A stretch of DNA of 64,000 bases from assembly GCF_003426735.1 (NCBI RefSeq), contig NZ_QVON01000009.1, positions 1 through 64,000 of the forward strand. The letters run 5' to 3'. Position numbers and translations under genes: made by a program. This document shows, piece after piece, positions 1-64,000 of the stretch (position 1 is its first letter; the number at the start of each line of letters is the position of its first letter). The notes beneath the pieces are model-generated. The model was not told where the DNA came from. It ran no database searches and saw only the letters and a program-made list of their open reading frames with translations. The stretch is from Arenibacter sp. P308M17 (GTDB lineage Bacteria > Bacteroidota > Bacteroidia > Flavobacteriales > Flavobacteriaceae).

Positions 1-404
1 ACTGGTGCAGAAGCCAACAGCCCTTATACGGTAGAGGTAACGGTCACCGATGACGGCACTCCTGCGGAATCCGCCATGGTCTCCTTTATTTGGAACGTAA
101 CTAATGGTCCTGTTAACCAGGCACCTGTGGTCACCAATCCAGGGGTACAGAACCACCTTGTGGGTAATACGGTATCCTTACAGGTATCGGCCACGGACCC
201 TGAGGACGATGGCCTGAGCTATTCTGCCACCGGGCTGCCCACCGGCCTTAGTATAGATACCGCTACGGGACTGATCAGCGGAACCATCGCTACTGGTGCA
301 GAAGCCAACAGCCCTTATACGGTAGAGGTAACGGTCACCGATGACGGCACTCCTGCGGAATCCGCCATGGTCTCCTTTATTTGGAACGTAACTAATGGTC
401 CTGT
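1..404 (+). repeat. 291-bp (97-codon) in-frame repeat within the surface protein gene
   Basis: Bases 1-113 and 292-404 are identical, 291 bp apart and in the same reading frame, so the encoded Ig-like modules are exact copies over this stretch. Nucleotide identity including third positions implies recent duplication or gene conversion. Confidence 0.9.
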
Positions 405-939
405 CAATGGAGCCCCAGTAGCCGTTGCAACGGCCAGTGTGGTGTCTGGGACGGTACCTTTAACGGTTAATTTTACCGGTAGTAATTCTATGGATGATGA
501 AGGAATAACTTCTTATGAATGGGATTTTAAAGACGGTTCACCTACAGATCCAACTGCTGACCCCGTACATGTATTTGAAGACCCAGGTATATATAGGGTT
601 GAATTAACAGTTTCCGATGGCTTCTTAACGGATACCGAATTTATAACGATAACTGTTACGGAAGTAGAGCCCGAGGAAAAAGTGAAAGCGGTAATAGCCC
701 CAAATCCAACAAGTGATACGGCTAATGTCTCTGTGATAAATGCTCCTGATAATCAAGTGGTAAGGGAAATATTCTTGCACGATTCCACTGGAAAATATAT
801 TAGTGTTATATCCAATCCAACGTTGGTCGGTGTTCACTATGTAGTGCCTATATATTCTTTGACCGATGGGGTTTATTACATCACATTGATTATGGATGAT
901 AATGAAAAATTACCTGTGAGGCTAGTTGTTAAAAATTAA
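1..939 (+). CDS. C-terminal part of a secreted multidomain (Ig-like/PKD) protein with T9SS sorting domain, 5' end outside window
   Basis: The reading frame is open from base 1, so the gene starts upstream; 312 residues are visible. In order they are part of an Ig-like (He_PIG-type) repeat, a complete repeat of the same type (about residues 38-135), one PKD domain (about 137-222, with the YEWDFKDG core and the HVFEDPGIYRVELTVSD strand), and a C-terminal type A sorting domain (about 228-312, beginning APNPTSD and ending RLVVKN). Such tails direct proteins through the type IX secretion system to the cell surface or medium. The repeats suggest a long adhesin-like or glycan-binding surface protein; no catalytic domain is visible in this part, so the function is unknown. 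A good terminator follows directly. Confidence 0.85.
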   Translation, partial: TGAEANSPYTVEVTVTDDGTPAESAMVSFIWNVTNGPVNQAPVVTNPGVQNHLVGNTVSLQVSATDPEDDGLSYSATGLPTGLSIDTATGLISGTIATGAEANSPYTVEVTVTDDGTPAESAMVSFIWNVTNGPVNGAPVAVATASVVSGTVPLTVNFTGSNSMDDEGITSYEWDFKDGSPTDPTADPVHVFEDPGIYRVELTVSDGFLTDTEFITITVTEVEPEEKVKAVIAPNPTSDTANVSVINAPDNQVVREIFLHDSTGKYISVISNPTLVGVHYVVPIYSLTDGVYYITLIMDDNEKLPVRLVVKN

Positions 940-956
940 TAGAATTTCATTTTAAT

Positions 957-998
957 TAAAGGGAATGGACATACAAAAAATGTCTATTCCCTTTTTTT
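957..998 (+). terminator. Rho-independent terminator of the surface protein gene
   Basis: An inverted repeat (arms around 958-971 and 981-994, with the loop at 972-980) reads AAAGGGAAT then ATTCCCTTT and is followed by a T run. It begins 18 bases after the stop codon. Confidence 0.85.
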
Positions 999-1372
999 AT
1001 ATTATCTAGTTAAAGCTTAAAACCCTGCCTGCCTATGCCGGCCTTTAATTTCATTGTAGTTAACGTGAGTTTCCAAAAACTTTGGCAGTCCACGGTTGGC
1101 ATTGGCAGTTTAAAGTTGGTAGTGAAATCTGTTTTTTTGCCTATTGCCGTGATATAATCCATTCCGTTCCAAACTGGTGCAATTTCATGGCTCCCGATAG
1201 GTATAGGGATTAGTTTAGGAGCTTAATTATTCTAAGGGCGGTCACTAATTGTATATGAAAATGTGTTTCTTTAAAATTCTCCGTACCTGTCCCGGAGAAA
1301 TTTTCTGTGGATAGGAGCTATAAACGAAGCAAATGCAGTTGCTAAGCTTTGGAAAAGGGAAATTAAAACGTC
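999..1372. other. Intergenic region without a recognisable gene
   Basis: About 370 bases between the terminator and the stop of the convergent phosphatase gene. It holds a short GC-rich palindromic piece (CCTGCCTGCCTATGCCGGC near 1026) and degenerate GGCAGT/AAAGTT tracts like those in the other intergenic islands. No coding region or RNA gene is seen. Confidence 0.5.
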
Positions 1373-2113
1373 CTAATCAAAATTAATACTGGTTTTTTCA
1401 ATCAAAGGTAACAGTTGCACAAGCAATTTATCCGAAATCTTCATATTATGTAACATAGTAAGTTGTTGTAAATTGTGAATATCCGAGGCTACAAAATCGA
1501 TCAATCCTTCGTTTATTAACCTAAATGCCATTTTTTGAACATCTGTACCATAATAATCGCTTAATGACAACAAATTCAATTGAAATAGAATACCCTGTCT
1601 TTTATACTTCAAATATTTTGAAAGATTATTGTGCAAATAACCATAGCGCTCTGGATGTGCCAATATTGGGAAATAATTATGCTCCGCAATTTTTTGTACG
1701 GCATCCTCGAAATTAATAGAGGGTTGCAAATAGGACATCTCAATCAATAAATAATTTTTGCAAATCGGCATTATAGCTTCTTTTTCAAGCAGATGTTCAA
1801 AATTGGCATCTATCATATGTTCCGCCGCCACATCCAAAGAAATGTCTTTCATGCCTTCACTTAAAAGTTTGTTTTTTACTTTTCCATGTGCGGCTTGGAT
1901 GGTGCTACGATCATTAGGATAATAATTGTGCATGATATGGGGAGTGGCAATGAATTTTTTTACCCCAATATCCGAGAACCCTTTAATAAGTTCCATGGAG
2001 TCTTCCACGGTTTTGGCACCATCATCAATTCCTGGTAGAATGTGATTATGGATGTCTATAAAATTATCAAGGGAGTCTACAACAAATTTCTTTTTCTGAA
2101 AAAAGTAAAACAT
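1373..2113 (-). CDS. CpsB/YwqE-like tyrosine-protein phosphatase (PHP fold)
   Basis: A 247-residue protein of the CpsB/YwqE family: metal-dependent PHP-superfamily phosphatases that remove phosphate from bacterial tyrosine kinases controlling capsule and exopolysaccharide synthesis. Visible family marks are HNHILPGIDDGA near the N terminus (metal ligands), TPH (ATPHIMHNYYPN), LAHPERY, and a C-terminal ASDIHN. I chose the start at 2113 (MFYFFQKKKF) because family members begin with this short basic-aromatic leader; the frame stays open to 2167, which would add 18 residues without family support. No polysaccharide kinase or polymerase gene is next to it, so it is separated from its usual partners. 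It faces the surface-protein gene convergently. Confidence 0.85.
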   Translation of the reverse strand: MFYFFQKKKFVVDSLDNFIDIHNHILPGIDDGAKTVEDSMELIKGFSDIGVKKFIATPHIMHNYYPNDRSTIQAAHGKVKNKLLSEGMKDISLDVAAEHMIDANFEHLLEKEAIMPICKNYLLIEMSYLQPSINFEDAVQKIAEHNYFPILAHPERYGYLHNNLSKYLKYKRQGILFQLNLLSLSDYYGTDVQKMAFRLINEGLIDFVASDIHNLQQLTMLHNMKISDKLLVQLLPLIEKTSINFD

Positions 2114-2162
2114 GAATGCTAATTTCAGGCAAAGGTAGGATATTATTAAATATCTTGAATTG

Positions 2163-2256
2163 GGCATTGAGTATTGAGTAGTTAGTATTGAGAAACTAGA
2201 GTTTGGAACCTAGAAACTGGAGGGCACCTTTTGTTCAAGGTTTAAAGTGTCTAACA
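2163..2256. repeat. Degenerate heptamer island
   Basis: A stretch of imperfect 7-base units of the types TATTGAG, TAGAAAC and GTTCAAG. The same kind of sequence recurs near 3720, 6540, 35330 and 46800. Confidence 0.6.
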
Positions 2257-2288
2257 TTCATGAATCCCTCCCCTCCTTGGAGGGGTTT

Positions 2289-2465
2289 GAGAGAACACAA
2301 AAGTACATTTCAAAGTGCATTGCCAATTACAATAATTTAAGACCACATGCCAGCTGTGATTACATGACTTCCAATCAAGCCCGTTCAGTAACAGCTAAAC
2401 TTAAAAAACGATGGAAAAACTATCAAAATTACAACAATCCTAAAATGACTGTACAGTCATTTTAG
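2289..2465 (+). pseudogene. 3' remnant of an IS3-family transposase (integrase core end)
   Basis: About 58 codons read ERTQKYISKCIANYNNLRPH, then CDYMTSNQA and LKKRWKNY. This is the usual C-terminal end of IS3/IS150-type OrfB transposases (rve_3 segment, with the YN..RPH motif just after the catalytic glutamate region). Everything upstream, including the DDE residues, is missing. The frame continues 5' into a REP-like element (CCCTCCTTGGAGGGG at 2271-2285), so the apparent start at 2247 belongs to that repeat, not to the transposase. The relic ends inside a long perfect palindrome. It is non-functional and marks an old insertion or a recombination junction at the edge of the repeat-rich stretch. 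Confidence 0.75.
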
Positions 2466-2469
2466 GATT
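2436..2469. repeat. 34-bp perfect palindrome at the end of the transposase relic
   Basis: Every base from 2436 to 2452 pairs with 2453 to 2469, with the centre at TGTACA. It spans the transposase stop codon and could form a 17-bp cruciform or hairpin. No T run follows, so it is not a standard terminator. Confidence 0.9.
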
Positions 2470-2752
2470 AAGAAAAAGAGTTGTATAATGATATCAGGAT
2501 TTATTTAATAACCTGTATAGCTATTTCTGTACGGGATTCCTTAAATGGATCACCAAATTATTCGTCAAATGTCTCAACTAAAAAGTGTAGACTTTATGTA
2601 TCTGCACCAGATTTTAGGAAGGACTAAAAATAAGTGCCATTTAGTATTCCGGTTTCGTTCTGAAGTTATATCCTAATTTACAAAATGATCAATCTAGTTG
2701 TCTTCTATATTCGATTTCTCAGTCAGAAATATTGTGATTTTAGGACGGGTCG

Positions 2753-2785
2753 CCTCCCCTCCTTGGAGGGGATTGAGGGGTGGGT
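2753..2785. repeat. REP-like element, family A
   Basis: The element contains CCTCCCCTCCTTGGAGGGG followed by a G-rich GAGGGGTGGGT tail. The inner part forms a 7-bp stem (CCCCTCC/GGAGGGG) with a 2-base loop. Other copies lie at 2266-2290 (partial), 3273-3306, 3447-3480, 3621-3655 and 6370-6403, all in the same orientation. Confidence 0.85.
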
Positions 2786-2894
2786 ACTCCATAGATACTC
2801 CATAGATACTCCATAGATACTCCATAGATAGTCCATAGATAGTCCATAGATACTCCATAGATAGTCCATAGTTAGTCCATAGTTAGTCCGTATA
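2785..2894. repeat. 11-bp tandem repeat array, about ten units
   Basis: Ten units of TASTCCATAGW begin at 2785, 2796, 2807, 2818, 2829, 2840, 2851, 2862, 2873 and 2884. The third base alternates C or G and the last units decay. It abuts a family A REP-like element. The frame across it encodes repetitive YGLSMDYLW-like peptides, but 11 is not a multiple of three and no protein family is recognisable. Confidence 0.9.
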
Positions 2895-3272
2895 TGAAAC
2901 GGGCACGACCAAAATTTGGTCGCCAGCCCAAAAAATTCATTCTGGCGGGCCAACTCAAATGAAGATATATGAATTACACCCGCCTGTCCGCCAGGTTCCG
3001 GTAAGGACGGGAACGATGTAGTCGGGCAGGTATGACCGCTAAAAAACCCGTCCGTAACGGCACGGGCAGACAATAAATATCTACATATGAAAATAGGGAA
3101 AAACAGGGTATATCCACTCCTTTTTGGCGCGTTAAAATAAGATAGACAGGACACTAGTGTCCATTATTGCCTGGCCATGCGAAGTCTTGTGATTTTGCCC
3201 CTACAAATATAGGAATCCCTTAATCTTCAATTCCGTAGTCTTTCCTATAAGCCTCTTGGTCCCTATCCAATA
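2895..3272. other. Intergenic stretch with GC-rich inverted repeats
   Basis: No gene is supported. The sequence contains ACCAAAATTTGGT (2909-2921), CTGGCGGGCC, and a GC-rich segment at 2980-3070 with CCGCCTGTCCGCCAGG and related pieces, which look like decayed palindromic repeats. Confidence 0.5.
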
Positions 3273-3655
3273 CCCTCCCCTCCTTGGAGGGGATCGAGGG
3301 GTGGGTAAACCGATGAGAAAAATTATACCCTATAGTCCAGATCTAGTTCCTTATGCGAAAAAACTTCGCAACAACATGACCATAGGTGAGATTGCCTTTG
3401 TTGATTAGGGCCTTGTTTTTACCTAGGTCAAAGAACATTCATGAATCCCTCCCCTCCTTGGAGGGGATCGAGGGGTGGGTAAACCGATGAGAAAAATTAT
3501 ACCCTATGGTCCAGATCTAGTTCCTTATGCGAAAAAACTTCGCAACAACATGACCATAGGTGAGATTGCCTTTGTTGATTAGGGCCTTGTTTTCACCAAG
3601 GTCAAACAACATTCATGAATCCCTCCCCTCCTTGGAGGGGATCGAGGGGTGGGTA
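3273..3655. repeat. 174-bp tandem duplication bounded by REP-like elements
   Basis: Units 3273-3446 and 3447-3620 differ at only a few positions, and a third copy begins at 3621 but stops after the REP-like part. Each unit opens with the family A element and ends with AACATTCATGAAT. The copies look recent and may have arisen by unequal crossing-over between flanking REP-like elements. A related diverged segment lies at 6322-6450. There is no coding content. Confidence 0.9.
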
Positions 3656-4220
3656 AGGGGAAAAATAACCCCATATAATGTAGCAAAACTATTATCATTT
3701 TTAGAGCCTGGGGTATAGATGGGTCATCTAGTATTGAGTATTGGGAATCTAGAGTCTGGAATCTAGAAACTGGACGGTATTTTTTGTTTAAAGTTCAAGG
3801 TTCAAAGTTCAGCCCATGTCTAGCATCTAGTTTCTAGCCTCCAAGTATTGGGAATCTGGATTTTGGCCTAGGGGGATTATAATTTTTTGCCCTTATTTTA
3901 TTATCTATTTAATTTTCATATATATTTGTCCCAAAATTATTCACTATTGGGCACTAGCTTGGTATATTGAAATCTGCACTCCCATTCGGGCATACAATTG
4001 CTATGCCATACAGTCCTGAGCATTGGACAACGAATAACATTATCGAATATTTATTAAAATTGTTTGCTGTAAAATGGAAATAGCTGGTTTTCACTCTATT
4101 TTGTATTTAATAATGTTACTTTATGTTCTATAATATCATCCAAATAATTTTCCCAAGGCACTGCCTTTGGCTTGCCCGATCGTCGGTAAGGATATTCAAT
4201 CCGCCGGTACAAACGGGTTC
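3656..4220. repeat. Gene-free stretch with degenerate heptamer island
   Basis: From about 3726 to 3850 there are imperfect 7-base units (CTAGTAT, CTAGAAA, GTTCAAG, CTAGCAT). From 3850 to 4220 the sequence is AT-rich with no supported gene; AAGGCACTGCCTTTGGC near 4154 is a short inverted repeat of a kind seen again near 9228. Confidence 0.55.
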
Positions 4221-4274
4221 ACCTCTCCTTTGGAGAGGTCAGAACTGACTTTTTGGGCAGTTCTGGGTGAGGTT
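4221..4274. repeat. REP-like element, family B
   Basis: ACCTCTCCTTTGGAGAGGT forms one stem, and AGAACTG/CAGTTCT forms a second around ACTTTTTGGG; the element ends GGGTGAGGTT. The layout matches family A (palindrome plus G-rich tail) with a different sequence. Its end overlaps the first codon of the next reading frame. Confidence 0.75.
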
Positions 4275-5613
4275 AAATAAAAAATTAATATATCCCGATA
4301 CATTGAAAAAAGAGAAATTAAAAAAGCATATAGAAATTAAACGAAATTTCTTGATCGTATCCCGATGGGGAGAAACATTGGATATGGCAGTAGCCATTTT
4401 GAACGAAGGCCATGCCGTTAAAATGTATATTGAAGATAAGTCCTCAAGGGAAATAGGCTATGGTTTTGTGCAAAAGGCCAAAGAATGGAAAAACTATATC
4501 GATTGGGCCGATGTCCTTATTTTTGATTATACCGGTTACGGTAAAATATGCTCGGAATTGCGGGCCCAAGGTAAATTGGTAGTAGGAGGTACGGAATATT
4601 CCGATCTTTTGGAATTGGATCGTAGTTTTGGCCAGGCGGAATTAAAGAAACATGGCATAAAAATATTGCCATCCAAAGAGTTTTTCAATTTTCAGGGCGC
4701 CATTGATTATGTTAAGGCCAACCCCAATGCCTATGTGATAAAGCCCTCCGGGGAAACCCAGGAATACAAGCAATTGCTTTTTGTGGGCAGTGATGATGAA
4801 GGCTTGGATGTGATTCGGGTTTTAAAGGCCTACGAGAAATCCTGGGGGAACGATTTTGGTAATTTTCAGTTGCAGCGCAAGGTAAAAGGGGTAGAGGTAT
4901 CGGTGTCTGCCTATTTCAATGGGAAGGAGTTTATATATCCCATTAATGTTACTTTTGAGCACAAGAAACTTTTTCCAAAAGAATTGGGCGTGTCCACTGG
5001 GGAGATGGGATCCAGTATGTTCTGGACCAAGGATTCCCCTATTTTTGAGGCCACCTTAAAAAAGTTTGAAGGTTCCTTGGCAAAAGGGGGATTTATTGGC
5101 CAGTTGGATATTAATTGTATAGTTAATGGCAATGGAATTTATCCCTTGGAGTTCACTTCCAGATTTGGTTACCCACAGATATTCATACAACGTGCAGGAA
5201 TTTTGGAGCCAATGGGGAATATGTTCTACAAACTGGCCTCCGGAGAGAATTTTAGGATCAATGTTAGAAAAGGATTTCAGGTCGGGGCCTATATGGTGGT
5301 GCCTCCTTTTCCCTTCGAGGATAAAAAAACTTTTGAACTGTTCTCCAAAGATTCTGTCATCGTTTTCAAAAAGGATATGAAAGATGGGGTACATCCCATG
5401 CACCTTAAAAAAATCAATGATGAATGGCTGATTACCGGAAATACGGGAATTGCCCTATTGGTTACCGGAACAGGGCTCACTATGAAAGATGCCCAAAAAA
5501 TGATGCAGAACAGGATTAGTAACATCATTATCAATAATGTGTACTATAGAACCGATATTGGGGATAGGTGGTCCGATGATTTTGACCGATTATGGTCCTG
5601 GGGACTGTTATAG
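4267..5613 (+). CDS. ATP-grasp enzyme related to phosphoribosylamine-glycine ligase
   Basis: A protein of up to 448 residues with a Rossmann-like pre-ATP-grasp part (FLIVSRWGETLDMA, about residues 28-41) and an ATP-grasp core (AYVIKPSGETQ near 154, GVEVSVSAYFNG near 209, GQLDINCIVNG and PLEFTSRFGYPQ with the metal-binding E near 292). It resembles GARS/PurD in layout but is not a standard PurD, so it probably joins a different amine and carboxylate using ATP. There is no in-frame ATG before the core. The annotated GTG at 4267 sits inside a REP-like element; TTG at 4303 (KKEKLKK) is an alternative start. A GNAT acetyltransferase follows 36 bases later and is probably co-transcribed, suggesting a two-step modification of a small amine. 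Substrate unknown. Confidence 0.7.
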   Translation: MRLNKKLIYPDTLKKEKLKKHIEIKRNFLIVSRWGETLDMAVAILNEGHAVKMYIEDKSSREIGYGFVQKAKEWKNYIDWADVLIFDYTGYGKICSELRAQGKLVVGGTEYSDLLELDRSFGQAELKKHGIKILPSKEFFNFQGAIDYVKANPNAYVIKPSGETQEYKQLLFVGSDDEGLDVIRVLKAYEKSWGNDFGNFQLQRKVKGVEVSVSAYFNGKEFIYPINVTFEHKKLFPKELGVSTGEMGSSMFWTKDSPIFEATLKKFEGSLAKGGFIGQLDINCIVNGNGIYPLEFTSRFGYPQIFIQRAGILEPMGNMFYKLASGENFRINVRKGFQVGAYMVVPPFPFEDKKTFELFSKDSVIVFKKDMKDGVHPMHLKKINDEWLITGNTGIALLVTGTGLTMKDAQKMMQNRISNIIINNVYYRTDIGDRWSDDFDRLWSWGLL

Positions 5614-5649
5614 GACACTGCCAAAAGTAATACACTTACAAATCTATAT

Positions 5650-6108
5650 ATGGAGCTGATAAACTTAGGACCTGAGGGACGTAATTTTTTTAAGATCCTT
5701 CCGGAAGACTGGCAAGACGTAATTGAATCTGTTTGGGACGATTACAAGGATAAGGCCAGTATCTATGTATTTAAAGATGCCTTGGACATAATAGCAGGTG
5801 GGATTGTCTTTAGGACGGCCCCTCCAAATATGACGGATTTTGAAATGGGGGAGTGGCAAAAGTACGTGAGCTCCAATTTTCATTATATTGGTTTTTTATT
5901 TGTAGATCCCAAATATCGTGGACTATCCTTGGGTTCAAAATGGCTTTCGGCAATAAAGGAAAAATTTCCCGATCAGTCATATTGGTTGACCATAGAGGAG
6001 GAAGGCTTAAGGTCTTTCTATGAGAAAAACGGATTTAAGTGTGTTTCAAAAAGCAGGGACAAGGATACCCCGGAGTGGATATTTACGTATACGCCAGGGG
6101 GACAGTAA
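5650..6108 (+). CDS. GNAT-family N-acetyltransferase
   Basis: A 152-residue protein of typical GNAT length. The acetyl-CoA-binding strand and loop are visible as IGFLFVDPKYRGLSLGSKWLSA (about residues 80-100; RGLSLGS replaces the usual R-x-x-G-x-G/A), and the C-terminal FYEKNGFKCVSKS matches the usual end of the fold. It lies 36 bases downstream of the ATP-grasp gene on the same strand, which suggests an operon and a shared substrate. The acceptor cannot be told from sequence. The gene is followed by the repeat-rich intergenic region. Confidence 0.75.
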   Translation: MELINLGPEGRNFFKILPEDWQDVIESVWDDYKDKASIYVFKDALDIIAGGIVFRTAPPNMTDFEMGEWQKYVSSNFHYIGFLFVDPKYRGLSLGSKWLSAIKEKFPDQSYWLTIEEEGLRSFYEKNGFKCVSKSRDKDTPEWIFTYTPGGQ

Positions 6109-6858
6109 ATGGTAGGTTAGAAAGTTCAATGTTTAAAGTTCAAGGTTCAAGGACAAGTTTGAATGTTGAAAGTTAAATGGGGAAGAAGCCCTAAATCTTA
6201 ATACCGTTGCCTTTCTTATAAGCTTCTTGGTTCCTAATAATAAATTACTTGGATTCGTAAAATTCAATTATTAACTTGGTTCTGGTTTTAACTGAATACA
6301 TCCTTGATGAAATTGGTCCTATGTTGATTAGGGTCTTGTTTTCATCTAGGTCAAAGAACATTCATGAATCCCTCCCCTCCTTGGAGGGGATTGAGGGGTG
6401 GGTAAACTGATGAGAAAAAATAACCCCATATCATGTAGCAACTATTATTAGGCCTTGAGGTGTATTTCTGATTATGCGAACTTGCCTGCCTATCAGACAA
6501 TCGGAGTCGAAATCGGAATATTCAGATGTGGTTATTGAGTACTGAGATTAAATAATCATCAGTAGGCAGTGGCAGTAGGCAGGGAAAAGGTTCAATGTTC
6601 GGAGTTATAAAGTTAAAAAGTTAAAAAGTTGAAGGTTTTTATCATCTCAATTCTAATATCTAGTATCTAGCATCTAGTATTTAGAAATGAGAATCTAGAT
6701 TCTGGAGCCTAGAAACTGCACGGTATTTTTTGTTCAAAGTTTCAGGTTCAAGGTTTGAGTTAAAATGTTCAAAGTTTGAAAGTTTCCAGCTGTCTAACTT
6801 CTCAATTCTAACATCTAGGATCTAGCATCTAGTATCCAATATCTTCCCGCGCCCTTAC
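6109..6858. repeat. Gene-free region of degenerate heptamers with a REP-like copy
   Basis: No coding region. Tracts at 6120-6180 (AAGTTCA units) and 6535-6845 (CAGTAGG, GTTCAAA, CTAGTAT, CTAGCAT units) have an approximate 7-base period. Between them lies a diverged copy of the 174-bp repeat with its REP-like element. Confidence 0.65.
6322..6450. repeat. Dispersed copy of the 174-bp repeat junction with REP-like element A
   Basis: Matches the end of the second 174-bp unit and the bases after it (from about 3584 to 3710): TGTTGATTAGGG, the AACATTCATGAAT junction, the family A element (6370-6403), then AATAACCCCATAT and GTAGCA. It is therefore a longer shared segment than the REP-like element alone. 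Confidence 0.8.
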
Positions 6859-8130
6859 TTAATCATTACCATTTTCATGATCTTCCAGATCTTTCCTTAA
6901 ATCCAGTTTTCTAAAAGTAGGGGAGACGGCACCTGTAAATACTACCGTGATCAAGGTCATACAGCCCCCAAAAACAACTGCCGTTACGGTGCCCATCAAT
7001 TTAGCGGTAAGACCACTTTCAAAGGCTCCCAACTCATTGGAGGACCCAACGAACATGGAATTTACCGAAGCTACCCTGCCGCGCATATGGTCTGGCGTCC
7101 TTAATTGTAAGATAGTCTGTCTAATGATCATGGAAATACCATCGGTAACGCCACTGAAAAAGAGGGCAATAACGGATATCCAGAACGAGGTAGACAATCC
7201 AAAAATGATAATACAAAGCCCAAAACCAAAAATAGACCCAAGTAGTTTTAGTCCCGCGCCTTTGTTTAATGGAAAATGGGCGGAAGTAAACATAATGATC
7301 AATGCGCCCACAGCCGGGGCCGCTCTTAAAATTCCAAATCCTTCCGGACCTACCTTTAGGATATCCTGGGCATAAATGGGCAACAGTGCCACTGCCCCAC
7401 CAAAGAGCACGGCTACCATATCCAAGGTGATTGCGCCCAAAATAATCTTTGTCCCAAATACAAATTTTACCCCTTCCTTTAGGCTATTTAATACGGGTTC
7501 CCCGATATTTGGATTTAAAATGGGTTTCTTTTTAATCTTTGTCAGTGTCAAGAGTGCCATTAGCGAAAACGCGAAGATGAGGCACATGGACCAATGCACC
7601 CCGATCCAATTTATAGAAAACCCTGCCAAGGCCGGACCAAGTACGGCTGCCATTTGCCAAACGGAGCTGCTCCAGGTAGCGGCATTTGGATACACTTTTT
7701 TAGGGATTATCAACGCAAATAAAGAAAATATGGTGGGTCCTAAAAAGGCCCTTACCATACCTCCTAGAAATACCAAAAAATAGATGCCGTACAAAATGGT
7801 ATTTTTGGACCAATCCCTAACTACTTGGGGCCAGGTAAGCAAAAATAGGCCCAAGCTTATGATAGAGAAACCTAAAATACATTTCACCAAGAGGCCTTTT
7901 TTTTCTTTCTGATCTACAATATGACCGGCAAACAAAGCAAGGGATACAGCGGGAATTACTTCCATAAGGCCTATGATTCCTAAGGAAAGGGGATTTTTGG
8001 TCAAGGAATACACTTCCCATTCAATAACCACAAATTGCATGGACCAGGCAAAGACCATAGCAAAACGGACCAACAGAAAAATATTGAATTCCTTATATCT
8101 CAGTGCGGCATAGGGATCTTTATTGGACAT
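6859..8130 (-). CDS. MFS transporter, MFS_3/EntS-like exporter group
   Basis: A 423-residue integral membrane protein with about 12 hydrophobic segments. Visible marks are the N-terminal RYKEFNIFLLVRFAMVFAWS segment, the loop between TM2 and TM3 (GHIVDQKEKKG, a variant of the MFS signature), and the second-half signature in LRTPDHMRGRVASVNSMFVG. This last motif is typical of the MFS_3 group that includes the enterobactin exporter EntS. It could export the peptide made by the NRPS locus, but it lies more than 4 kb from that locus with unrelated genes between, so this is conjecture. Both ends fall in repeat-containing or short intergenic DNA; it appears monocistronic. Confidence 0.8.
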   Translation of the reverse strand: MSNKDPYAALRYKEFNIFLLVRFAMVFAWSMQFVVIEWEVYSLTKNPLSLGIIGLMEVIPAVSLALFAGHIVDQKEKKGLLVKCILGFSIISLGLFLLTWPQVVRDWSKNTILYGIYFLVFLGGMVRAFLGPTIFSLFALIIPKKVYPNAATWSSSVWQMAAVLGPALAGFSINWIGVHWSMCLIFAFSLMALLTLTKIKKKPILNPNIGEPVLNSLKEGVKFVFGTKIILGAITLDMVAVLFGGAVALLPIYAQDILKVGPEGFGILRAAPAVGALIIMFTSAHFPLNKGAGLKLLGSIFGFGLCIIIFGLSTSFWISVIALFFSGVTDGISMIIRQTILQLRTPDHMRGRVASVNSMFVGSSNELGAFESGLTAKLMGTVTAVVFGGCMTLITVVFTGAVSPTFRKLDLRKDLEDHENGND

Positions 8131-8285
8131 TGGGTTATGGTTATCAGATTATTAGGGGCTTTTCAACAATACACTGCCAACTGCAACTGTTTACTGCTAA
8201 TTGGTAAGGGTTATGCAGTTATAAAGTTTTCTCAGGATATGGATTAGTACATATTCATCTTCATGGGAGTGAATCAATGGGATGC

Positions 8286-8864
8286 CTACATTTTCTTGAC
8301 AAATTTGGTAAGGATAACAATTTGTTGCCCATCTACTTTTCCTTCAATATATTCCGCATTTTCATGGTCTAGGGAAACACGTCTTACGGCGGTACCTCTT
8401 TTAGCTACCATACTTGATCCCTTTACCGCTAGGTCCTTGATCAGGACAACACTATCCCCAGCTTCGATAACGGCCCCATTGCTGTCGCGATGTATTATTT
8501 GATTTTCTGTTGGGGCGCCTTCGGCTGTGGCCTTGGCCCAATCCAATATATCATCTTCCAGATAGAACATATCCAGTAAATCCTGTGTCCACCCTTCCTT
8601 TCTTAATCGGCTCAACATCCGCCACGCCATCACCTTTACTGGGGTATGTTCGCTCCACATACTATCATTTAAACAGCGCCAGTGATTGGGGTCCGTACTT
8701 TCCGGGTTTTCCATTTGCTCCCTGCAAATTTCACAAACCAAAAGATGGCCCTCCAGACCGTTATTTCTAGTAGGTTGCACCTCGAATACCCCCAATTTTT
8801 GAGTCCCGGTACATAACTCACATTGGTGATTGCTTCTTTTTTCCAGTTCCCTTTCCAAATTCAT
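8286..8864 (-). CDS. phnA: PhnA-type zinc-ribbon protein
   Basis: A 192-residue protein. The N terminus holds a zinc ribbon (CELC at residues 15-18 and CEIC near 44-47), followed by a helical middle part and a C-terminal SH3-like PhnA domain (SNGAVIEAGDSVVLIKDLAV, then KRGTAVRR and EGKVDGQQIVILTKFVKK). Despite the name, PhnA-type proteins are not reliably tied to phosphonate use. The fused layout with a long insert between ribbon and PhnA domain is common in this group. It is transcribed in the same direction as the MFS gene but 155 bases upstream of it, and no phosphonate genes are present. Confidence 0.8.
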   Translation of the reverse strand: MNLERELEKRSNHQCELCTGTQKLGVFEVQPTRNNGLEGHLLVCEICREQMENPESTDPNHWRCLNDSMWSEHTPVKVMAWRMLSRLRKEGWTQDLLDMFYLEDDILDWAKATAEGAPTENQIIHRDSNGAVIEAGDSVVLIKDLAVKGSSMVAKRGTAVRRVSLDHENAEYIEGKVDGQQIVILTKFVKKM

Positions 8865-9444
8865 CGTAAAAGATTTTATAGGGGCAAATGTAAACGAATT
8901 GGGTAAATGGTCACTAAGGAATTGTAAAAAATGGGTGGTCGGATTTATGTAGGTTACTTCGGGGGTACAACCATAGTGGTATTGAAAGGAAATTTATGTT
9001 CACTTTTCAACGCCCTCATGTATCACGTTCGGGTAGGCCTGCCCGTAGCGTTCGGGTAGGCCGGAGTCGAGAGGTTATTTACTGTAACGCTTTTAAAATG
9101 AGGTCTCGATCCCCGCCCGAACGGACCGTTCAGTACGGCGCGCGTTCGACCCGACAGATGTATTGTAAATAACTGATTTTAAACAAAATATATGTCGAAT
9201 TTATGTTATTTTAATCAATAGATTTCCCCAAGGCTTTGCCTCGGGTGTAGCGTTATTGTATTGGTAGACACGGATGCGCGGTTTTGGTGTTTTTTGTCTT
9301 ATATCTTAGTTCTTGTAGCGCAGCGGCCTTGTTTCCAATACCTCATACGCTCTGCGTTGAGGTTGTTCATTTTGGTATTGTTTATAAGTTCTAATGCCTG
9401 AAGTTTATTTAAGTAGTATAGACCTTTATTTTTGTCCCCTTTTT
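8865..9444. repeat. Gene-free region with GC-rich inverted repeats (family C)
   Basis: From 9020 to 9160 there are GC-rich pieces such as GCCTGCCCG/CGGGTAGGC, CCGGAGTCGAGAGG, AGGTCTCGA, and CGCCCGAACGGACCGTTC. Very similar pieces occur at 58920-59006. From 9220 to 9390 a GC-richer stretch (GGCTTTGCCTCGGG, TTGTAGCGCAGCGG) looks like decayed repeat. No gene is seen. Confidence 0.6.
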
Positions 9445-9810
9445 ATGGAAGACTTAAAAGTAGGCGACAGATTATATAACGTAGGTCAAAACGGATTTGG
9501 TGACTTTTACAGGTATTCCTTTTCGGAAGTGGTGCGTCTTACCAAGACTTTGGCGATCTTGGAGAATGGGGAGAGGTTGCGAAATAGGCCCGTAAGGTCC
9601 CTGATCAATGACGAGATTGGTTATGCCCTTGCTAAAAACCGCTGGGTGTACTGGCATAAGGTGTCCGATGAAATACTTCATAGGGCACGGAAAGAGAATG
9701 AAAAAATTGCCATACACGATTGGTTCGAGGCACGTTCATTTAGCCATCAGGAAAAAAGAATGATCCATAATCTGTTTAAGGAAAAGGGAATACTGGAAGG
9801 TCCTGAATAA
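9445..9810 (+). CDS. Conserved-looking hypothetical protein
   Basis: A 121-residue soluble protein starting MEDLKVGDRLYNVGQN. The frame is open to an ATG at 9394, but the extra 17 residues are low quality, so I prefer the start at 9445. The N-terminal half looks like a small beta-barrel (GDRLYNVGQNGFGDFYRYSF, VVRLTKTLAILENGERLRN), and the C-terminal half is helical and charged (DEILHRARKENEKIAIHDW). No catalytic motif is recognisable. The upstream region is repeat-derived and the downstream TonB receptor is convergent, so the context gives no functional hint. Confidence 0.65.
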   Translation: MEDLKVGDRLYNVGQNGFGDFYRYSFSEVVRLTKTLAILENGERLRNRPVRSLINDEIGYALAKNRWVYWHKVSDEILHRARKENEKIAIHDWFEARSFSHQEKRMIHNLFKEKGILEGPE

Positions 9811-9984
9811 CTTTGAATGGATGCGATGCCACGTTAAAGAATAAAAGGCCCAATGTTTTGGATATATTGTCTGGATTTGGCGTTAAAGTTTTTATACAGA
9901 CTTGTCTGGACATTAGGCCTATTATCTTTATAGAATTTACCGATTATCCGATGGGCATCATTCAAAAATGCAACGGAAGTGGAA

Positions 9985-12216
9985 TTAGAAATTCACCGTC
10001 AGTTTACCTCTAAGATAAAATGGACTTCCTGGTGTGAAGTGAATTTCTTCAACCGAAGAGGTCTCGTTCTGTAATCTACTTTCCGTTGCAAATTGCGTTT
10101 CATTCCATTCATTATCAAATAGGTTTTCTATAATTACGCCCAAGGTCCAATTTTTAATACTGTAGTTGAGATTCATATCCGTTACGGTATACCCCTTGGC
10201 AACAATTGAATTATCTTCATTGGCCGGTCTATTTTTTATTAGCCTATAATTGATTCCGCCTGAAAAGTTGCTTAAATCCCTAAATGAAATACCTCCAGAA
10301 GAAGTTAAATCGGGCGAAAGGGGTATATAATCAGCTCCTTTGGGCTCTTCAGTGCTCCTGGCATAGGTGTAATTAACATCACCGTTAAAATATAGCCAAT
10401 CGGTCATTTGGTACCGCAGACCAAAATCAACACCAAAGCGTTTTGTTTTTCCACTTGGCTCAACAATGCCTGCATCTCCAACGTATACGAATTCCTGTTC
10501 CAAAAAGAGCGTCCAAAGCGAGGCATTTAACATCAACCTTTCCATTGGCATTATAATTGCCCCAAGGTCCGCGGAATAGGCGGCAGGAAGTATTTCTTTG
10601 CCATTGTTTGCAGTAACCACCCTTGTATCGTTGGAATGAAAACCAATGCCTGTTTTTCCGAACAATTGCAAACCTTGGGACGCTGCATATATAATGTTTA
10701 GTTTAGGTCCCAAAAAAAGTTTGCTCTCACTTTGGTTATCATAGGTTTCAGGTAAAAGGTCCTCATAATCGAACTTAAAATAATCCAATCTCAGGCCTGG
10801 ATTGATGGTCCATTTGTTTTTTTTGTAGGTTAGGTTAAGGAAGCCGTAACCATTAAATTCATCTATATTTCCATATGCCAGTCTCTCCAACAATTCCTGC
10901 CTGTTTTTTGTTCTGGATAGCTGCACTTCATTTACGTCATCATACCTGAAGCCAATGCCCGTTTCGTATTTTAGTTGCGAGTCATGGTCGCCAACGTGTA
11001 TGGAATGTTCATATTTGGTTTCTGAGCCTATTATGGTTCTATCTTCTTTTTGGCGTATTTGGTCGCCATTGGCCGGATCTTCCAGAAAAAAAGTGAAATT
11101 GGAAAAAAGTTCAAAATCATATTTGGATATATATGCTTTTGAAGTTATGTTGGAATGTTCGTTGATCAGTTTTTTATGATTGACCAAAAAGTTGGATCTA
11201 CTGGTATTGCCCCCTTCCGTATCATCAATTGCCCCAAATCTCCCTATGGTACCCTGATCAACAGCGCGTTGCGGTATTTGTCCGGAAGCATCCCATTTAC
11301 TTTGAAAATGTGACAATGTGAGGTTTAATACTTGGTTTTCCCTATTATTAAAGTTATAGCGGCCCATCATATTGATGCGATTGAAATTTTGGGGGGATTC
11401 AAATGCCCCGTCGGAAAGTACCAATTCTGAAGCGATGTACCCGTTACTATAATTACCTTCTTTAATTTTAAACATTCCCATGGTACGGATGGTATTGAAC
11501 ATGCCAGTCTCAAGCGACAATAAATTATCCTGGATTTTTTGTTTTGTTTTGATGTCTACATATCCGGCAGTATTGAAATTGCCCTGTTCGGCGTAATATG
11601 CGCCTTTACCAAAATCAATATTATCAATTGTTTCAGGGATTATAAAGTGCATATCCGCATAGCCCTGACCATGGGCATGCGATACCATATTGACCGGAAG
11701 GCCATCCACATGTATACTAATATCCGTTCCATGATCTATATCAAATCCCCTTAAAAATATTTGTTCGGCCTTGCCACCACCGGCATGCTGGCCAATAATG
11801 AGACCTGGTACTTTTCTTAATATTTCTTGCGATGATTTTACAGGGTCTGCCTTAACATCTACATTCACAAATTGACTCAAGGCATTGACTTTGGAAACCA
11901 ATATTACCTGATCCAAAGAAACAGCAGATTCTATAAGCTTAATATTAATGCTGCTATCCAGCTGATTCTCAGCTATTGTTATTTGATGGTTTTGATAACC
12001 CAGACTATAAAAATAGATAATGTCCCCAATCGATATGTCGTCCAGTTCAAAATATCCCGAAACATTGGAATAGGTATATCCACCAGTGGTCTTATTATAA
12101 ACGCCTACGCCATCTAGAGGTACATTATCCTCTGAGACTATAGTGCCATTTAGTTCATGCGCCCTTAAACCTTCAAATAGAATTAAGAACATAAAAAATA
12201 GTATATAATTTTTCAT
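9985..12216 (-). CDS. TonB-dependent outer-membrane receptor, metal- or metallophore-type
   Basis: 743 residues. A signal peptide (1-19, cut near LRAHELNG), a carboxypeptidase-regulatory-like domain (about 20-98), a plug (about 115-225) and a beta-barrel ending FYLRGKLTVNF. The plug reads SSQEILRKVPGLI, HAGGGKAEQIFLRGF and VNMVSHAHGQGYADMHF; the His residues at 144, 180, 182 and 190 are a possible metal-contact set. It is not a SusC-type receptor: it is shorter, has no STN domain and no SusD partner. It is the last gene of the minus-strand operon with the free carrier protein and the PP-loop NRPS, with 159 bases between it and the His-rich gene. It probably imports the metal complex of the peptide made by this locus. 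Confidence 0.85.
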   Translation of the reverse strand: MKNYILFFMFLILFEGLRAHELNGTIVSEDNVPLDGVGVYNKTTGGYTYSNVSGYFELDDISIGDIIYFYSLGYQNHQITIAENQLDSSINIKLIESAVSLDQVILVSKVNALSQFVNVDVKADPVKSSQEILRKVPGLIIGQHAGGGKAEQIFLRGFDIDHGTDISIHVDGLPVNMVSHAHGQGYADMHFIIPETIDNIDFGKGAYYAEQGNFNTAGYVDIKTKQKIQDNLLSLETGMFNTIRTMGMFKIKEGNYSNGYIASELVLSDGAFESPQNFNRINMMGRYNFNNRENQVLNLTLSHFQSKWDASGQIPQRAVDQGTIGRFGAIDDTEGGNTSRSNFLVNHKKLINEHSNITSKAYISKYDFELFSNFTFFLEDPANGDQIRQKEDRTIIGSETKYEHSIHVGDHDSQLKYETGIGFRYDDVNEVQLSRTKNRQELLERLAYGNIDEFNGYGFLNLTYKKNKWTINPGLRLDYFKFDYEDLLPETYDNQSESKLFLGPKLNIIYAASQGLQLFGKTGIGFHSNDTRVVTANNGKEILPAAYSADLGAIIMPMERLMLNASLWTLFLEQEFVYVGDAGIVEPSGKTKRFGVDFGLRYQMTDWLYFNGDVNYTYARSTEEPKGADYIPLSPDLTSSGGISFRDLSNFSGGINYRLIKNRPANEDNSIVAKGYTVTDMNLNYSIKNWTLGVIIENLFDNEWNETQFATESRLQNETSSVEEIHFTPGSPFYLRGKLTVNF

Positions 12217-12270
12217 AGCTTATTATTTTGATTACAAATTTTGTTTCCAACGCTGTTTTCCATGGTTGGT

Positions 12271-12293
12271 ACTACCCTAAATTAGTGGGTAGT
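12271..12293 (-). promoter_or_regulatory. Hairpin between the His-rich gene and the TonB receptor gene
   Basis: ACTACCC (12271-12277) pairs with GGGTAGT (12287-12293). On the minus strand it lies 55 bases before the receptor start. There is no T run, so it may affect mRNA processing or receptor expression rather than terminate. Confidence 0.45.
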
Positions 12294-12375
12294 TAAGAAA
12301 AATAAATACCATGCTCTATAGGCATTCTACAAGCCTTTGAAATCAAATTCAAAATATTGGGAAGTTTATGAAATC

Positions 12376-12849
12376 CTATGAGCCTTGGCCAATGCCATTC
12401 AGGGGAGGTTTGAGCGATTTTGAGAAGAAGCCCTTTTGGGTGTTTTTTCTATTCCGACTATAATTATTCTCGGTATGATAAAAACGATTTTTAAATTTTA
12501 AATCCCAACTACCTATAAGGTGTTTGTCCAGTTCAATTGTAACCAAGAACGAATCATTGGATCGGTTTTTTTCAGGCGAAGTCTCGAAAAAGGAATTTAC
12601 CAAATCCAAAAATTCATGCTCGTGAAAATCTTGATAGTCAATATGTTGATGATTTTCATGGACCAAAGGATCTGCCGATAAGGTAGAATGGGGGATAATA
12701 AATTTTGGTAATTCCAATCCGTGCGAAATTTTATGAAAAACCACATTGATCTGTTGGCGCAATGGATTCAGTAAATAACAAATGCCCATTAAAATGGCCA
12801 CGTATTTAATTACAGACGGCTTTAAGCCTTTTTTGAACCCATTTTGCAT
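12376..12849 (-). CDS. Unrecognised His-rich protein with one membrane segment
   Basis: 157 residues. A basic N terminus precedes one hydrophobic segment (about residues 14-27, VIKYVAILMGICYLL). A histidine- and acid-rich stretch follows (HENHQHIDYQDFHEHEF, about residues 64-80), and the tail is basic. The ATG lies one base past the stop codon of the NRPS gene, so the two are very likely translationally coupled. The position between an NRPS and a TonB receptor, and the histidines, suggest a periplasm-facing metal-binding accessory protein; this is inference only. I do not recognise a family. Confidence 0.7.
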   Translation of the reverse strand: MQNGFKKGLKPSVIKYVAILMGICYLLNPLRQQINVVFHKISHGLELPKFIIPHSTLSADPLVHENHQHIDYQDFHEHEFLDLVNSFFETSPEKNRSNDSFLVTIELDKHLIGSWDLKFKNRFYHTENNYSRNRKNTQKGFFSKSLKPPLNGIGQGS

Positions 12850-12850
12850 A

Positions 12851-15800
12851 TTATTCTTCCATAAGGGTTAACAAGGTTTCCTCAATATATTTGGCGTATT
12901 CCGAAATGGTGGGCAGTTCAAAGATTTTGTTCAATGGAAAAGTCATTTCAACTTCTTCATTTACACGGGCTGTAACCCGAATTGCAGCTAAGGAATGTCC
13001 TCCCAAGGCGATGAAATTATCATGTATTCCAATTTTATCCAAAAGAAGAACCTCCCTCCAAATTTTCTCCAATAGTATCTCTATTTCATTTTTTGGTTCT
13101 ACAAATGGGGTTTCCATTTGGAGTTGAACTATGTTGAGGCCGCGGAGCGCTTTCTTATCCACTTTTCCATTGCTGGTCAATGGCAGTGTTTCCAAATATT
13201 TAAATGTACCGGGCAACATATAGTGAGGAAGTCTTTTCGAGAGATGCTGGGTTAATTCTTGGTGGGAGATTTTAGTCTTTGCCGTATAATAACCAACAAG
13301 CTGTGGCCGCATTTTATCATTGTAATTGGATTCTACATAACCAATTTCTTTCATAATATGTTTTACTTCATTCTCATCGATATATTCATTGATTTCCTCC
13401 AAAGTTTCGGTTCTGGTCTTATGCCCCAAGCGTACATCCCAACTATAGGGAAAAGAATAGTTGCTATATCCCTTTTGTTTCTTATGGACATAGATGCCCA
13501 ATTGGTTGATCAAACAATTGGTAGATCTGCCGGTATCGGTTGGTCGTACCCATCCCACTTTTTCCTTAAGATATGCAAGCATTTCTTCCAGACGAACATC
13601 ATTATACCTATAAAAATCTACAAATTGGACCTTTTCAAATGTCTTCTCATCCTTAAACATGGACACATCCAATAGTTGGTTTACAGCATCGCTCTCTTGA
13701 TGGTACAATTTACGGGCCTCTAATATGGTTTGGTCTATTGTAGAGGTATCGATATCATCGTCCCAGAAAAGTTCTTCGGTCAATCGGGTCTCGAAAAATT
13801 GGCCCCTTGAAAGTCCTGTTACCACGAATGGAATTTTCTTGTCAAGCGCAACCTTTGTACTTAGCGTATAAATGGTTTTGAAACAACCATTACAGACATT
13901 TTGGTGCCTATCCAAGCTATCTACAAAAATTTTATTCATATGTTCCGTACTTCCATAAACATGGTCAACGCCAAGTTTCTGAACAATTTGGTCTATGTTC
14001 GTCTTGGCTTGCTCGGATATGTAACCATTATCCAAGGTAAATGCCAATACTTTAAGGCCCATGTTGATGAGTCTGGCCAGAACATAGGTGCTATCTTTCC
14101 CCCCGCTGAGTAGCGACAAACAATCATAAGTAGAATTTGATGCTTTTCGGGAAAGAAGTAATTGATGCAACTCCTCTTCCGTTTTAAAGTATTTATCCGT
14201 TTTTTCTTTATAGCCTTTAAACGCATTGCAAAGGTGACAAACCCCTTTCTCGTCGAAATCGGTTTTGGGGTAGTTACTGGGCAGGCCACATTCCGTACAG
14301 TTTAGTACTTCATTTTCCGCAACTCTTTCTTGTGCATCGATAAGAACGACCGAGGCATTGTCAATACTGCTATGCTCCAGTAAATTGGCTTCGATGTCCG
14401 CCAACTCTATTCTGAAACCATTTAATTTAACTTGTTCGTCATTACGACCAAGAAATTCCATTTCATCTTGGTTGTTCATTCTGACAAGATCTCCGGTCCG
14501 GTACATTATACTTCCGGGCCTGAAGGGATCATTTATGAATTTTTGTTTTGTAAGCTCTTTTAAATTGGCGTATCCTTCAGCAAGGCTATCCCCACTCAGG
14601 AAAAGTTCGCCAACAACACCTTTAGGCACCAAATTTTTATTATTATCCAGGATATAGGCATTCATGTTGGCAATAACCTTTCCTATGGGAACGGAAATAT
14701 CTCTATGATGTTCTGGATTAAATTTGCTAACGATACAGCCTACAGTGGCCTCTGTTGGCCCATATTCATTAAAAATAGTAACGTCCTCGCCCAAATGGTC
14801 ATAGATGTTTTTTGCTATTCCCACCTTAAGATCTTCCCCTCCCACGATCATGGTCTTGATTCTTGAACCCACCAGATTACGGACCTGCATCAATGTAATA
14901 TGTGCAGGAGTAACCTTTATTGAATTTACCTTATTTTCATCAAGGACCTGAATCAAAGAGATATCGGGACCCAACATTCCTTCTCGGTATACTACAACCT
15001 TGCCTCCATTAATAAGGGGCAAAAAGGTTGATGATATAGTAAGGTCAAAACCTATGGAAGTAAATAAAGGGAAAACTGAATTGGTACCTATATTATAGAA
15101 ACTCGAGGCCCATTGCAGGTAATTGTTCAAAGCCTTGTGAGAGACCATTACACCTTTGGGCATACCGGTAGATCCCGAAGTATATAGGTAATAGGCAATA
15201 CAGGACCTTTTTAAATTATGCCCCGTGGAAGTTGAAGGTTCGGAACTTATCTTTTCACTTATCTCTCTTAAGTCCATTGTTTTTGTATTCCCTGCAATGT
15301 TTTTCCTTAGCGCTTTTTCCGTTATAACCAAAACGCAGTCAGAGTTGGAGATCACAAATTCTATTCTACCTGCTGGTTGATCTGCGGGTATAGGAATGAA
15401 TGTTGCTCCAATTTTCATTAAGGCCAGGGCACTAATAATGTAATCTGGACTTCTATATAGGTGAAGAGCTACTTTTTCATTCTCCTTTATACCGTTTTTT
15501 ATCAGAAAATGTGCCAATTGATTGGCTCTATTGTTCAGGTCTAGATAGCTTATCAAATCTTCACCATTTTCTAGAGCAATTTTCTTTGGATTATTGTGAA
15601 CCGTTTTTTCGAAATGCTCTAAAAAAGTCCCTTTAAAATGACTTGTACCGCTCGTTTTCATATCCCCTAATAATTCCTCTATTTCATACTTGGTAATCAA
15701 AGGAGGTGCACCTATAGGTTGATCCAAATCTGTTAAGAGGCCATCCATGAGATTTAAAAAATGATGTGGTACCAATTCCGCCAGGCCCTCATCGAAAATG

Positions 15801-17002
15801 TCTTGGTTAAGATCGAATAGGATTTCCAATTCCCCTTTGGCATTGAAGTCTATAATATGGCATCTCAGCTGGTGTAAGGGATCACAATGTTTAGGGTGAA
15901 TCCATTCCACATTGGTAGGAAAGCCATTAAAACTAGAAAAAGAGGTATTGATATAATTTATGACGGCGCTGAAACTTCTACCCACCTCTGCCGAAGAAGA
16001 ACTAACTTGGGCATTTCTCAGAAAGTCGTTGGTCTCCAACTTCATTTTTTCTATGACCGTGGCAAAGGTGTCGTCATCACTCAACTCTAAGGATATTGGA
16101 AAAAGTTCTACAAATAATCCAGGGGTAAATTTAAAATCCCTTGATAGACGATTATGTATGGGAGAGCCTATCAAAATTTTAGATTGGCCACTGATTCTAT
16201 AGAGAAATATATGAATGAGGGAAGAAAATAGGGTGAAAAGTCCCATATCGGTGGACAATGAGCCAACCTTTGGATTTCGGGTCAATTCTTTAAGTTGTTG
16301 GGTACGGCGTTTCCCCAGAGCTATATGTACTCTCTTTGCCCGAGTAGTTTTTGCTTTTTGCCTTGATCCGTATAGTTGTGGTACCGTAGCGATACTTTTA
16401 ACTTTTTCTTTCCAATAATTGTTGTACTTATTATGATCGGGGCCCTTTCTTTTTTCGGCTTCGAACGTAATAAAATTACTATATGCCGGAGGAAAAGGTA
16501 TGGTGGCCACATTTTTGTCCTGGACGCCTTTATAAAGATCGGCCATTAAATTAAAAATAAGTACCGCTGTAGTTGCGTCGGTAATTAGGTGATGTAGGTT
16601 TAAGTACCAAATATAATTTTCCTCAGCTACTTTTAGAATTGCAGTGTCAAACAACGGTTGGGAAAAATCAAAATTTATTTCACTTCTTTTCTCAAGCCAT
16701 TCTTTAACCGAAAGTCCGTTCGTATTCCGGCTAAAATCCAGTTTTTTTAATTGGAATGAAAATTCGGCAAGTACTTTCTGGGTGACCGTTCCGTTTTCCT
16801 CATAAAAAATGGTCCGTAATATCTCGGTGCGATCAATTAATGCTTGCAAAGCAAGTTCAAAAACCTCTTCTGAAATATTTCCGTTTATTTCGAACGCATA
16901 CGGAACATTATATAATGGAACATTGGGGTTTATTTTTTGACCCATCCAAATAAGTTCCTGGCTTTGCGTTAATGGTTGGCTATAGAGGTATTTATTATGC
17001 AT
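12851..17002 (-). CDS. Nonribosomal peptide synthetase C-A-T with a PP-loop ATP-pyrophosphatase domain inserted in the A domain
   Basis: 1383 residues. Condensation domain about 5-435 (active site HHLITDA at 137-143). Adenylation domain about 455-1290, with YTSGSTGMPKG (607-617), FDLTISS (652-658), NEYGPTE (745-751), YRTGDL (834-839), QVKLNGFRIEL (857-867), LPHYMLP (1258-1264) and NGKVDKKAL (1278-1286). Carrier domain about 1305-1380 (LGGHSL, Ser1337). Between motifs A8 and A9, residues about 898-1222 form a separate enzyme: zinc-ribbon cysteines 902, 905, 922, 925, the PP-loop SGGKDS (966-971), CNGC (1037-1040) and another Cys at 1163. Aligning by eye with GrsA gives pocket residues D-L-S-K-I-G-E-V-G, close to the known asparagine code (DLTKLGEVG). 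It follows the free carrier protein gene by 11 bases. Confidence 0.9.
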   Translation of the reverse strand: MHNKYLYSQPLTQSQELIWMGQKINPNVPLYNVPYAFEINGNISEEVFELALQALIDRTEILRTIFYEENGTVTQKVLAEFSFQLKKLDFSRNTNGLSVKEWLEKRSEINFDFSQPLFDTAILKVAEENYIWYLNLHHLITDATTAVLIFNLMADLYKGVQDKNVATIPFPPAYSNFITFEAEKRKGPDHNKYNNYWKEKVKSIATVPQLYGSRQKAKTTRAKRVHIALGKRRTQQLKELTRNPKVGSLSTDMGLFTLFSSLIHIFLYRISGQSKILIGSPIHNRLSRDFKFTPGLFVELFPISLELSDDDTFATVIEKMKLETNDFLRNAQVSSSSAEVGRSFSAVINYINTSFSSFNGFPTNVEWIHPKHCDPLHQLRCHIIDFNAKGELEILFDLNQDIFDEGLAELVPHHFLNLMDGLLTDLDQPIGAPPLITKYEIEELLGDMKTSGTSHFKGTFLEHFEKTVHNNPKKIALENGEDLISYLDLNNRANQLAHFLIKNGIKENEKVALHLYRSPDYIISALALMKIGATFIPIPADQPAGRIEFVISNSDCVLVITEKALRKNIAGNTKTMDLREISEKISSEPSTSTGHNLKRSCIAYYLYTSGSTGMPKGVMVSHKALNNYLQWASSFYNIGTNSVFPLFTSIGFDLTISSTFLPLINGGKVVVYREGMLGPDISLIQVLDENKVNSIKVTPAHITLMQVRNLVGSRIKTMIVGGEDLKVGIAKNIYDHLGEDVTIFNEYGPTEATVGCIVSKFNPEHHRDISVPIGKVIANMNAYILDNNKNLVPKGVVGELFLSGDSLAEGYANLKELTKQKFINDPFRPGSIMYRTGDLVRMNNQDEMEFLGRNDEQVKLNGFRIELADIEANLLEHSSIDNASVVLIDAQERVAENEVLNCTECGLPSNYPKTDFDEKGVCHLCNAFKGYKEKTDKYFKTEEELHQLLLSRKASNSTYDCLSLLSGGKDSTYVLARLINMGLKVLAFTLDNGYISEQAKTNIDQIVQKLGVDHVYGSTEHMNKIFVDSLDRHQNVCNGCFKTIYTLSTKVALDKKIPFVVTGLSRGQFFETRLTEELFWDDDIDTSTIDQTILEARKLYHQESDAVNQLLDVSMFKDEKTFEKVQFVDFYRYNDVRLEEMLAYLKEKVGWVRPTDTGRSTNCLINQLGIYVHKKQKGYSNYSFPYSWDVRLGHKTRTETLEEINEYIDENEVKHIMKEIGYVESNYNDKMRPQLVGYYTAKTKISHQELTQHLSKRLPHYMLPGTFKYLETLPLTSNGKVDKKALRGLNIVQLQMETPFVEPKNEIEILLEKIWREVLLLDKIGIHDNFIALGGHSLAAIRVTARVNEEVEMTFPLNKIFELPTISEYAKYIEETLLTLMEE

Positions 17003-17013
17003 GATCTATCTTT

Positions 17014-17247
17014 TTAGCTCTTATGGGATAAGTAAGCAACTATTCTGTTAACCGTGCTAAAATTTTCCACTGTTAAATCTTGATAAGGGATTTTTTCTTG
17101 ACTTTCATTTTCTATAAAAGCAATTAGTCGCATGATGCCCAACGAATCTATTATTCCCGAATCGAACAACATTTCGTCACCATTGATATCTTCAAGCTTT
17201 TTATTGGAAATTTCACTCTTGATAAATTGAATTATGGATTCTTTCAT
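17014..17247 (-). CDS. Free-standing acyl/peptidyl carrier protein
   Basis: 77 residues, the size of a lone carrier protein. The phosphopantetheine attachment motif is DSGIIDSLGIM, with the modified Ser in DSL at about residue 35. It is the first gene of the minus-strand operon, 11 bases before the PP-loop NRPS. That NRPS begins with a condensation domain, so this carrier probably presents the starter unit to it. No dedicated adenylating enzyme for this carrier is visible in the window; the loading enzyme may be one of the two A domains or a gene elsewhere. The Sfp-type transferase of the plus-strand operon probably primes it. Confidence 0.85.
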   Translation of the reverse strand: MKESIIQFIKSEISNKKLEDINGDEMLFDSGIIDSLGIMRLIAFIENESQEKIPYQDLTVENFSTVNRIVAYLSHKS

Positions 17248-17580
17248 TTTTTGTTGGAAGGTTTAATGTTGAGTAGAAAGTATAAATCTACCAATCCCAT
17301 TGCTTAGGCCTTAATCTTGATTAGGTGATGGACTAAATAGTTGTTTTAAGTCTTGCTCGATTAAATTGGATACGAAATATTTTCTTAATGTAAAGTTAAT
17401 TTAATTATTATCTCACCTCCAAATCTAGCTGATGTATATCAACTTAATTATCAATGATTTGGTCGAATAAACAATAATCTCTTAATAGAAATTAAAAAAT
17501 ATTATAATATTTATACTTAAATGAGTATATAATTGTATTTTGTTTAATACGTACCGAACTAAATAACCACTATACCGATC
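17248..17580. promoter_or_regulatory. Divergent promoter region of the NRPS locus
   Basis: 333 AT-rich bases between the two oppositely oriented operons. Towards the plus-strand gene a TATTTTGTTT stretch around 17538 could serve as the Bacteroidota -7 element (TAnnTTTG type); the match is weak. No coding region is seen. The paired palindromes at 17497-17529 lie on the side of the permease operon. Confidence 0.55.
17497..17529. promoter_or_regulatory. Two adjoining palindromes, candidate operator
   Basis: AAATATTATAATATTT (17497-17512) is a perfect 16-bp palindrome. It is immediately followed by TATACT-N6-AGTATA (17512-17529), a perfect inverted repeat with a 6-base spacer. The position, 52-84 bases upstream of the permease gene and overlapping the likely promoter, suits binding of a dimeric regulator, perhaps a metal sensor. 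The high AT content raises the chance of coincidence. Confidence 0.45.
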
Positions 17581-18855
17581 ATGAGAAATCTTACATTTTT
17601 TATAGCTTCAGTTTTCGTTTTTTTATTGCCATTAATTGGATTCGCCCATCAACCAAATCATAGTTTTATCTATTTGAGGGTATATGAAAACCAAAATGTA
17701 GAGGGTAGGTTTGAAATGGATGTCAAAGATTTAAACAAATATTTCGGACTGCAACTTAACGAAAGCCCCAAAGCGGAAGACCTTCGGCCTTATTTGAATC
17801 AGATGAAGGATTATTTGCTCAAAAACACGAGGTTTTCATCTGGGGATGATGAATATCAAATTGTTTTTACAGATGAAATAAGCATGATGTCCGTAGTTAA
17901 AACTTCATTTGCGCGTTTTCATTTTTATCTGGAGAATTCACAGGAACTTCCTGAGGAGATGGAGGTCACCTATACGGTTCTTTTTGATGAGAATCCGGAT
18001 CATATTAATATGTTGGCTTTCGAATACAACTGGAAAGCTGGTTTGATCAATAATGAATCAATAATAGCTCTCGATTTTACTTTGGGAAACGAAACCAAAA
18101 TTTTATCCATGACCGATTCTTCCATTTGGAACGGGTTTGTGGCGATGGTTAAACAGGGGGTATGGCATATATGGATAGGTTTGGACCATATCCTTTTTTT
18201 ATTGGCACTTATTCTTCCATCAGTTGTTCGGCGTAAAAAGAAATTGGTAGAGGTTGAACCCGGGAAGACCGAATCCAAATATTATATATGGGGATGGGAA
18301 CCGGTACTGAAATTTAAACCAGCCTTTATCTACATCATAAAAGTGATAACTTTTTTCACCATAGCACATACCATAACTTTAACATTGGCTTCCTTGGAAA
18401 TCGTTAGTTTGCCTTCCCGAGTTGTAGAGTCCATTATTGCCTTATCTATTGGTCTTGCGGCCTATCATAATATCACCCCTATATTTAAGGGCAAAGATTG
18501 GATAATTGCTTTTGTATTTGGTCTGTTCCACGGTTTTGGATTTGCCAGTGTGCTTGGTGACCTGGGAATAAAAGGAGAGTTTCTAACTTTAACCTTGTTT
18601 GGTTTTAATTTAGGTGTGGAAATAGGACAGGTCGCTATTATTGCGCTTATATTTCCAATTCTGTATTTCATACGTAAAATTAAGTTCTACCCTCATTTTC
18701 TTGTTTATCTATCCGTACTGCTTATCATTATTTCGTTATACTGGTTCGTGGAACGGGCCTTTGATTATGACATGGCATTGGATGAAAAGATTAGAAGATT
18801 TGGGGGAGACATACTTAGGGCGCTTGGACTCAGGGAGGACTATTATAAATCTTAA
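17581..18855 (+). CDS. HupE/UreJ-family membrane protein (putative metal permease)
   Basis: 424 residues. A signal peptide (1-22, ending FAHQ), an extracytoplasmic domain of about 160 residues, then a membrane part with about seven helices. The family signatures are GVWHIWIGLDHILF (193-206), IAHTITL (His263) and FGLFHGFGFAS (313-323); HupE/UreJ proteins are linked to nickel or cobalt uptake, and the histidines lie in helices. This long form with an N-terminal secreted domain is the HupE/UreJ_2 type. It is the first gene of the plus-strand operon, 27 bases before the C-A-T-E NRPS. With the TonB receptor on the other strand it would give an outer-membrane plus inner-membrane import route. The transported metal is not known. 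Confidence 0.85.
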   Translation: MRNLTFFIASVFVFLLPLIGFAHQPNHSFIYLRVYENQNVEGRFEMDVKDLNKYFGLQLNESPKAEDLRPYLNQMKDYLLKNTRFSSGDDEYQIVFTDEISMMSVVKTSFARFHFYLENSQELPEEMEVTYTVLFDENPDHINMLAFEYNWKAGLINNESIIALDFTLGNETKILSMTDSSIWNGFVAMVKQGVWHIWIGLDHILFLLALILPSVVRRKKKLVEVEPGKTESKYYIWGWEPVLKFKPAFIYIIKVITFFTIAHTITLTLASLEIVSLPSRVVESIIALSIGLAAYHNITPIFKGKDWIIAFVFGLFHGFGFASVLGDLGIKGEFLTLTLFGFNLGVEIGQVAIIALIFPILYFIRKIKFYPHFLVYLSVLLIIISLYWFVERAFDYDMALDEKIRRFGGDILRALGLREDYYKS

Positions 18856-18882
18856 TTTCATAAATTAAAAGGAAAAAGTTCT

Positions 18883-21800
18883 ATGTCAATTTTAAGTAGA
18901 TGGAAAAACAAGGATAAAGGGGAATTGACCAAAGACACAATAGGAAAAGCGCCTAATGGGGCAACTATTCCTCTTACGGGTGGTCAACAAAGACTTTTTT
19001 TTCTAGAATCGTTATATCCCAAAAATCCTGTTTACAATTCTTCTGAAATTTATAGGTTCAGGGGCAAACTCGTAAAAGAAGATTTGCTGAAAAGTCTACA
19101 GGCCATATTTGACCTGAACGATGTTTTTAGGTGTTCTTTCCATATTAGGGAAGGAATTCCTTTTCAAAAGGTATGGGATACGGTTACCCTGGATTTGGTG
19201 CATTATGATATAAGCGATGTTATGGCCGCAGAGAAAGATACGCGACTAGCGGAAATTATGTCCGGCGATGCGCTGAAACCTTTCGATCTACAAAGACCGC
19301 CCCTGATACGGACTACCCTTATTAAGTTAGATTTTAACACACATATTTTATTCATTACCATGCACCATATTATTGTGGATAAATGGTCTATGGGTATATT
19401 TCGTGCACAACTTGCCAAATATTACATAAATCCGCCTACAACCTATGAAATTAAGGATATTCGATCAAGAATTCAGTTTGCGGATTACGCCTATTGGGAA
19501 CAGGGTAGAGGTGTAGATAGGAATCAATTGGAGTATTGGAAAAATAAACTTTCTGGAAATATTCCCAAGCTTGAGCTACCGACCGACTACCCTCATCCCG
19601 CGCATCCTTCCTTTAAGGGAGATTCCAATGTTCAGATTTTATCAAAATCCTTGTCCAGCAAAATTCTTGAACTATCCAAAGAAGTGGAATGTACTCCTTT
19701 TATTTTATTGTTGTCCGCTTACTATGTTTTATTGTTTCGATACAGTCGTCAAAATGATATAGTTATTGGTTCTCCCATTTCTATCCGTAATTCAAAAGTA
19801 CTACAAAATGTTATCGGTTTTTTTGATGAAACGATTGTGTTGAGAACAGATTTTTTATCTTCTATTTCATTTATTGAATTGGTAAAGCGCGTTCGCCAAA
19901 CCGTTTATGAGGCTTTTAGCAATAAAGACATTGCATTTGATGTCTTGGTCAAAGAACTGAAGCCTGATAGGGTAGCAGGAATTAACCCTTTCTTGCGAAC
20001 AATGTTCATTTATCATGATGTTCCTCCAATGCCATTTTTTGGTCAAGATTTGGATCTGTCATATGATTTCTATAATACCGGGGTCTCGAAATTTGATTTA
20101 ACACTCTACGTTGCAAATGAAAAGGGACAGCTTTTGTCAGAATTTGAATATTCAACGGATTTGTTCGATAAAGCTTCCATTGAACAATTTCAGGAACATT
20201 TTAGGTTATTGCTAATAGGGGTTACGGACAATCCTGGGATAGAGATTGCCGCCATTCCCATGATGACGGTAAAGGAGCAGGATATTCTTTTACCAAAAAA
20301 GGCAACTTACCTTGGGCCGTATGATTCTTATAAAGGCATTCATGAAATTATACGCCAAACCGCTTTGGATAGGAAGGATGCTGTAGCGCTGATTTATGGG
20401 CAGGAACAAATGACATATGGAGAACTTGATGATTTATCGGATACCATAGCCCAACATATACTCTCTTTTACGAAAAATACCAATAACAGTATTGTTGGAT
20501 TATGTTTGGAACGATCTACAATTTTAATTGCCGGTTTAATTGGTATTTTGAAGGCTGGATGTGCTTATTTGCCCATAGACCCGGATTACCCGTTAAACCG
20601 AATTTCTTTTATGTTGGAGGATTCCAAAGTTCAATTCGTGCTTACAGATGGGGATTTGTTGTCCAAACTTGAATCCTATAAGGGTACACAACTTCTTATA
20701 AGAAATATCATTGATTCAGGGGTGTCCACTCCCATTGCCTTTCCAGATGTAAACGGCAATGATTTGGCGTATGTTATTTATACATCCGGTAGTTCTGGTA
20801 AGCCTAAAGGTGTACCCATTACCCATTCCAATATCATAAATTCTACGGAAGGACGCCTTTTGTTTTATCCGGAAAACCCATCAGCATTTTTATTAATGTC
20901 CTCAGTGGCTTTTGATAGCTCCAAGGCTGGAATTTTTTGGACACTATGTACCGGGGGTACTCTGGTAATATCCGAGAAGAGATTGGAACAGGATGTAGCC
21001 AAAATAAATGACATTATTTACTCCAATAACATCAGTCACACACTGATGTTGCCTTCCCTTTATAAAGTTATGTTGGATTACAGTGATTTGTCCAAGTTGG
21101 AATCCCTGACTACCGTAATGGTTGCCGGGGAGGCTTGTTCCAATGTCTTATGCCAAAACCACTTTAACAAGTTGCCCAATACAGGTCTCTATAATGAATA
21201 TGGGCCTACTGAAGCATCGGTTTGGTGCATGGCCTATAAGATAACGAATGAAAATTTAGGGAACATGATCCCCATAGGAAGTGCAGTCGCAAATGCCGAA
21301 ATATACCTTCTTGACCCCAATCTAAATTTGGTTCCTTTTGGAGCGGTCGGGGAAATTTATATAGGCGGCCCTGGTCTGGCCAATACTTATCTGAACAGAC
21401 CAGACTTAACGAATATGGCGTATATAAATAACCCATTTTCTGATACTATTGGAAGTAAATTATACAAAACCGGGGATTTGGGAAGGTATAGGAAAGATGG
21501 TGAGATGCTATTCTTGGGAAGGACCGACCAGCAGGTTAAGATTCGTGGATTCCGGGTGGAATTAAGTGAAATTGAAGAGGTAATACTAGAGGACCCCTTG
21601 GTTGACCAGGTTTTGGTTATAGTGGCCGAATCGGAAATACAGGAAAGTTCGGGCCCTGCTGAAAATTCCAATTATTTAATTGCATATGTGGAATATAAAG
21701 GAATTCTTGATCAAGAAAAGTTCAAAGAACAATTGACAAAAAGTTTACCCAATTACATGGTTCCTTCCAAAATAATCGCAATTGACAATTTTCCTCTTTT

Positions 21801-23532
21801 ACCAAATGGAAAAATTGATAAAAATAGTTTGCCTAAACCCAAAAAAGATGGGAACAAGGCGTTGTCAGCCCATTTTCAAGGTCCTAGAAATGAATTGGAA
21901 ATTGCGCTGGCAGAGATTTGGCAAGAAGTATTGCATAGGGCACCAATTGGTGTGTACGACAATTTCTTTGAAATTGGCGGGGATTCCATATTGAGTATTC
22001 AAATTGTGGCCAAGGCAAGAAGCAAAAACATATTGTTGAGGCCCAATCAAATATTTGAGAACCAAACCATAGCAGATCTTGCGCTCTTTGCCAATTTTTC
22101 TACACTGAATGTAGCTGTAGCGCAAAGTATAGAAGGAGATGTTTGTTTGACCCCCATTCAACATTGGTTTTTAAGTACGCACCACAATGCACCACATTAT
22201 TGGAATCAAATAGTCCGTTTGTTGAATGTGGGAAAACCGGATAGGGCTATCATTCAATCGGTAATTGAAGAATTGGTTTGTTATCACGATGCACTCCGGC
22301 TTAAGTTTGTAAAGACAGATTCTTGGAAAGCCGTAATAGATCCCAAGGATGGAAAAAAAGTTTTTTATTTGGAGGATGTAAGCGCTATTGGGGATAGCGT
22401 TGAACAGAATAAACAAATCCAAGAATTTTTATATACTATTCAAGAGTCTACCAAATTGTCCGATGGACAACTTTTTAAATGCATTTATTTCAATTGTGGT
22501 GAAACTCAGGGGGATCAAGTGTATCTAATAGCCCACCATTTGGTTATAGATGTAGTTTCATGGAATATTCTATTTAATGATATTAATGTTGCCATCAACC
22601 AGATAATTAACAATAAACCAATATTATTTAGTGGTAAGACAGCATCGGTTAAGCAATGGGGAGCATATCTAAAAGAACTTTCCAAATCCCAACACCTTTT
22701 GGAAGAACTTTCATTTTGGAAGTCCCAGAAGAACGATATACAAATGTTTCCCTCAGATTTTGTTTGTGAAAAGAATAGTTACGAAGAGAGTACAATAGAA
22801 ATATATCAAGCATCGCTCGGAGCGGAGGACACTCTTAAACTGCTGCAAGATGCCAATTGGGTCTATAACACAAAGATTGAAGAATTGTTGGTAACCGCAC
22901 TTCTTTCCGTTCTACATAAATGGAGCCTCTTGGATAGGATTTGTCTTGGAATGGAAAAACACGGTCGGAGTGCTGAAATTTTGGATTTGGACGTATCGGG
23001 CACTATTGGTTGGTTTACCTCGTATTTTCCGGTTGCATTGAATGTAATGAAGCATGGGGATTTGGGGAATCAGATTAAATTCGTAAAAGAGCAACTTAGA
23101 AAGGTTCCGAATAACGGTATTGGTTATGGAATACTAAAATATCTTAGCCAAGAACAAATTGATACTGAGGAACTTGATCAAAGACCTCAGGTGATATTCA
23201 ACTATCTTGGCAATCGAATGGTTAACGGAAACTCTACGGATATTGGGTTTGATTTGTTGTGGAAAGGAAGTCGGGATCCCAAAAGTGAACGAAGTTATGG
23301 TTTGGAGATCAACTCATATATCCTAAATGGGCAATTGTACTCAAACTGGAGTTACTGTAGGGATTTATACAAGGCAACGACCATTGAAAGATTGGTTTCC
23401 GAATTTAATACCGTTCTGCATCAAATAATTTTGCACTGTAAAGACAAGGAAATTCAGGAGTATACGCCTTCGGATTTTCCTGAATCCGGTATGGGTCAAG
23501 ACGATTTGGACATCCTTTTGGGGAATTTATAA
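18883..23532 (+). CDS. Nonribosomal peptide synthetase, C-A-T-E module
   Basis: 1549 residues. Condensation about 28-460 (HHIIVDKWS, 161-169). Adenylation about 485-990, with YTSGSSGKPKG (633-643), FDSSKAGI (677-684), NEYGPTE (771-777), YKTGDL (861-866), QVKIRGFRVEL (884-894) and NGKIDKNSLP (975-984). Carrier about 1003-1075 (GGDSI, Ser1035). Epimerisation about 1085-1525, recognised by HHLVIDVVSW (1218-1227), KHGRS (1359-1363), GWFTSYFPV (1376-1384) and FNYLGNR (1439-1445). The module should add one residue and turn it to the D form. Pocket residues aligned by eye are D-S-A-M-M-A-E-V-W, for which I have no confident substrate. It is 27 bases after the permease gene and 6 bases before the next NRPS gene. 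Confidence 0.93.
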   Translation: MSILSRWKNKDKGELTKDTIGKAPNGATIPLTGGQQRLFFLESLYPKNPVYNSSEIYRFRGKLVKEDLLKSLQAIFDLNDVFRCSFHIREGIPFQKVWDTVTLDLVHYDISDVMAAEKDTRLAEIMSGDALKPFDLQRPPLIRTTLIKLDFNTHILFITMHHIIVDKWSMGIFRAQLAKYYINPPTTYEIKDIRSRIQFADYAYWEQGRGVDRNQLEYWKNKLSGNIPKLELPTDYPHPAHPSFKGDSNVQILSKSLSSKILELSKEVECTPFILLLSAYYVLLFRYSRQNDIVIGSPISIRNSKVLQNVIGFFDETIVLRTDFLSSISFIELVKRVRQTVYEAFSNKDIAFDVLVKELKPDRVAGINPFLRTMFIYHDVPPMPFFGQDLDLSYDFYNTGVSKFDLTLYVANEKGQLLSEFEYSTDLFDKASIEQFQEHFRLLLIGVTDNPGIEIAAIPMMTVKEQDILLPKKATYLGPYDSYKGIHEIIRQTALDRKDAVALIYGQEQMTYGELDDLSDTIAQHILSFTKNTNNSIVGLCLERSTILIAGLIGILKAGCAYLPIDPDYPLNRISFMLEDSKVQFVLTDGDLLSKLESYKGTQLLIRNIIDSGVSTPIAFPDVNGNDLAYVIYTSGSSGKPKGVPITHSNIINSTEGRLLFYPENPSAFLLMSSVAFDSSKAGIFWTLCTGGTLVISEKRLEQDVAKINDIIYSNNISHTLMLPSLYKVMLDYSDLSKLESLTTVMVAGEACSNVLCQNHFNKLPNTGLYNEYGPTEASVWCMAYKITNENLGNMIPIGSAVANAEIYLLDPNLNLVPFGAVGEIYIGGPGLANTYLNRPDLTNMAYINNPFSDTIGSKLYKTGDLGRYRKDGEMLFLGRTDQQVKIRGFRVELSEIEEVILEDPLVDQVLVIVAESEIQESSGPAENSNYLIAYVEYKGILDQEKFKEQLTKSLPNYMVPSKIIAIDNFPLLPNGKIDKNSLPKPKKDGNKALSAHFQGPRNELEIALAEIWQEVLHRAPIGVYDNFFEIGGDSILSIQIVAKARSKNILLRPNQIFENQTIADLALFANFSTLNVAVAQSIEGDVCLTPIQHWFLSTHHNAPHYWNQIVRLLNVGKPDRAIIQSVIEELVCYHDALRLKFVKTDSWKAVIDPKDGKKVFYLEDVSAIGDSVEQNKQIQEFLYTIQESTKLSDGQLFKCIYFNCGETQGDQVYLIAHHLVIDVVSWNILFNDINVAINQIINNKPILFSGKTASVKQWGAYLKELSKSQHLLEELSFWKSQKNDIQMFPSDFVCEKNSYEESTIEIYQASLGAEDTLKLLQDANWVYNTKIEELLVTALLSVLHKWSLLDRICLGMEKHGRSAEILDLDVSGTIGWFTSYFPVALNVMKHGDLGNQIKFVKEQLRKVPNNGIGYGILKYLSQEQIDTEELDQRPQVIFNYLGNRMVNGNSTDIGFDLLWKGSRDPKSERSYGLEINSYILNGQLYSNWSYCRDLYKATTIERLVSEFNTVLHQIILHCKDKEIQEYTPSDFPESGMGQDDLDILLGNL

Positions 23533-23538
23533 CCGGAT

Positions 23539-25944
23539 ATGGATAAAGAAAAAAAAACAAATATTGAAGCTATTTTACCCCTGACGGAATTACAGCAAGG
23601 AATGCTCGTCCATCATCTTTTCAATCCATTGCACGATGAAGGTTTTTTACATGTAGGCTTTAGATTGAAAGGGTCATTAAATACCCATTTTTTCAAGAAG
23701 GCATGGGAGCTTTCCATTAAAAGACATCAGGTTTTGAGATCATCGGTGCATTGGGAAAATATCCGTACGCCAGTACAGTTGATACGAGGAACAAGTGAAC
23801 CCAACTGGACCATTTTGGATTGGACTCACCTCAGTTTAGCTGAGCAAGACATAAGGCTTGAGGCTTTAAAGTCGGACCAAAAAGGATCGGGCTTGGATTT
23901 CAAACAAAATCCATTGCTTAATTTTTATCTTATCAAAATGGGCCAAGCGGAGTTTTTTTTTCTTTGGCCATGCCATCACCTTCTATTGGATGGTTGGTCT
24001 AGCAGTATCATTGTAAAGGACCTATGCGCCTTTTATGAAGGATTATGTAAAGGCACCGATAGGGAATTGGAAACACTCCCGTCTCTTAAAACCTATTACG
24101 CCTGGCTCAAAAACAAAGAACGGAATGGAGCAGCATCCTTTTGGTCCAATTATTTTGCCGGCTATTCCAAATCCCATCTTTTTATTAGGGCCAATGCCCC
24201 TATTAGGTCAGATGGGAGCATCATGGAGTGCATATCTTTATCGGTAGCTGAATCAAAAAAAATCACAGAAAAGGCAAGAGCTAATTTGGTAAGTGTCAAT
24301 ACAATGATTCAAGGGGCATGGAGTTTACTTTTGAGTGCCTATTTCAATGCGGACAATGTCGTATTTGGAACTACGGTGTCCGGTCGTTCAAACGATTTCC
24401 CCAATATGGACCTTCTTGCCGGAATGTTTATGAATATCTTACCTGTAAGTAGTATAATTGTTAAGCAGTGTTCCTTAATAGAATGGTTGCAATCGTTTCA
24501 AAAACGACAGCTGGTATGCCTGCAATATGAGGAAACTGCCTTCACGGAAATTTTGTCCCAAGTTAGTAATACCAAAGGGGGTATAAGGTTCGACAGCCTG
24601 TTGGTTTTCGAAAACTTTCCATGGAAGGACCTCAAATGTGGTGATGTTGAAATTAATGACTATGGAAGCGGAGTTACTTCCAATTATCCAATAACCTTAA
24701 TTATTGTGCCCGGTACACAAATGGAATTTAAGTTTATATTCAATGCCGATGAATTAAATGAGGGAACTAAAAAATGGATTATGGATAATTGGGAGCGTGT
24801 TTTAAAACTCATATTATCCGATGGGGTAACGCAGGTCGGTGAAGTTTTGGATGGGGTTGGGGTTTTTCTTCACGATGATTCCGAGCAAAAAAAAAGTAAG
24901 GCTCTTAAAATTGAAGCTTTGTGCGTTGATTATATTGCCCCAAGAAATGAGATTGAAGAACAGCTGGTCAATATATGGAAAAATCTTTTGGGATTGGACA
25001 AAGTTGGGGTAACGGACAATTATTTTGAACTTGGTGGTAAATCCATAATGGCCGTTCAGATGTTTGTATTGATCGAGAGCAAATTGGGAGCAAAATTGCC
25101 CCTGACAACCCTTCTTTTTAGCCCTACAATAGAACAAATAGCGGAGTTGCTTGCCAAAAATATTAAATCGGAATTACCGAATAGAAAGTTTATTGTTCCA
25201 CTTAGGACAACCGGAAGTGAAAAACCTCTTTTTTGTGTGCATGGAGGTGAGGGCCATGTATTATTTTATAAACTGCTCCCTAAATATTTGAAAGAAAATA
25301 GGCCTGTTTATCTGCTGCAACCAAGAGGAATTGATGGAGAGGGCACAATGCATGCTAGTATAGAGGCAATGAGCAAGGATTATCTGTCCGAAATGTTGGA
25401 GATAATAGACGATGGTACGTACAATATTATGTTTTTTTGCTATAGTGCCCTTGCTATTGAAATGGCTTTGCTTCTTCAAGGAATGGGCAAACGGGCAAAC
25501 CTTATAATTGTGGACAGTACGGCACAGTCTCCAGCCAAAATAGACCAACCAAGTTTAAGGCCAAGACTTAAAAATTACTTTTTGAAAATACGGTATGCTC
25601 CAATAATGACTTTGAAAAGTTCCATAGTATACAGATATAGGCAATTATTGGAACCTACCTATATTACTTTTACCCAGGATAAGTCTACTATTGCCCTTAC
25701 TAAAATCCGGAAACATTTGGATTATGTGCATGAACAGTATATATGGAAAAAAATTGATAGTCCAATTACCCTTGTTTTAACTGAAAAAGAACCCATAGGA
25801 AGCAGGGAAGAAAAAATACGATTATGGGAATACTGGACCAATTCGAAGGTGAAAGTATATTACAATACAGGAAACCATTTAAATCTTTTTGAAGAACCTC
25901 ATGTACGTTTATTGGCTAAAACAGTTGATGAAGCATGTGCGTGA
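23539..25944 (+). CDS. Terminal nonribosomal peptide synthetase C-T-TE without an adenylation domain
   Basis: 801 residues. Condensation about 10-440 (HHLLLDGWS, 146-154; LLAGMFMN, 292-299), expected to accept a D-residue donor from the epimerising module. Carrier about 465-540 (LGGKSI, Ser502). Thioesterase about 550-800, of the type I alpha/beta-hydrolase kind (FCVHGGEGH near 565, IIVDST with Asp659, GNHLNLFEEPHV with His780). There is no adenylation domain, so this carrier must be loaded in trans. The nucleophile elbow reads CYSAL (634-638) instead of the usual G-x-S-x-G: both glycines are replaced but the serine is kept. It releases the product, either by hydrolysis or cyclisation. The gene starts 6 bases after the preceding NRPS and ends 33 bases before the phosphopantetheinyl transferase. 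Confidence 0.9.
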   Translation: MDKEKKTNIEAILPLTELQQGMLVHHLFNPLHDEGFLHVGFRLKGSLNTHFFKKAWELSIKRHQVLRSSVHWENIRTPVQLIRGTSEPNWTILDWTHLSLAEQDIRLEALKSDQKGSGLDFKQNPLLNFYLIKMGQAEFFFLWPCHHLLLDGWSSSIIVKDLCAFYEGLCKGTDRELETLPSLKTYYAWLKNKERNGAASFWSNYFAGYSKSHLFIRANAPIRSDGSIMECISLSVAESKKITEKARANLVSVNTMIQGAWSLLLSAYFNADNVVFGTTVSGRSNDFPNMDLLAGMFMNILPVSSIIVKQCSLIEWLQSFQKRQLVCLQYEETAFTEILSQVSNTKGGIRFDSLLVFENFPWKDLKCGDVEINDYGSGVTSNYPITLIIVPGTQMEFKFIFNADELNEGTKKWIMDNWERVLKLILSDGVTQVGEVLDGVGVFLHDDSEQKKSKALKIEALCVDYIAPRNEIEEQLVNIWKNLLGLDKVGVTDNYFELGGKSIMAVQMFVLIESKLGAKLPLTTLLFSPTIEQIAELLAKNIKSELPNRKFIVPLRTTGSEKPLFCVHGGEGHVLFYKLLPKYLKENRPVYLLQPRGIDGEGTMHASIEAMSKDYLSEMLEIIDDGTYNIMFFCYSALAIEMALLLQGMGKRANLIIVDSTAQSPAKIDQPSLRPRLKNYFLKIRYAPIMTLKSSIVYRYRQLLEPTYITFTQDKSTIALTKIRKHLDYVHEQYIWKKIDSPITLVLTEKEPIGSREEKIRLWEYWTNSKVKVYYNTGNHLNLFEEPHVRLLAKTVDEACA

Positions 25945-25977
25945 ACACGCGTAGTATTGTAAATAATAACTAATAGA

Positions 25978-26715
25978 ATGGGTGCTGAGCTGGCTAATTA
26001 TTACAATTTGGAAAAAGAAACCCTTCATTTATGGTTTGTAGATGTAGGGGCCAAGTTGGCTAACCGTTATTATAACCTTCTATGTGAAAATGAAAAAATT
26101 AGGGCAGGCAAGTATAGGTTTGCCCATGATCAATACATTTTTATAACGGCCAGGGCGGTTTTGAGAATATTATCTGGACATTATTTACAAAAAGATCCTA
26201 CACAAATTAGGTTTAAGTATGGAGCGTATGGCAAACCTTACTTTAAGGAAGAAAATGGTTTGCTTTTCAACATCTCCCATTCGGGTGGCAAGGCTATAAT
26301 AGGTTTTGGTAAGGTTATGGAAATGGGGGTGGATATTGAAAAGATCAAGGACGATTTTGATGTAGTCGATATTGCGGGTAAGTTTTTTTCACAAAGTGAA
26401 ATTAAATCGCTAAAAGAAATTGCCAAGGAAACGCAGAACAGGGCATTTTTTCGCTGTTGGACCAGAAAGGAATCGTTTATAAAGGCTAAGGGCGACGGTC
26501 TTTCCCTGCCCTTGGATTCCTTTTCTGTTACGCTTGATGACGATAGAGAGGCTAGACTTATTGAAACAAAATGGAATCCCTGTGAAAAGGACAGTTGGAG
26601 AATATTTTCTTTTGTACCATATGATAATTACATAGGTGCAGTTTCGGTTCGGGGAAACGTTCAAAATATTAAATATCGGAATTGGAACGAGGTTAGTGAA
26701 CGGCATAATTTTTAG
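25978..26715 (+). CDS. Sfp-type 4'-phosphopantetheinyl transferase
   Basis: 245 residues, the usual length of the Sfp/Gsp group. It transfers phosphopantetheine from coenzyme A to the serine of carrier domains. Motifs: GKP (85-87), FNISHS (97-102), GVDIE with the magnesium ligands (117-121) and WTRKESFIKA (161-170). As the last gene of the plus-strand operon it most likely activates the three NRPS carrier domains and the free carrier protein of this locus. The next gene is convergent, 18 bases away, with no clear terminator between them. Confidence 0.92.
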   Translation: MGAELANYYNLEKETLHLWFVDVGAKLANRYYNLLCENEKIRAGKYRFAHDQYIFITARAVLRILSGHYLQKDPTQIRFKYGAYGKPYFKEENGLLFNISHSGGKAIIGFGKVMEMGVDIEKIKDDFDVVDIAGKFFSQSEIKSLKEIAKETQNRAFFRCWTRKESFIKAKGDGLSLPLDSFSVTLDDDREARLIETKWNPCEKDSWRIFSFVPYDNYIGAVSVRGNVQNIKYRNWNEVSERHNF

Positions 26716-26733
26716 CTAGGAATAAATGGTTCG

Positions 26734-29127
26734 TTAGTGATCTAAAGACTGCATAAAACCAATATTATCCATTACAATAAGGCCTTCCTCCGAACGGTCA
26801 AATAAAAAATGGATACTCGCAATACATGTAGGGTTAAAACTTGGGTTTTTCTTTAGCATTTCCTTTACTGGAAACGCGAACATTTGAAAAATTTTCTCCG
26901 AATCAAACTTACCTTCCAAGTGGTCTATTTTACTGAGGCTTGTTTTGATTTTCCTTTGTAAACCGGAAAAATCGCTAAGTTTAAAACTAACTTGCGTTCC
27001 TTTATGATCTATTATGTTAATTGAAAAATCGATAGGCGCTTTTGTATCCGTTTTTTTATTGTGGTTAGTATTTTTATGGTTGACACGAATGACAGTATTG
27101 ACTTCATAATTGGCAGAGTTGGATTTTTTTTTCATCAATTTAGTGTACTCCCCTTCAGATTCGGCTATAGAGAAAACAAGTACAGATGAAGAGTCTACAC
27201 GGATTTTTTTTTGTGGAATTTGGATGGAGTATTGTGGAATCGGGTAATTGACAGGGTTTTGCGCCCACAAATTTCCTAATTCAACTGGTTTGGTTTGTTC
27301 GCCAGCCCTGCCTTTTGAAGAATTATTAGAATATGGGTTTTGCCAACCAATGAATACCCCTCTACTTCCTTTTAGTTCCTTTTTCAAGTCAATTTCCCTT
27401 TCTTGCCAGATTGTCAAACCTTCCGAAGAAATAGCGTTTTTGCCCAGGGTTGAGGAAGTAAGGTCTGCGTCTTCATCAAATGTACAGATAAAGCTTGTCC
27501 TTGAATCTTCAAATTGATTCAAATAAATATTATTTGGCAACCAATTCCTACCCTTTCGATAATCTGCAAATATTGGAAAAAATGTTTTGTTGTTTTTAAG
27601 TGTGGTTTCCAGAAAAGCACTTACATAGACTTTTGTGATATTTTGTTGCTCTACTTCTGGAATTAAATCGGCTAGATTTAAAAAACCTTTATAGAAAGGA
27701 GTAAACGCATCGTTATCCCCCCATGTTGAATTAAACTGACCGTGATTGGCGCCCTTAATATAAAGCCCCGATTTGAAATAATAGGCACTATCGGAAAAAT
27801 TGATTCGCTCAAATTGCTTTGCCCCCAAAAACGAAGGTACTTCGGCATCTAGAGATCCATGCAATGTTAGGTAGTTAATGTTTTGAATGGAGGATCTTTT
27901 ACCACCTGGTTTATATTGTCCATCAACTGGAGATAGTGCCACCAGCGATTTTATAGCGTAGTCATAATCCAGCTTTACGGTCATGTCATCCGGATGATGT
28001 TTTAGCCTGTTCATCACTGCGGCATGCACTACCGATTCGCCGCCCTTGGAATGACCAAGGAGCGCAATATTTGTTGTATCTACCTTTTTGAAGAATGGGT
28101 GATTTTGCTTTGTGTTCCAAGTGTGCCATATTTTAAGATGTTCCAATAGCAGTAATGCTCTGGCGTTGTTATCATTTTTAATTCTTCCCCTATAATCGGA
28201 CCATGAATAATTAAGAAAGTTTTGGGCTACCGAAACAAGTATGAATCCACGGGAGGCGAGTAGCTCCCCTAAATACGCATAACCATATTCGGAAAAATCC
28301 TTCATATCGTGATCCCCATGAACAATCAAAACTAATGGAAAAGGTCCTCTTCCTTCAGGATACCAGACATGGGCATTTAAGGGGAGGGCAGAGGTGTTGA
28401 ACCCCCAATATTTTTCTCTGAACCAACCACCAAAACCGGTCCAATCCTCCATGAAAGCACTGCCATCTATAGTAGGTGTAAGTAAATCGGTCTCCGATCC
28501 AAATGCAGGTCTGTGCTTGTCCTTTCCACTGCCATAGCTCAAATGTTTAACTCGATGGGGGCCGTTCTCAGCTGGAGAAGGGGCGTTAATAGGAACTACA
28601 TTTTCCGCCGAAAGGGCCGCTGCATTGACCATGGGATCCATTTTCAGACCTCGAATGGAGTATAGAACCAAAGTTGCTATACATAGGGAAAGCGCAAAAG
28701 TAAGGATTGTAAGAACAATTATTTGTTTTTTAAGATGCAATGATCGGAGCCCTGGTTTACGTAAATTGGAAAGCCCTCCACCTAAAAGGGACAATATGAG
28801 CACCATAAAAATTGTAGAACTTAACTCAAAATAAAGGACCTTCAAAAAAATTGGGATGGTAATCAGAATAGCGGAAAGGTATCTTTTCGGAAAGTTGTAG
28901 ATTAGGTGGGTCAATCTGAGCAAAACATAGGCGAAGATTAATATGGCCGTGATACGTGCCAGATAGTTTAAAAGAATCCAGGGGTCGTTGTAGGAGAAGA
29001 CTGCACTCATTGCGGAAAGCAACACAAGTAGAGAGGTAGATACATATAAGGTATATGTAGCCCAGTGAAGTTCACGCTTTGTTGGTCTTAAGTCTTTTGA
29101 AATTGATTGTATTTGTTTGAAAATCAT
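26734..29127 (-). CDS. Membrane-anchored alpha/beta-hydrolase
   Basis: 797 residues. About five hydrophobic helices fill residues 20-175. They are followed by an alpha/beta-hydrolase domain (about 200-500) of the dienelactone hydrolase/chlorophyllase-like type: oxyanion region LVLIVHGDHD near 263, nucleophile elbow GHSKGGES near 355, acid candidate LSPVDGQ near 396, and GANHGQFN as the histidine loop near 457. The rest (about 500-797) looks like beta-rich, possibly carbohydrate- or lipid-binding, sequence. It ends 18 bases from the convergent transferase gene, so it is next to, but not in, the NRPS operon. It could act on the released peptide at the membrane or be unrelated; the substrate is unknown. 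Confidence 0.75.
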   Translation of the reverse strand: MIFKQIQSISKDLRPTKRELHWATYTLYVSTSLLVLLSAMSAVFSYNDPWILLNYLARITAILIFAYVLLRLTHLIYNFPKRYLSAILITIPIFLKVLYFELSSTIFMVLILSLLGGGLSNLRKPGLRSLHLKKQIIVLTILTFALSLCIATLVLYSIRGLKMDPMVNAAALSAENVVPINAPSPAENGPHRVKHLSYGSGKDKHRPAFGSETDLLTPTIDGSAFMEDWTGFGGWFREKYWGFNTSALPLNAHVWYPEGRGPFPLVLIVHGDHDMKDFSEYGYAYLGELLASRGFILVSVAQNFLNYSWSDYRGRIKNDNNARALLLLEHLKIWHTWNTKQNHPFFKKVDTTNIALLGHSKGGESVVHAAVMNRLKHHPDDMTVKLDYDYAIKSLVALSPVDGQYKPGGKRSSIQNINYLTLHGSLDAEVPSFLGAKQFERINFSDSAYYFKSGLYIKGANHGQFNSTWGDNDAFTPFYKGFLNLADLIPEVEQQNITKVYVSAFLETTLKNNKTFFPIFADYRKGRNWLPNNIYLNQFEDSRTSFICTFDEDADLTSSTLGKNAISSEGLTIWQEREIDLKKELKGSRGVFIGWQNPYSNNSSKGRAGEQTKPVELGNLWAQNPVNYPIPQYSIQIPQKKIRVDSSSVLVFSIAESEGEYTKLMKKKSNSANYEVNTVIRVNHKNTNHNKKTDTKAPIDFSINIIDHKGTQVSFKLSDFSGLQRKIKTSLSKIDHLEGKFDSEKIFQMFAFPVKEMLKKNPSFNPTCIASIHFLFDRSEEGLIVMDNIGFMQSLDH

Positions 29128-29779
29128 GTACTGTTATAATCTAAATGTATTGCTTATTAGGGCAGAAATCCAGTTGATAAAGTCACTAAATTCACCTCGA
29201 ATCAAGATACCAAAAATTGGGCATCAAGGATATAGAACTAAGTGATCAGCTAAGGAAGATACTACATTTTGCCCATTAATGGTACTGCAATTAATGAAGG
29301 AAAAATGTTTTTATTTGGGTATCGGAAATGATTAAACCCCATGGTCACTAGTACCTACCTAATGAATATTTGGATTCGTGTAGGGGAGTTTATGAAATAT
29401 GGTGGCAGTCTTTTATGGATGGGGGCGTTAACGAAAGTTATGTCTATATAAAAGTAGGATCGCCACAGGAAAATCCAAATCGTATTTCCGTACATAATAG
29501 TTAATGGGAAAATTTAACCTTAGGGGCATTAGAGCCGTGTTTGCATACAGGCAGCTCGAAAAGTCCATATAAACTGGATATGGTTCCAAGGTAATGATTA
29601 TTGAAATTCGAAGTCCTTTGAAATGAAATATCTGTTTTTGAGTTTGAACCGATTTAATCAGAAGATTCTCTGACCCTTGGGTAGGGTCTGCAAATACTTA
29701 CAAACAGGGTTTCCTATCCGCCCGTGCCCTTCGGACCTGCCTTTTCCGATTTGTACGTGCTTAAATGCACATGGACGCC
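29128..29779. other. Intergenic region without a recognisable gene
   Basis: About 650 bases between two minus-strand genes. I see no open frame with protein-like content, no tRNA and none of the repeat families. The part from 29380 to 29560 could be decayed coding sequence, but nothing is recognisable. Confidence 0.5.
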
Positions 29780-30187
29780 CTATTGTTCCAAAGTATCGAT
29801 CCGCTTTTGCAACAATTCCTTTATTTCCTTTAAGGAATCGTTGTTTTCCTTTAAGGCTTCAATGGCTGTTTTTAGAATATTGATCTGCTCCTCCAAAACA
29901 GTAATTTTTTCCTGCAGCTGGTAGGTTTCCCCTGCTTCCTTCATGTGATGAAGGTCATTGGTTTCCTTATGTTTTAGCATAGGCCCCTTGTTGGTCAATA
30001 TCCATTCAGGATTATATTCGGGATAGTTTTCAACAAGGGCAATGAGCCACTTCACCTGAATATCGGTGCCGTGTTTAAGGGCCCTTGACAATACCCCTTT
30101 ACTGGCTCCGATGGATTTTTCAAGTGCGGACAGGCTAATACCTTCATTCTCGGCGATAATGCTGAAAATTGTTACTATTGAATTCAT
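29780..30187 (-). CDS. Small HTH transcriptional regulator with C-terminal coiled coil
   Basis: 135 residues. The N-terminal 65 residues look like an XRE/phage-repressor-type helix-turn-helix (IIAENEGISLSALEKSIGAS, then KGVLSRALKHGTDI) followed by the NPEWILTNKGPML motif common in Flavobacteriia regulators of this type. Residues about 85-135 form a coiled coil with regular Leu/Ile spacing (LQEKITVLEEQINILKTAIE), probably for dimerisation. No prophage genes are near. A pair of TACGTA sites lies about 80-100 bases upstream of its start and could be its own operator. Its targets are unknown. Confidence 0.8.
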   Translation of the reverse strand: MNSIVTIFSIIAENEGISLSALEKSIGASKGVLSRALKHGTDIQVKWLIALVENYPEYNPEWILTNKGPMLKHKETNDLHHMKEAGETYQLQEKITVLEEQINILKTAIEALKENNDSLKEIKELLQKRIDTLEQ

Positions 30188-30502
30188 ATAAAGAAAACTA
30201 TTTCCATGCTGAAAATAATCAAAAAATTGGTTCTGTTTAGGATGTTATCAACCAAAACAAATCTACGTAAAAAATAGAAAGTACGTATTTATGGTTTATT
30301 ATCATTTCAGGGATGACTATAAAACGCTTACCAAGGGGGATGGAAATAGGATGGATTGCCGCTTATTTATAGAATTTAAAACGGCCTATGGTGATCGTAC
30401 CCGATCAATAAATTTCGAAAAAACTTAGCTCAAGACTTCGCTCCTGAAAGCGTGCCATATAAATATAACCGAAATATATGAGAATGCCCTATCCAAATTT
30501 TC
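30188..30502. promoter_or_regulatory. Upstream region of the HTH regulator with paired TACGTA sites
   Basis: TACGTA occurs at 30264-30269 and again at 30282-30287, 18 bases apart, which would place both sites on similar faces of the helix. No gene is seen in the remaining sequence up to 30502. Confidence 0.4.
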
Positions 30503-32701
30503 CTATCCCACTAGCTGTTTTTCGGTTACAAAAGGCTGATGATAATGTCGCTGTCCGGTGGCTTTATAAAGGGCATTGGCCAAAGCCCCTATAGCTGGTG
30601 GTAGACCAGGTTCTCCCAATCCAGTAGGGTCTATTTCATTTTCGACAAAGAAAACCTCAATTTCCTTTGGCGCCTGTGAATGCCGGATCAACTGATATTT
30701 GTCAAAATTCATCTGGTGGGTTGTCCCATTGTCAAAGGTAAGCTGACTATACATGGCATGGCCTATACCATCTATAACGCCGCCTTCTATCATATTTTTT
30801 GCGGCATCCCTGTTTACCACTATACCACAATCAACGGCGCACCACACCTTTTCCACGATGGGCTTCCCGTTTTTTATACTCAAATCAAATACTTCCGCAA
30901 CATAGGTAGAGTGACAAAAATAGGCGGCTACCCCGCGATGTACATTAGGTTTAGCTACTCCCCAATTGGCTTTTTCCTTGACCAGTTTCAATACACCTGC
31001 ATAGCGTTCCGCTTCGTATTCGTGCTTTTCCCCTACAGGATCTTTTATGGCCCGATCAAACAGTTCCAATCGAAAATCTATAGGATCTTTGCCCGCTGCT
31101 TCCGCTACTTCGTCCAGAAACGCCTGTTCGGCACCGGCAGTAAAATTAGATCTTGGTGCCCGCCAGGCGCCTGTAGTAACATTGGTATCGGCCTTTATTT
31201 TCTCGGCCGAATAATTTTCAACGGCCCCAGCAGGGAATCGATTGGGAAATACCGGCCCCTCTGGCAACCCGGCACCCTTAACAGTGAAAGCGATCAGATT
31301 ATTGTTCTCATCCAGACCCGCCTTGTAAATAGAACGATAGGTAGGGCGATAGGTTCCCTGGGTCATATCATCCTCCCGGGTATAGATCAACTTTACGGGA
31401 CCCCCTATTTTTTTAGAAATAGCGGCCGCCTCTACACCAAAATGTACATAAAGCCTTCTGCCAAAACCACCCCCAATACGGGTCATGTTTACGGTCACAT
31501 TTTCGAGAGGCAATTTCAACAATTTTGCAACCGACCCTTCCAAGGCCTCTGGAGTTTGGGTTGGACCAATAAGTTCTGCCGAATCCGCCGTTACGTTGGC
31601 AAAAAAGTTCATGGGTTCCAAGGTATTGTGGGCTATGAAAGGGGCACTATAGGTGCGTTCAACAATTTTGGCCGCTTTTTTAAAGGCGGCTTCCGGATTA
31701 CCGTCCATTCTACTTTCCTGTACTTCTCCTGTTGCTAAAGCTTTTTCCAATCTTTTTACATGTATATCGGAACTCTCCAATTCCCCGGTAGTTTCCCAAT
31801 TGGCCTTTAGTGCCTTTTTGGCCTGCATTAACTGCCATGTAGAATCCCCAACTATGGCGATGAGTTGCTTAAAGCCTTTTTCGTCGAATCCCCCTGGCTC
31901 TTCAATGGAAGTATCAATAATAAACGCATCTTTTACCCCGGGCATACTTTTTATTTCCGCTTCATTAAAATCCTTAATAGTCATCCCAAAAGCAGGGGGA
32001 TGTTGTATCATGGCCAGTTGCATACCGTCCCTATGAAAATCCAGGCCAAACAAGGGCTTGCCGGTAACTATTTTCTTACCATCTACATTTTTGATACTAC
32101 TACCTATCAGTTTAAAATCCTTAACCCCTTTCAGCTCCACTTCCTTAGGGACTTCTATTCCGACCGCTTTGGAGGCCATATCTCCGTAGCCGACCGTGCG
32201 TTCTCCAATATTCTCTTTGATAATTCCATTGCTGGCGCTGAGATGCGATACCGGTATGCCCCATTCTTTTGCAGCGGCTTCCATTAACATCCTTTTACCC
32301 GTGGCACCGGCCATTCGCAAGGCATTCCAGCTTAAACGAATGGACAGGCTACCTCCTGCAAATTGATTTTGATACCATCCTGTATTTAGTGGCGCCTGTT
32401 CCACTACCACATTTTCCCATGGCACATCCAATTCTTCCGCCACGATCATGGGCATGGACGTACGCACGTTTTGTCCTATTTCAGGATTGGGAGAATATAT
32501 GGTTACCATTCCGGTATCCCCAATTTTGATGTAGCCGTTTATTTCGAACCATTCCTTAGGTACCGCCACCCCCGCCCCTGGTTCGGGAGTATTTGGCTTA
32601 CAGGCATTGAGCCAACTAAAGCCTATAAGCATTCCGCCACCGGCAGCAGCTGAAACCTTTATAAATGAACGACGATTGTATTGTGTTTTTATCCGTGTCA
32701 T
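30503..32701 (-). CDS. Molybdopterin-binding oxidoreductase subunit, isoquinoline 1-oxidoreductase beta type (IorB-like)
   Basis: 732 residues. A twin-arginine signal (NRRSFIK at 9-15, then a hydrophobic stretch) shows export to the periplasm in folded form. The rest matches the xanthine dehydrogenase family molybdenum subunit: NPEIGQNVRTSMPMIVAEEL near 69, GGSLSIRLSW near 115, RIGGGFGRR near 408 and GEPGLPPAIGALANA near 692. The family hydroxylates N-heterocycles or oxidises aldehydes. The [2Fe-2S] partner is encoded 31 bases upstream in the same direction, so the two form an operon. No cytochrome or XdhC-like maturation gene is near. The physiological substrate is unknown. Confidence 0.87.
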   Translation of the reverse strand: MTRIKTQYNRRSFIKVSAAAGGGMLIGFSWLNACKPNTPEPGAGVAVPKEWFEINGYIKIGDTGMVTIYSPNPEIGQNVRTSMPMIVAEELDVPWENVVVEQAPLNTGWYQNQFAGGSLSIRLSWNALRMAGATGKRMLMEAAAKEWGIPVSHLSASNGIIKENIGERTVGYGDMASKAVGIEVPKEVELKGVKDFKLIGSSIKNVDGKKIVTGKPLFGLDFHRDGMQLAMIQHPPAFGMTIKDFNEAEIKSMPGVKDAFIIDTSIEEPGGFDEKGFKQLIAIVGDSTWQLMQAKKALKANWETTGELESSDIHVKRLEKALATGEVQESRMDGNPEAAFKKAAKIVERTYSAPFIAHNTLEPMNFFANVTADSAELIGPTQTPEALEGSVAKLLKLPLENVTVNMTRIGGGFGRRLYVHFGVEAAAISKKIGGPVKLIYTREDDMTQGTYRPTYRSIYKAGLDENNNLIAFTVKGAGLPEGPVFPNRFPAGAVENYSAEKIKADTNVTTGAWRAPRSNFTAGAEQAFLDEVAEAAGKDPIDFRLELFDRAIKDPVGEKHEYEAERYAGVLKLVKEKANWGVAKPNVHRGVAAYFCHSTYVAEVFDLSIKNGKPIVEKVWCAVDCGIVVNRDAAKNMIEGGVIDGIGHAMYSQLTFDNGTTHQMNFDKYQLIRHSQAPKEIEVFFVENEIDPTGLGEPGLPPAIGALANALYKATGQRHYHQPFVTEKQLVG

Positions 32702-32732
32702 GATTTATCTTTTTTTGATGTACCGGGCAATT

Positions 32733-33197
32733 TTATACGATTTGTGAATTAGCAGCAGTTTTGATCGCTTTTTTGATGCGTGTATATGTGCCACAGCGAC
32801 AAATATTTCCGTTCATAGCTCCTTCGATTTCCTCATCGGTGGGATTTGGGTTCTTTTTAAGAAATGCAGTTGCGTTCATGATCTGTCCGGCCTGACAATA
32901 TCCACATTGATATACATCTTCTTCCAACCATGCTTTTTGAACTGGATGGTCGCCGTTTTCGGAAAGGCCCTCGATGGTGGTAATATTTTGTTCGCCAACA
33001 GCAGAAATGGGCAATTGGCAGGAACGTACGGCGTTATCGCCCAAATGTATGGTACAGGCCCCACATTGTGAGATACCGCAACCGTATTTGGTACCCACCA
33101 ATTTCAGATGGTCCCGCAATACCCATAACATGGGTGTATTGGGATCTACATCTATTTGCTGGGTTTTTCCGTTGATTTTAAGTTTGAAGTTTGCCAT
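32733..33197 (-). CDS. [2Fe-2S] subunit of the molybdenum hydroxylase, isoquinoline 1-oxidoreductase alpha type (IorA-like)
   Basis: 154 residues starting [16 protein letters not shown]. The N-terminal plant-type ferredoxin fold has CGISQCGAC and a later Cys in RSC. The C-terminal helical domain has CGYCQAG and NICRCGTY. Together these bind two [2Fe-2S] clusters that pass electrons from the molybdenum subunit encoded just downstream. The frame remains open to 33296, but the extra residues are not family-like, so the start at 33197 is preferred. It has no signal of its own and is probably carried out with the Tat-exported partner. Confidence 0.9.
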
Positions 33198-34146
33198 GAT
33201 TTTAGTGTAAGGGAGTGATAGTGTTGAATTTACAAAATTATTGGATGAATAATAGGGGTGAAGCAATTTTTTTATCAAGAACAGGTTAAAGAACATGTTA
33301 AATTACATAACTTATATTCTAAGGCATAATGATTCTTAATTAAATGGTGGGGATTAATTGGGGCCGAGATACCTAGGCTGCAGAGCACGAATCCAAAGAT
33401 TCTCCAGCCCTTGATTCTTTTCCGGACAATATAGCTTATAGACACTAATGATGATAATTATCAACTTTAATAATCAGTCATTAAATTGGATGTCTGCTCT
33501 CTGCTTCAACACCATATAAAGAGCCATTTAATTGGTAATAGTTTATTTTTAAAGAAAGTATCTACAAATTTTTATGTCTCGCTAACAATGTTGAAAATTG
33601 TTAAAATTTTATTGATAGCAAAAAAAATTATTGTAGGTGTAGTTTTGTTGAAAATTATCACCTATATTTGTTTTGTATAAGTTTATTGTTAAGTTGAACA
33701 TATCTACGATAAGGAAGGTTAATTATAAAAATTTTGCCCAGTAGAGTGTTTTATAGTCCTTTTCAGGATGTAAGCGAGAAGATAACTTATTGAAATTGAC
33801 AAATAAAATTGTATATAGGATATTCGTTATGGGATTAACGCCACACTATTTTTTCGGTTCTTATCTCCATACCATTTAATTGTTCAATTGATTTTTAAAT
33901 GGTATTTGTTCCATAATTAACGTACTACACCCGTCATGGTAATCCGGCCATGTTTTTTGTTCCAAACCTATATTGTTAAAAATCACGCTTTTTAATTTGA
34001 AGCGTACAATGGCCCAATGGTCTGGATTCTCTATATCATTAAGGCTTTAAATCGGGTACAACAAAAGACACATGGGTATCTTGATATCTATATATGGTCT
34101 TATTTCCTGTAAGTATTGTATATCAATTAATTAATATTTATCTAAA
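33198..34146. other. AT-rich intergenic region without a supported gene
   Basis: About 950 bases. A 64-codon frame at 33486-33680 has a plausible hydrophobic end but no recognisable family, and I do not call it. The last 100 bases before 34147 contain TTGATATC and GTATATCAA, an inverted pair that may belong to the promoter of the next gene. There are no repeats of the families seen elsewhere. Confidence 0.5.
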
Positions 34147-35307
34147 ATGGAAGCCACACCGCAAATCTTAAGTAAGCTTAATTCGTTGCCCCAGGTGCAA
34201 CTTATTTACCAATTGAAATTAGATCGGAATGCGAATAGGGAATCGCTATTTATATTCATATTGGACAAAAATTGTGCTCTTGTACCAAAGGAATTGTCGT
34301 TAAAGCTGGAAAATATATTTGGTAATGAAACTGACTATTTGTACAGGGTTTTTCCTTTAGAATATGCCCGGCAACAATTAATGGGGTATAATCTATTTTT
34401 CGTTCGGGCATGTCTTTTTGGCCAACGGGTTTACTCCAGTTCCAATGAGGGTACGGACCTGTTTAATCAATGTAGCGTAGAATCTGAACAATTGAAAATA
34501 ATCCATCAGGCTTTTAACAAGGAGTTGGAAAGGGTGGGGAATTTATTGGAAGGCGCCATTTATTTACTTGAACAGGAGAATTTTTTGCAACCGGCATTGT
34601 TGTTCCATCAGACTATAAAATTGTTGTTTCTCAAGGTGTCACTGTTTATGAAGGGCGAAGCATATCCGTCCCATAGCCTTAAGGAACAACAACAGTTTAT
34701 AAAGGCATATGTTCCTGAATTAGGGTTCCTTTTCAATACAGAAGTGAAACATGAACCAAATCTTTTGGAACTATTGGACGAGGCTTATGCCAATAAAGCG
34801 GACGAGCATAATTATCTCCTCAGCAAAACGCTATTTCAAAAGATACATGGGAATACGGTCCAAATGTCCGCTTTGGTTTCGAAACTCTTTGCAGATAAAT
34901 TGGCCGAATGCCAGTCGCATATTCAAAAGCGGGGCACCAAAAAGAAAACACCCTTTGTTCAAGGGAATACCCCCAATAGTAATATTCCGTTATCAGAAGA
35001 CGATGTAGCCTTAAATAAAATAAAGGCACTGGTAAAAGAACATTTCTCTACCTTAAAACGGTATCCAACGAGGAAGGAACTTTATGCTGTAAACCTCTTA
35101 ACCGATGGTTATCTGGGAGCTTCATTTATGGTTTCCAACCTAATCAAGGTCTGTATCATGGCATTGGAAGTTGATTTTACTCCCACCCGGGCCGTTCCCG
35201 AACCCGAACACAATGTGCGGGAAGTACTGGGATATATTCTGGACATGATACCCTATGAAGAAATGGAATTTCTGGACAAAATTCGGGATTTATTATCGGA
35301 ACCCTAA
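34147..35307 (+). CDS. Hypothetical protein with a HEPN-like middle segment
   Basis: 386 residues, no signal peptide. Residues about 1-115 resemble a degenerate nucleotidyltransferase-like domain (SLFIFILDKNCALVP, then YNLFFVRACLFGQRVYSS). Residues about 120-240 look like a HEPN domain: two long helices with LLEGAIYLLEQENFLQPALL and FHQTIKLLFLKVSLF, then SHSLKEQQQF. Residues about 280-386 are a separate helical part of unknown type. In Bacteroidota such nucleotidyltransferase-HEPN proteins are common and mostly uncharacterised; I cannot see the R-x4-6-H ribonuclease motif clearly. The gene stands alone between AT-rich DNA and a heptamer island. HEPN assignment is by eye only. Confidence 0.6.
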   Translation: MEATPQILSKLNSLPQVQLIYQLKLDRNANRESLFIFILDKNCALVPKELSLKLENIFGNETDYLYRVFPLEYARQQLMGYNLFFVRACLFGQRVYSSSNEGTDLFNQCSVESEQLKIIHQAFNKELERVGNLLEGAIYLLEQENFLQPALLFHQTIKLLFLKVSLFMKGEAYPSHSLKEQQQFIKAYVPELGFLFNTEVKHEPNLLELLDEAYANKADEHNYLLSKTLFQKIHGNTVQMSALVSKLFADKLAECQSHIQKRGTKKKTPFVQGNTPNSNIPLSEDDVALNKIKALVKEHFSTLKRYPTRKELYAVNLLTDGYLGASFMVSNLIKVCIMALEVDFTPTRAVPEPEHNVREVLGYILDMIPYEEMEFLDKIRDLLSEP

Positions 35308-35324
35308 AGGCGGCGGTAGAGGGT

Positions 35325-35460
35325 AGTTAGTAGTGAGTATTGAGATTGGATAGTCTTCAGTAGGCAGTAGCAGTTGGCAGGGCGCACTGGTTCAAAGTTT
35401 CAGGTTCAAGGTTCAAAAAGTCTAAAGTCTAACATCTAGCATCTAACATCTCAATTCTAT
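35325..35460. repeat. Degenerate heptamer island
   Basis: Imperfect 7-base units: CAGTAGG and CAGTAGC, then GTTCAAG, then CTAACAT, CTAGCAT, CTAACAT, CTCAATT, CTATATT. It ends at the 3' end of a sigma factor gene, as at 46800-46978. Confidence 0.7.
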
Positions 35461-35476
35461 ATTTAACAATAGTATG

Positions 35477-36076
35477 TCATTTGACCAATCCTTTAGTTTC
35501 GCTGCCGAAGATGAGGAACATTATCATCCCATATTCCTTGCCCAATTTTTCTCTGAGAAGTCCAAAAGCCTTGGTAATCTGCCCTTCAACAGTTTTTTTG
35601 GATACGTTCAAATATTCCGATATCTCAATATTGGTGAGCCCTTCCTTTTTGCTCATAAGAAAAATCTGTTGGCATTTTGGGGGCAATTCATATATGGCAT
35701 TGAAAAGTATTCCCAATATTTTTTGCTCTTGTAATTCGTCCTTTTCTTCAACCGCCAACTCCAAAGCCTCAATATACTTTCTTTCAAGGGACATTACCGC
35801 CTTGCCTTTTCTGAACTGGTCGATGAATTTATTATGTACGGATTTATAAAGGTAGTTTTCCAGGGAAAAATCATGCATCAGTTTGTGCCGCTTTTCCCAA
35901 ATCTGTACAAAAACATTTTGCACTATGTCTTCGGCCATAAGGTCGTCCCTAATAAGACTGTTGGCATATACACATAATTTGTTGTGATAATGCTCCACCA
36001 AAAATTCATAGGCAGCTTCATTACCTTTTTTAAGGCCTTCAATTAGAGTAGATTGGTTTTTAAAATCCCCCTTCAT
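35477..36076 (-). CDS. RNA polymerase ECF sigma factor, FecI-like (module 1)
   Basis: 199 residues starting MKGDFKNQSTLIEGLKKGN. Sigma region 2 is visible as AEDIVQNVFVQIWEKR, and region 4 as ELPPKCQQIFLMSKKEGLTN followed by IEISEYLNVSKKTVEGQI. This is the family expanded in Bacteroidota for polysaccharide and iron uptake regulation. I chose the start at 36076 because the upstream in-frame stretch is low-complexity and overlaps the divergent promoter. The FecR-type partner is encoded divergently. The hydrophobic tail GMIMFLIFGSETKGL is shared almost exactly with the sigma factor at 46986. Confidence 0.92.
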   Translation of the reverse strand: MKGDFKNQSTLIEGLKKGNEAAYEFLVEHYHNKLCVYANSLIRDDLMAEDIVQNVFVQIWEKRHKLMHDFSLENYLYKSVHNKFIDQFRKGKAVMSLERKYIEALELAVEEKDELQEQKILGILFNAIYELPPKCQQIFLMSKKEGLTNIEISEYLNVSKKTVEGQITKAFGLLREKLGKEYGMIMFLIFGSETKGLVK

Positions 36077-36141
36077 TGTGTGATTTGGTTTTTTTTGGTT
36101 CGAAATTATGGTAAATATGAAAAAAAAATGTGAAAAAAATA

Positions 36142-36165
36142 AGGGTTTCCCAAAATGGCTTCGTA
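36142..36165 (+). promoter_or_regulatory. Candidate ECF-type promoter of the first FecR gene
   Basis: AGGGT (36142-36146), 15 bases, then CGTA (36162-36165), 21 bases before the FecR start. The same boxes with the same 15-base spacing precede the FecR genes at 47697 and 63119. Confidence 0.6.
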
Positions 36166-36186
36166 TAAAAGTGAAATGCTTAGTCA

Positions 36187-37353
36187 ATGAAGCCAAAAAA
36201 GGTAATTGGATTAATAGTAAAATATATTACCTCTTCCATTTCAAGTGAGGAGCTGGATCAATTGGAAATTGAATTGTTGAAGCCTTCAAATACTTTACTT
36301 TTTAACGAATATATACGATTAAATTACAGCATTGACCGTAAAATGAAAAGCTACGATACCGAAAAATCAAAACGCCTTTTGCTGGACAAAATAAAGAAGG
36401 ACAAAAGCAATCTAAAAAGATTTAAGTACCGAGGTGTTCTTAAGTATGCCGCGATTATAATTTTCTCCATTACCCTAGGGTACTTTGTTAATGAAAACCT
36501 TTCTAAAAAAAGCCAGTACAGAGCATTTACTCCAAAAGAGAACTTTATTACCTTGGAACGGGAGGATGGAAATATCCAAATTATATCCGAAGACGGCACC
36601 TCTGAAGTAATGGATTCTGAAGGGAATGTAGTTGGCTCCCAAGTAGGGAACCAACTTGTATATACCAATGCAAGCAAGGCAGGTTCGAGAGAACCCATGT
36701 ACAATACACTTCATGTACCCTATGGCAAACACTTTGAGCTGAAATTATCCGATGGTTCCATAGCTTATTTAAATTCGGGATCATCCTTAAAATATCCGGT
36801 GGATTTTATAACGGGGAAAGAGCGAAGGGTCTATTTATCCGGCGAGGCATTTTTGGATGTGGCCAAGGATACGGAACGTCCTTTTATTGTAAATGCCGCC
36901 GATCTGAACATTAGGGTTTTTGGTACCAAGTTCAATATATCGGCCTATCCGGAAGATCCACTAAAGGAGGTGGTCTTGGTAGAGGGTTCCGTAGGGATGT
37001 ATCCGGGAAAGGAAATGTCCGATGACAGTGAAGGAACAATGCTTGTTCCCGGGCATAAAGGGAGTTATGATAATGTCCATGGTAATATTAACACCGAGCC
37101 TGTGGTTACCAGTATATATACTTCCTGGGTAAACGGGGTAATGGTATTCAGGAATATGACATTCGAAAATATTCTAAAAAAGCTGGAACGACATTACGAT
37201 GTAAAGATCGTCAACAACAATGGGAAATTGGCTTCGGCCAAATTCAATGCCAGTTTTGGGGAAATGCCCATCCATAAAATATTGGATTACTTTAAAGCGG
37301 AATATCATATTGATTATTCTGTAATCAATGACCATGAAATCATTGTAAACTAA
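36187..37353 (+). CDS. FecR-family anti-sigma factor (module 1)
   Basis: 388 residues. An N-terminal cytoplasmic part (1-78) that should hold the sigma factor, one membrane segment (about 80-98, VLKYAAIIIFSITLGYF), a periplasmic FecR domain (about 175-275, with LNSGSSLKYPV, GEAFLDVAKD and FGTKFNISAYPED), and a C-terminal DUF4974-type domain (about 310-388, VMVFRNMTFENILKKLERHY). In the FecI/FecR/FecA scheme the periplasmic part senses the N-terminal STN domain of a loaded TonB receptor and releases or activates the sigma factor. The SusC gene downstream has such an STN domain. It is divergent from the sigma gene. Confidence 0.92.
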   Translation: MKPKKVIGLIVKYITSSISSEELDQLEIELLKPSNTLLFNEYIRLNYSIDRKMKSYDTEKSKRLLLDKIKKDKSNLKRFKYRGVLKYAAIIIFSITLGYFVNENLSKKSQYRAFTPKENFITLEREDGNIQIISEDGTSEVMDSEGNVVGSQVGNQLVYTNASKAGSREPMYNTLHVPYGKHFELKLSDGSIAYLNSGSSLKYPVDFITGKERRVYLSGEAFLDVAKDTERPFIVNAADLNIRVFGTKFNISAYPEDPLKEVVLVEGSVGMYPGKEMSDDSEGTMLVPGHKGSYDNVHGNINTEPVVTSIYTSWVNGVMVFRNMTFENILKKLERHYDVKIVNNNGKLASAKFNASFGEMPIHKILDYFKAEYHIDYSVINDHEIIVN

Positions 37354-37405
37354 ATAACAGTGCATGACAAAAACCAATAGGAGCATAAAAAATGCGTTGT
37401 TGCTA

Positions 37406-37463
37406 ACAAAGTGAAGCAATCTGCCCAATGGGCGACAGATCGCTTCGTACCTCGCGATGACGA
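37406..37463. repeat. Intergenic inverted-repeat element between FecR and SusC genes
   Basis: Contains GAAGCAATCTGCCCAATGGG, then GCGACAGATCGCTTCGTACC and TCGCGATGACG. AGCAATCTG and CAGATCGCT form an imperfect stem. Elements of the type GCAATGACG-GAAGCAATC are widespread bacterial intergenic repeats. Confidence 0.55.
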
Positions 37464-37568
37464 AAAATTATTTTTTGTCACGTACTAAAAACTAAATAAT
37501 TAAACTTTAAAACATAGGCAGCCAATGAAGAACTAAAAAAAACCAAAAATTTACTTTGTACAGGATCA

Positions 37569-37603
37569 TAAAAAAATCGGAAAATGCGTCACCATTTCCC
37601 GAT
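37569..37603 (-). terminator. Hairpin in the SusC leader, oriented as a minus-strand terminator (copy 1)
   Basis: ATCGGAAAATG (37576-37586) pairs with CATTTCCCGAT (37593-37603) with one mismatch. On the minus strand the stem is followed by a run of T (complement of 37570-37576). It lies about 55 bases upstream of the SusC start. The same structure occurs at 48946-48980. Confidence 0.65.
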
Positions 37604-37655
37604 CGGTAGAAGTGATCAACATTTAAGTATAACCACAATCAAACATTATAAAAGT

Positions 37656-40600
37656 ATGAAAAAAAATCTTGACCAAAAGAGAAGGTCCTACCCATTGCTT
37701 AAACTCAATTTAAAGATGAAGATTAGTATGTTATTCATGTTTTTGGTGCTGTTTACCATGCAGGCCAATTCCTCCTATGCACAGCGTACAAAGATTACAT
37801 TAAACCTTCAAAATGTTACGGTAGAGCGACTTATTGATGAAATAGAAAGTAAGACCGACTTTCATTTTGTATATCAGATAAAAGAGGTGGATCTTAACCG
37901 CGTAATAAGTGTAAAAGCCAATAAGGAGTTGGTTACCAATATCCTGGAAAGGATATTTGATAATACTAGGACCACGCACAATGTAGTAGATAAACAAATT
38001 TTCCTTAAGGAACGTGGCGTTTTAGGCAGAAGGGATAATTCAATTTATCTGTCCGGTTTAGATCATCTTCAAGCTACAGTTTCCGGACAAATTGTAGATA
38101 ACAATGGCACTCCACTGTCCGGCGCAAATATTGTTGAAAAAGGAACAACCAATGGCGTTACGGCAGATTTCGATGGAAATTTCACTATAGAGGTTGCCAG
38201 CGGGGATGCGGTTTTGGTCGTTTCCTACATAGGTTTTGCCACTAAGGAGGTCCAGGTAAATGGACAGACCAGTCTCAGCATTGTTTTAGAGGAAAGCGCA
38301 GCTGGATTGGATGAAGTAGTATTAATAGGGTATGGTGAAGTCCGCAGAAAAGATTTGACAGGTTCCGTAAGCAAGGTAGGTGGTGCCGATCTGGAAAATC
38401 TCCCAGTAGCTAGGATAGACCAATCATTGCAAGGGAGGGCTTCCGGTGTTCAGGTTTCACAAATTAGCGGGGAGCCCGGGGCGGCAACAACTATAAGGAT
38501 ACGTGGCGGAAATTCTATTCAAGGCAACAATGAGCCGTTATGGGTCATAGATGGTGTTATCGTGGGGACCGACTACAATTTGAGCAACCTGAATACAAAC
38601 GATATTCAATCCATAGATATTCTAAAAGATGCCGTTGCCGTTTCCATATATGGTACCCGAGGTGCCAACGGGGTAATATTGGTAACAACAAAAAGTGGTG
38701 CCGGCGCTACTCCTGGCATACCCAACGTATCCGTTAATGCATATACCGGACTTCAGTCCATGGTTACCCAAGTAGAATTCCTTGATGGTCCCCAGCATGC
38801 GGCCTATGCCAATGAGGATGCAGAATTTAGAAATGCAGCCTTACCGTTTCCCGACCTTTCAAGCGTTCCCGATGTTGATTGGATAGATCAGGTAACACAT
38901 ACGGCACCGGTCCAAAATATAGATGTATCGGTATCGGGGGTTTCTGAGAATAGAAATATCAATTATTATGTGTCCGGGAATTATTTTGATCAAGAAGGTC
39001 TTGTTAGGGCCACAGGAATCAGTAAATATGTTTTCAGGACCAATTTGGATATTAAACTTTCCGAAAAGTTTAAAGTAGGAATGAGGGTAAATATTGCCAA
39101 ATTAAAAAAGGAAAATAATAAGTTCAGTTTGGATAACCTGTTTCTTTTCACCACTCCTACAAGAGCAATTTATGACGAAGAAGGGAATTATACGGCATTG
39201 GACCCTATTACGGACGGAATAGCATCGAATTATGAGGCGGATATACAATTAAAACAGGACCATAATTTGGAAACAAATATATTGGGGAACCTTTATATGG
39301 AATTCAGACCCTTTTCAAACTTGGTGTTCAAAACAACTTTTAGTCCCGAATTGAACAACTTTAAAAGGAATATTTTTAACCCCGGGGCATTGCCCAACAA
39401 TTTAATCGTTCAAAATGGAGGGAATGCCGAAGTGCGTAATTCTGTGAGAACAGGGTATATCAATGAGAATACCTTGACCTATAATAAGACCATAGGTCAG
39501 GACGATTACTTAACTGTTTTGGCGGGGTTTACCCTTCAAAAAACAGAACAGGAGGAAAGCGTGGCGAGGGCATTTCAGATTTCAAACGATGTTACGGGAT
39601 TCAATAATCTTGGATTTGGATCCAATCCCACACGAAACGAAGTAGTTTCTGGTTACGATTCTTTTCAACTGGCCTCATGGTTGGGAAGAATAAATTATTC
39701 CCTGGACAATAAATATCTTTTCACGATAGTGGGGAGGGTAGATGGTTCCTCTCGTTTCGCCCCAGGCAACAAGTATGCATTTTTTCCTTCCGGGGCCTTT
39801 GCATGGAAATTAGCGGAAGAGGAATTTATTCAAGATCTCAATATTTTCAGCGAGCTTAAGTTTCGTACCAGTTATGGTAGATCAGGAAGCCAGGCAATAC
39901 CTTCCTATAGGACTTTGGCTATTTTAAATGGTGCCAATACTACATTTAATGGGATAGAACAACCAGGTGTTGTTCTGGGAAGGCCTGAAAATCCAGAATT
40001 AAAATGGGAGACTACAAATCAGTTGGATATAGGTCTGGAGATGGGTTTCTTTAACAATAGACTATCAGTAGAAGTTGATTATTATAAAAAAAATACGGAA
40101 GATCTTTTACTCGATGCCCGATTGCCCAGACAAACCGGTTTTGTAAGCAAATTGCAGAATATTGGCAAGGTTGAAAATAAGGGAGTGGAGTTCATGGTAA
40201 ATAGTGTAAATGTTACAAATGATAATTTTAAATGGACTTCATCCTTATCACTATCCAGTAACAATAACAAGGTGGTCGACTTGGGAGGTGTTGATTTCAT
40301 AAATCTTGTAACCCCTGCACAACAGGGAGGAACAGGGGCACGTCTTATAGTTGGAGAAAGTGCTCCCGTATTTACCGGGGTCCGTTATTTGGGAACTTGG
40401 AAATCACAAGAAGAGATCGATGCCGCTGGACTAGGTGGTAGCCAGGATGTAGGTGGTCCCCATTTTGATGATACCAATGGGGATGGAGAGGTCAATGAGG
40501 AAGACTTTGTTGTATTGGGAAGCCCTCAGCCCGATTTCTATTTTGGCCTTGGCAATACACTGTCCTATAAAAACATTGAGCTGGATTTTTTCTTTCAGGG

Positions 40601-41036
40601 TACCTATGGCAATGAAGTTTTCAATAGCCTAACACAAACGGCATTTTTTGGCCGTTCTGAAACTACAAAATATGCCGAAACGGTCAACAGATGGACACCG
40701 GAGAACCCAACTTCTGATATTCCCAGGGCAGGGGCCGTAGCGGCTTTGTCCGAAATATACAATAATTCGGCCATGATCGAAGATGGGTCCCATATTCGTT
40801 TAAAAAGTTTGAGATTGGGCTATAATATCCCTGTGGATAATTTGGGCTTAAAGGGATTTAAGGGGATCAATGTATATGTAACCGGAACCAACCTTTTCAT
40901 TCTTTCCGATTTTAGATTAAAAGATCCGGAAACCAGTCAGTTTGATAGGGATCAGGAAAATCTTTCCATTGGGTTCTCAAGAGGGCAATACCCCACTTCC
41001 AGAACAATTTCCGCCGGGGTCAGGGTTAATTTCTAA
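37656..41036 (+). CDS. SusC/RagA-family TonB-dependent transporter with STN signalling domain (module 1)
   Basis: 1126 residues from the preferred start (MKKNLDQKRRSYPLL; the frame is open 24 codons further). A signal segment (about 20-43, ending SSYAQ), an STN domain (about 45-125) for signalling to FecR, a carboxypeptidase-regulatory-like domain (about 140-225, GTTNGVTADFDGNFTIEV), a plug (about 235-350, LTGSVSKVGGADL, IRIRGGNSIQGNNEPLWVID, VSIYGTRGANGVILVTTK) and a large beta-barrel ending SAGVRVNF. It imports oligosaccharides bound by the SusD lipoprotein encoded next, 48 bases downstream. The sigma/FecR pair upstream is its likely regulator. Confidence 0.94.
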   Translation: MKKNLDQKRRSYPLLKLNLKMKISMLFMFLVLFTMQANSSYAQRTKITLNLQNVTVERLIDEIESKTDFHFVYQIKEVDLNRVISVKANKELVTNILERIFDNTRTTHNVVDKQIFLKERGVLGRRDNSIYLSGLDHLQATVSGQIVDNNGTPLSGANIVEKGTTNGVTADFDGNFTIEVASGDAVLVVSYIGFATKEVQVNGQTSLSIVLEESAAGLDEVVLIGYGEVRRKDLTGSVSKVGGADLENLPVARIDQSLQGRASGVQVSQISGEPGAATTIRIRGGNSIQGNNEPLWVIDGVIVGTDYNLSNLNTNDIQSIDILKDAVAVSIYGTRGANGVILVTTKSGAGATPGIPNVSVNAYTGLQSMVTQVEFLDGPQHAAYANEDAEFRNAALPFPDLSSVPDVDWIDQVTHTAPVQNIDVSVSGVSENRNINYYVSGNYFDQEGLVRATGISKYVFRTNLDIKLSEKFKVGMRVNIAKLKKENNKFSLDNLFLFTTPTRAIYDEEGNYTALDPITDGIASNYEADIQLKQDHNLETNILGNLYMEFRPFSNLVFKTTFSPELNNFKRNIFNPGALPNNLIVQNGGNAEVRNSVRTGYINENTLTYNKTIGQDDYLTVLAGFTLQKTEQEESVARAFQISNDVTGFNNLGFGSNPTRNEVVSGYDSFQLASWLGRINYSLDNKYLFTIVGRVDGSSRFAPGNKYAFFPSGAFAWKLAEEEFIQDLNIFSELKFRTSYGRSGSQAIPSYRTLAILNGANTTFNGIEQPGVVLGRPENPELKWETTNQLDIGLEMGFFNNRLSVEVDYYKKNTEDLLLDARLPRQTGFVSKLQNIGKVENKGVEFMVNSVNVTNDNFKWTSSLSLSSNNNKVVDLGGVDFINLVTPAQQGGTGARLIVGESAPVFTGVRYLGTWKSQEEIDAAGLGGSQDVGGPHFDDTNGDGEVNEEDFVVLGSPQPDFYFGLGNTLSYKNIELDFFFQGTYGNEVFNSLTQTAFFGRSETTKYAETVNRWTPENPTSDIPRAGAVAALSEIYNNSAMIEDGSHIRLKSLRLGYNIPVDNLGLKGFKGINVYVTGTNLFILSDFRLKDPETSQFDRDQENLSIGFSRGQYPTSRTISAGVRVNF

Positions 41037-41084
41037 ATATAACAAGCTATGCATCATATGGAAACAACATATAAGATACTGAAA

Positions 41085-42605
41085 ATGAAACAACATATAA
41101 ATTTCATAATACTAATAACGATCATTACATTGCTTTTTGGCTGTGATAAATTTTTGGAGGAAGAACCTAGGGATTTGGCCTCGCCTTCCAATTTTTTTAA
41201 CACCCCTACCGAATTCGAATTGGCTATAGTGGGACTCTATAATATCTATAAGGACAATTCCCTTCACGGAAAAATAGGATTGGACCGTTATTATGAGAAC
41301 GGGGCCGACATAATAGGGCCCAATAGAATTTTTGGGCAGGTAGAACCTACCCAGGCCTATACCTTGAGCGAAAGTAATATTGGTGCCATAGACCAAGGTG
41401 CAGGAGCACCTTTGACCTGGCAAAATTTATATGCCATTGTTCTTAATGCGAATACCATTCTGGAACAGATAGATCTAAACCAAACATTGACGGAGGAGGA
41501 GCGGAATATGTTTGAAGGGGAGACCCTGTTCCTACGTTCGTATGCCTATTACCATCTAACCAATCTTTGGGGGAACGTACCGTATTATAGGGACAATCTT
41601 CCCATAAGTGAAATACAGGTATTGCCCAGAACGGATAAAACCTTGATCAGAAACGAAATACTGGAGGATCTTCAAAGGGCACAGGACCTAATGCCCAATT
41701 CATTATCCGAAACCGACCAAGGGAAAGCTACCAAATGGGTTGCTGCCACCGTTATGGTAAAAATTCTGCTTACCCAAGAAAAATGGGAACAAGCACGGGA
41801 TAAGGCAGTGGAGATAATCAATAACTCCCCACATGATTTATTGGATGATTACGCTGCCGTATTCGACCCCAATAATGAATACAATGTGGAGAATATATGG
41901 GAAATCGATTTTGTTCGGGACGTAAGTAGTAACGATTGGGTAGATCATTTTACCCCGCGAATAAGGGACGAACCTAAAGATCCCTCCCAACAAAACGCCT
42001 TGAGTGCTGCTTTGGGAGGCAGAAATGAAGGATTTACGGGTTATGGGCTTACCATACCTTTGCCGGACTATGTCAATGATTTTCCTATGGACGATCTTAG
42101 AAGATCAGAGAATATTGTTACCGAATACCTGGGATTCGAGCTTAATTTTCCATATATGCCCAAAATGTGGAATCTGGACCAAGTAAATTCACCTAGGGGA
42201 AACCATGGGGATAATAAAATTGTGTTTAGATTGGCAGATGTATACCTTATGGCGGCAGAAGCAGAAAATGAACTTAATGGCCCTGGCAACGCCTATCAAT
42301 ATATAAACGAAGTAAGAAAAAGAGCCTATGAGCCAGATCAGCCCTTGGCCAGTCTTACCCAAGAGACCTTCAGACAGGCTATTTATGACGAAAGGCGATG
42401 GGAATTGGGCGGAGAAGGACACAGACGAATGGATTTGATTAGATGGGGCATACTGTTGGATGTGGTAAAATCCACGGAGTATAGAGTGTATGACCCAGCT
42501 GCCAATATACAGCCCCATCATATATTGCTTCCTATACCTCCGGAAGAATTTACTTTGAATCCGGCTCTTTTGGAATCGGATCCAACAAACAACGGATATA
42601 GATAA
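41085..42605 (+). CDS. SusD/RagB-family glycan-binding lipoprotein (module 1)
   Basis: 506 residues. A lipoprotein signal peptide with lipobox LLFGC (Cys20) and then DKFLEEEPRD, the standard start of mature SusD-like proteins. Starts at 41049 and 41058 are also in frame, but the one at 41085 gives the best signal peptide. The TPR-like helical fold is visible in LRSYAYYHLTNLWGNVPYY, a typical SusD core, and RLADVYLMAAEAENEL near the C terminus. It sits on the cell surface as the lid of the SusC channel and should bind the target glycan. A terminator follows 8 bases after the stop. Confidence 0.94.
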   Translation: MKQHINFIILITIITLLFGCDKFLEEEPRDLASPSNFFNTPTEFELAIVGLYNIYKDNSLHGKIGLDRYYENGADIIGPNRIFGQVEPTQAYTLSESNIGAIDQGAGAPLTWQNLYAIVLNANTILEQIDLNQTLTEEERNMFEGETLFLRSYAYYHLTNLWGNVPYYRDNLPISEIQVLPRTDKTLIRNEILEDLQRAQDLMPNSLSETDQGKATKWVAATVMVKILLTQEKWEQARDKAVEIINNSPHDLLDDYAAVFDPNNEYNVENIWEIDFVRDVSSNDWVDHFTPRIRDEPKDPSQQNALSAALGGRNEGFTGYGLTIPLPDYVNDFPMDDLRRSENIVTEYLGFELNFPYMPKMWNLDQVNSPRGNHGDNKIVFRLADVYLMAAEAENELNGPGNAYQYINEVRKRAYEPDQPLASLTQETFRQAIYDERRWELGGEGHRRMDLIRWGILLDVVKSTEYRVYDPAANIQPHHILLPIPPEEFTLNPALLESDPTNNGYR

Positions 42606-42613
42606 GCATTTTT

Positions 42614-42655
42614 ATAAAAGGCTGATCGGGTTGTCCTAATTGGCCTTTTATATTT
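42614..42655 (+). terminator. Terminator-like hairpin after the first SusD gene
   Basis: ATAAAAGGC (42614-42622) pairs perfectly with GCCTTTTAT (42643-42651), loop of 20 bases. It separates SusC/SusD from the sulfatase genes and may reduce rather than stop read-through. Confidence 0.65.
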
Positions 42656-42695
42656 ATATTCAAAAATTTCATATCATTAGTTAAAGTAAAAATGT

Positions 42696-44120
42696 ATGGT
42701 TCCAAGGATATTTGTTTTTATACTCTGTACCCTACTTATTTCTTGTTTAGGGGTAAATAAGGACAAGGTACAAGAGATTCCATTGGCAAAGCCCAACGTG
42801 ATTTTTATTAATGTGGACGATTTGGGATGGAAGGATGTCGGTTTTATGGGGGGTGAATTTTTTGAAACGCCCAATATAGACCTGCTGGCTTCGGAAAGCA
42901 TGGTTTTTATGAGAAATTATTCTGCTGCGGCCAATTGCGCCCCGAGCAGGGCGTGCTTAATGACAGGTCTAAATACGCCTAGGCATGGGGTCTATACCGT
43001 GAGTCCATCGGCCAGAGGGAACAAAAAATCCCGAAAATTGGTTCCCATTGAAAATACCGATTCCCTGTTATTGAAAGACATTACCATGGCAGAGCTCTTT
43101 AAAAAGGCCGGATATACCACTGGAGTTTTTGGGAAATGGCATTTGGGCAAGGATCCTACCGAACAAGGTTTCGATGTTAATGTAGGCGGAAGCCTTAGGG
43201 GCAATCCCGGACGTGACGGTTATTTTAGTCCCTATAATGATTTGGCAAATCTAGAAGTAGCACCGGAAGGGGAGAACCTTACGGACCGGTTAACACAAGA
43301 GAGTATTCAGTTTATAAAGGATAATAAAGACCGACCCTTTTTTGTATACCTGCCATTTTATGCGGTCCATACCCCTTTGCAGGCCAAACAGGAGCTTGTA
43401 ACCAAATATGGGGGCAAATTAAACCAAAAGGACATATCGCCGGTCTATGCCGCTATGGTAGAGACGGTGGACCAAAATGTGGGAAAACTATTGAAGAGCT
43501 TGGCCGAAATGGGTTTGGAAGAAAATACTATTTTAATATTTACCTCGGATAACGGAGGAATAAGGAGCATATCTAGCCAAGAGCCCTTAAGGGCAGGTAA
43601 AGGTTCCTACTATGAGGGAGGAATAAGGGTGCCATGTACCATTAAATGGCCCGGAACGGATAGGGCCGGTAAAATAATAGGGGAACCTATCAGTAATCTG
43701 GATTTTTTCCCGACTTTCATGGAGCTTTTGAATGTGGATTTACCCAATTATAGATCCGACGGCCAAAGTTTAATGCCATTATTGAAGGGTGGTACCATGG
43801 AGGAACGACCCTTGTTTTGGCATTTCCCTATCTATTTGGAAGCCTACGACCCTAAATTGGATGATGGCCGCGATCCACTGTTCAGAACCCGCCCTGGATC
43901 GGTAGTGATGCAAGGCGATTGGAAACTGCATTACTACTATGAAGATAATGACATAGAGCTGTACAACCTTCGGGACGATGTTGGGGAAAGAAATAATTTG
44001 AACACTTCCAATCCCAAAAAGGCCAAGGAGTTATTAGGCCTATTAAAAGATTGGTTGAATGAAACAGGGGCACCCATACCCAAAGTTCCCAATCCGGACT
44101 ATGATTCCCACGAAAACTAA
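42696..44120 (+). CDS. Type I sulfatase, probable lipoprotein
   Basis: 474 residues. An N-terminal signal with a possible lipobox (LLISC). The metal site IFINVDDLGW (about residues 35-44) and the formylglycine motif CAPSRACLMTG (about 89-99), in which Cys is matured to the catalytic aldehyde. GKWHLGKD (about 145-152) and SDNGG (about 286-290) provide further active-site residues. It would hydrolyse sulfate esters of the glycan handled by this locus. It is 90 bases after SusD, across a hairpin, and 19 bases before a second sulfatase gene. Confidence 0.92.
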   Translation: MVPRIFVFILCTLLISCLGVNKDKVQEIPLAKPNVIFINVDDLGWKDVGFMGGEFFETPNIDLLASESMVFMRNYSAAANCAPSRACLMTGLNTPRHGVYTVSPSARGNKKSRKLVPIENTDSLLLKDITMAELFKKAGYTTGVFGKWHLGKDPTEQGFDVNVGGSLRGNPGRDGYFSPYNDLANLEVAPEGENLTDRLTQESIQFIKDNKDRPFFVYLPFYAVHTPLQAKQELVTKYGGKLNQKDISPVYAAMVETVDQNVGKLLKSLAEMGLEENTILIFTSDNGGIRSISSQEPLRAGKGSYYEGGIRVPCTIKWPGTDRAGKIIGEPISNLDFFPTFMELLNVDLPNYRSDGQSLMPLLKGGTMEERPLFWHFPIYLEAYDPKLDDGRDPLFRTRPGSVVMQGDWKLHYYYEDNDIELYNLRDDVGERNNLNTSNPKKAKELLGLLKDWLNETGAPIPKVPNPDYDSHEN

Positions 44121-44139
44121 ATTAATTTATAAAAGATAC

Positions 44140-45627
44140 ATGATGATCATAACAAAATTTAAATCCTTTTACTATATCGCTATTGGTGTTGGCATACTAT
44201 TCACATCCTGTAGGGAAGAAGCCAAAAAGGAAGTCTTAAAAATTACTGAAGCCGAAAAGCCCAATATAATCTACATTTTGGCAGATGACCTTGGCTATGG
44301 CGACCTTGGCGTCTACGGACAGAAAAAGTTTTCTACCCCTAATATAGACAGATTGGCCTCACAGGGAATTAGGTTTACCCAACATTATTCCGGGAGTACG
44401 GTATGCGCCCCTTCACGATCGGCCTTAATGACAGGGATGCATACAGGACATACCGTGGTAAGGGGAAATAAGGAAATACAACCTGAAGGGCAGTATCCCA
44501 TACCCGATAATACGTACACCTTGGCGGAGGCCCTAAAAAAAGCAGGGTATGTTACAGGCGCATTTGGAAAATGGGGCCTGGGTTTTCCAGGGTCGGAAGG
44601 AGATCCGGTACATCAGGGTTTTGATACTTTTTTTGGATACAATTGCCAACGTTTGGGACATAATTATTATCCCTACCATCTATGGTCCAATAGGGATTCT
44701 ATTGTACTTAAGGAAAATTTGGATATGGGTGATGGAAGCTATGCGCCAAAACTTATACATGACCAGACCTTACAGTTTATGGAAGACAATAAAGAGAAAC
44801 CATTTTTTCTATACGTACCCTCCATTATTCCTCATGCGGAACTGGTTGCGCCCGAAGATTATATGGAAAAGCACAGGGGAAAATATCCTCCTGAAAAAGT
44901 GTATAAGGGAATCGATGAGGGACCGGAATTTAATCTAGGGCCCTATAGATCCCAGACGGAATCGCACGCCGCTTTTGCTGCCATGGTCAGCTTATTGGAC
45001 GATCAGGTAGGGGAAATTATGGATAAGGTGGAAGAACTGGGCCTGGGCAATAATACCATAATTGTATTTTCATCCGATAACGGGCCACATCAAGAAGGTG
45101 GGGCCGACCCGGAATATTTTAATAGTAACGGACCTTTAAAAGGATTTAAACGCGATCTTTACGAGGGGGGCATTAGGGTACCCATGATTGTACGCTGGCC
45201 CGGAAAGATTAAGGCCAACAGCCAGACCGACCATATATCCGCATTTTGGGATGTTTTTCCTACCTTATCCGAAATTGCAGGGGTATCGGTTCCCAACAAT
45301 CTTGATGGTATTTCCTTTCTTCCTACCCTTATGCAGAACGGGAATCAAAAACAGCACGATTATCTTTATTGGGAATTTCATGAAAAAGGGGGGCGACAGG
45401 CCATCAGAAAAGGAGATTGGAAGGCCGTTAAATATGATGTATTGAAAAATGCCGATGCCCCTATGGAACTTTATAATTTAAAAGTGGATTTGGGAGAGGA
45501 AAACAATGTTGCCCAAACGCAGCCTGAGGTAGTAAGGGAGATGCAGGCCATTTTTGATACTGCACGCACGGATTCCGATATTTTCACATTTTCCTCGCGT
45601 ACCTATTTGTCCAAACAATTGAAATAG
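44140..45627 (+). CDS. Type I sulfatase (arylsulfatase A-like), probable lipoprotein
   Basis: 495 residues from MMIITKFKSFYYIA, with a lipobox in ILFTSC. I prefer this start because the frame extends upstream into the preceding gene without a signal-like sequence. Active-site marks are [13 protein letters not shown], the formylglycine motif CAPSRSALMTG, GKWGLGFPG and SSDNGPH. It resembles the many arylsulfatase A-like enzymes of marine Bacteroidota and probably removes a differently placed sulfate from the same glycan as its neighbour. It is co-directional with and 19 bases after the first sulfatase, and ends the first module. Confidence 0.92.
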   Translation: MMIITKFKSFYYIAIGVGILFTSCREEAKKEVLKITEAEKPNIIYILADDLGYGDLGVYGQKKFSTPNIDRLASQGIRFTQHYSGSTVCAPSRSALMTGMHTGHTVVRGNKEIQPEGQYPIPDNTYTLAEALKKAGYVTGAFGKWGLGFPGSEGDPVHQGFDTFFGYNCQRLGHNYYPYHLWSNRDSIVLKENLDMGDGSYAPKLIHDQTLQFMEDNKEKPFFLYVPSIIPHAELVAPEDYMEKHRGKYPPEKVYKGIDEGPEFNLGPYRSQTESHAAFAAMVSLLDDQVGEIMDKVEELGLGNNTIIVFSSDNGPHQEGGADPEYFNSNGPLKGFKRDLYEGGIRVPMIVRWPGKIKANSQTDHISAFWDVFPTLSEIAGVSVPNNLDGISFLPTLMQNGNQKQHDYLYWEFHEKGGRQAIRKGDWKAVKYDVLKNADAPMELYNLKVDLGEENNVAQTQPEVVREMQAIFDTARTDSDIFTFSSRTYLSKQLK

Positions 45628-46220
45628 TTTGTAGTTTGGCTGCAATTATTTTTACCACCTTTGCCCGAGGGCCAATTACTGGTAGACTATTTCTATTGCA
45701 GATTATTTGAAGAGGGTAGGAATAGGGTATACCCATTATTTTTCTGTCCAATTGTTAGCAGCACCCATAAGCGGGCCTATTGATATGGAAATTCAAGAAT
45801 TGGGCTATTTCTGTGAAAATTTGCCGGAACCCCAAAATACAAAAAAGCTAAAAGGGGAATGGGTTGCCTATGATTAAAATTATGGGTACTCCTTAACCTA
45901 TATAACCCCCAAGGTGCAGCCACGGCTTTCCTCTCCCTAATAAAATTTCAGGATTTATTTGGGGAAAATTGCCCTATTGGGGTAAAATTACCCAGATGGA
46001 TTGTATCAATGCCATCTTAGTATATTATATTATCTCCTGTATTTCAAGTGTTTAATATTTGGGTTTTCATTGCCTATGGTACATGGCATAAGCTTTGCGT
46101 AGGGTTGCAATGTATGATGGGTTTTTCACGATATTTTCATGATCGCTAACGCGAAATTGTTAAGACACGGAAAGTCTATCAAAAAGCAGAAAAAATTATT
46201 AAACCTTTAAATACATTGGT
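45628..46220. other. Intergenic region, possibly with decayed coding sequence
   Basis: About 590 bases. One frame at about 45745-45875 reads like a protein fragment (AAPISGPIDMEIQELGYFCE) before a stop, but it has no start and no recognisable family. The rest up to 46220 is AT-rich leader sequence of the next gene. Confidence 0.4.
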
Positions 46221-46589
46221 ATGAAAAAAATTATTATTGCAGTCTTGTTTATAGTAGGAGCTTATGGTATGAACGCCCAAAGTAACGGGGCCGAAGCCCT
46301 TAATGGGGTAAAGGAAGGGTCAGTACTTCAAATAGGTACCTTGGACACCCCGAGATATAAGCATATAGATTTTCCAAGGGCTAATTTCATTATAAAAAAA
46401 GGAGGAATTGCCAACTATAAAAAAATGGAGGGGGTACAAGTAGTTGTGACCGCAATAAACAAAAAAAATGATGGTACTCTACAGGTTCAGATCAAAAGGA
46501 CTGATGGCAGACGTTTTTTTGGTAATCAATCCGTTGTTTTTGCCGATTTGAAGGATGCACTTGAATCTGGGGAACTCAGGAAGATTTAG
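46221..46589 (+). CDS. Small secreted hypothetical protein
   Basis: 122 residues. A signal peptide (1-19, MKKIIIAVLFIVGAYGMNAQ). The mature part is small, basic and beta-rich (PRYKHIDFPRANFIIKKGGI, VVVTAINKKNDGTLQVQIKR) with no cysteines and no catalytic motif. No family recognised. It lies between two polysaccharide-utilisation modules but has its own leader and a terminator-like hairpin after it, so it is probably transcribed alone. Confidence 0.7.
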   Translation: MKKIIIAVLFIVGAYGMNAQSNGAEALNGVKEGSVLQIGTLDTPRYKHIDFPRANFIIKKGGIANYKKMEGVQVVVTAINKKNDGTLQVQIKRTDGRRFFGNQSVVFADLKDALESGELRKI

Positions 46590-46610
46590 TATTTAAACAG
46601 TTTCTTTTCT

Positions 46611-46675
46611 TTCCGTCCAGTTCCGGGTTGTTAAAGTTGCTCTAATTGGTTAGTATGGGCTGGACGGAATTTTTG
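46611..46675 (+). terminator. Terminator-like long-loop hairpin
   Basis: TTCCGTCCAG (46611-46620) pairs perfectly with CTGGACGGAA (46660-46669), followed by TTTTT. The loop of about 39 bases is longer than usual. Confidence 0.6.
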
Positions 46676-46799
46676 GTAATAATATACCAATAGGATATGT
46701 ATTTTATAATTGGATACCGATCCTAATAATTCGTAATCCGGGTTTAAGAGAATCCAACTTTAGCTTCGGAAAATATTTTTGCCATAAGCCATAAGCAAA

Positions 46800-46978
46800 G
46801 GGTACTAAGCAGTGAAAGTAGGCAGGGAAAAAGTTCAATGTTCAATGTTATAAAGTTTAAAGTTGAGTCAAATTCTAATATCTAGCATCTAACATCTAAT
46901 ATCTCAATTCTAACATCTAGTATCTCATTTCTAATATCTAGCATCTAACATCTAATATCTCAATTCTATATTTAACAT
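46800..46978. repeat. Degenerate heptamer island
   Basis: Clear run of imperfect 7-base units: CTAATAT, CTAGCAT, CTAACAT, CTAATAT, CTCAATT, CTAACAT, CTAGTAT, repeated with variation, preceded by AGGCAGG and GTTCAAT units. The last part, ATCTCAATTCTATATTTAAC, matches the island before the sigma gene at 35477, so the shared sequence continues into the paralogous gene ends. Confidence 0.75.
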
Positions 46979-46985
46979 TAGTATG

Positions 46986-47579
46986 TTATTTGGCCAATCC
47001 TTTGGTTTCGCTGCCAAAGATAAGGAACATTATCATCCCATATTTCTTGCCCAACTTTTCTCTAAGGATTCCAAAGGCCTTGGTGATTTGAGCCTCCACT
47101 GTTTTTATAGATACGTTTAGATGTTCCGATATTTCAATGTTGGTAAGACCTTCTTTTTTACTTAGGATAAATACTTTTTGGCATTTTGGGGGTAGATTTT
47201 TGATCTCTGTGTTCACCACTTTAATCATCCGTTCCAAAATGTTCTCATCGGTCTCCTCTACGACATCTCCTAGCGACTCTATATATTTTTGCTGTAATAA
47301 CATCATCGCCTTATTTTTTTGATAATTGTTTATAAACTCGTTGTAAACGGACTTGTATAAAAAGCTTTGTATGGAAAATTGTTTTTTTAATTTTTTTCTT
47401 GATTTCCAGATCTTTAAGAATACATTCTGCACTATGTCCTGAGCTTGGGCCGGATCATTCACCAAAGTTAGCGCATAGGCATTTAATCTTCTGTGATAGG
47501 TATCCAAAAGAAACATATAGGCTTTTTCATTCCCGCTAATAAGGTTTTCTATCAGAGTATCATTATCGCTAAAATTCAT
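46986..47579 (-). CDS. RNA polymerase ECF sigma factor, FecI-like (module 2)
   Basis: 197 residues starting MNFSDNDTLIENLISGNEKA. Region 2 is AQDIVQNVFLKIWKSRKK, and region 4 is NLPPKCQKVFILSKKEGLTN followed by IEISEHLNVSIKTVEAQI. It is divergent from its FecR partner. It is closely related to the sigma factor at 35477, including an almost identical C-terminal tail and 3' flank, which suggests duplication of the regulatory module. Confidence 0.93.
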   Translation of the reverse strand: MNFSDNDTLIENLISGNEKAYMFLLDTYHRRLNAYALTLVNDPAQAQDIVQNVFLKIWKSRKKLKKQFSIQSFLYKSVYNEFINNYQKNKAMMLLQQKYIESLGDVVEETDENILERMIKVVNTEIKNLPPKCQKVFILSKKEGLTNIEISEHLNVSIKTVEAQITKAFGILREKLGKKYGMIMFLIFGSETKGLAK

Positions 47580-47649
47580 GAAAAGATAATTTTATCGCAA
47601 AATAGAACTAAAAATAATATGAATATAAAAATTATTTTAGAAAAAAGTT

Positions 47650-47673
47650 AGGGTATAGTAATTCTGTCTTGTA
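47650..47673 (+). promoter_or_regulatory. Candidate ECF-type promoter of the second FecR gene
   Basis: AGGGT (47650-47654), 15 bases, then TGTA (47670-47673), 23 bases before the FecR start. Same boxes and spacing as at 36142 and 63073. Confidence 0.6.
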
Positions 47674-47696
47674 TTATATAAAAGAATGGTTTAGAA

Positions 47697-48857
47697 ATGA
47701 TTTCCCCTGAAATAGAAAATCTTATTGTTAAATATTTGTCCCAAGCGGCAACGGCAACGGATTTGGATATTCTTGATAACTGGATAGAGGATGATAAAAA
47801 TCATCAAGCCTTTAAGGACTTTGTTAAAACTCATTTTGCGATTACATTGGCTATGAACGATTCGGGTATACATAAAATTAAGGAAGAACTCCAGAAAGAA
47901 ATAAGTAGGGAAAAGAGGGGATACTACAGTAGAAGATTTCTATCAGTAATGAAATATGCGGCTATTGCCATTTTTTTTATTGGAGTTGGGATCATATGGC
48001 AGCAGGATACTTTTAATAAAACACAGAACACAATAATTGTCCCAAGAACCGATGCCGTTACACTTGAGTTGGAAAATGGGGATGTAAAAGTCATTACGGA
48101 AGCTGGAACCGCCCAAGTTGAGAATTCCAATGGAAAGGTGGTCGGTGTACGTCAAGGAAACAAACTTGTTTACGACCAGGGTGAAGCATCGGAATTGGTT
48201 TATAATACATTGACGGTTCCAAATGGCAAACAATTTAATATTGTACTCTCGGACGGTAGTAAAGTGCACTTGAATTCGGGAAGTTCCATTAAGTATCCAA
48301 TTAATTTCTTAAAAGGGCAGCAGCGGCAAGTGTTTTTAAGGGGAGAAGCTTTTTTTGAAATTGCCCATGACCGGGAACACGCTTTCATTGTAAATGCCCA
48401 GGATTTGAACATACAGGTCTATGGAACAAAATTTAATGTGTCCAACTATCCGGAAGACAGGGATACGGAAGTAGTTTTGGTGGAAGGTTCCGTTAGTCTC
48501 AAGGAATCCAATTTGGATAAGGGAGACAAGGGGGAAGTATATCTTAAACCAGGATATATGGGGGTCTATAATAGGTCCGATAACCATATTTCACAAGAGG
48601 AGGTGAACACCGCAATTTATACCTCCTGGTTGAATGGCAATTTAGTTTTCAGAAATATTTCCTTTGAAAATATTATTCAAAAATTACAGCGGCATTATAA
48701 CGTGGTCATTATAAATAATAATAAAAAATTGGCACTCGAAACCTTTAATGCCACTATTGAAACGGAACATGAGACTATAGAGCAAGTGTTCAATTATTTT
48801 AACAAGGTCTATCAAATCGAGTACAAAATTATAGAAAACAAGATCATAATCAATTAA
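47697..48857 (+). CDS. FecR-family anti-sigma factor (module 2)
   Basis: 386 residues with the same layout as the protein at 36187: cytoplasmic part, one membrane segment (about 83-101, MKYAAIAIFFIGVGIIW), FecR domain (LNSGSSIKYPI, GEAFFEIAHD, YGTKFNVSNYPED) and C-terminal DUF4974-type domain (NLVFRNISFENIIQKLQRHY). The N-terminal ATATDLDILDNWIEDD element is shared with the third FecR at 63119. It should control the divergently encoded sigma factor and receive a signal from the STN domain of the SusC protein encoded next. Confidence 0.93.
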   Translation: MISPEIENLIVKYLSQAATATDLDILDNWIEDDKNHQAFKDFVKTHFAITLAMNDSGIHKIKEELQKEISREKRGYYSRRFLSVMKYAAIAIFFIGVGIIWQQDTFNKTQNTIIVPRTDAVTLELENGDVKVITEAGTAQVENSNGKVVGVRQGNKLVYDQGEASELVYNTLTVPNGKQFNIVLSDGSKVHLNSGSSIKYPINFLKGQQRQVFLRGEAFFEIAHDREHAFIVNAQDLNIQVYGTKFNVSNYPEDRDTEVVLVEGSVSLKESNLDKGDKGEVYLKPGYMGVYNRSDNHISQEEVNTAIYTSWLNGNLVFRNISFENIIQKLQRHYNVVIINNNKKLALETFNATIETEHETIEQVFNYFNKVYQIEYKIIENKIIIN

Positions 48858-48945
48858 CCCAAAAAATACCGTATGCCTATGGATTAAATCAATTAAGCCA
48901 ATTCAACCACTTTACAAATTTCGATTTTCATCAAGAACAAGAAAT

Positions 48946-48980
48946 AAAAAAAATCGGAAAATGCTGTAACATTTCCCGAT
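48946..48980 (-). terminator. Hairpin in the SusC leader, oriented as a minus-strand terminator (copy 2)
   Basis: ATCGGAAAATG (48953-48963) pairs with CATTTCCCGAT (48970-48980), the same arms as copy 1 with a different loop. On the minus strand it is followed by eight T. It is 56 bases before the SusC start. The following GTGATCA and AAGTATAACCAC blocks are also shared with copy 1. Confidence 0.65.
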
Positions 48981-49036
48981 TTCGTAAAGTGATCAGACCT
49001 TTTAATAAGTATAACCACCAGTAAACATTCAAAATT

Positions 49037-52000
49037 ATGAAAAAACCACCAAAGTCCGTGGAAATATTCCTATGGCGCTTAAACTTTGATTTAAAAATGA
49101 AGTTATCACTTCTTTTTTTAATAACCGTATCCTTTGTAATGCAGGCCAATTCATCCTATGCCCAGAAGACCAAGATTACTTTGGATTTTGGGGATGCCAC
49201 TATGGAAGAGGTCATTGATGAAATAGAGGCCAATACCGAGTTCAAGTTTATTTTTAACACCAAAACTTTAGATTTAAAGCGAAAGGTCTCCATAAATGTG
49301 AGGAAAGCCACAATTAAGCGGGTTTTGGAAATACTCTTTACCAGTAAGGATATTGTATATGTTATAGAGGATCGTAAAATTCTTTTAAAAAGGAAAGAGA
49401 CAACAATAGGTGTTCTTAGTCCACCACCTTCCAATATGGATGTTGGGAAAATACAGTTTCAGTTAAGCGGAAGCATTAGGGATAAGGTGGGGCAGCCCAT
49501 GCCCGGAGCCAGTATTGTTGAAAAGGGCACCACCAATGGAACCCAATCCGATTTTGATGGAAACTATACCATGGAGGTGGCCAATGGGAACGCGGTACTT
49601 ATTGTATCCTATATTGGTTATGCCACCAAGGAAATACCCCTAAATGGGCAGTCCGTTCTGGATATAGTCCTTGAAGAGAGTGCTGCCGGTTTGGAAGAGG
49701 TCGTGGTGGTAGGCTATGGCACCATGAAGAAGGCCGATTTAACGGGCTCTGTTTCCCAAGTAAAAACGGAAACCCTGGAGGCTGTCCCGGTCTATAATAT
49801 GGAGCAGGCATTAAAAGTGGGTGCGGCAGGTGTTAGGGTCTCCCAAAACTCCGGCACACCGGGTTCTAGGATAGAGGTTAGGATAAGAGGTGGCAATTCC
49901 ATGATAGGGGATAACCAACCCTTATATGTGGTCGATGGCTTCCCTGTTACCGGAGGTATCGATTTTTTGAACCCATCGGACATAGAATCCGTTGACATTT
50001 TGAAAGATGCCTCGGCTACCGCCATTTATGGTTCAAGGGGTGCCAACGGGGTAGTGATCATAACTTCCAAACGAGGGGCAAAGGGACAGGATAGCAAGAT
50101 TGAAATAAATAGTTTTTTTGGTATGCAGGAGTCCATAAATAGGTACGACCTGCTAAATGCACAGGAATATGCCATAGTTGCCAATGAATGGTTGAAGAAT
50201 GAAGGTTTGGAGCCTTTTTTTGACCCAAATACAGTAGTAAATCCGGGTACCGATTGGTGGGATGCCATTTTTAGAGTGGCTCCCGTTACCAACAATACCA
50301 TTACATTTTCAGGAAGTTCCGAAAAAGGTAGGTATTCCATTTCGGGCAACTACTATGATCAGGAGGGGATAATAGAAAACTCCGGGGTTGTAAGGGGATC
50401 CGTAAGATTAAATTTGGATCAACAGTTAAAGAGCTGGTTAAAAATGGGGGTTAACCTTCAAATATCACGAAATGTGCAAAATTTGGTCGATGTAGATAAT
50501 GGAAATCGTGGAAATTCCTTGCTTTCGGCCGCTGCTTCGGCACCGCCAACCTTGCCGATTTATGATGAAAACGGCTTGCCTACCCAGATTGAACAGGCCT
50601 ATAATTTTGGGTCCGCCGACATGCGGAATCCGTTGATTTGGACATTAAGAAAGAACCAAAATTTTTCCAATAGTGTTTTGGCCAACGCCAATTTTGATTT
50701 CGCCATTACACCGGAACTATCCTTTAAGACTTTGGCAGGATTGCAATACCAAGATGGGAGAAACGAAACCTTTGTGCCCATAATATATGATAATGATAGG
50801 GGGTCGGCCTCGGAAAGCAATTCCTATTCCAATTCCTTCCTAACGGAAAATGTACTCACCTATGCCAAGGTATTTAATGAAAAACATAGTGTTAATATCA
50901 TTGGCGGAGCTACATACCAGACCAACATCAGTAGAAGTTCAAGGATAAGTGTTACTGGCTTTGCCAATAATGTTACAGAAAATTATGACTTGGCGGCGGC
51001 GGAATCCATTGGAAATCCTACATCGGGGTATACAGATTGGACCTTGGCCTCTTTTCTCTCCAGGGTAAATTACTCCTTTGATGGAAAATATTTGTTTACG
51101 GCCAGTGTAAGGGCAGATGGTTCCTCGAGATTTGGGGATAACCACAAATGGGGATATTTCCCTTCTGGGGCCATTGCATGGAGGGTTTCCGATGAGCCAT
51201 TTCTTGAAGAAAGTAAATTTATCAATAATTTGAAATTGCGTGCAAGTTATGGCATCACAGGTAATACGGCCCTAAACCCGTATCAATCTTTGGATAGGCT
51301 TAGGTCGGTTAAATATATATACGGGAACCAGACCGATGTAATAGGATTTGTTCCCGATGGTATTTCAAACAGTAATTTAAAATGGGAAACTACCGGGCAG
51401 TTGGATGTTGGTTTTGATCTGAACATTTTAAACGATAGGTTACGCTTTGTATTCGACTATTATAAAAAGAATACCAAGGATCTATTGGCTTCGGTACCTC
51501 TTCCCCCTACGGTTGGCTTTGGATCTATTTTGAGAAATTTGGGCGAGATACAAAATTCAGGGTTTGAATTAAGTGTAGATGCGGATATATTGAAAAACGA
51601 TTTCAAATGGGATATATCGGCACAATTTTCCGCAAATAGAAACGAAGTATTGGAACTTGCCGGGGACAGTGATATTTTTGGGGCCGAACAAGGTGCCGTT
51701 TGGCCCAGCGCCAACATTGCCAGGGTAGGGGAGCCTCTAGGGGTTTTCTATGGGCTTCTTGAAGATGGCCTGGACGAGAACGGTTTTATCAAATATCAGG
51801 ATCTTAGCGGACCGGATGGGGAGCCGGACGGGGCGATCAATGCTTTGGACCGGGTTATATTGGGGAGCTATCATCCCGATTTTATTTATGGACTTATCTC
51901 CAACTTTAGCTATAAGGGTATAGAATTGAATATAGCCCTGGAAGGGGTGCAGGGCAATGAATTATTTAATGCTACCGACGGAACGCACTTAAATTCGTTT

Positions 52001-52396
52001 CAAAGGGGGAACAACCAATTTAGGGATATCATAGGGAATTACTGGACCGAGGAAAATCCGGACCCAAATGCAAAGTATCCGAAAATTAGCAGTGCTACCC
52101 AAGTAACCGTATCCGATCGTTTTATTGAGGATGCAAGTTATTTGCGGATTCGTTCAATGAGATTGGCGTATAATCTACCTGTTCAGCAAATTGGGCTCAC
52201 AGGCTTTGATATGGCCCAAATATACGTATCGGGAACCAACTTGTTCACCTTTACGAGCTATTCGGGAATAGATCCCGAAGCAAATACCCGTGGTACCGAT
52301 TCCAGTAATGTTGCCGATCGCTTAAGATTTGGCCATGACCAAAGCAGCTATCCGAATGCAAAAATATATGCCATTGGTTTAAAATTTAGATTTTAA
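49037..52396 (+). CDS. SusC/RagA-family TonB-dependent transporter with STN signalling domain (module 2)
   Basis: 1119 residues. Signal segment ending SSYAQ (about 42), STN domain (about 44-125), carboxypeptidase-regulatory-like domain (about 145-230, GTTNGTQSDFDGNYTMEV), plug (LTGSVSQVKTETL, IRGGNSMIGDNQPLYVVDGF, SRGANGVVIITSK) and barrel ending YAIGLKFRF. Domain order matches the SusC at 37656, but the barrel sequences differ clearly, so the transported glycan fragment may differ. The SusD gene begins 18 bases later, making a tight pair. Confidence 0.95.
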   Translation: MKKPPKSVEIFLWRLNFDLKMKLSLLFLITVSFVMQANSSYAQKTKITLDFGDATMEEVIDEIEANTEFKFIFNTKTLDLKRKVSINVRKATIKRVLEILFTSKDIVYVIEDRKILLKRKETTIGVLSPPPSNMDVGKIQFQLSGSIRDKVGQPMPGASIVEKGTTNGTQSDFDGNYTMEVANGNAVLIVSYIGYATKEIPLNGQSVLDIVLEESAAGLEEVVVVGYGTMKKADLTGSVSQVKTETLEAVPVYNMEQALKVGAAGVRVSQNSGTPGSRIEVRIRGGNSMIGDNQPLYVVDGFPVTGGIDFLNPSDIESVDILKDASATAIYGSRGANGVVIITSKRGAKGQDSKIEINSFFGMQESINRYDLLNAQEYAIVANEWLKNEGLEPFFDPNTVVNPGTDWWDAIFRVAPVTNNTITFSGSSEKGRYSISGNYYDQEGIIENSGVVRGSVRLNLDQQLKSWLKMGVNLQISRNVQNLVDVDNGNRGNSLLSAAASAPPTLPIYDENGLPTQIEQAYNFGSADMRNPLIWTLRKNQNFSNSVLANANFDFAITPELSFKTLAGLQYQDGRNETFVPIIYDNDRGSASESNSYSNSFLTENVLTYAKVFNEKHSVNIIGGATYQTNISRSSRISVTGFANNVTENYDLAAAESIGNPTSGYTDWTLASFLSRVNYSFDGKYLFTASVRADGSSRFGDNHKWGYFPSGAIAWRVSDEPFLEESKFINNLKLRASYGITGNTALNPYQSLDRLRSVKYIYGNQTDVIGFVPDGISNSNLKWETTGQLDVGFDLNILNDRLRFVFDYYKKNTKDLLASVPLPPTVGFGSILRNLGEIQNSGFELSVDADILKNDFKWDISAQFSANRNEVLELAGDSDIFGAEQGAVWPSANIARVGEPLGVFYGLLEDGLDENGFIKYQDLSGPDGEPDGAINALDRVILGSYHPDFIYGLISNFSYKGIELNIALEGVQGNELFNATDGTHLNSFQRGNNQFRDIIGNYWTEENPDPNAKYPKISSATQVTVSDRFIEDASYLRIRSMRLAYNLPVQQIGLTGFDMAQIYVSGTNLFTFTSYSGIDPEANTRGTDSSNVADRLRFGHDQSSYPNAKIYAIGLKFRF

Positions 52397-52414
52397 CTAT
52401 TAATGTACCGTATC

Positions 52415-53866
52415 ATGAAATATATATTTATTACAATAGTAACAACTTTATTGTTTTTTGGCTGTGACAAGGCATTGGAAGAAGTTCCCAAAGATTTTGT
52501 TTCCAAGGCCAACTTCTATAAAAATGAACAGGATGCCGAGGCTGCCATTGCCGGGGCCTATGCAGGAATGCAAAATGATTTTTTCGGGATAACCAATTAT
52601 CTTATGACCGAACTGCATGGGGATTATTTGTTTGGGAGAGGCTCACAGGCCCCTATCACGATTTGGGATCAAATTTTGAACCAGCAGAATATAGGGAGGT
52701 GCGCCACCAACTGGTCCCAGTTTTATACCACTATCAATCGCGCCAATGCCGTACTGGACAATGTTCCCAATATTGAAAATATGGATGCCAATACCCAAAA
52801 GCAAATATTGGCAGAGGCCCATTTTCTTAGGGCTTTGTGCTATTTCGAATTGGTACGGGGTTGGGGGGCCGTTCCCCTTAAGACCAGTGAAAGCATTGAT
52901 TTGAGCGCTGTTGAGGCGCCCCGGGCACCGGAGAGTGAAGTGTACGATCTAATAGTCCAGGACTGCCAAATTGCAGAAAATGATTTGGGAGAAGTAGGTG
53001 CCGAAACTGGCCGTGCCTCTAAATGGGCCGCCAAAATGTTATTGGCCCATGTATACCTTACGATGGAAAATTGGACCGGGGCCGCTGAAAAAGCCAATGA
53101 CGTAATTACCAACGGACCGTTTTCCCTGGTAACGGTGACAGAGCCGGACGATTTTTATAAAATTTTTGCAGTGGATACCAGTACAGAGGATATTATGTCC
53201 ATGCACCACTCCGAGACAAAAGGCTCCACCATTCCCAATTATCTGCACAGGGCGGGCAATATACCCTATAATTACTCTTCAGGTGGGGTTTTTGCATGGT
53301 TGCCGGATATGAACTCATTTATAGGGGATAGTTGGGACAGTAATGATTTAAGGAAAGATTTTAATCTCTACACCGAAATTCAGAATGCGGATGGAGAATG
53401 GGTTCCCCTACCATCTACTACACCCGTACTGTTTAAAAAGTTCATTACCAATGCTTCGGGAATTAGTTTGTACAGTGTTCCTATTTATAGATTTACCGAG
53501 GCTTATTTATTTTACGCTGAAGCTTCGGCTATGGCTGATGGTACCCCTTCAGATCTGGCATTGGAGCGACTCAACATGATAAAGCGAAGGGCCTATGGGT
53601 ATGATCCATCCACTATATCTCCGGTAGACTATCCTTCTGGAATGGGAGGAGATGAATTTAGGGATGCCGTAATTCAGGAGCGTGCCTATGAGTTTATTAC
53701 GGAAAGAAGGAGGTGGTTCGATTTGAAACGTACGGGCAAGGTGAAAGAAGCATTTGCAGCTGCGGGGAAAAACATTATCGATGAGCGTCTTTTGTATCCT
53801 ATTCCAGAGGACGAAATCAATAACAATCCTGCCATTGGTCAGCAAGATCAAAACCCAGGGTACTGA
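52415..53866 (+). CDS. SusD/RagB-family glycan-binding lipoprotein (module 2)
   Basis: 483 residues from MKYIFITIVTTLLFFGC, a lipoprotein signal with Cys17 followed by DKALEEVPKD. An in-frame ATG at 52403 adds four residues. SusD-type segments are LRALCYFELVRGWGAVPL and the C-terminal ITERRRWFDLKRTGK and LLYPIPEDEINNNP, which are typical of the family. It pairs with the SusC encoded just upstream. A strong hairpin follows before the sulfatase gene. Confidence 0.94.
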   Translation: MKYIFITIVTTLLFFGCDKALEEVPKDFVSKANFYKNEQDAEAAIAGAYAGMQNDFFGITNYLMTELHGDYLFGRGSQAPITIWDQILNQQNIGRCATNWSQFYTTINRANAVLDNVPNIENMDANTQKQILAEAHFLRALCYFELVRGWGAVPLKTSESIDLSAVEAPRAPESEVYDLIVQDCQIAENDLGEVGAETGRASKWAAKMLLAHVYLTMENWTGAAEKANDVITNGPFSLVTVTEPDDFYKIFAVDTSTEDIMSMHHSETKGSTIPNYLHRAGNIPYNYSSGGVFAWLPDMNSFIGDSWDSNDLRKDFNLYTEIQNADGEWVPLPSTTPVLFKKFITNASGISLYSVPIYRFTEAYLFYAEASAMADGTPSDLALERLNMIKRRAYGYDPSTISPVDYPSGMGGDEFRDAVIQERAYEFITERRRWFDLKRTGKVKEAFAAAGKNIIDERLLYPIPEDEINNNPAIGQQDQNPGY

Positions 53867-53901
53867 AAGCTAGAGTGGGTTTATAGAAGTTCCCTAATAT
53901 A

Positions 53902-53944
53902 AAGGAAATTTTACAGGCTTTTGACCAAGCCTGTAAATTCCTTA
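53902..53944 (+). promoter_or_regulatory. Strong intercistronic hairpin between SusD and sulfatase genes
   Basis: AAGGAAATTTTACAGGCTT (53902-53920) pairs with AAGCCTGTAAATTCCTT (53926-53942) apart from a small bulge. No T run follows, so it is more likely an mRNA-stabilising or processing structure, giving more SusC/SusD than enzyme message, than a full terminator. Confidence 0.65.
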
Positions 53945-53980
53945 ATGGAATTTATATTTCAAACTGAATTATTACCAACT

Positions 53981-55600
53981 ATGAAAATGACTAAAAACGC
54001 ATTAGTGTTAAGGGGGGTGTACATACGTTTGGCAGGGCTTTTTATTTTTGGAGCACCCCTATTTTCCGTTAACGGATATTCCCAAACGCTTAAAGGGAAG
54101 TCTCCCAATATAGTCTTTATTTTTCCGGATCAGTTAAGGTCCGATTATATAGGGGCAGAGGACAAGAGTGTAGCTTATACGCCCAATATGGATCGTATGG
54201 CCAGAGAAGGAGCTATATTTTCAAGGGCATATAGTGCTTCACCAACTTGTTTGCCCGCAAGGGCCGCTTTGTTAACAGGAATGGCCCCATGGAAGAATGG
54301 TCTTTTGTCTTATGCACCAATAGCGACAAAGTATACATATGAAATGCCCCAAATGTTAAGGGATGCAGGTTATTACACTTTTGCTACGGGAAAACTTCAT
54401 TTTAAGCCTATTGGGACTGGCGATCTCAATGTGAAATTGAGTGAACTGGATAGCAGTAAATTTATGCACGGTTTCCATGAAATAAAATTATGTGAAGGTT
54501 GGGGACATCCGCAGAATGCATATAACATATGGTTTAAGGAAAACGCCCCTAATTTGGCTATGGATGGTACCGGACTAGGGCCCACCGATCATCGCACAGG
54601 TATTTATCCTTACAGTGATGAATTTCATCCAACGGCTTGGACCGCCAACCAGGCTATTGAATTCATAAATAATAACACTGGCGATAAACCTTTCTTCCTT
54701 AAAATAGCCTTTCATAGGCCTCATCCACCTTTTGATCCGCCAAAGAGATGGTTGGACTTTTATAGAAAGAGGGAAATCCCAAAAGCTGTAGTTGGCGATT
54801 GGTCGGAAGAAAAATACGGAGGATTTAACCAAAAGCCCCTGCCGGACCAGCAGTTAAATGCCCCTAGGGGACATTATGGTGATAGTATTGTTCGTGATTC
54901 ACGGGAAGGTTATTTGGCCGCCATTAGTTTTTTGGATGAACAAATTGGAAATGTCATAGCTTCTTTGGAAAGAAAAGGCGAGTTGGAAAATACCTTGATC
55001 GTTATATCGTCCGATCATGGTGATATGATGGGAGACCATCATTTATGGAGAAAGTCCTACCCTTATGAAGGCTCGGCCGGGGTACCGATGATCATCAGAT
55101 GGCCAGAGAGTATCGGAATAAAGGCAAGTCGTGGTCAGGTCATTAAAGAATTGGTGGAGTTAAGGGATATCCTGCCTACTTTTCTCGATGTAGCAGGTGT
55201 GGACATACCGTCCGAAATGGATGGCAGGAGCATGATGGCATTATTGGAAGGCAAGAAAAAGGGATGGCGCAAATTCCTGGATATGGAACATGGTCAATGT
55301 TATTGGAAGGAAAACAGTTGGACGGGATTAACGGATAGGAAGTACAAGTACATCCATTATTCCGTAACAGGGGAAGAACAGTTGTTCAATTTAATAAAAG
55401 ACCCCGGAGAGAAAAATAATCTTGCCGGCCTATCCAAATATAAAGGTATCCTAGCTAGATGGAGGCAAAAAATGGTAGATCATTTAACAGAGCGGGGAGA
55501 AGAATGGGTTAAAGGGGGCAAATTGGTCATCAGGGATGAAAATATAGTTTTTAGTCCTAATTATCCAAAGGAATATTATCCAGAAGAAATTAAAAATTAA
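53981..55600 (+). CDS. Type I sulfatase with C-x-P-A-R formylglycine motif
   Basis: 539 residues from MKMTKNALVLRGVYIRL; a signal peptide ends near NGYSQ. I chose this start because the open frame upstream runs into the intercistronic hairpin. Active-site marks: FIFPDQLRSDYIG (metal site), CLPARAALLTG (formylglycine motif, with Ala where most have Ser), GKLHFKP and SSDHGDMMGDH. The FPDQ/DHGDMMG pattern is that of the heparan-N-sulfatase/choline-sulfatase-like side of the family, distinct from the other three here. It is the first enzyme gene after the second SusC/SusD pair, and a FAD-dependent oxidoreductase gene follows 18 bases later. Confidence 0.92.
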   Translation: MKMTKNALVLRGVYIRLAGLFIFGAPLFSVNGYSQTLKGKSPNIVFIFPDQLRSDYIGAEDKSVAYTPNMDRMAREGAIFSRAYSASPTCLPARAALLTGMAPWKNGLLSYAPIATKYTYEMPQMLRDAGYYTFATGKLHFKPIGTGDLNVKLSELDSSKFMHGFHEIKLCEGWGHPQNAYNIWFKENAPNLAMDGTGLGPTDHRTGIYPYSDEFHPTAWTANQAIEFINNNTGDKPFFLKIAFHRPHPPFDPPKRWLDFYRKREIPKAVVGDWSEEKYGGFNQKPLPDQQLNAPRGHYGDSIVRDSREGYLAAISFLDEQIGNVIASLERKGELENTLIVISSDHGDMMGDHHLWRKSYPYEGSAGVPMIIRWPESIGIKASRGQVIKELVELRDILPTFLDVAGVDIPSEMDGRSMMALLEGKKKGWRKFLDMEHGQCYWKENSWTGLTDRKYKYIHYSVTGEEQLFNLIKDPGEKNNLAGLSKYKGILARWRQKMVDHLTERGEEWVKGGKLVIRDENIVFSPNYPKEYYPEEIKN

Positions 55601-55618
55601 CCACTAATTAAATATAAA

Positions 55619-57304
55619 ATGAAAAAAATTATAAGCGTGTTTATGTTGTTCCTGATGGTTCAATGGACGAACGGTCAATCCAAGAAGTATGATATCGTAA
55701 TCTACGGCGGAACATCGGCCGGAGTGGCTGCTGCCCTTCAAAGTAGTAGGATGGGCAAATCCGTGGTGTTGATAGAGCCAACAAATCGCATAGGCGGTCT
55801 CACAACGGGAGGCTTGGGCCAGACCGATATTGGCAATAAGCAGGCTATTGGAGGTATTTCCAGAGAGTTTTATGAGAATATCAAGAAATATTACGATGAT
55901 CCCAAAAATTGGAAATGGGAGAAAAATTCCGAATATATGGATGGTGGGCAAACCCGCACTGAGGAAGGGGAGGCTACCATGTGGACCTTTGAGCCTTCTG
56001 CTGCCCTAGCGGTATACAAGGCCATGATGGATAAGGAGAAAATCACGATGGTCTATAACGAACGGTTGAACAGGGAATCCGGGGTTAAAAAAGTAGATGG
56101 CAGAATAGCATCCATTACCATGGAAAGCGGCAAGACTTTTAAAGGAAAAGTATTCTTGGATGCCACTTATGAGGGAGATCTGATGGCTTCTGCCGGGGTT
56201 TCCTATTCCGTAGGTAGGGAAAGCAACGAGGAATATGGGGAAACCCTGAACGGGGTACAGGCCAATAGCATAAATAGGGCCTTGACCGGCTTTGTTTCCA
56301 AAAACGCCTTCAACCACAATTTTATACCAGGGGTGGATCCATATGTGGTAAAAGGGGACCCAACATCCGGATTATTGCCAAATGTTAATGAGAAGCCTGG
56401 TCTGGAAGGGCAGGGCGATAAAAAAATACAGGCCTATTGTTTTAGGATGTGCCTTACCGATCACCCGGATAACCGTATCCCTTTCCAAAAGCCGACAAAT
56501 TATGATGAGGTAAATTATGAACTTCTTTTTCGTAATTATGAAGCCAGAAAGGGGCCTATAAGGGAAATGTACAGTTACGGCAATTCATTGCTTCCTTGGA
56601 TCAATTCAAGTATGCCCAATAGAAAAACCGATACGAATAACAAGTTCGGTTTCTCTACGGACTATATAGGTAGAAATTACGACTATCCCGAGGCCTCATA
56701 TGGGGAAAGGGAGAAGATCATCGAAGACCATAGGAACTATCAGATGGGGCTTATGTGGACCTTGGCCAATCACCCAAGGATTCCTGCCGAGGTCCGGGAG
56801 GAAGCTTCCAGATGGGGCACTACCAAGGATGAATTTGAAAGGGCGGATGGATGGCAGCAACAACTATATATCCGCGAAGCCAGAAGGATGATTAGCGATT
56901 ACGTAATGACGCAAAAAAATTGTGAAGCATTGGATGTGGCCGAAGATGGTATTGGATTGGCAGCCTATGGGATGGATTCCCATAATGTGCAGCGTTATGT
57001 GGATGCCAATGGATATGTGCAGAACGAGGGCAATGTGGAGGCCCATGGCTTTAAGCCCTATCCCATAAGTTATGGATCATTGGTGCCCAAAAAGGAGGAA
57101 TGCCAAAATCTTATTGTACCTGTATGCGTAAGTTCCACCCATATCGCCTTCGGATCTATCCGTATGGAGCCAGTGTTTATGGTCTTGGGGCAATCGGCTG
57201 CCACAGCGGCGGTAATGGCCATAGATGGTAATACCAATGTTCAGGAAGTACCATACCCTAATTTAAGGGAGCAGCTCCTTAAAGATGGCCAAAGGCTAAA
57301 ATGA
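55619..57304 (+). CDS. Secreted FAD-dependent oxidoreductase (FAD_oxidored family), paralog 1
   Basis: 561 residues. Signal peptide (1-20, ending TNGQS). The dinucleotide-binding fold is [20 protein letters not shown] (about 23-42) and the second FAD contact is [14 protein letters not shown] (about 61-74). Near the C terminus [20 protein letters not shown] is typical of the FAD_oxidored family often found in marine glycan loci. The substrate is unknown; oxidation of a sugar or a sugar-derived acid is plausible. It overlaps the next sulfatase gene by four bases (ATGA), so they are translationally coupled. A second, closely related enzyme is encoded at 59097. Confidence 0.87.
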
Positions 57305-58896
57305 GTGTAGGTAATATGATTATAATTGATTCCAGATCGATAAAAAGGAGGGTACTTTATCAAGATAGGATAGCAGGTATTCGTGAATTTTTCAAGAAAA
57401 GGATTTTTATTTTTGGTCTATTCTTGATGGTCTCCTTACTGGCTTCCTCATGTAAAGATAAGGATGGTGGTGATTTAGGGGTCTATCCCAATGTTGTAAT
57501 CATCTTGGCGGATGATCTGGGTTATGGAGATCTACAATCGTATAACGAAAATTCCTTGATTCCGACACCCAATTTGAACAAGCTGGCTTCTGAGGGTATC
57601 CGCTTTACGGATGCCTATTGTCCGGTTTCAGTTTGTTCCCCTTCCAGATTTGCCCTAATGACGGGAACGTATCCTTTTAGAAGTTGGAAGAAATCGGGGG
57701 TCATGGCCAATTATGAACCATCATTGATAGCACCTGGTCAATTGACATTGATGCAAATGCTTCAACAAAATGGATACGTTACCGCCGGTTTTGGCAAATG
57801 GCATCTTGGTACCACCTTTCCTACATTGGACGATAAAAAACCGGCAGGTTATGGTAAGTTCAAAGCGGAAAACAATGGGGCCAATATAGATGTAAACAGG
57901 CCGGTAAGCGACGGTCCAATAGACCAAGGGTTTGAACATTGGCTTGGATTTAGTTGCGCTAGTGAATGTTGGGTGCTGGAGGGCAAAAGAGTTATGGGAA
58001 TACTTCAGCACGATTACTATAATGTGGATTCCGCACAGAACAAGGAGCATTTAAAAACTATACCTCGGGATGAATATCTTTCGCTCATTACGGACAAAAG
58101 CACTCAATTTTTGACAAAGCATGTTGCCAAGGATAGGGGTAAACCATTTTTTTTGTATTATGCTCCCTATGTTCCCCATATTCCATTGGCAGCAAGTGAG
58201 GATTTCATTGGATCAACGGATGCAGGCCTATATGGCGACTATGTGCACGAGTTGGATTTTTATATCGGGAAACTGCTAAGTACTTTGGATAGTCTAAACT
58301 TGGCCAAAAATACAATAGTTCTTTTTGCCAGTGATAATGGTTCCACTTTTACGGAAACCAGTAGGGATACGGATTTTTCGAAGGTCAGTAACAGCTTGGG
58401 CGAGATGGAGGTTAAGGCCAATAATTCTTTGGTTCATAACCCCAATGGGGAATTACGGGGAACGAAACAAACGGCTTGGGAAGGTGGAGTTAGAACCCCG
58501 TTTATAGCAAGATGGCCCGGGCATTTTCCCCAAGGAGCCGTTTCAAAACAGCTTTTTGCCCTAAATGATATTATGGCCACCCTGGCTTCTGTTTTAAATA
58601 AAAAATTACCTGGTGATCAGGCTGTGGACAGTTATAACTTACTCCCTGTTCTTAGAGGTAGCCCAGTAAATGTCAGACCCTCGGTAGTCATCCAATCTGG
58701 AAGAGGGGACAAAGGTCTACGCATGGGTAAATGGAAATATATCGAGCCAAATAATGCAAATAATGGGACAGGGGAATTATATAACCTGGAAGAAGATGCC
58801 TCGGAGGAGGATAATCTAATAGTGAAAATGCCGGTAAAGACACAAGAATTAAAAAGTGCATTGGATAAAATTGTTGAGGGGAAATCTTCAAACTAG
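57301..58896 (+). CDS. Type I sulfatase, probable lipoprotein
   Basis: 531 residues; an alternative start is the ATG five codons later. A long basic N terminus leads to a hydrophobic segment and lipobox (LLASSC, then KDKDGG). Active-site marks are [11 protein letters not shown], the formylglycine motif [21 protein letters not shown] and ASDNGSTF. The start codon overlaps the stop of the FAD-dependent oxidoreductase gene. Co-translation suggests the two act on the same compound. The gene is followed by a GC-rich inverted repeat. Confidence 0.92.
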
Positions 58897-58919
58897 TGTT
58901 AAGTTAACGGTGAAATGAC

Positions 58920-59006
58920 TTTTCGACTTCCCGCCCGAACGGCCCGTTCGGTACGGGCGGCCGTTCGAAGAGACGATAGATTGTCCGGTCGAGCGGAGTC
59001 GAGACC
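58920..59006. repeat. GC-rich inverted-repeat element (family C)
   Basis: CCGCCCGAACGGCCCGTTCG and GGTACGGGCGGCCGTTCG form nested GC-rich stems, followed by GGTCGAGCGGAGTCGAGACC, itself a near-perfect hairpin. Related pieces lie at 9020-9160. The element splits the operon between the sulfatase and the second FAD-dependent oxidoreductase. Confidence 0.75.
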
Positions 59007-59096
59007 TAAATTTAATTACAAAACATACTTAACATAACACTAGTAAAGATTTAATATTAAACCTATAGGAATAAACAATTCAATAAAAATTAAACT

Positions 59097-60761
59097 ATGA
59101 AACGAAAATTAAGTTACCTCGGTTATTTGTTACTGGTCATTTTAGTATCAAGTCTATCATCTAGTTGCGGAAATAGTGACAAACCGGACAATAGCAATGT
59201 TGCCGATATCATTATCTATGGTGGCACTTCCGCGGCCATATCGGCAGCAGTGGAAGCCAAGCGTTCCGGAAAATCCGTAATAGTCGTATCCCCGGATATC
59301 CATTTGGGCGGACTGTCCTCTGGAGGGCTGGGCTTTACAGATACCGGGGACAAGAGTGTCATTGGGGGCCTTGCCAGGGAGTTCTACCATAGGGTCTGGA
59401 AACACTATAACACGGAAGAGGCCTGGATGTGGCAGAAAAAAGAAGAATATGGCAACAAAGGACAGGGTACCCCGGCTATGGACGGAGAGAACAGGACCAT
59501 GTGGATCTTTGAGCCCCATGTGGCGGAAAAGGTCTTTGAGGATATGGTGGCGGAAGAGCAGATCCGTGTGGACCGGGATGAATGGTTGGATAGGGAAAAC
59601 GGGGTACAGATGAAGGATGGGAATATAGTTTCAATTACCACTTTGTCCGGTAAGACGTATTCCGGTAAAATATTTATGGACACCACCTATGAAGGAGACC
59701 TTATGGCCGCGGCGGGCGTAAGTTACCATGTAGGGCGCGAAGGAAAAGAGGTATATGGAGAGGAATGGAACGGGGTACAGACCGGTGTCCTGCACCATAA
59801 ACACTGGTTTGAGTCGGATATATCCCCATATGTAGTACCTGGGGATCCCAATAGTGGCCTACTGCCCAAGGTATCTGGAGAGCACCCGGGCGAAAAGTAT
59901 AGCGGAGACGATAAGATCCAGGCCTATTGTTTTCGGATGTGTATGACAAATCATCCTGAAAATAGAGTTCCCTTTCCAAAGCCTGATGGTTATGATCCCA
60001 TGCAGTATGAACTTTTGGCACGGGTTTTTGAGCATGGCTGGAAGGATTGGTTCGTGAAGTTTGATCCTATACCAAACCATAAGACGGATACCAATAACCA
60101 TGGCCCATTTAGTAGTGACAATATAGGTATGAACTATGATTATCCGGAGGCAAGCTACGAAAGACGAAAGGAAATCATAAATGAACATGAAAATTATCAA
60201 AAGGGCCTTCTTTGGTTTGTGGCCAACGACCCTAGGGTACCCGAGGACATACAGATGGAAATGCAGAAATGGGGCTTGTCCAAGGATGAGTTTAAGGACA
60301 ACGGCAATTGGCCCCATCAGATTTATGTTAGGGAAGCCAGGCGGATGATAGGGGATTTCGTCATGACCGAAAATGAACTGTTGAAAAAAAGCCCCACCCC
60401 TAAACCAATAGGTATGGGTTCCTATACAATGGATTCGCATAATGTACAGCGCTATATTAAACCCGATGGGTTTGTACAGAACGAAGGGGATATAGGGGTA
60501 AGTACCAATGGTCCATATACCATATCGTACGGTTCCTTGGTCCCGAAAAAGGAAGATTGCAAAAACCTTCTGGTGCCGGTTTGTCTGTCCTCCAGTCATA
60601 TCGCCTTTGGTTCAATTCGTATGGAGCCCGTGTTCATGATTTTGGGGCAATCGGCGGCTGCGGCCGCAGTTCTGGCTATCGATGATGAAATGGCGGTACA
60701 GGATGTGGGTTATGATAAATTAAAGGGAGTTCTGTTAGGGAAAGGACAAATAGTGGAATAG
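59097..60761 (+). CDS. FAD-dependent oxidoreductase (FAD_oxidored family), paralog 2, probable lipoprotein
   Basis: 554 residues. Lipoprotein-type signal with LSSSC, then GNSDKPDN. FAD fold ADIIIYGGTSAAISAAVEAK (about 36-55), second contact HLGGLSSGGLGFTDTGD, and C-terminal [20 protein letters not shown]. Strong similarity to the protein at 55619 runs along the whole length (for example [33 protein letters not shown]), so this is a duplicated pair. One is a soluble secreted form, the other lipid-anchored. The CstA-type transporter gene starts 15 bases after it. Confidence 0.87.
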   Translation: MKRKLSYLGYLLLVILVSSLSSSCGNSDKPDNSNVADIIIYGGTSAAISAAVEAKRSGKSVIVVSPDIHLGGLSSGGLGFTDTGDKSVIGGLAREFYHRVWKHYNTEEAWMWQKKEEYGNKGQGTPAMDGENRTMWIFEPHVAEKVFEDMVAEEQIRVDRDEWLDRENGVQMKDGNIVSITTLSGKTYSGKIFMDTTYEGDLMAAAGVSYHVGREGKEVYGEEWNGVQTGVLHHKHWFESDISPYVVPGDPNSGLLPKVSGEHPGEKYSGDDKIQAYCFRMCMTNHPENRVPFPKPDGYDPMQYELLARVFEHGWKDWFVKFDPIPNHKTDTNNHGPFSSDNIGMNYDYPEASYERRKEIINEHENYQKGLLWFVANDPRVPEDIQMEMQKWGLSKDEFKDNGNWPHQIYVREARRMIGDFVMTENELLKKSPTPKPIGMGSYTMDSHNVQRYIKPDGFVQNEGDIGVSTNGPYTISYGSLVPKKEDCKNLLVPVCLSSSHIAFGSIRMEPVFMILGQSAAAAAVLAIDDEMAVQDVGYDKLKGVLLGKGQIVE

Positions 60762-60776
60762 GATAAAATTTCGTGT

Positions 60777-62225
60777 ATGATTTCATTCATAGTTTCCATT
60801 GCAGTCCTGATCCTGGGTTATTTTACCTACGGAAAATTCGTTGAAAAAATATTCGGAGTCGATAAGGACCGTCCCACTCCGGCCATAAGATTACAGGATG
60901 ATGTGGATTTTATGCCCTTGCCCGCCTGGCGAATTTTTCTCATCCAATTTCTGAACATTGCAGGACTTGGACCTATTTTTGGAGCGATTGCCGGAGCTAT
61001 GTTCGGACCTGTCGCATTTCTATGGATCGTACTTGGAAGTATATTTGCCGGCGCTGTCCACGACTATTTGTCGGGCATGCTTTCTGTGCGCCATAACGGA
61101 CTCAGTATTAGTGAGGTAGTAGGTATATATCTTGGTCCAAAAATGAAGCATTTTATGCGCTACTTTACCATAATACTTTTAATTTTTGTCGGTGCGGTAT
61201 TTTTAATGGGACCGGCCAAGATCATAGATGGGATGACGGGTAATATGTGGAACCTATGGGTATGGGTGGGCATTATTTTGGCCTACTATATTCTCTCCAC
61301 CCTTTTGCCCATAGATAAAATGATAAGTAAGCTCTACCCAGTTTTTGGTATAGCCATGCTTTTGATGGCCGTTGGGCTGCTTTTGGCACTTTTATTTGGG
61401 GATTACCACATCCCGGAAATTGTACCGGCCAATTTAAGGAATATGACCACTAGTCCTTCTGACACTCCCTTATTTCCTATCCTGTTCGTGACCATTGCGT
61501 GTGGTGCCATATCGGGATTCCATGCAACACAATCCCCCTTGATGGCACGTTGTATGAAGAATGAAACATTGGGAAGAAAGATTTTTTATGGTACTATGAT
61601 AACCGAAGGTATAGTGGCCCTGATCTGGGCCGCAGCGGCAATGACCTTCTTTGGCAATGTAGAATCGCTCAATGGCGCTATGTTGGCCAATAACAATAAT
61701 GCGGCTTGGGCTGCCAATGAAATATCGCTCCACATGTTGGGTAGCGTAGGAGGCGTTCTGGCCCTATTGGGCATTGTAGCGGCACCTATAACCTCTGGAG
61801 ATACCGCTTTTAGGTCGGCCAGGTTGATTCTGGCGGATGTGTTCGGAACAGATCAAAAAAAGATCAAAAACAGGCTTTACCTGAGTTTACCCTTGTTTGT
61901 GATCGCCTTTGTCCTTACCCAGATCGATTTTGGCATTATATGGCGCTATTTTGCCTGGAGCAATCAGACCTTGGCCACGGTGGTGCTTTGGACCATTACG
62001 GCCTATCTTATGTACAATAATAAAGCCTATTGGGTAACCTTTTTACCGGCAATTTTTATGACCATGGTGTGCAGTACCTACATTTTAATTGCTCCCGAGG
62101 GATTTAAATTGGCCAATAATTTGGCATATATCGGAGGAGGCTTAATTTCGATCTGTATAACTATCCTATTTTGGAGGTATACGGCTAAAAGACAAAGGGA
62201 TTTGGGGCCTTTGCCCATTAATTAA
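60777..62225 (+). CDS. cstA: CstA-family transporter (carbon starvation protein A type)
   Basis: 482 residues, all membrane helices (about 13). Signatures: QFLNIAGLGPIFGAIAGA (about 58-75), VHDYLSGMLSVRHNG and SGFHATQSPLMARCM (about 246-260). This is the short CstA form; E. coli CstA is about 700 residues. Members import peptides or pyruvate. The start lies 15 bases after the FAD-dependent oxidoreductase gene, so they are likely co-transcribed, which suggests uptake of a small acid made from the glycan. A terminator follows. Confidence 0.9.
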   Translation: MISFIVSIAVLILGYFTYGKFVEKIFGVDKDRPTPAIRLQDDVDFMPLPAWRIFLIQFLNIAGLGPIFGAIAGAMFGPVAFLWIVLGSIFAGAVHDYLSGMLSVRHNGLSISEVVGIYLGPKMKHFMRYFTIILLIFVGAVFLMGPAKIIDGMTGNMWNLWVWVGIILAYYILSTLLPIDKMISKLYPVFGIAMLLMAVGLLLALLFGDYHIPEIVPANLRNMTTSPSDTPLFPILFVTIACGAISGFHATQSPLMARCMKNETLGRKIFYGTMITEGIVALIWAAAAMTFFGNVESLNGAMLANNNNAAWAANEISLHMLGSVGGVLALLGIVAAPITSGDTAFRSARLILADVFGTDQKKIKNRLYLSLPLFVIAFVLTQIDFGIIWRYFAWSNQTLATVVLWTITAYLMYNNKAYWVTFLPAIFMTMVCSTYILIAPEGFKLANNLAYIGGGLISICITILFWRYTAKRQRDLGPLPIN

Positions 62226-62252
62226 GAGAGTTGGGTTTGTTAGTTAAGTTGC

Positions 62253-62287
62253 AAAAGGAACAATGGGAGACTGTTGTTCTTTTTTTT
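62253..62287 (+). terminator. Rho-independent terminator after cstA
   Basis: AAAGGAACAA (62254-62263) pairs with TTGTTCTTTT (62274-62283) and is followed by a T run. It closes the second utilisation module. Confidence 0.8.
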
Positions 62288-62403
62288 GCTAACGACAATT
62301 TTTAACCTCATATTTATTGGGTTGACGGAGATTTAGGTACGGCAATCTTCGAAAAGTTGACTGATATTACCCATAGGTTTAGGGTTGACAGGACACTAAA
62401 CCA

Positions 62404-62994
62404 TCATACTAATTTATGTAGGTGTTTGCCAAAGACTACCATCATGATCATTTTATATTTTTTCCCCAACCTTTCCTTTAGAATTCCAAATGCTTTTGTG
62501 ATTTGGGCTTCCACCGTTTTTAAGGAAACATTTAGGTATTCCGATATTTCCATATTGGTCAGCCCTTCCTTTTTGCTTAACACAAAAATCTGCTGGCATT
62601 TGGGCGGTAGGTTTTGTATCTCCTTGGTTATTTGCGCTATAATTAAATCAAAGGATTGCTCATTATGCATATTTACCGCTTTTTCCAGACCCTCGAAATA
62701 TTTGTGCTCCAAGATCATTGTGGAACGATTTTTCTTATAGGCATTTATAAATTCATTGTAGACCGACTTGAACAAATAGTTTTGTAAAGACGTGTGTACG
62801 TTGAGTTTCTTTCTCTTTTCCCATGTTCTTAGAAAAACATTCTGTAGAATATCTTCGGCTAGGGCATGGTCGTTGGTCAATGTAAGCGCATAACCAAAAA
62901 GTCGCCTGTTGTACATATCTACCAAACTTACGTACGCCTTTTCATCCCCTTTTTGCAAGCGCTTTAATAATAAAGCATTATCAGCCATTTTCAT
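62404..62994 (-). CDS. RNA polymerase ECF sigma factor, FecI-like (module 3)
   Basis: 196 residues starting MKMADNALLLKRLQKGDEKA; MADNALLL two codons later is equally possible. Region 2 is AEDILQNVFLRTWEKRKK, and region 4 is NLPPKCQQIFVLSKKEGLTN followed by MEISEYLNVSLKTVEAQI. It is divergent from the FecR gene that runs off the window. It is more diverged at its C terminus (MIMMVVFGKHLHKLV) than the first two sigma factors are from each other. Confidence 0.93.
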   Translation of the reverse strand: MKMADNALLLKRLQKGDEKAYVSLVDMYNRRLFGYALTLTNDHALAEDILQNVFLRTWEKRKKLNVHTSLQNYLFKSVYNEFINAYKKNRSTMILEHKYFEGLEKAVNMHNEQSFDLIIAQITKEIQNLPPKCQQIFVLSKKEGLTNMEISEYLNVSLKTVEAQITKAFGILKERLGKKYKMIMMVVFGKHLHKLV

Positions 62995-63072
62995 AAAATA
63001 GATAAAAGTTAAGTTGGTCGTAAAATAATGCAATGGTTATTACAAATATGAAAAAAAAATCAACAAAATGTT

Positions 63073-63096
63073 AGGGTATTGCAAATTTGTTCTGTC
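63073..63096 (+). promoter_or_regulatory. Candidate ECF-type promoter of the third FecR gene
   Basis: AGGGT (63073-63077), 15 bases, then TGTC (63093-63096), 22 bases before the FecR start. Same layout as at 36142 and 47650. Confidence 0.6.
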
Positions 63097-63118
63097 ATTA
63101 CTTTAAAGGACACACCTA

Positions 63119-64000
63119 ATGACCAGATCTGAAGAAGAAGGACTTATACTTAAATATTTGTCAAATCAGGCAACGGCAAACGAGCTGGATATTTTGTCCG
63201 ATTGGATTTTGGAAGAAGGCAATGTTGCCATTTTTGAGGAATACATTCAATTACATTTAGAGATAATTACAAGTATGAACGGACCGGACACGGATAAGAT
63301 AAAACATACCCTACTTCGGAAAATAAAGAAGGACAAGATTCGTAAGAATATAAAGGGGTTTTTGAAATATGCCGCTATAGCCCTGTTGCTTTTTTCTTTG
63401 GGCTACTACATTCAACAAGAGTATATTATAAATAACGAAACCAGTATATTGATTCCTAAGGAAGAAGCGGTTACCATCGTTTTGGACAACGGTAAGGTGG
63501 AAACCCTTGTGGCTGATGACAATAGGGAAGTACGGGATACGGAGGGCAATATTATCGGTAGGCAGAACAAGTCCAAACTGAGCTATACCGCCACCACCAA
63601 AAATCAAAAATTAATCTACAATACGCTGAATGTACCCTATGGCAAAAGATTTGATGTGGAGCTATCCGATGGAACCCATGTCTATTTAAATTCAGGAACA
63701 TCCCTACGTTACCCCATAAGCTTTATCCAAGGAGCTGCCCGAAAAGTTTTTTTAACAGGGGAGGCCTATTTTGATGTCAGGGAAGATAAAGAACATCCTT
63801 TTGTGGTGAATACCCATGAGATCGATATTCAAGTGTTGGGTACAAAATTCAATGTATCCCACTATCCTGAGGAAGCCAACATTAATACGGTCTTGGTGGA
63901 AGGAGCCGTTGAGCTGCGGAGGACTTCCAAAGAAACTTCCGATCAGGAACCTGTGGTGTTGGAACCTGGTTACAAGGCGGAATGGTACAAAAACAATGAT
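63119..64000 (+). CDS. FecR-family anti-sigma factor, 3' end outside window (module 3)
   Basis: The ATG at 63119 opens a frame of 294 codons that continues past the window edge. It reads MTRSEEEGLILKYLSNQATA, then one membrane segment (about 83-99, KYAAIALLLFSLGYYI), and a FecR domain (LNSGTSLRYPI, GEAYFDVREDKEHP, GTKFNVSHYPEE, VLVEGAV). It is divergent from the sigma gene. By analogy with the two modules to the left, a SusC gene with an STN domain is expected beyond 64000. Confidence 0.93.
   Translation, partial: MTRSEEEGLILKYLSNQATANELDILSDWILEEGNVAIFEEYIQLHLEIITSMNGPDTDKIKHTLLRKIKKDKIRKNIKGFLKYAAIALLLFSLGYYIQQEYIINNETSILIPKEEAVTIVLDNGKVETLVADDNREVRDTEGNIIGRQNKSKLSYTATTKNQKLIYNTLNVPYGKRFDVELSDGTHVYLNSGTSLRYPISFIQGAARKVFLTGEAYFDVREDKEHPFVVNTHEIDIQVLGTKFNVSHYPEEANINTVLVEGAVELRRTSKETSDQEPVVLEPGYKAEWYKNND

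Follow-up and report, generated by a model that had tools for sequence, protein, structure and literature searches.

A PP-loop enzyme, possibly a thioamide synthetase, inserted in the adenylation domain of a nonribosomal peptide synthetase

Architecture of NRPS1 and of its insert

What does a PP-loop enzyme do inside the adenylation (A) domain of a nonribosomal peptide synthetase (NRPS), and which atom would it transfer? The question is raised by a 64,000-nucleotide stretch of Arenibacter sp. P308M17 (hereafter the window), where an earlier note, made from the DNA letters, had pointed to such an arrangement in the synthetase that we call NRPS1. The ORF and the Pfam/NCBIfam matches give NRPS1 (positions 12851–17002, minus strand) a C-A(PP-loop insert)-T architecture within a single continuous frame of 1383 residues with zero internal stops. 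On this strand, the gene encodes (i) a condensation (C) domain (residues 9–444, positions 15671–16978; Pfam PF00668, 8.4e-64 for the whole protein); (ii) the adenylation core down to motif A8, with Asn-like specificity residues (residues 464–890, positions 14333–15613), matched by AMP-binding at 464–811 and by AA-adenyl-dom at 485–885; (iii) the inserted PP-loop domain of about 325 residues (898–1222, positions 13337–14311), matched at 901–1219 by TIGR03573 with 138.5 bits and supported by a structural model and its fold matches; (iv) the A9–A10 part of the C-terminal subdomain (residues 1235–1280, positions 13163–13300; AMP-binding_C, PF13193), whose 24.4 bits lie just below the cut-off of 24.5; and (v) the carrier (T) domain (residues 1311–1373, positions 12884–13072; PP-binding, Pfam PF00550).

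The stretch that we take, by its sequence, to be motif A8 (residues 852–871, positions 14390–14449, minus strand) reads GRNDEQVKLNGFRIELADIE, with residue 871 as its last, and ends a short distance before the insert; the stretches that we likewise take to be A9 (LPHYMLP) and A10 (NGKVDK) follow the insert. With A8 before it and A9 and A10 after, the insert interrupts the domain between motifs A8 and A9. The A domain is complete apart from this interruption, A10 included: the NGK of A10 is invariant in alignment A3, and A10 was found in all 22 distinct insert-bearing NRPS frames (39 rows picked by the zinc ribbon and SGGKDS, 22 of them distinct, the window included). The embedding proposed in the earlier note is thus borne out by the motif order together with the TIGR03573 match, and the extent given there, residues 898–1222, corresponds exactly in translation to 14311–13337.

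From its N-terminus, the insert carries a zinc-ribbon tetracysteine, CxxC...GxCxxC (residues 902–925, positions 14228–14299), the PP-loop SGGKDS (residues 966–971, positions 14090–14107), a CNGC whose Cys1037 and Cys1040 are the first two predicted Fe–S ligands (positions 13883–13894), and a STNCLIN motif with Cys1163, the predicted third ligand (positions 13505–13525), all on the minus strand. These cysteines (902, 905, 922, 925, 1037, 1040 and 1163) and the PP-loop sit where the earlier note had placed them. The seven cysteines and SGGKDS are kept in each of the 19 aligned homologues, a set without L016, which is near-identical to L004 and gave the same outcome in a 16-row alignment; CxGC and STNC are both kept in 22/22 distinct insert-bearing NRPSs. 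In the tetracysteine test, the window has Gly two positions ahead of the third Cys, a position that varies in the other homologues. Judging from these sequence motifs, the insert would bind both zinc and an iron–sulfur cluster.

The profile search suggested in the earlier note matched PP-loop families only (Pfam and NCBIfam scans). The nearest is TIGR03573 (N-acetyl sugar amidotransferase), for which three inserts score 138.5, 107.1 and 80.1 bits, all under the curated cut-off of 203.2. Models of QueC, LarE, ThiI and TtuA match more weakly: in NCBIfam, LarE gives 23.5 bits (cut-off 150), TtuA 15.3 bits (cut-off 450), and QueC 24.7, 22.7 and 26.0 bits for the three inserts (equivalog cut-off 150.3), each of them below its cut-off. 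Pfam QueC (PF06508) reaches 28.4 bits on the window insert, for a gathering score of 22, over profile positions 2–75 of 210 only, and stays under that score in the Roseovarius and Streptomyces homologues (P0005, 21.8; L049, 21.0). As for the TtuA/TtcA-type layout put forward earlier, the order zinc ribbon, PP-loop, CxxC...C holds, but the nearest family, below cut-off, is TIGR03573. A plain tRNA thiolase fused by accident was ruled out on the low TtuA score.

The best model of the insert has a mean pLDDT of 69.8 and a pTM of 0.71 (mean pLDDT of the other four, 36–48), and insert residues 259–325, which include the STNCLIN stretch, are poorly modelled. This moderate model indicates a PP-loop core fold, common to the insert and the tRNA thiolases TtuA, TtcA and NcsA; the Foldseek TM-scores of the insert are low (0.27–0.46 by query length, among the 50 matches listed).

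A catalytic domain within a complete A domain is a feature that NRPS1 shares with the interrupted A domains of TioS (AMA4, PDB code: 5wmm, the top fold match), KtzH and TioN, and a 2024 review on the subject, in its excerpted text, places the inserts of TioS and KtzH between A8 and A9. The inserts known from the excerpts are methyltransferases (M), oxidases (Ox, MOx) and ketoreductases (KR), with no PP-loop enzyme among them, whereas that of NRPS1 is a PP-loop domain; the review excerpts name M, Ox and KR, and the word thioamide is absent from them. Among the matches listed from the open-licence PMC literature, there was no earlier description of an amide-activating PP-loop enzyme in an A domain, and where a listed paper brings PP-loops and nonribosomal peptide synthetases together, its PP-loop text is about other enzymes. 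Of the listed papers that touch on thioamides in nonribosomal peptides, the one on CtaC of closthioamide alone seemed to bear on the question. Within these sources, the earlier remark that this insert differs from those described holds good: NRPS1 represents a previously undescribed form of interrupted A domain, carrying a PP-loop enzyme. If correctly read, the insert extends the range of enzymes embedded in A domains past methylation, oxidation and ketoreduction, and whatever the atom transferred, an amide-activating PP-loop enzyme would have been placed inside an A domain.

Distribution and conservation of the insert

A scan of species genomes retrieved 15 further contigs that encode the insert, at 59–89% identity; judging by their record names, we take 14 to be from Flavobacteriaceae, Flavobacteriales or Bacteroidetes and one to be a Saprospiraceae MAG. 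At all 15 loci the frame is continuous through insert and A domain (L013 being cut at the contig end), and the listed homologues contain no in-frame stop. Within the family of the window, Flavobacteriaceae, the insert occurs in 28 of 397 genomes and 21 of 237 genera, a count that includes the window's own genome and several genomes of the 15-contig set. In a sample of the phylum, 18 of 395 genomes match at 1e-20; the strong matches are the window's own genome and G203, in whose order 2 of 128 genomes have the insert, and the other 16 are weak, in frames of about 370–680 residues. Among plasmids, 15 records were found. Two are Rhodobacterales plasmids at 52% identity: the insert lies in a 2682-residue synthetase, C-A(insert)-T-C-A-T-TE, in Roseovarius, and in an unannotated frame running past the record end in Pseudohalocynthiibacter. 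Two are Streptomyces plasmids, one at 40% identity and a second with a protein at 25%, and the other 11 records are annotated N-acetyl sugar amidotransferase (10) or 7-cyano-7-deazaguanine synthase (1). The search for other NRPSs with the same insert, which the earlier note had advised, was thus fruitful in Flavobacteriaceae, in another order and on Rhodobacterales plasmids. Given its patchy presence in two phyla and on plasmids, the insert module has probably been transferred between lineages. Note that two genera carry the Rhodobacterales cluster on plasmids (L047 and L048). Eight of its flanking genes have the same protein accessions in both, and TniQ, TniB and transposase genes are found near it in L047, which suggests recent transfer.

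Identity to the window was calculated segment by segment at 14 loci, all of the 15 except L016. In 13 of these, the insert is 75–89% identical, and in 12 of the 13 the A core reaches 48–55% and the C domain 33–48%. The close relative L002 shows the same order (insert 89%, A core 82%, C domain 70%), as does the distant L015 (59%, 33% and 27%). Identity of the insert is thus far above that of the A core and the C domain, which argues for a stronger constraint on the insert than on its host domain. Conservation of the T domain is comparable to that of the insert, at 63–92% in the 13 loci and 40% in L015. In 3 of the 14 loci (L002, L003 and L008) this short domain has the higher identity of the two, and the view that the insert outranks every other part of the protein was therefore dropped.

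On the plasmid of Streptomyces sp. NBC_01216, a protein of 726 residues (L049:13932-16112) carries the PP-loop domain at its N-terminus, outside any A domain and with its motifs kept, followed by a condensation-type domain. Its neighbours are an A-T protein, an asparagine synthetase gene (asnB) and an amino acid racemase. It is a second NRPS-integrated PP-loop form. The PP-loop protein of the Streptomyces sp. NBC_00470 plasmid (L050:7710-8858) has CWPC and STNCMMN and is without the full zinc ribbon; it lies near an acyl carrier protein gene and a ketosynthase gene, and is possibly a further carrier-linked relative.

Weak relatives were read by script at 19 loci, two of which gave no row. In the 17 that were read, a CxxC after the PP-loop is present in 4 and absent from 13. 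Ten of the 17 were scored against the amidotransferase model, and 9 lie above its cut-off, 3 of them with the CxxC and the later Cys (L019, L020 and L024) and six without CxxC (L021, L028, L030, L033, L044 and L045); L025 has the CxxC but scores below. Above the TIGR03573 cut-off, the proteins are of two types: one has SGGKDS, CWHC and a further Cys downstream, the other SGG[VIR]DS and no CxxC. Going by its cysteines, the SGGKDS type might bind an Fe–S cluster too, which raises the question whether some sugar 'amidotransferases' operate through sulfur.

Substrate and candidate chemistries

All 22 distinct insert-bearing A domains have an Asn-like specificity pocket: its Lys, GGE and NEYGPTExxVG parts occur in 22/22, and FDLT in all (over two scripts). 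At what we take to be the standard positions, the pocket reads DL(S/T)K(I/V)GEVGK, near the Asn code DLTKLGEVGK, and the A domain of NRPS1 presumably activates Asn. It is mainly this co-occurrence of insert and Asn-type pocket across phyla that leads us to regard Asn or its neighbouring amide as the site of the chemistry. The earlier note had left the product as a thioamide, an amide or a nitrile. We prefer the thioamide; an amide made from Asp in cis is unlikely, in view of the Asn-like pocket, whose A5 position holds Glu instead of His, and the nitrile is weighed below.

We propose that NRPS1 is a bifunctional elongation module, in which the A domain would load Asn onto the T domain and the insert would be a PP-loop enzyme of the adenine nucleotide alpha-hydrolase type, in which the zinc ribbon would be structural and three cysteines would hold a [4Fe-4S] cluster. 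The insert would use ATP to adenylate an amide oxygen of the T-bound residue, and sulfide carried by the free iron of the cluster would displace AMP to give a thioamide. The most likely target would be the side-chain carboxamide of Asn, converted to thio-asparagine, of which we know no example in a nonribosomal peptide; the amide newly formed by the upstream C domain would come next, and NRPS2 and NRPS3 would then lengthen and release the peptide. We consider the proposal as a whole, an embedded carrier-dependent thioamide synthetase in an Asn-loading module with extension by NRPS2 and NRPS3, to be somewhat probable, and it is slightly more probable that sulfur is the atom transferred by the insert than that it is not. 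We infer the exact amide modified, the order of the modules and the role of the product. A fuller picture, with thio-Asn made in an Asn-activating A domain of aerobic marine bacteria for a peptide that binds soft metals and enters through the linked TonB receptor, and with a module that has spread between phyla, is tentative and on balance doubtful.

The closthioamide enzyme CtaC is a PP-loop, Fe–S, carrier-dependent thioamide synthetase for which D77, S78, C154, C157 and C284 are reported (excerpt of PMC6772006). Their counterparts in the insert are D73, S74, C140, C143 and C266 (insert numbering); compared by reported residue positions, the PP-loop and the predicted Fe–S cysteines agree in order and are similarly spaced. 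From the same excerpts, CtaC works in a thiotemplated pathway on a peptide bound to a carrier protein, much as is proposed for the insert, but it is free-standing and belongs to an NRPS-independent pathway of an anaerobe, whereas the insert is part of an Asn-type A domain. The hosts of insert-bearing NRPSs are mostly aerobes, which weakens the sulfur reading in the light of what is reported for CtaC. CtaC is oxygen-sensitive and its relatives come mostly from anaerobes (excerpt of PMC6772006). In the [4Fe-4S] LarE of T. maritima, three cysteines bind the cluster needed for sulfur transfer (excerpt of PMC9283937), and the TtuA cluster is likewise held by three cysteines (excerpt of PMC7138817). 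TtuA, TtcA, NcsA and LarE resemble the insert in core fold and in having, after the PP-loop, a CxxC and then a third Cys. Their substrates, however, are tRNA or a nucleotide cofactor, and their sequence similarity to the insert is low. Sulfur is favoured because the CxxC...C triad matches [4Fe-4S] sulfur inserters, CtaC included. The triad by itself was dropped as proof of sulfur chemistry, since it occurs in L019, L020 and L024, above the amidotransferase cut-off; triad and amidotransferase annotation overlap, so the triad favours sulfur without proving it.

The same activation of an amide could end differently. In an embedded nitrile synthetase, the side-chain carboxamide of T-bound Asn would be adenylated and AMP eliminated to give beta-cyanoalanine, as in QueC/ToyM and ArtA/NitB, which are PP-loop-type enzymes that activate an amide, as proposed for the insert, but match it weakly or partially in sequence. 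This possibility, which we judge unlikely, gains from the Pfam QueC match above the gathering score over part of the window insert, but that match is partial (2–75 of 210), two homologues do not reach that score, and NCBIfam QueC gives 24.7 bits against 150.3. Moreover, a nitrile maker is not known to need an Fe–S triad, and none is known in QueC/ToyM or ArtA/NitB, yet CxGC and STNC are present in 22/22. Amide-to-nitrile conversion within an NRPS pathway is known for ArtA/NitB, but ArtA is argininosuccinate-synthetase-like (excerpt of PMC13060819) and matches the insert profile weakly (E 0.02). If, as in WbpG/WbuX, the amide oxygen were replaced by nitrogen, from ammonia or through ring closure by the Asn side chain, the insert would be an amidine-forming amidotransferase, an outcome that we hold to be rather improbable. 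TIGR03573 (WbuX/WbpG, and LpNASAT, PDB code: 8WEX) resembles the insert in zinc tetracysteine, PP-loop, length and fold: the NASAT zinc site motif CxxC...[GN]xCxxC (excerpt of PMC10607449) is the same as that of the insert, where this tetracysteine and the SGGxDS are present (cysteines and SGGKDS, 19/19). However, the insert scores well under 203.2 bits and keeps the CxxC...C triad, whereas 8WEX, aligned to a profile of three triad-bearing WbuX-type proteins, has no Cys at the triad positions; the NASATs described modify sugars for LPS synthesis rather than amino acids tethered to a carrier (excerpt of PMC10607449). Nor was a glutaminase or ammonia-channel partner recognised by Pfam among the 25 window proteins, which also speaks against amidine formation.

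That the insert is degenerate or purely structural, without catalysis, is very improbable: no activity is known for any member, but the insert is conserved far above the C and A domains, its active-site motifs are invariant, and the Streptomyces homologue keeps them outside an A domain. The probability of a gene-fusion or assembly artefact, the error that the earlier note had asked to be checked, is negligible, and the check refuted it, the in-frame fusion recurring in independent genomes (15 other contigs, 28 of 397 family genomes, with the window's own and several of those contigs' genomes among them, and two Rhodobacterales plasmids). Thioamidated nonribosomal peptides are described as 'exceedingly rare', and the first reconstituted synthetase is free-standing (excerpt of PMC6772006, 2019). 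The embedded thioamide synthetase that we prefer, conserved in two phyla, would, if true, provide a genetic handle for finding such peptides and a portable module for engineering; if thio-Asn is indeed made, the Streptomyces condensation fusion would suggest that PP-loop tailoring domains integrated in NRPSs form a broader class.

Gene neighbourhood and the rest of the window

Neighbours were counted over the 15 loci, of which L013 spans only 5 kb and others are cut at the locus ends. Directly downstream of NRPS1 lies a gene for a small His-rich membrane-type protein (positions 12376–12849, minus strand; 13/15 loci), with 8–16 His in 11 orthologues and no Pfam match, and beyond it a TonB-dependent receptor gene identified by Pfam (positions 9985–12216, minus strand; match in 14/15 loci); the His-rich protein gene sits between synthetase and receptor in all 12 loci where both were found. 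Identifying the receptor's ligand from PDB was uninformative, the 6 matches all being BtuB over a plug-sized stretch. Divergent from NRPS1 is a HupE/UreJ-family membrane protein gene (positions 17581–18855, plus strand; PF13795; 14/15 loci), whose product has a weak DUF6702-like N-terminal match, below cut-off. Such a gene also flanks the Roseovarius (35% identical protein) and Pseudohalocynthiibacter synthetases, and is thus a neighbour common to the Bacteroidota and Rhodobacterales clusters. The linkage of TonB receptor, His-rich protein and HupE/UreJ protein hints at a metallophore, and the product may be a metal-binding compound.

Three genes on the plus strand follow. NRPS2 (positions 18883–23532; Pfam, match in 12/15 loci) has C, A and T domains and an epimerization-like second C; its A-domain pocket, DSAL(M/I)AEVW, is common to the window and Roseovarius. 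The second Condensation hit (residues ~1085–1540) contains HHLVIDVVSW (HHxxxDxxSW) and GTIGWFTSYFPV (GWFTxxxPV). Both are motifs of epimerization domains, which makes C-A-T-E the probable architecture of NRPS2 and a D-configuration probable for its residue. NRPS3, C-T-TE by Pfam, occupies positions 23539–25944, and a 4'-phosphopantetheinyl transferase (PF01648) positions 25978–26715.

Some related clusters differ in their flanks. A PigA/RedW-type prolyl-carrier dehydrogenase lies beside the synthetase in L007, L015 and L047 (401, 394 and 383 bits; cut-off 500), with a free A domain in the same three; L046 has the same Pfam families, L014 has ORFs of the dehydrogenase and A-domain sizes, and L005 and L006 have only one of A-domain size. 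An ornithine cyclodeaminase-family gene occurs in L007, L014, L015 and L046. These genes suggest a pyrrole starter in some related clusters. None of these genes lies near NRPS1 in the window, and we do not propose a pyrrole starter for its own cluster: the best match in its genome has 272 bits and lies on another contig, and the model matches 9 of 14 control genomes.

Elsewhere in the window, positions 30503–33296 encode an ordinary molybdopterin oxidase large subunit with its 2Fe-2S subunit, and positions 35477–45627 an ECF sigma factor, FecR, a TonB receptor/SusD pair and two sulfatases, which together look like a sulfated-polysaccharide utilisation locus.
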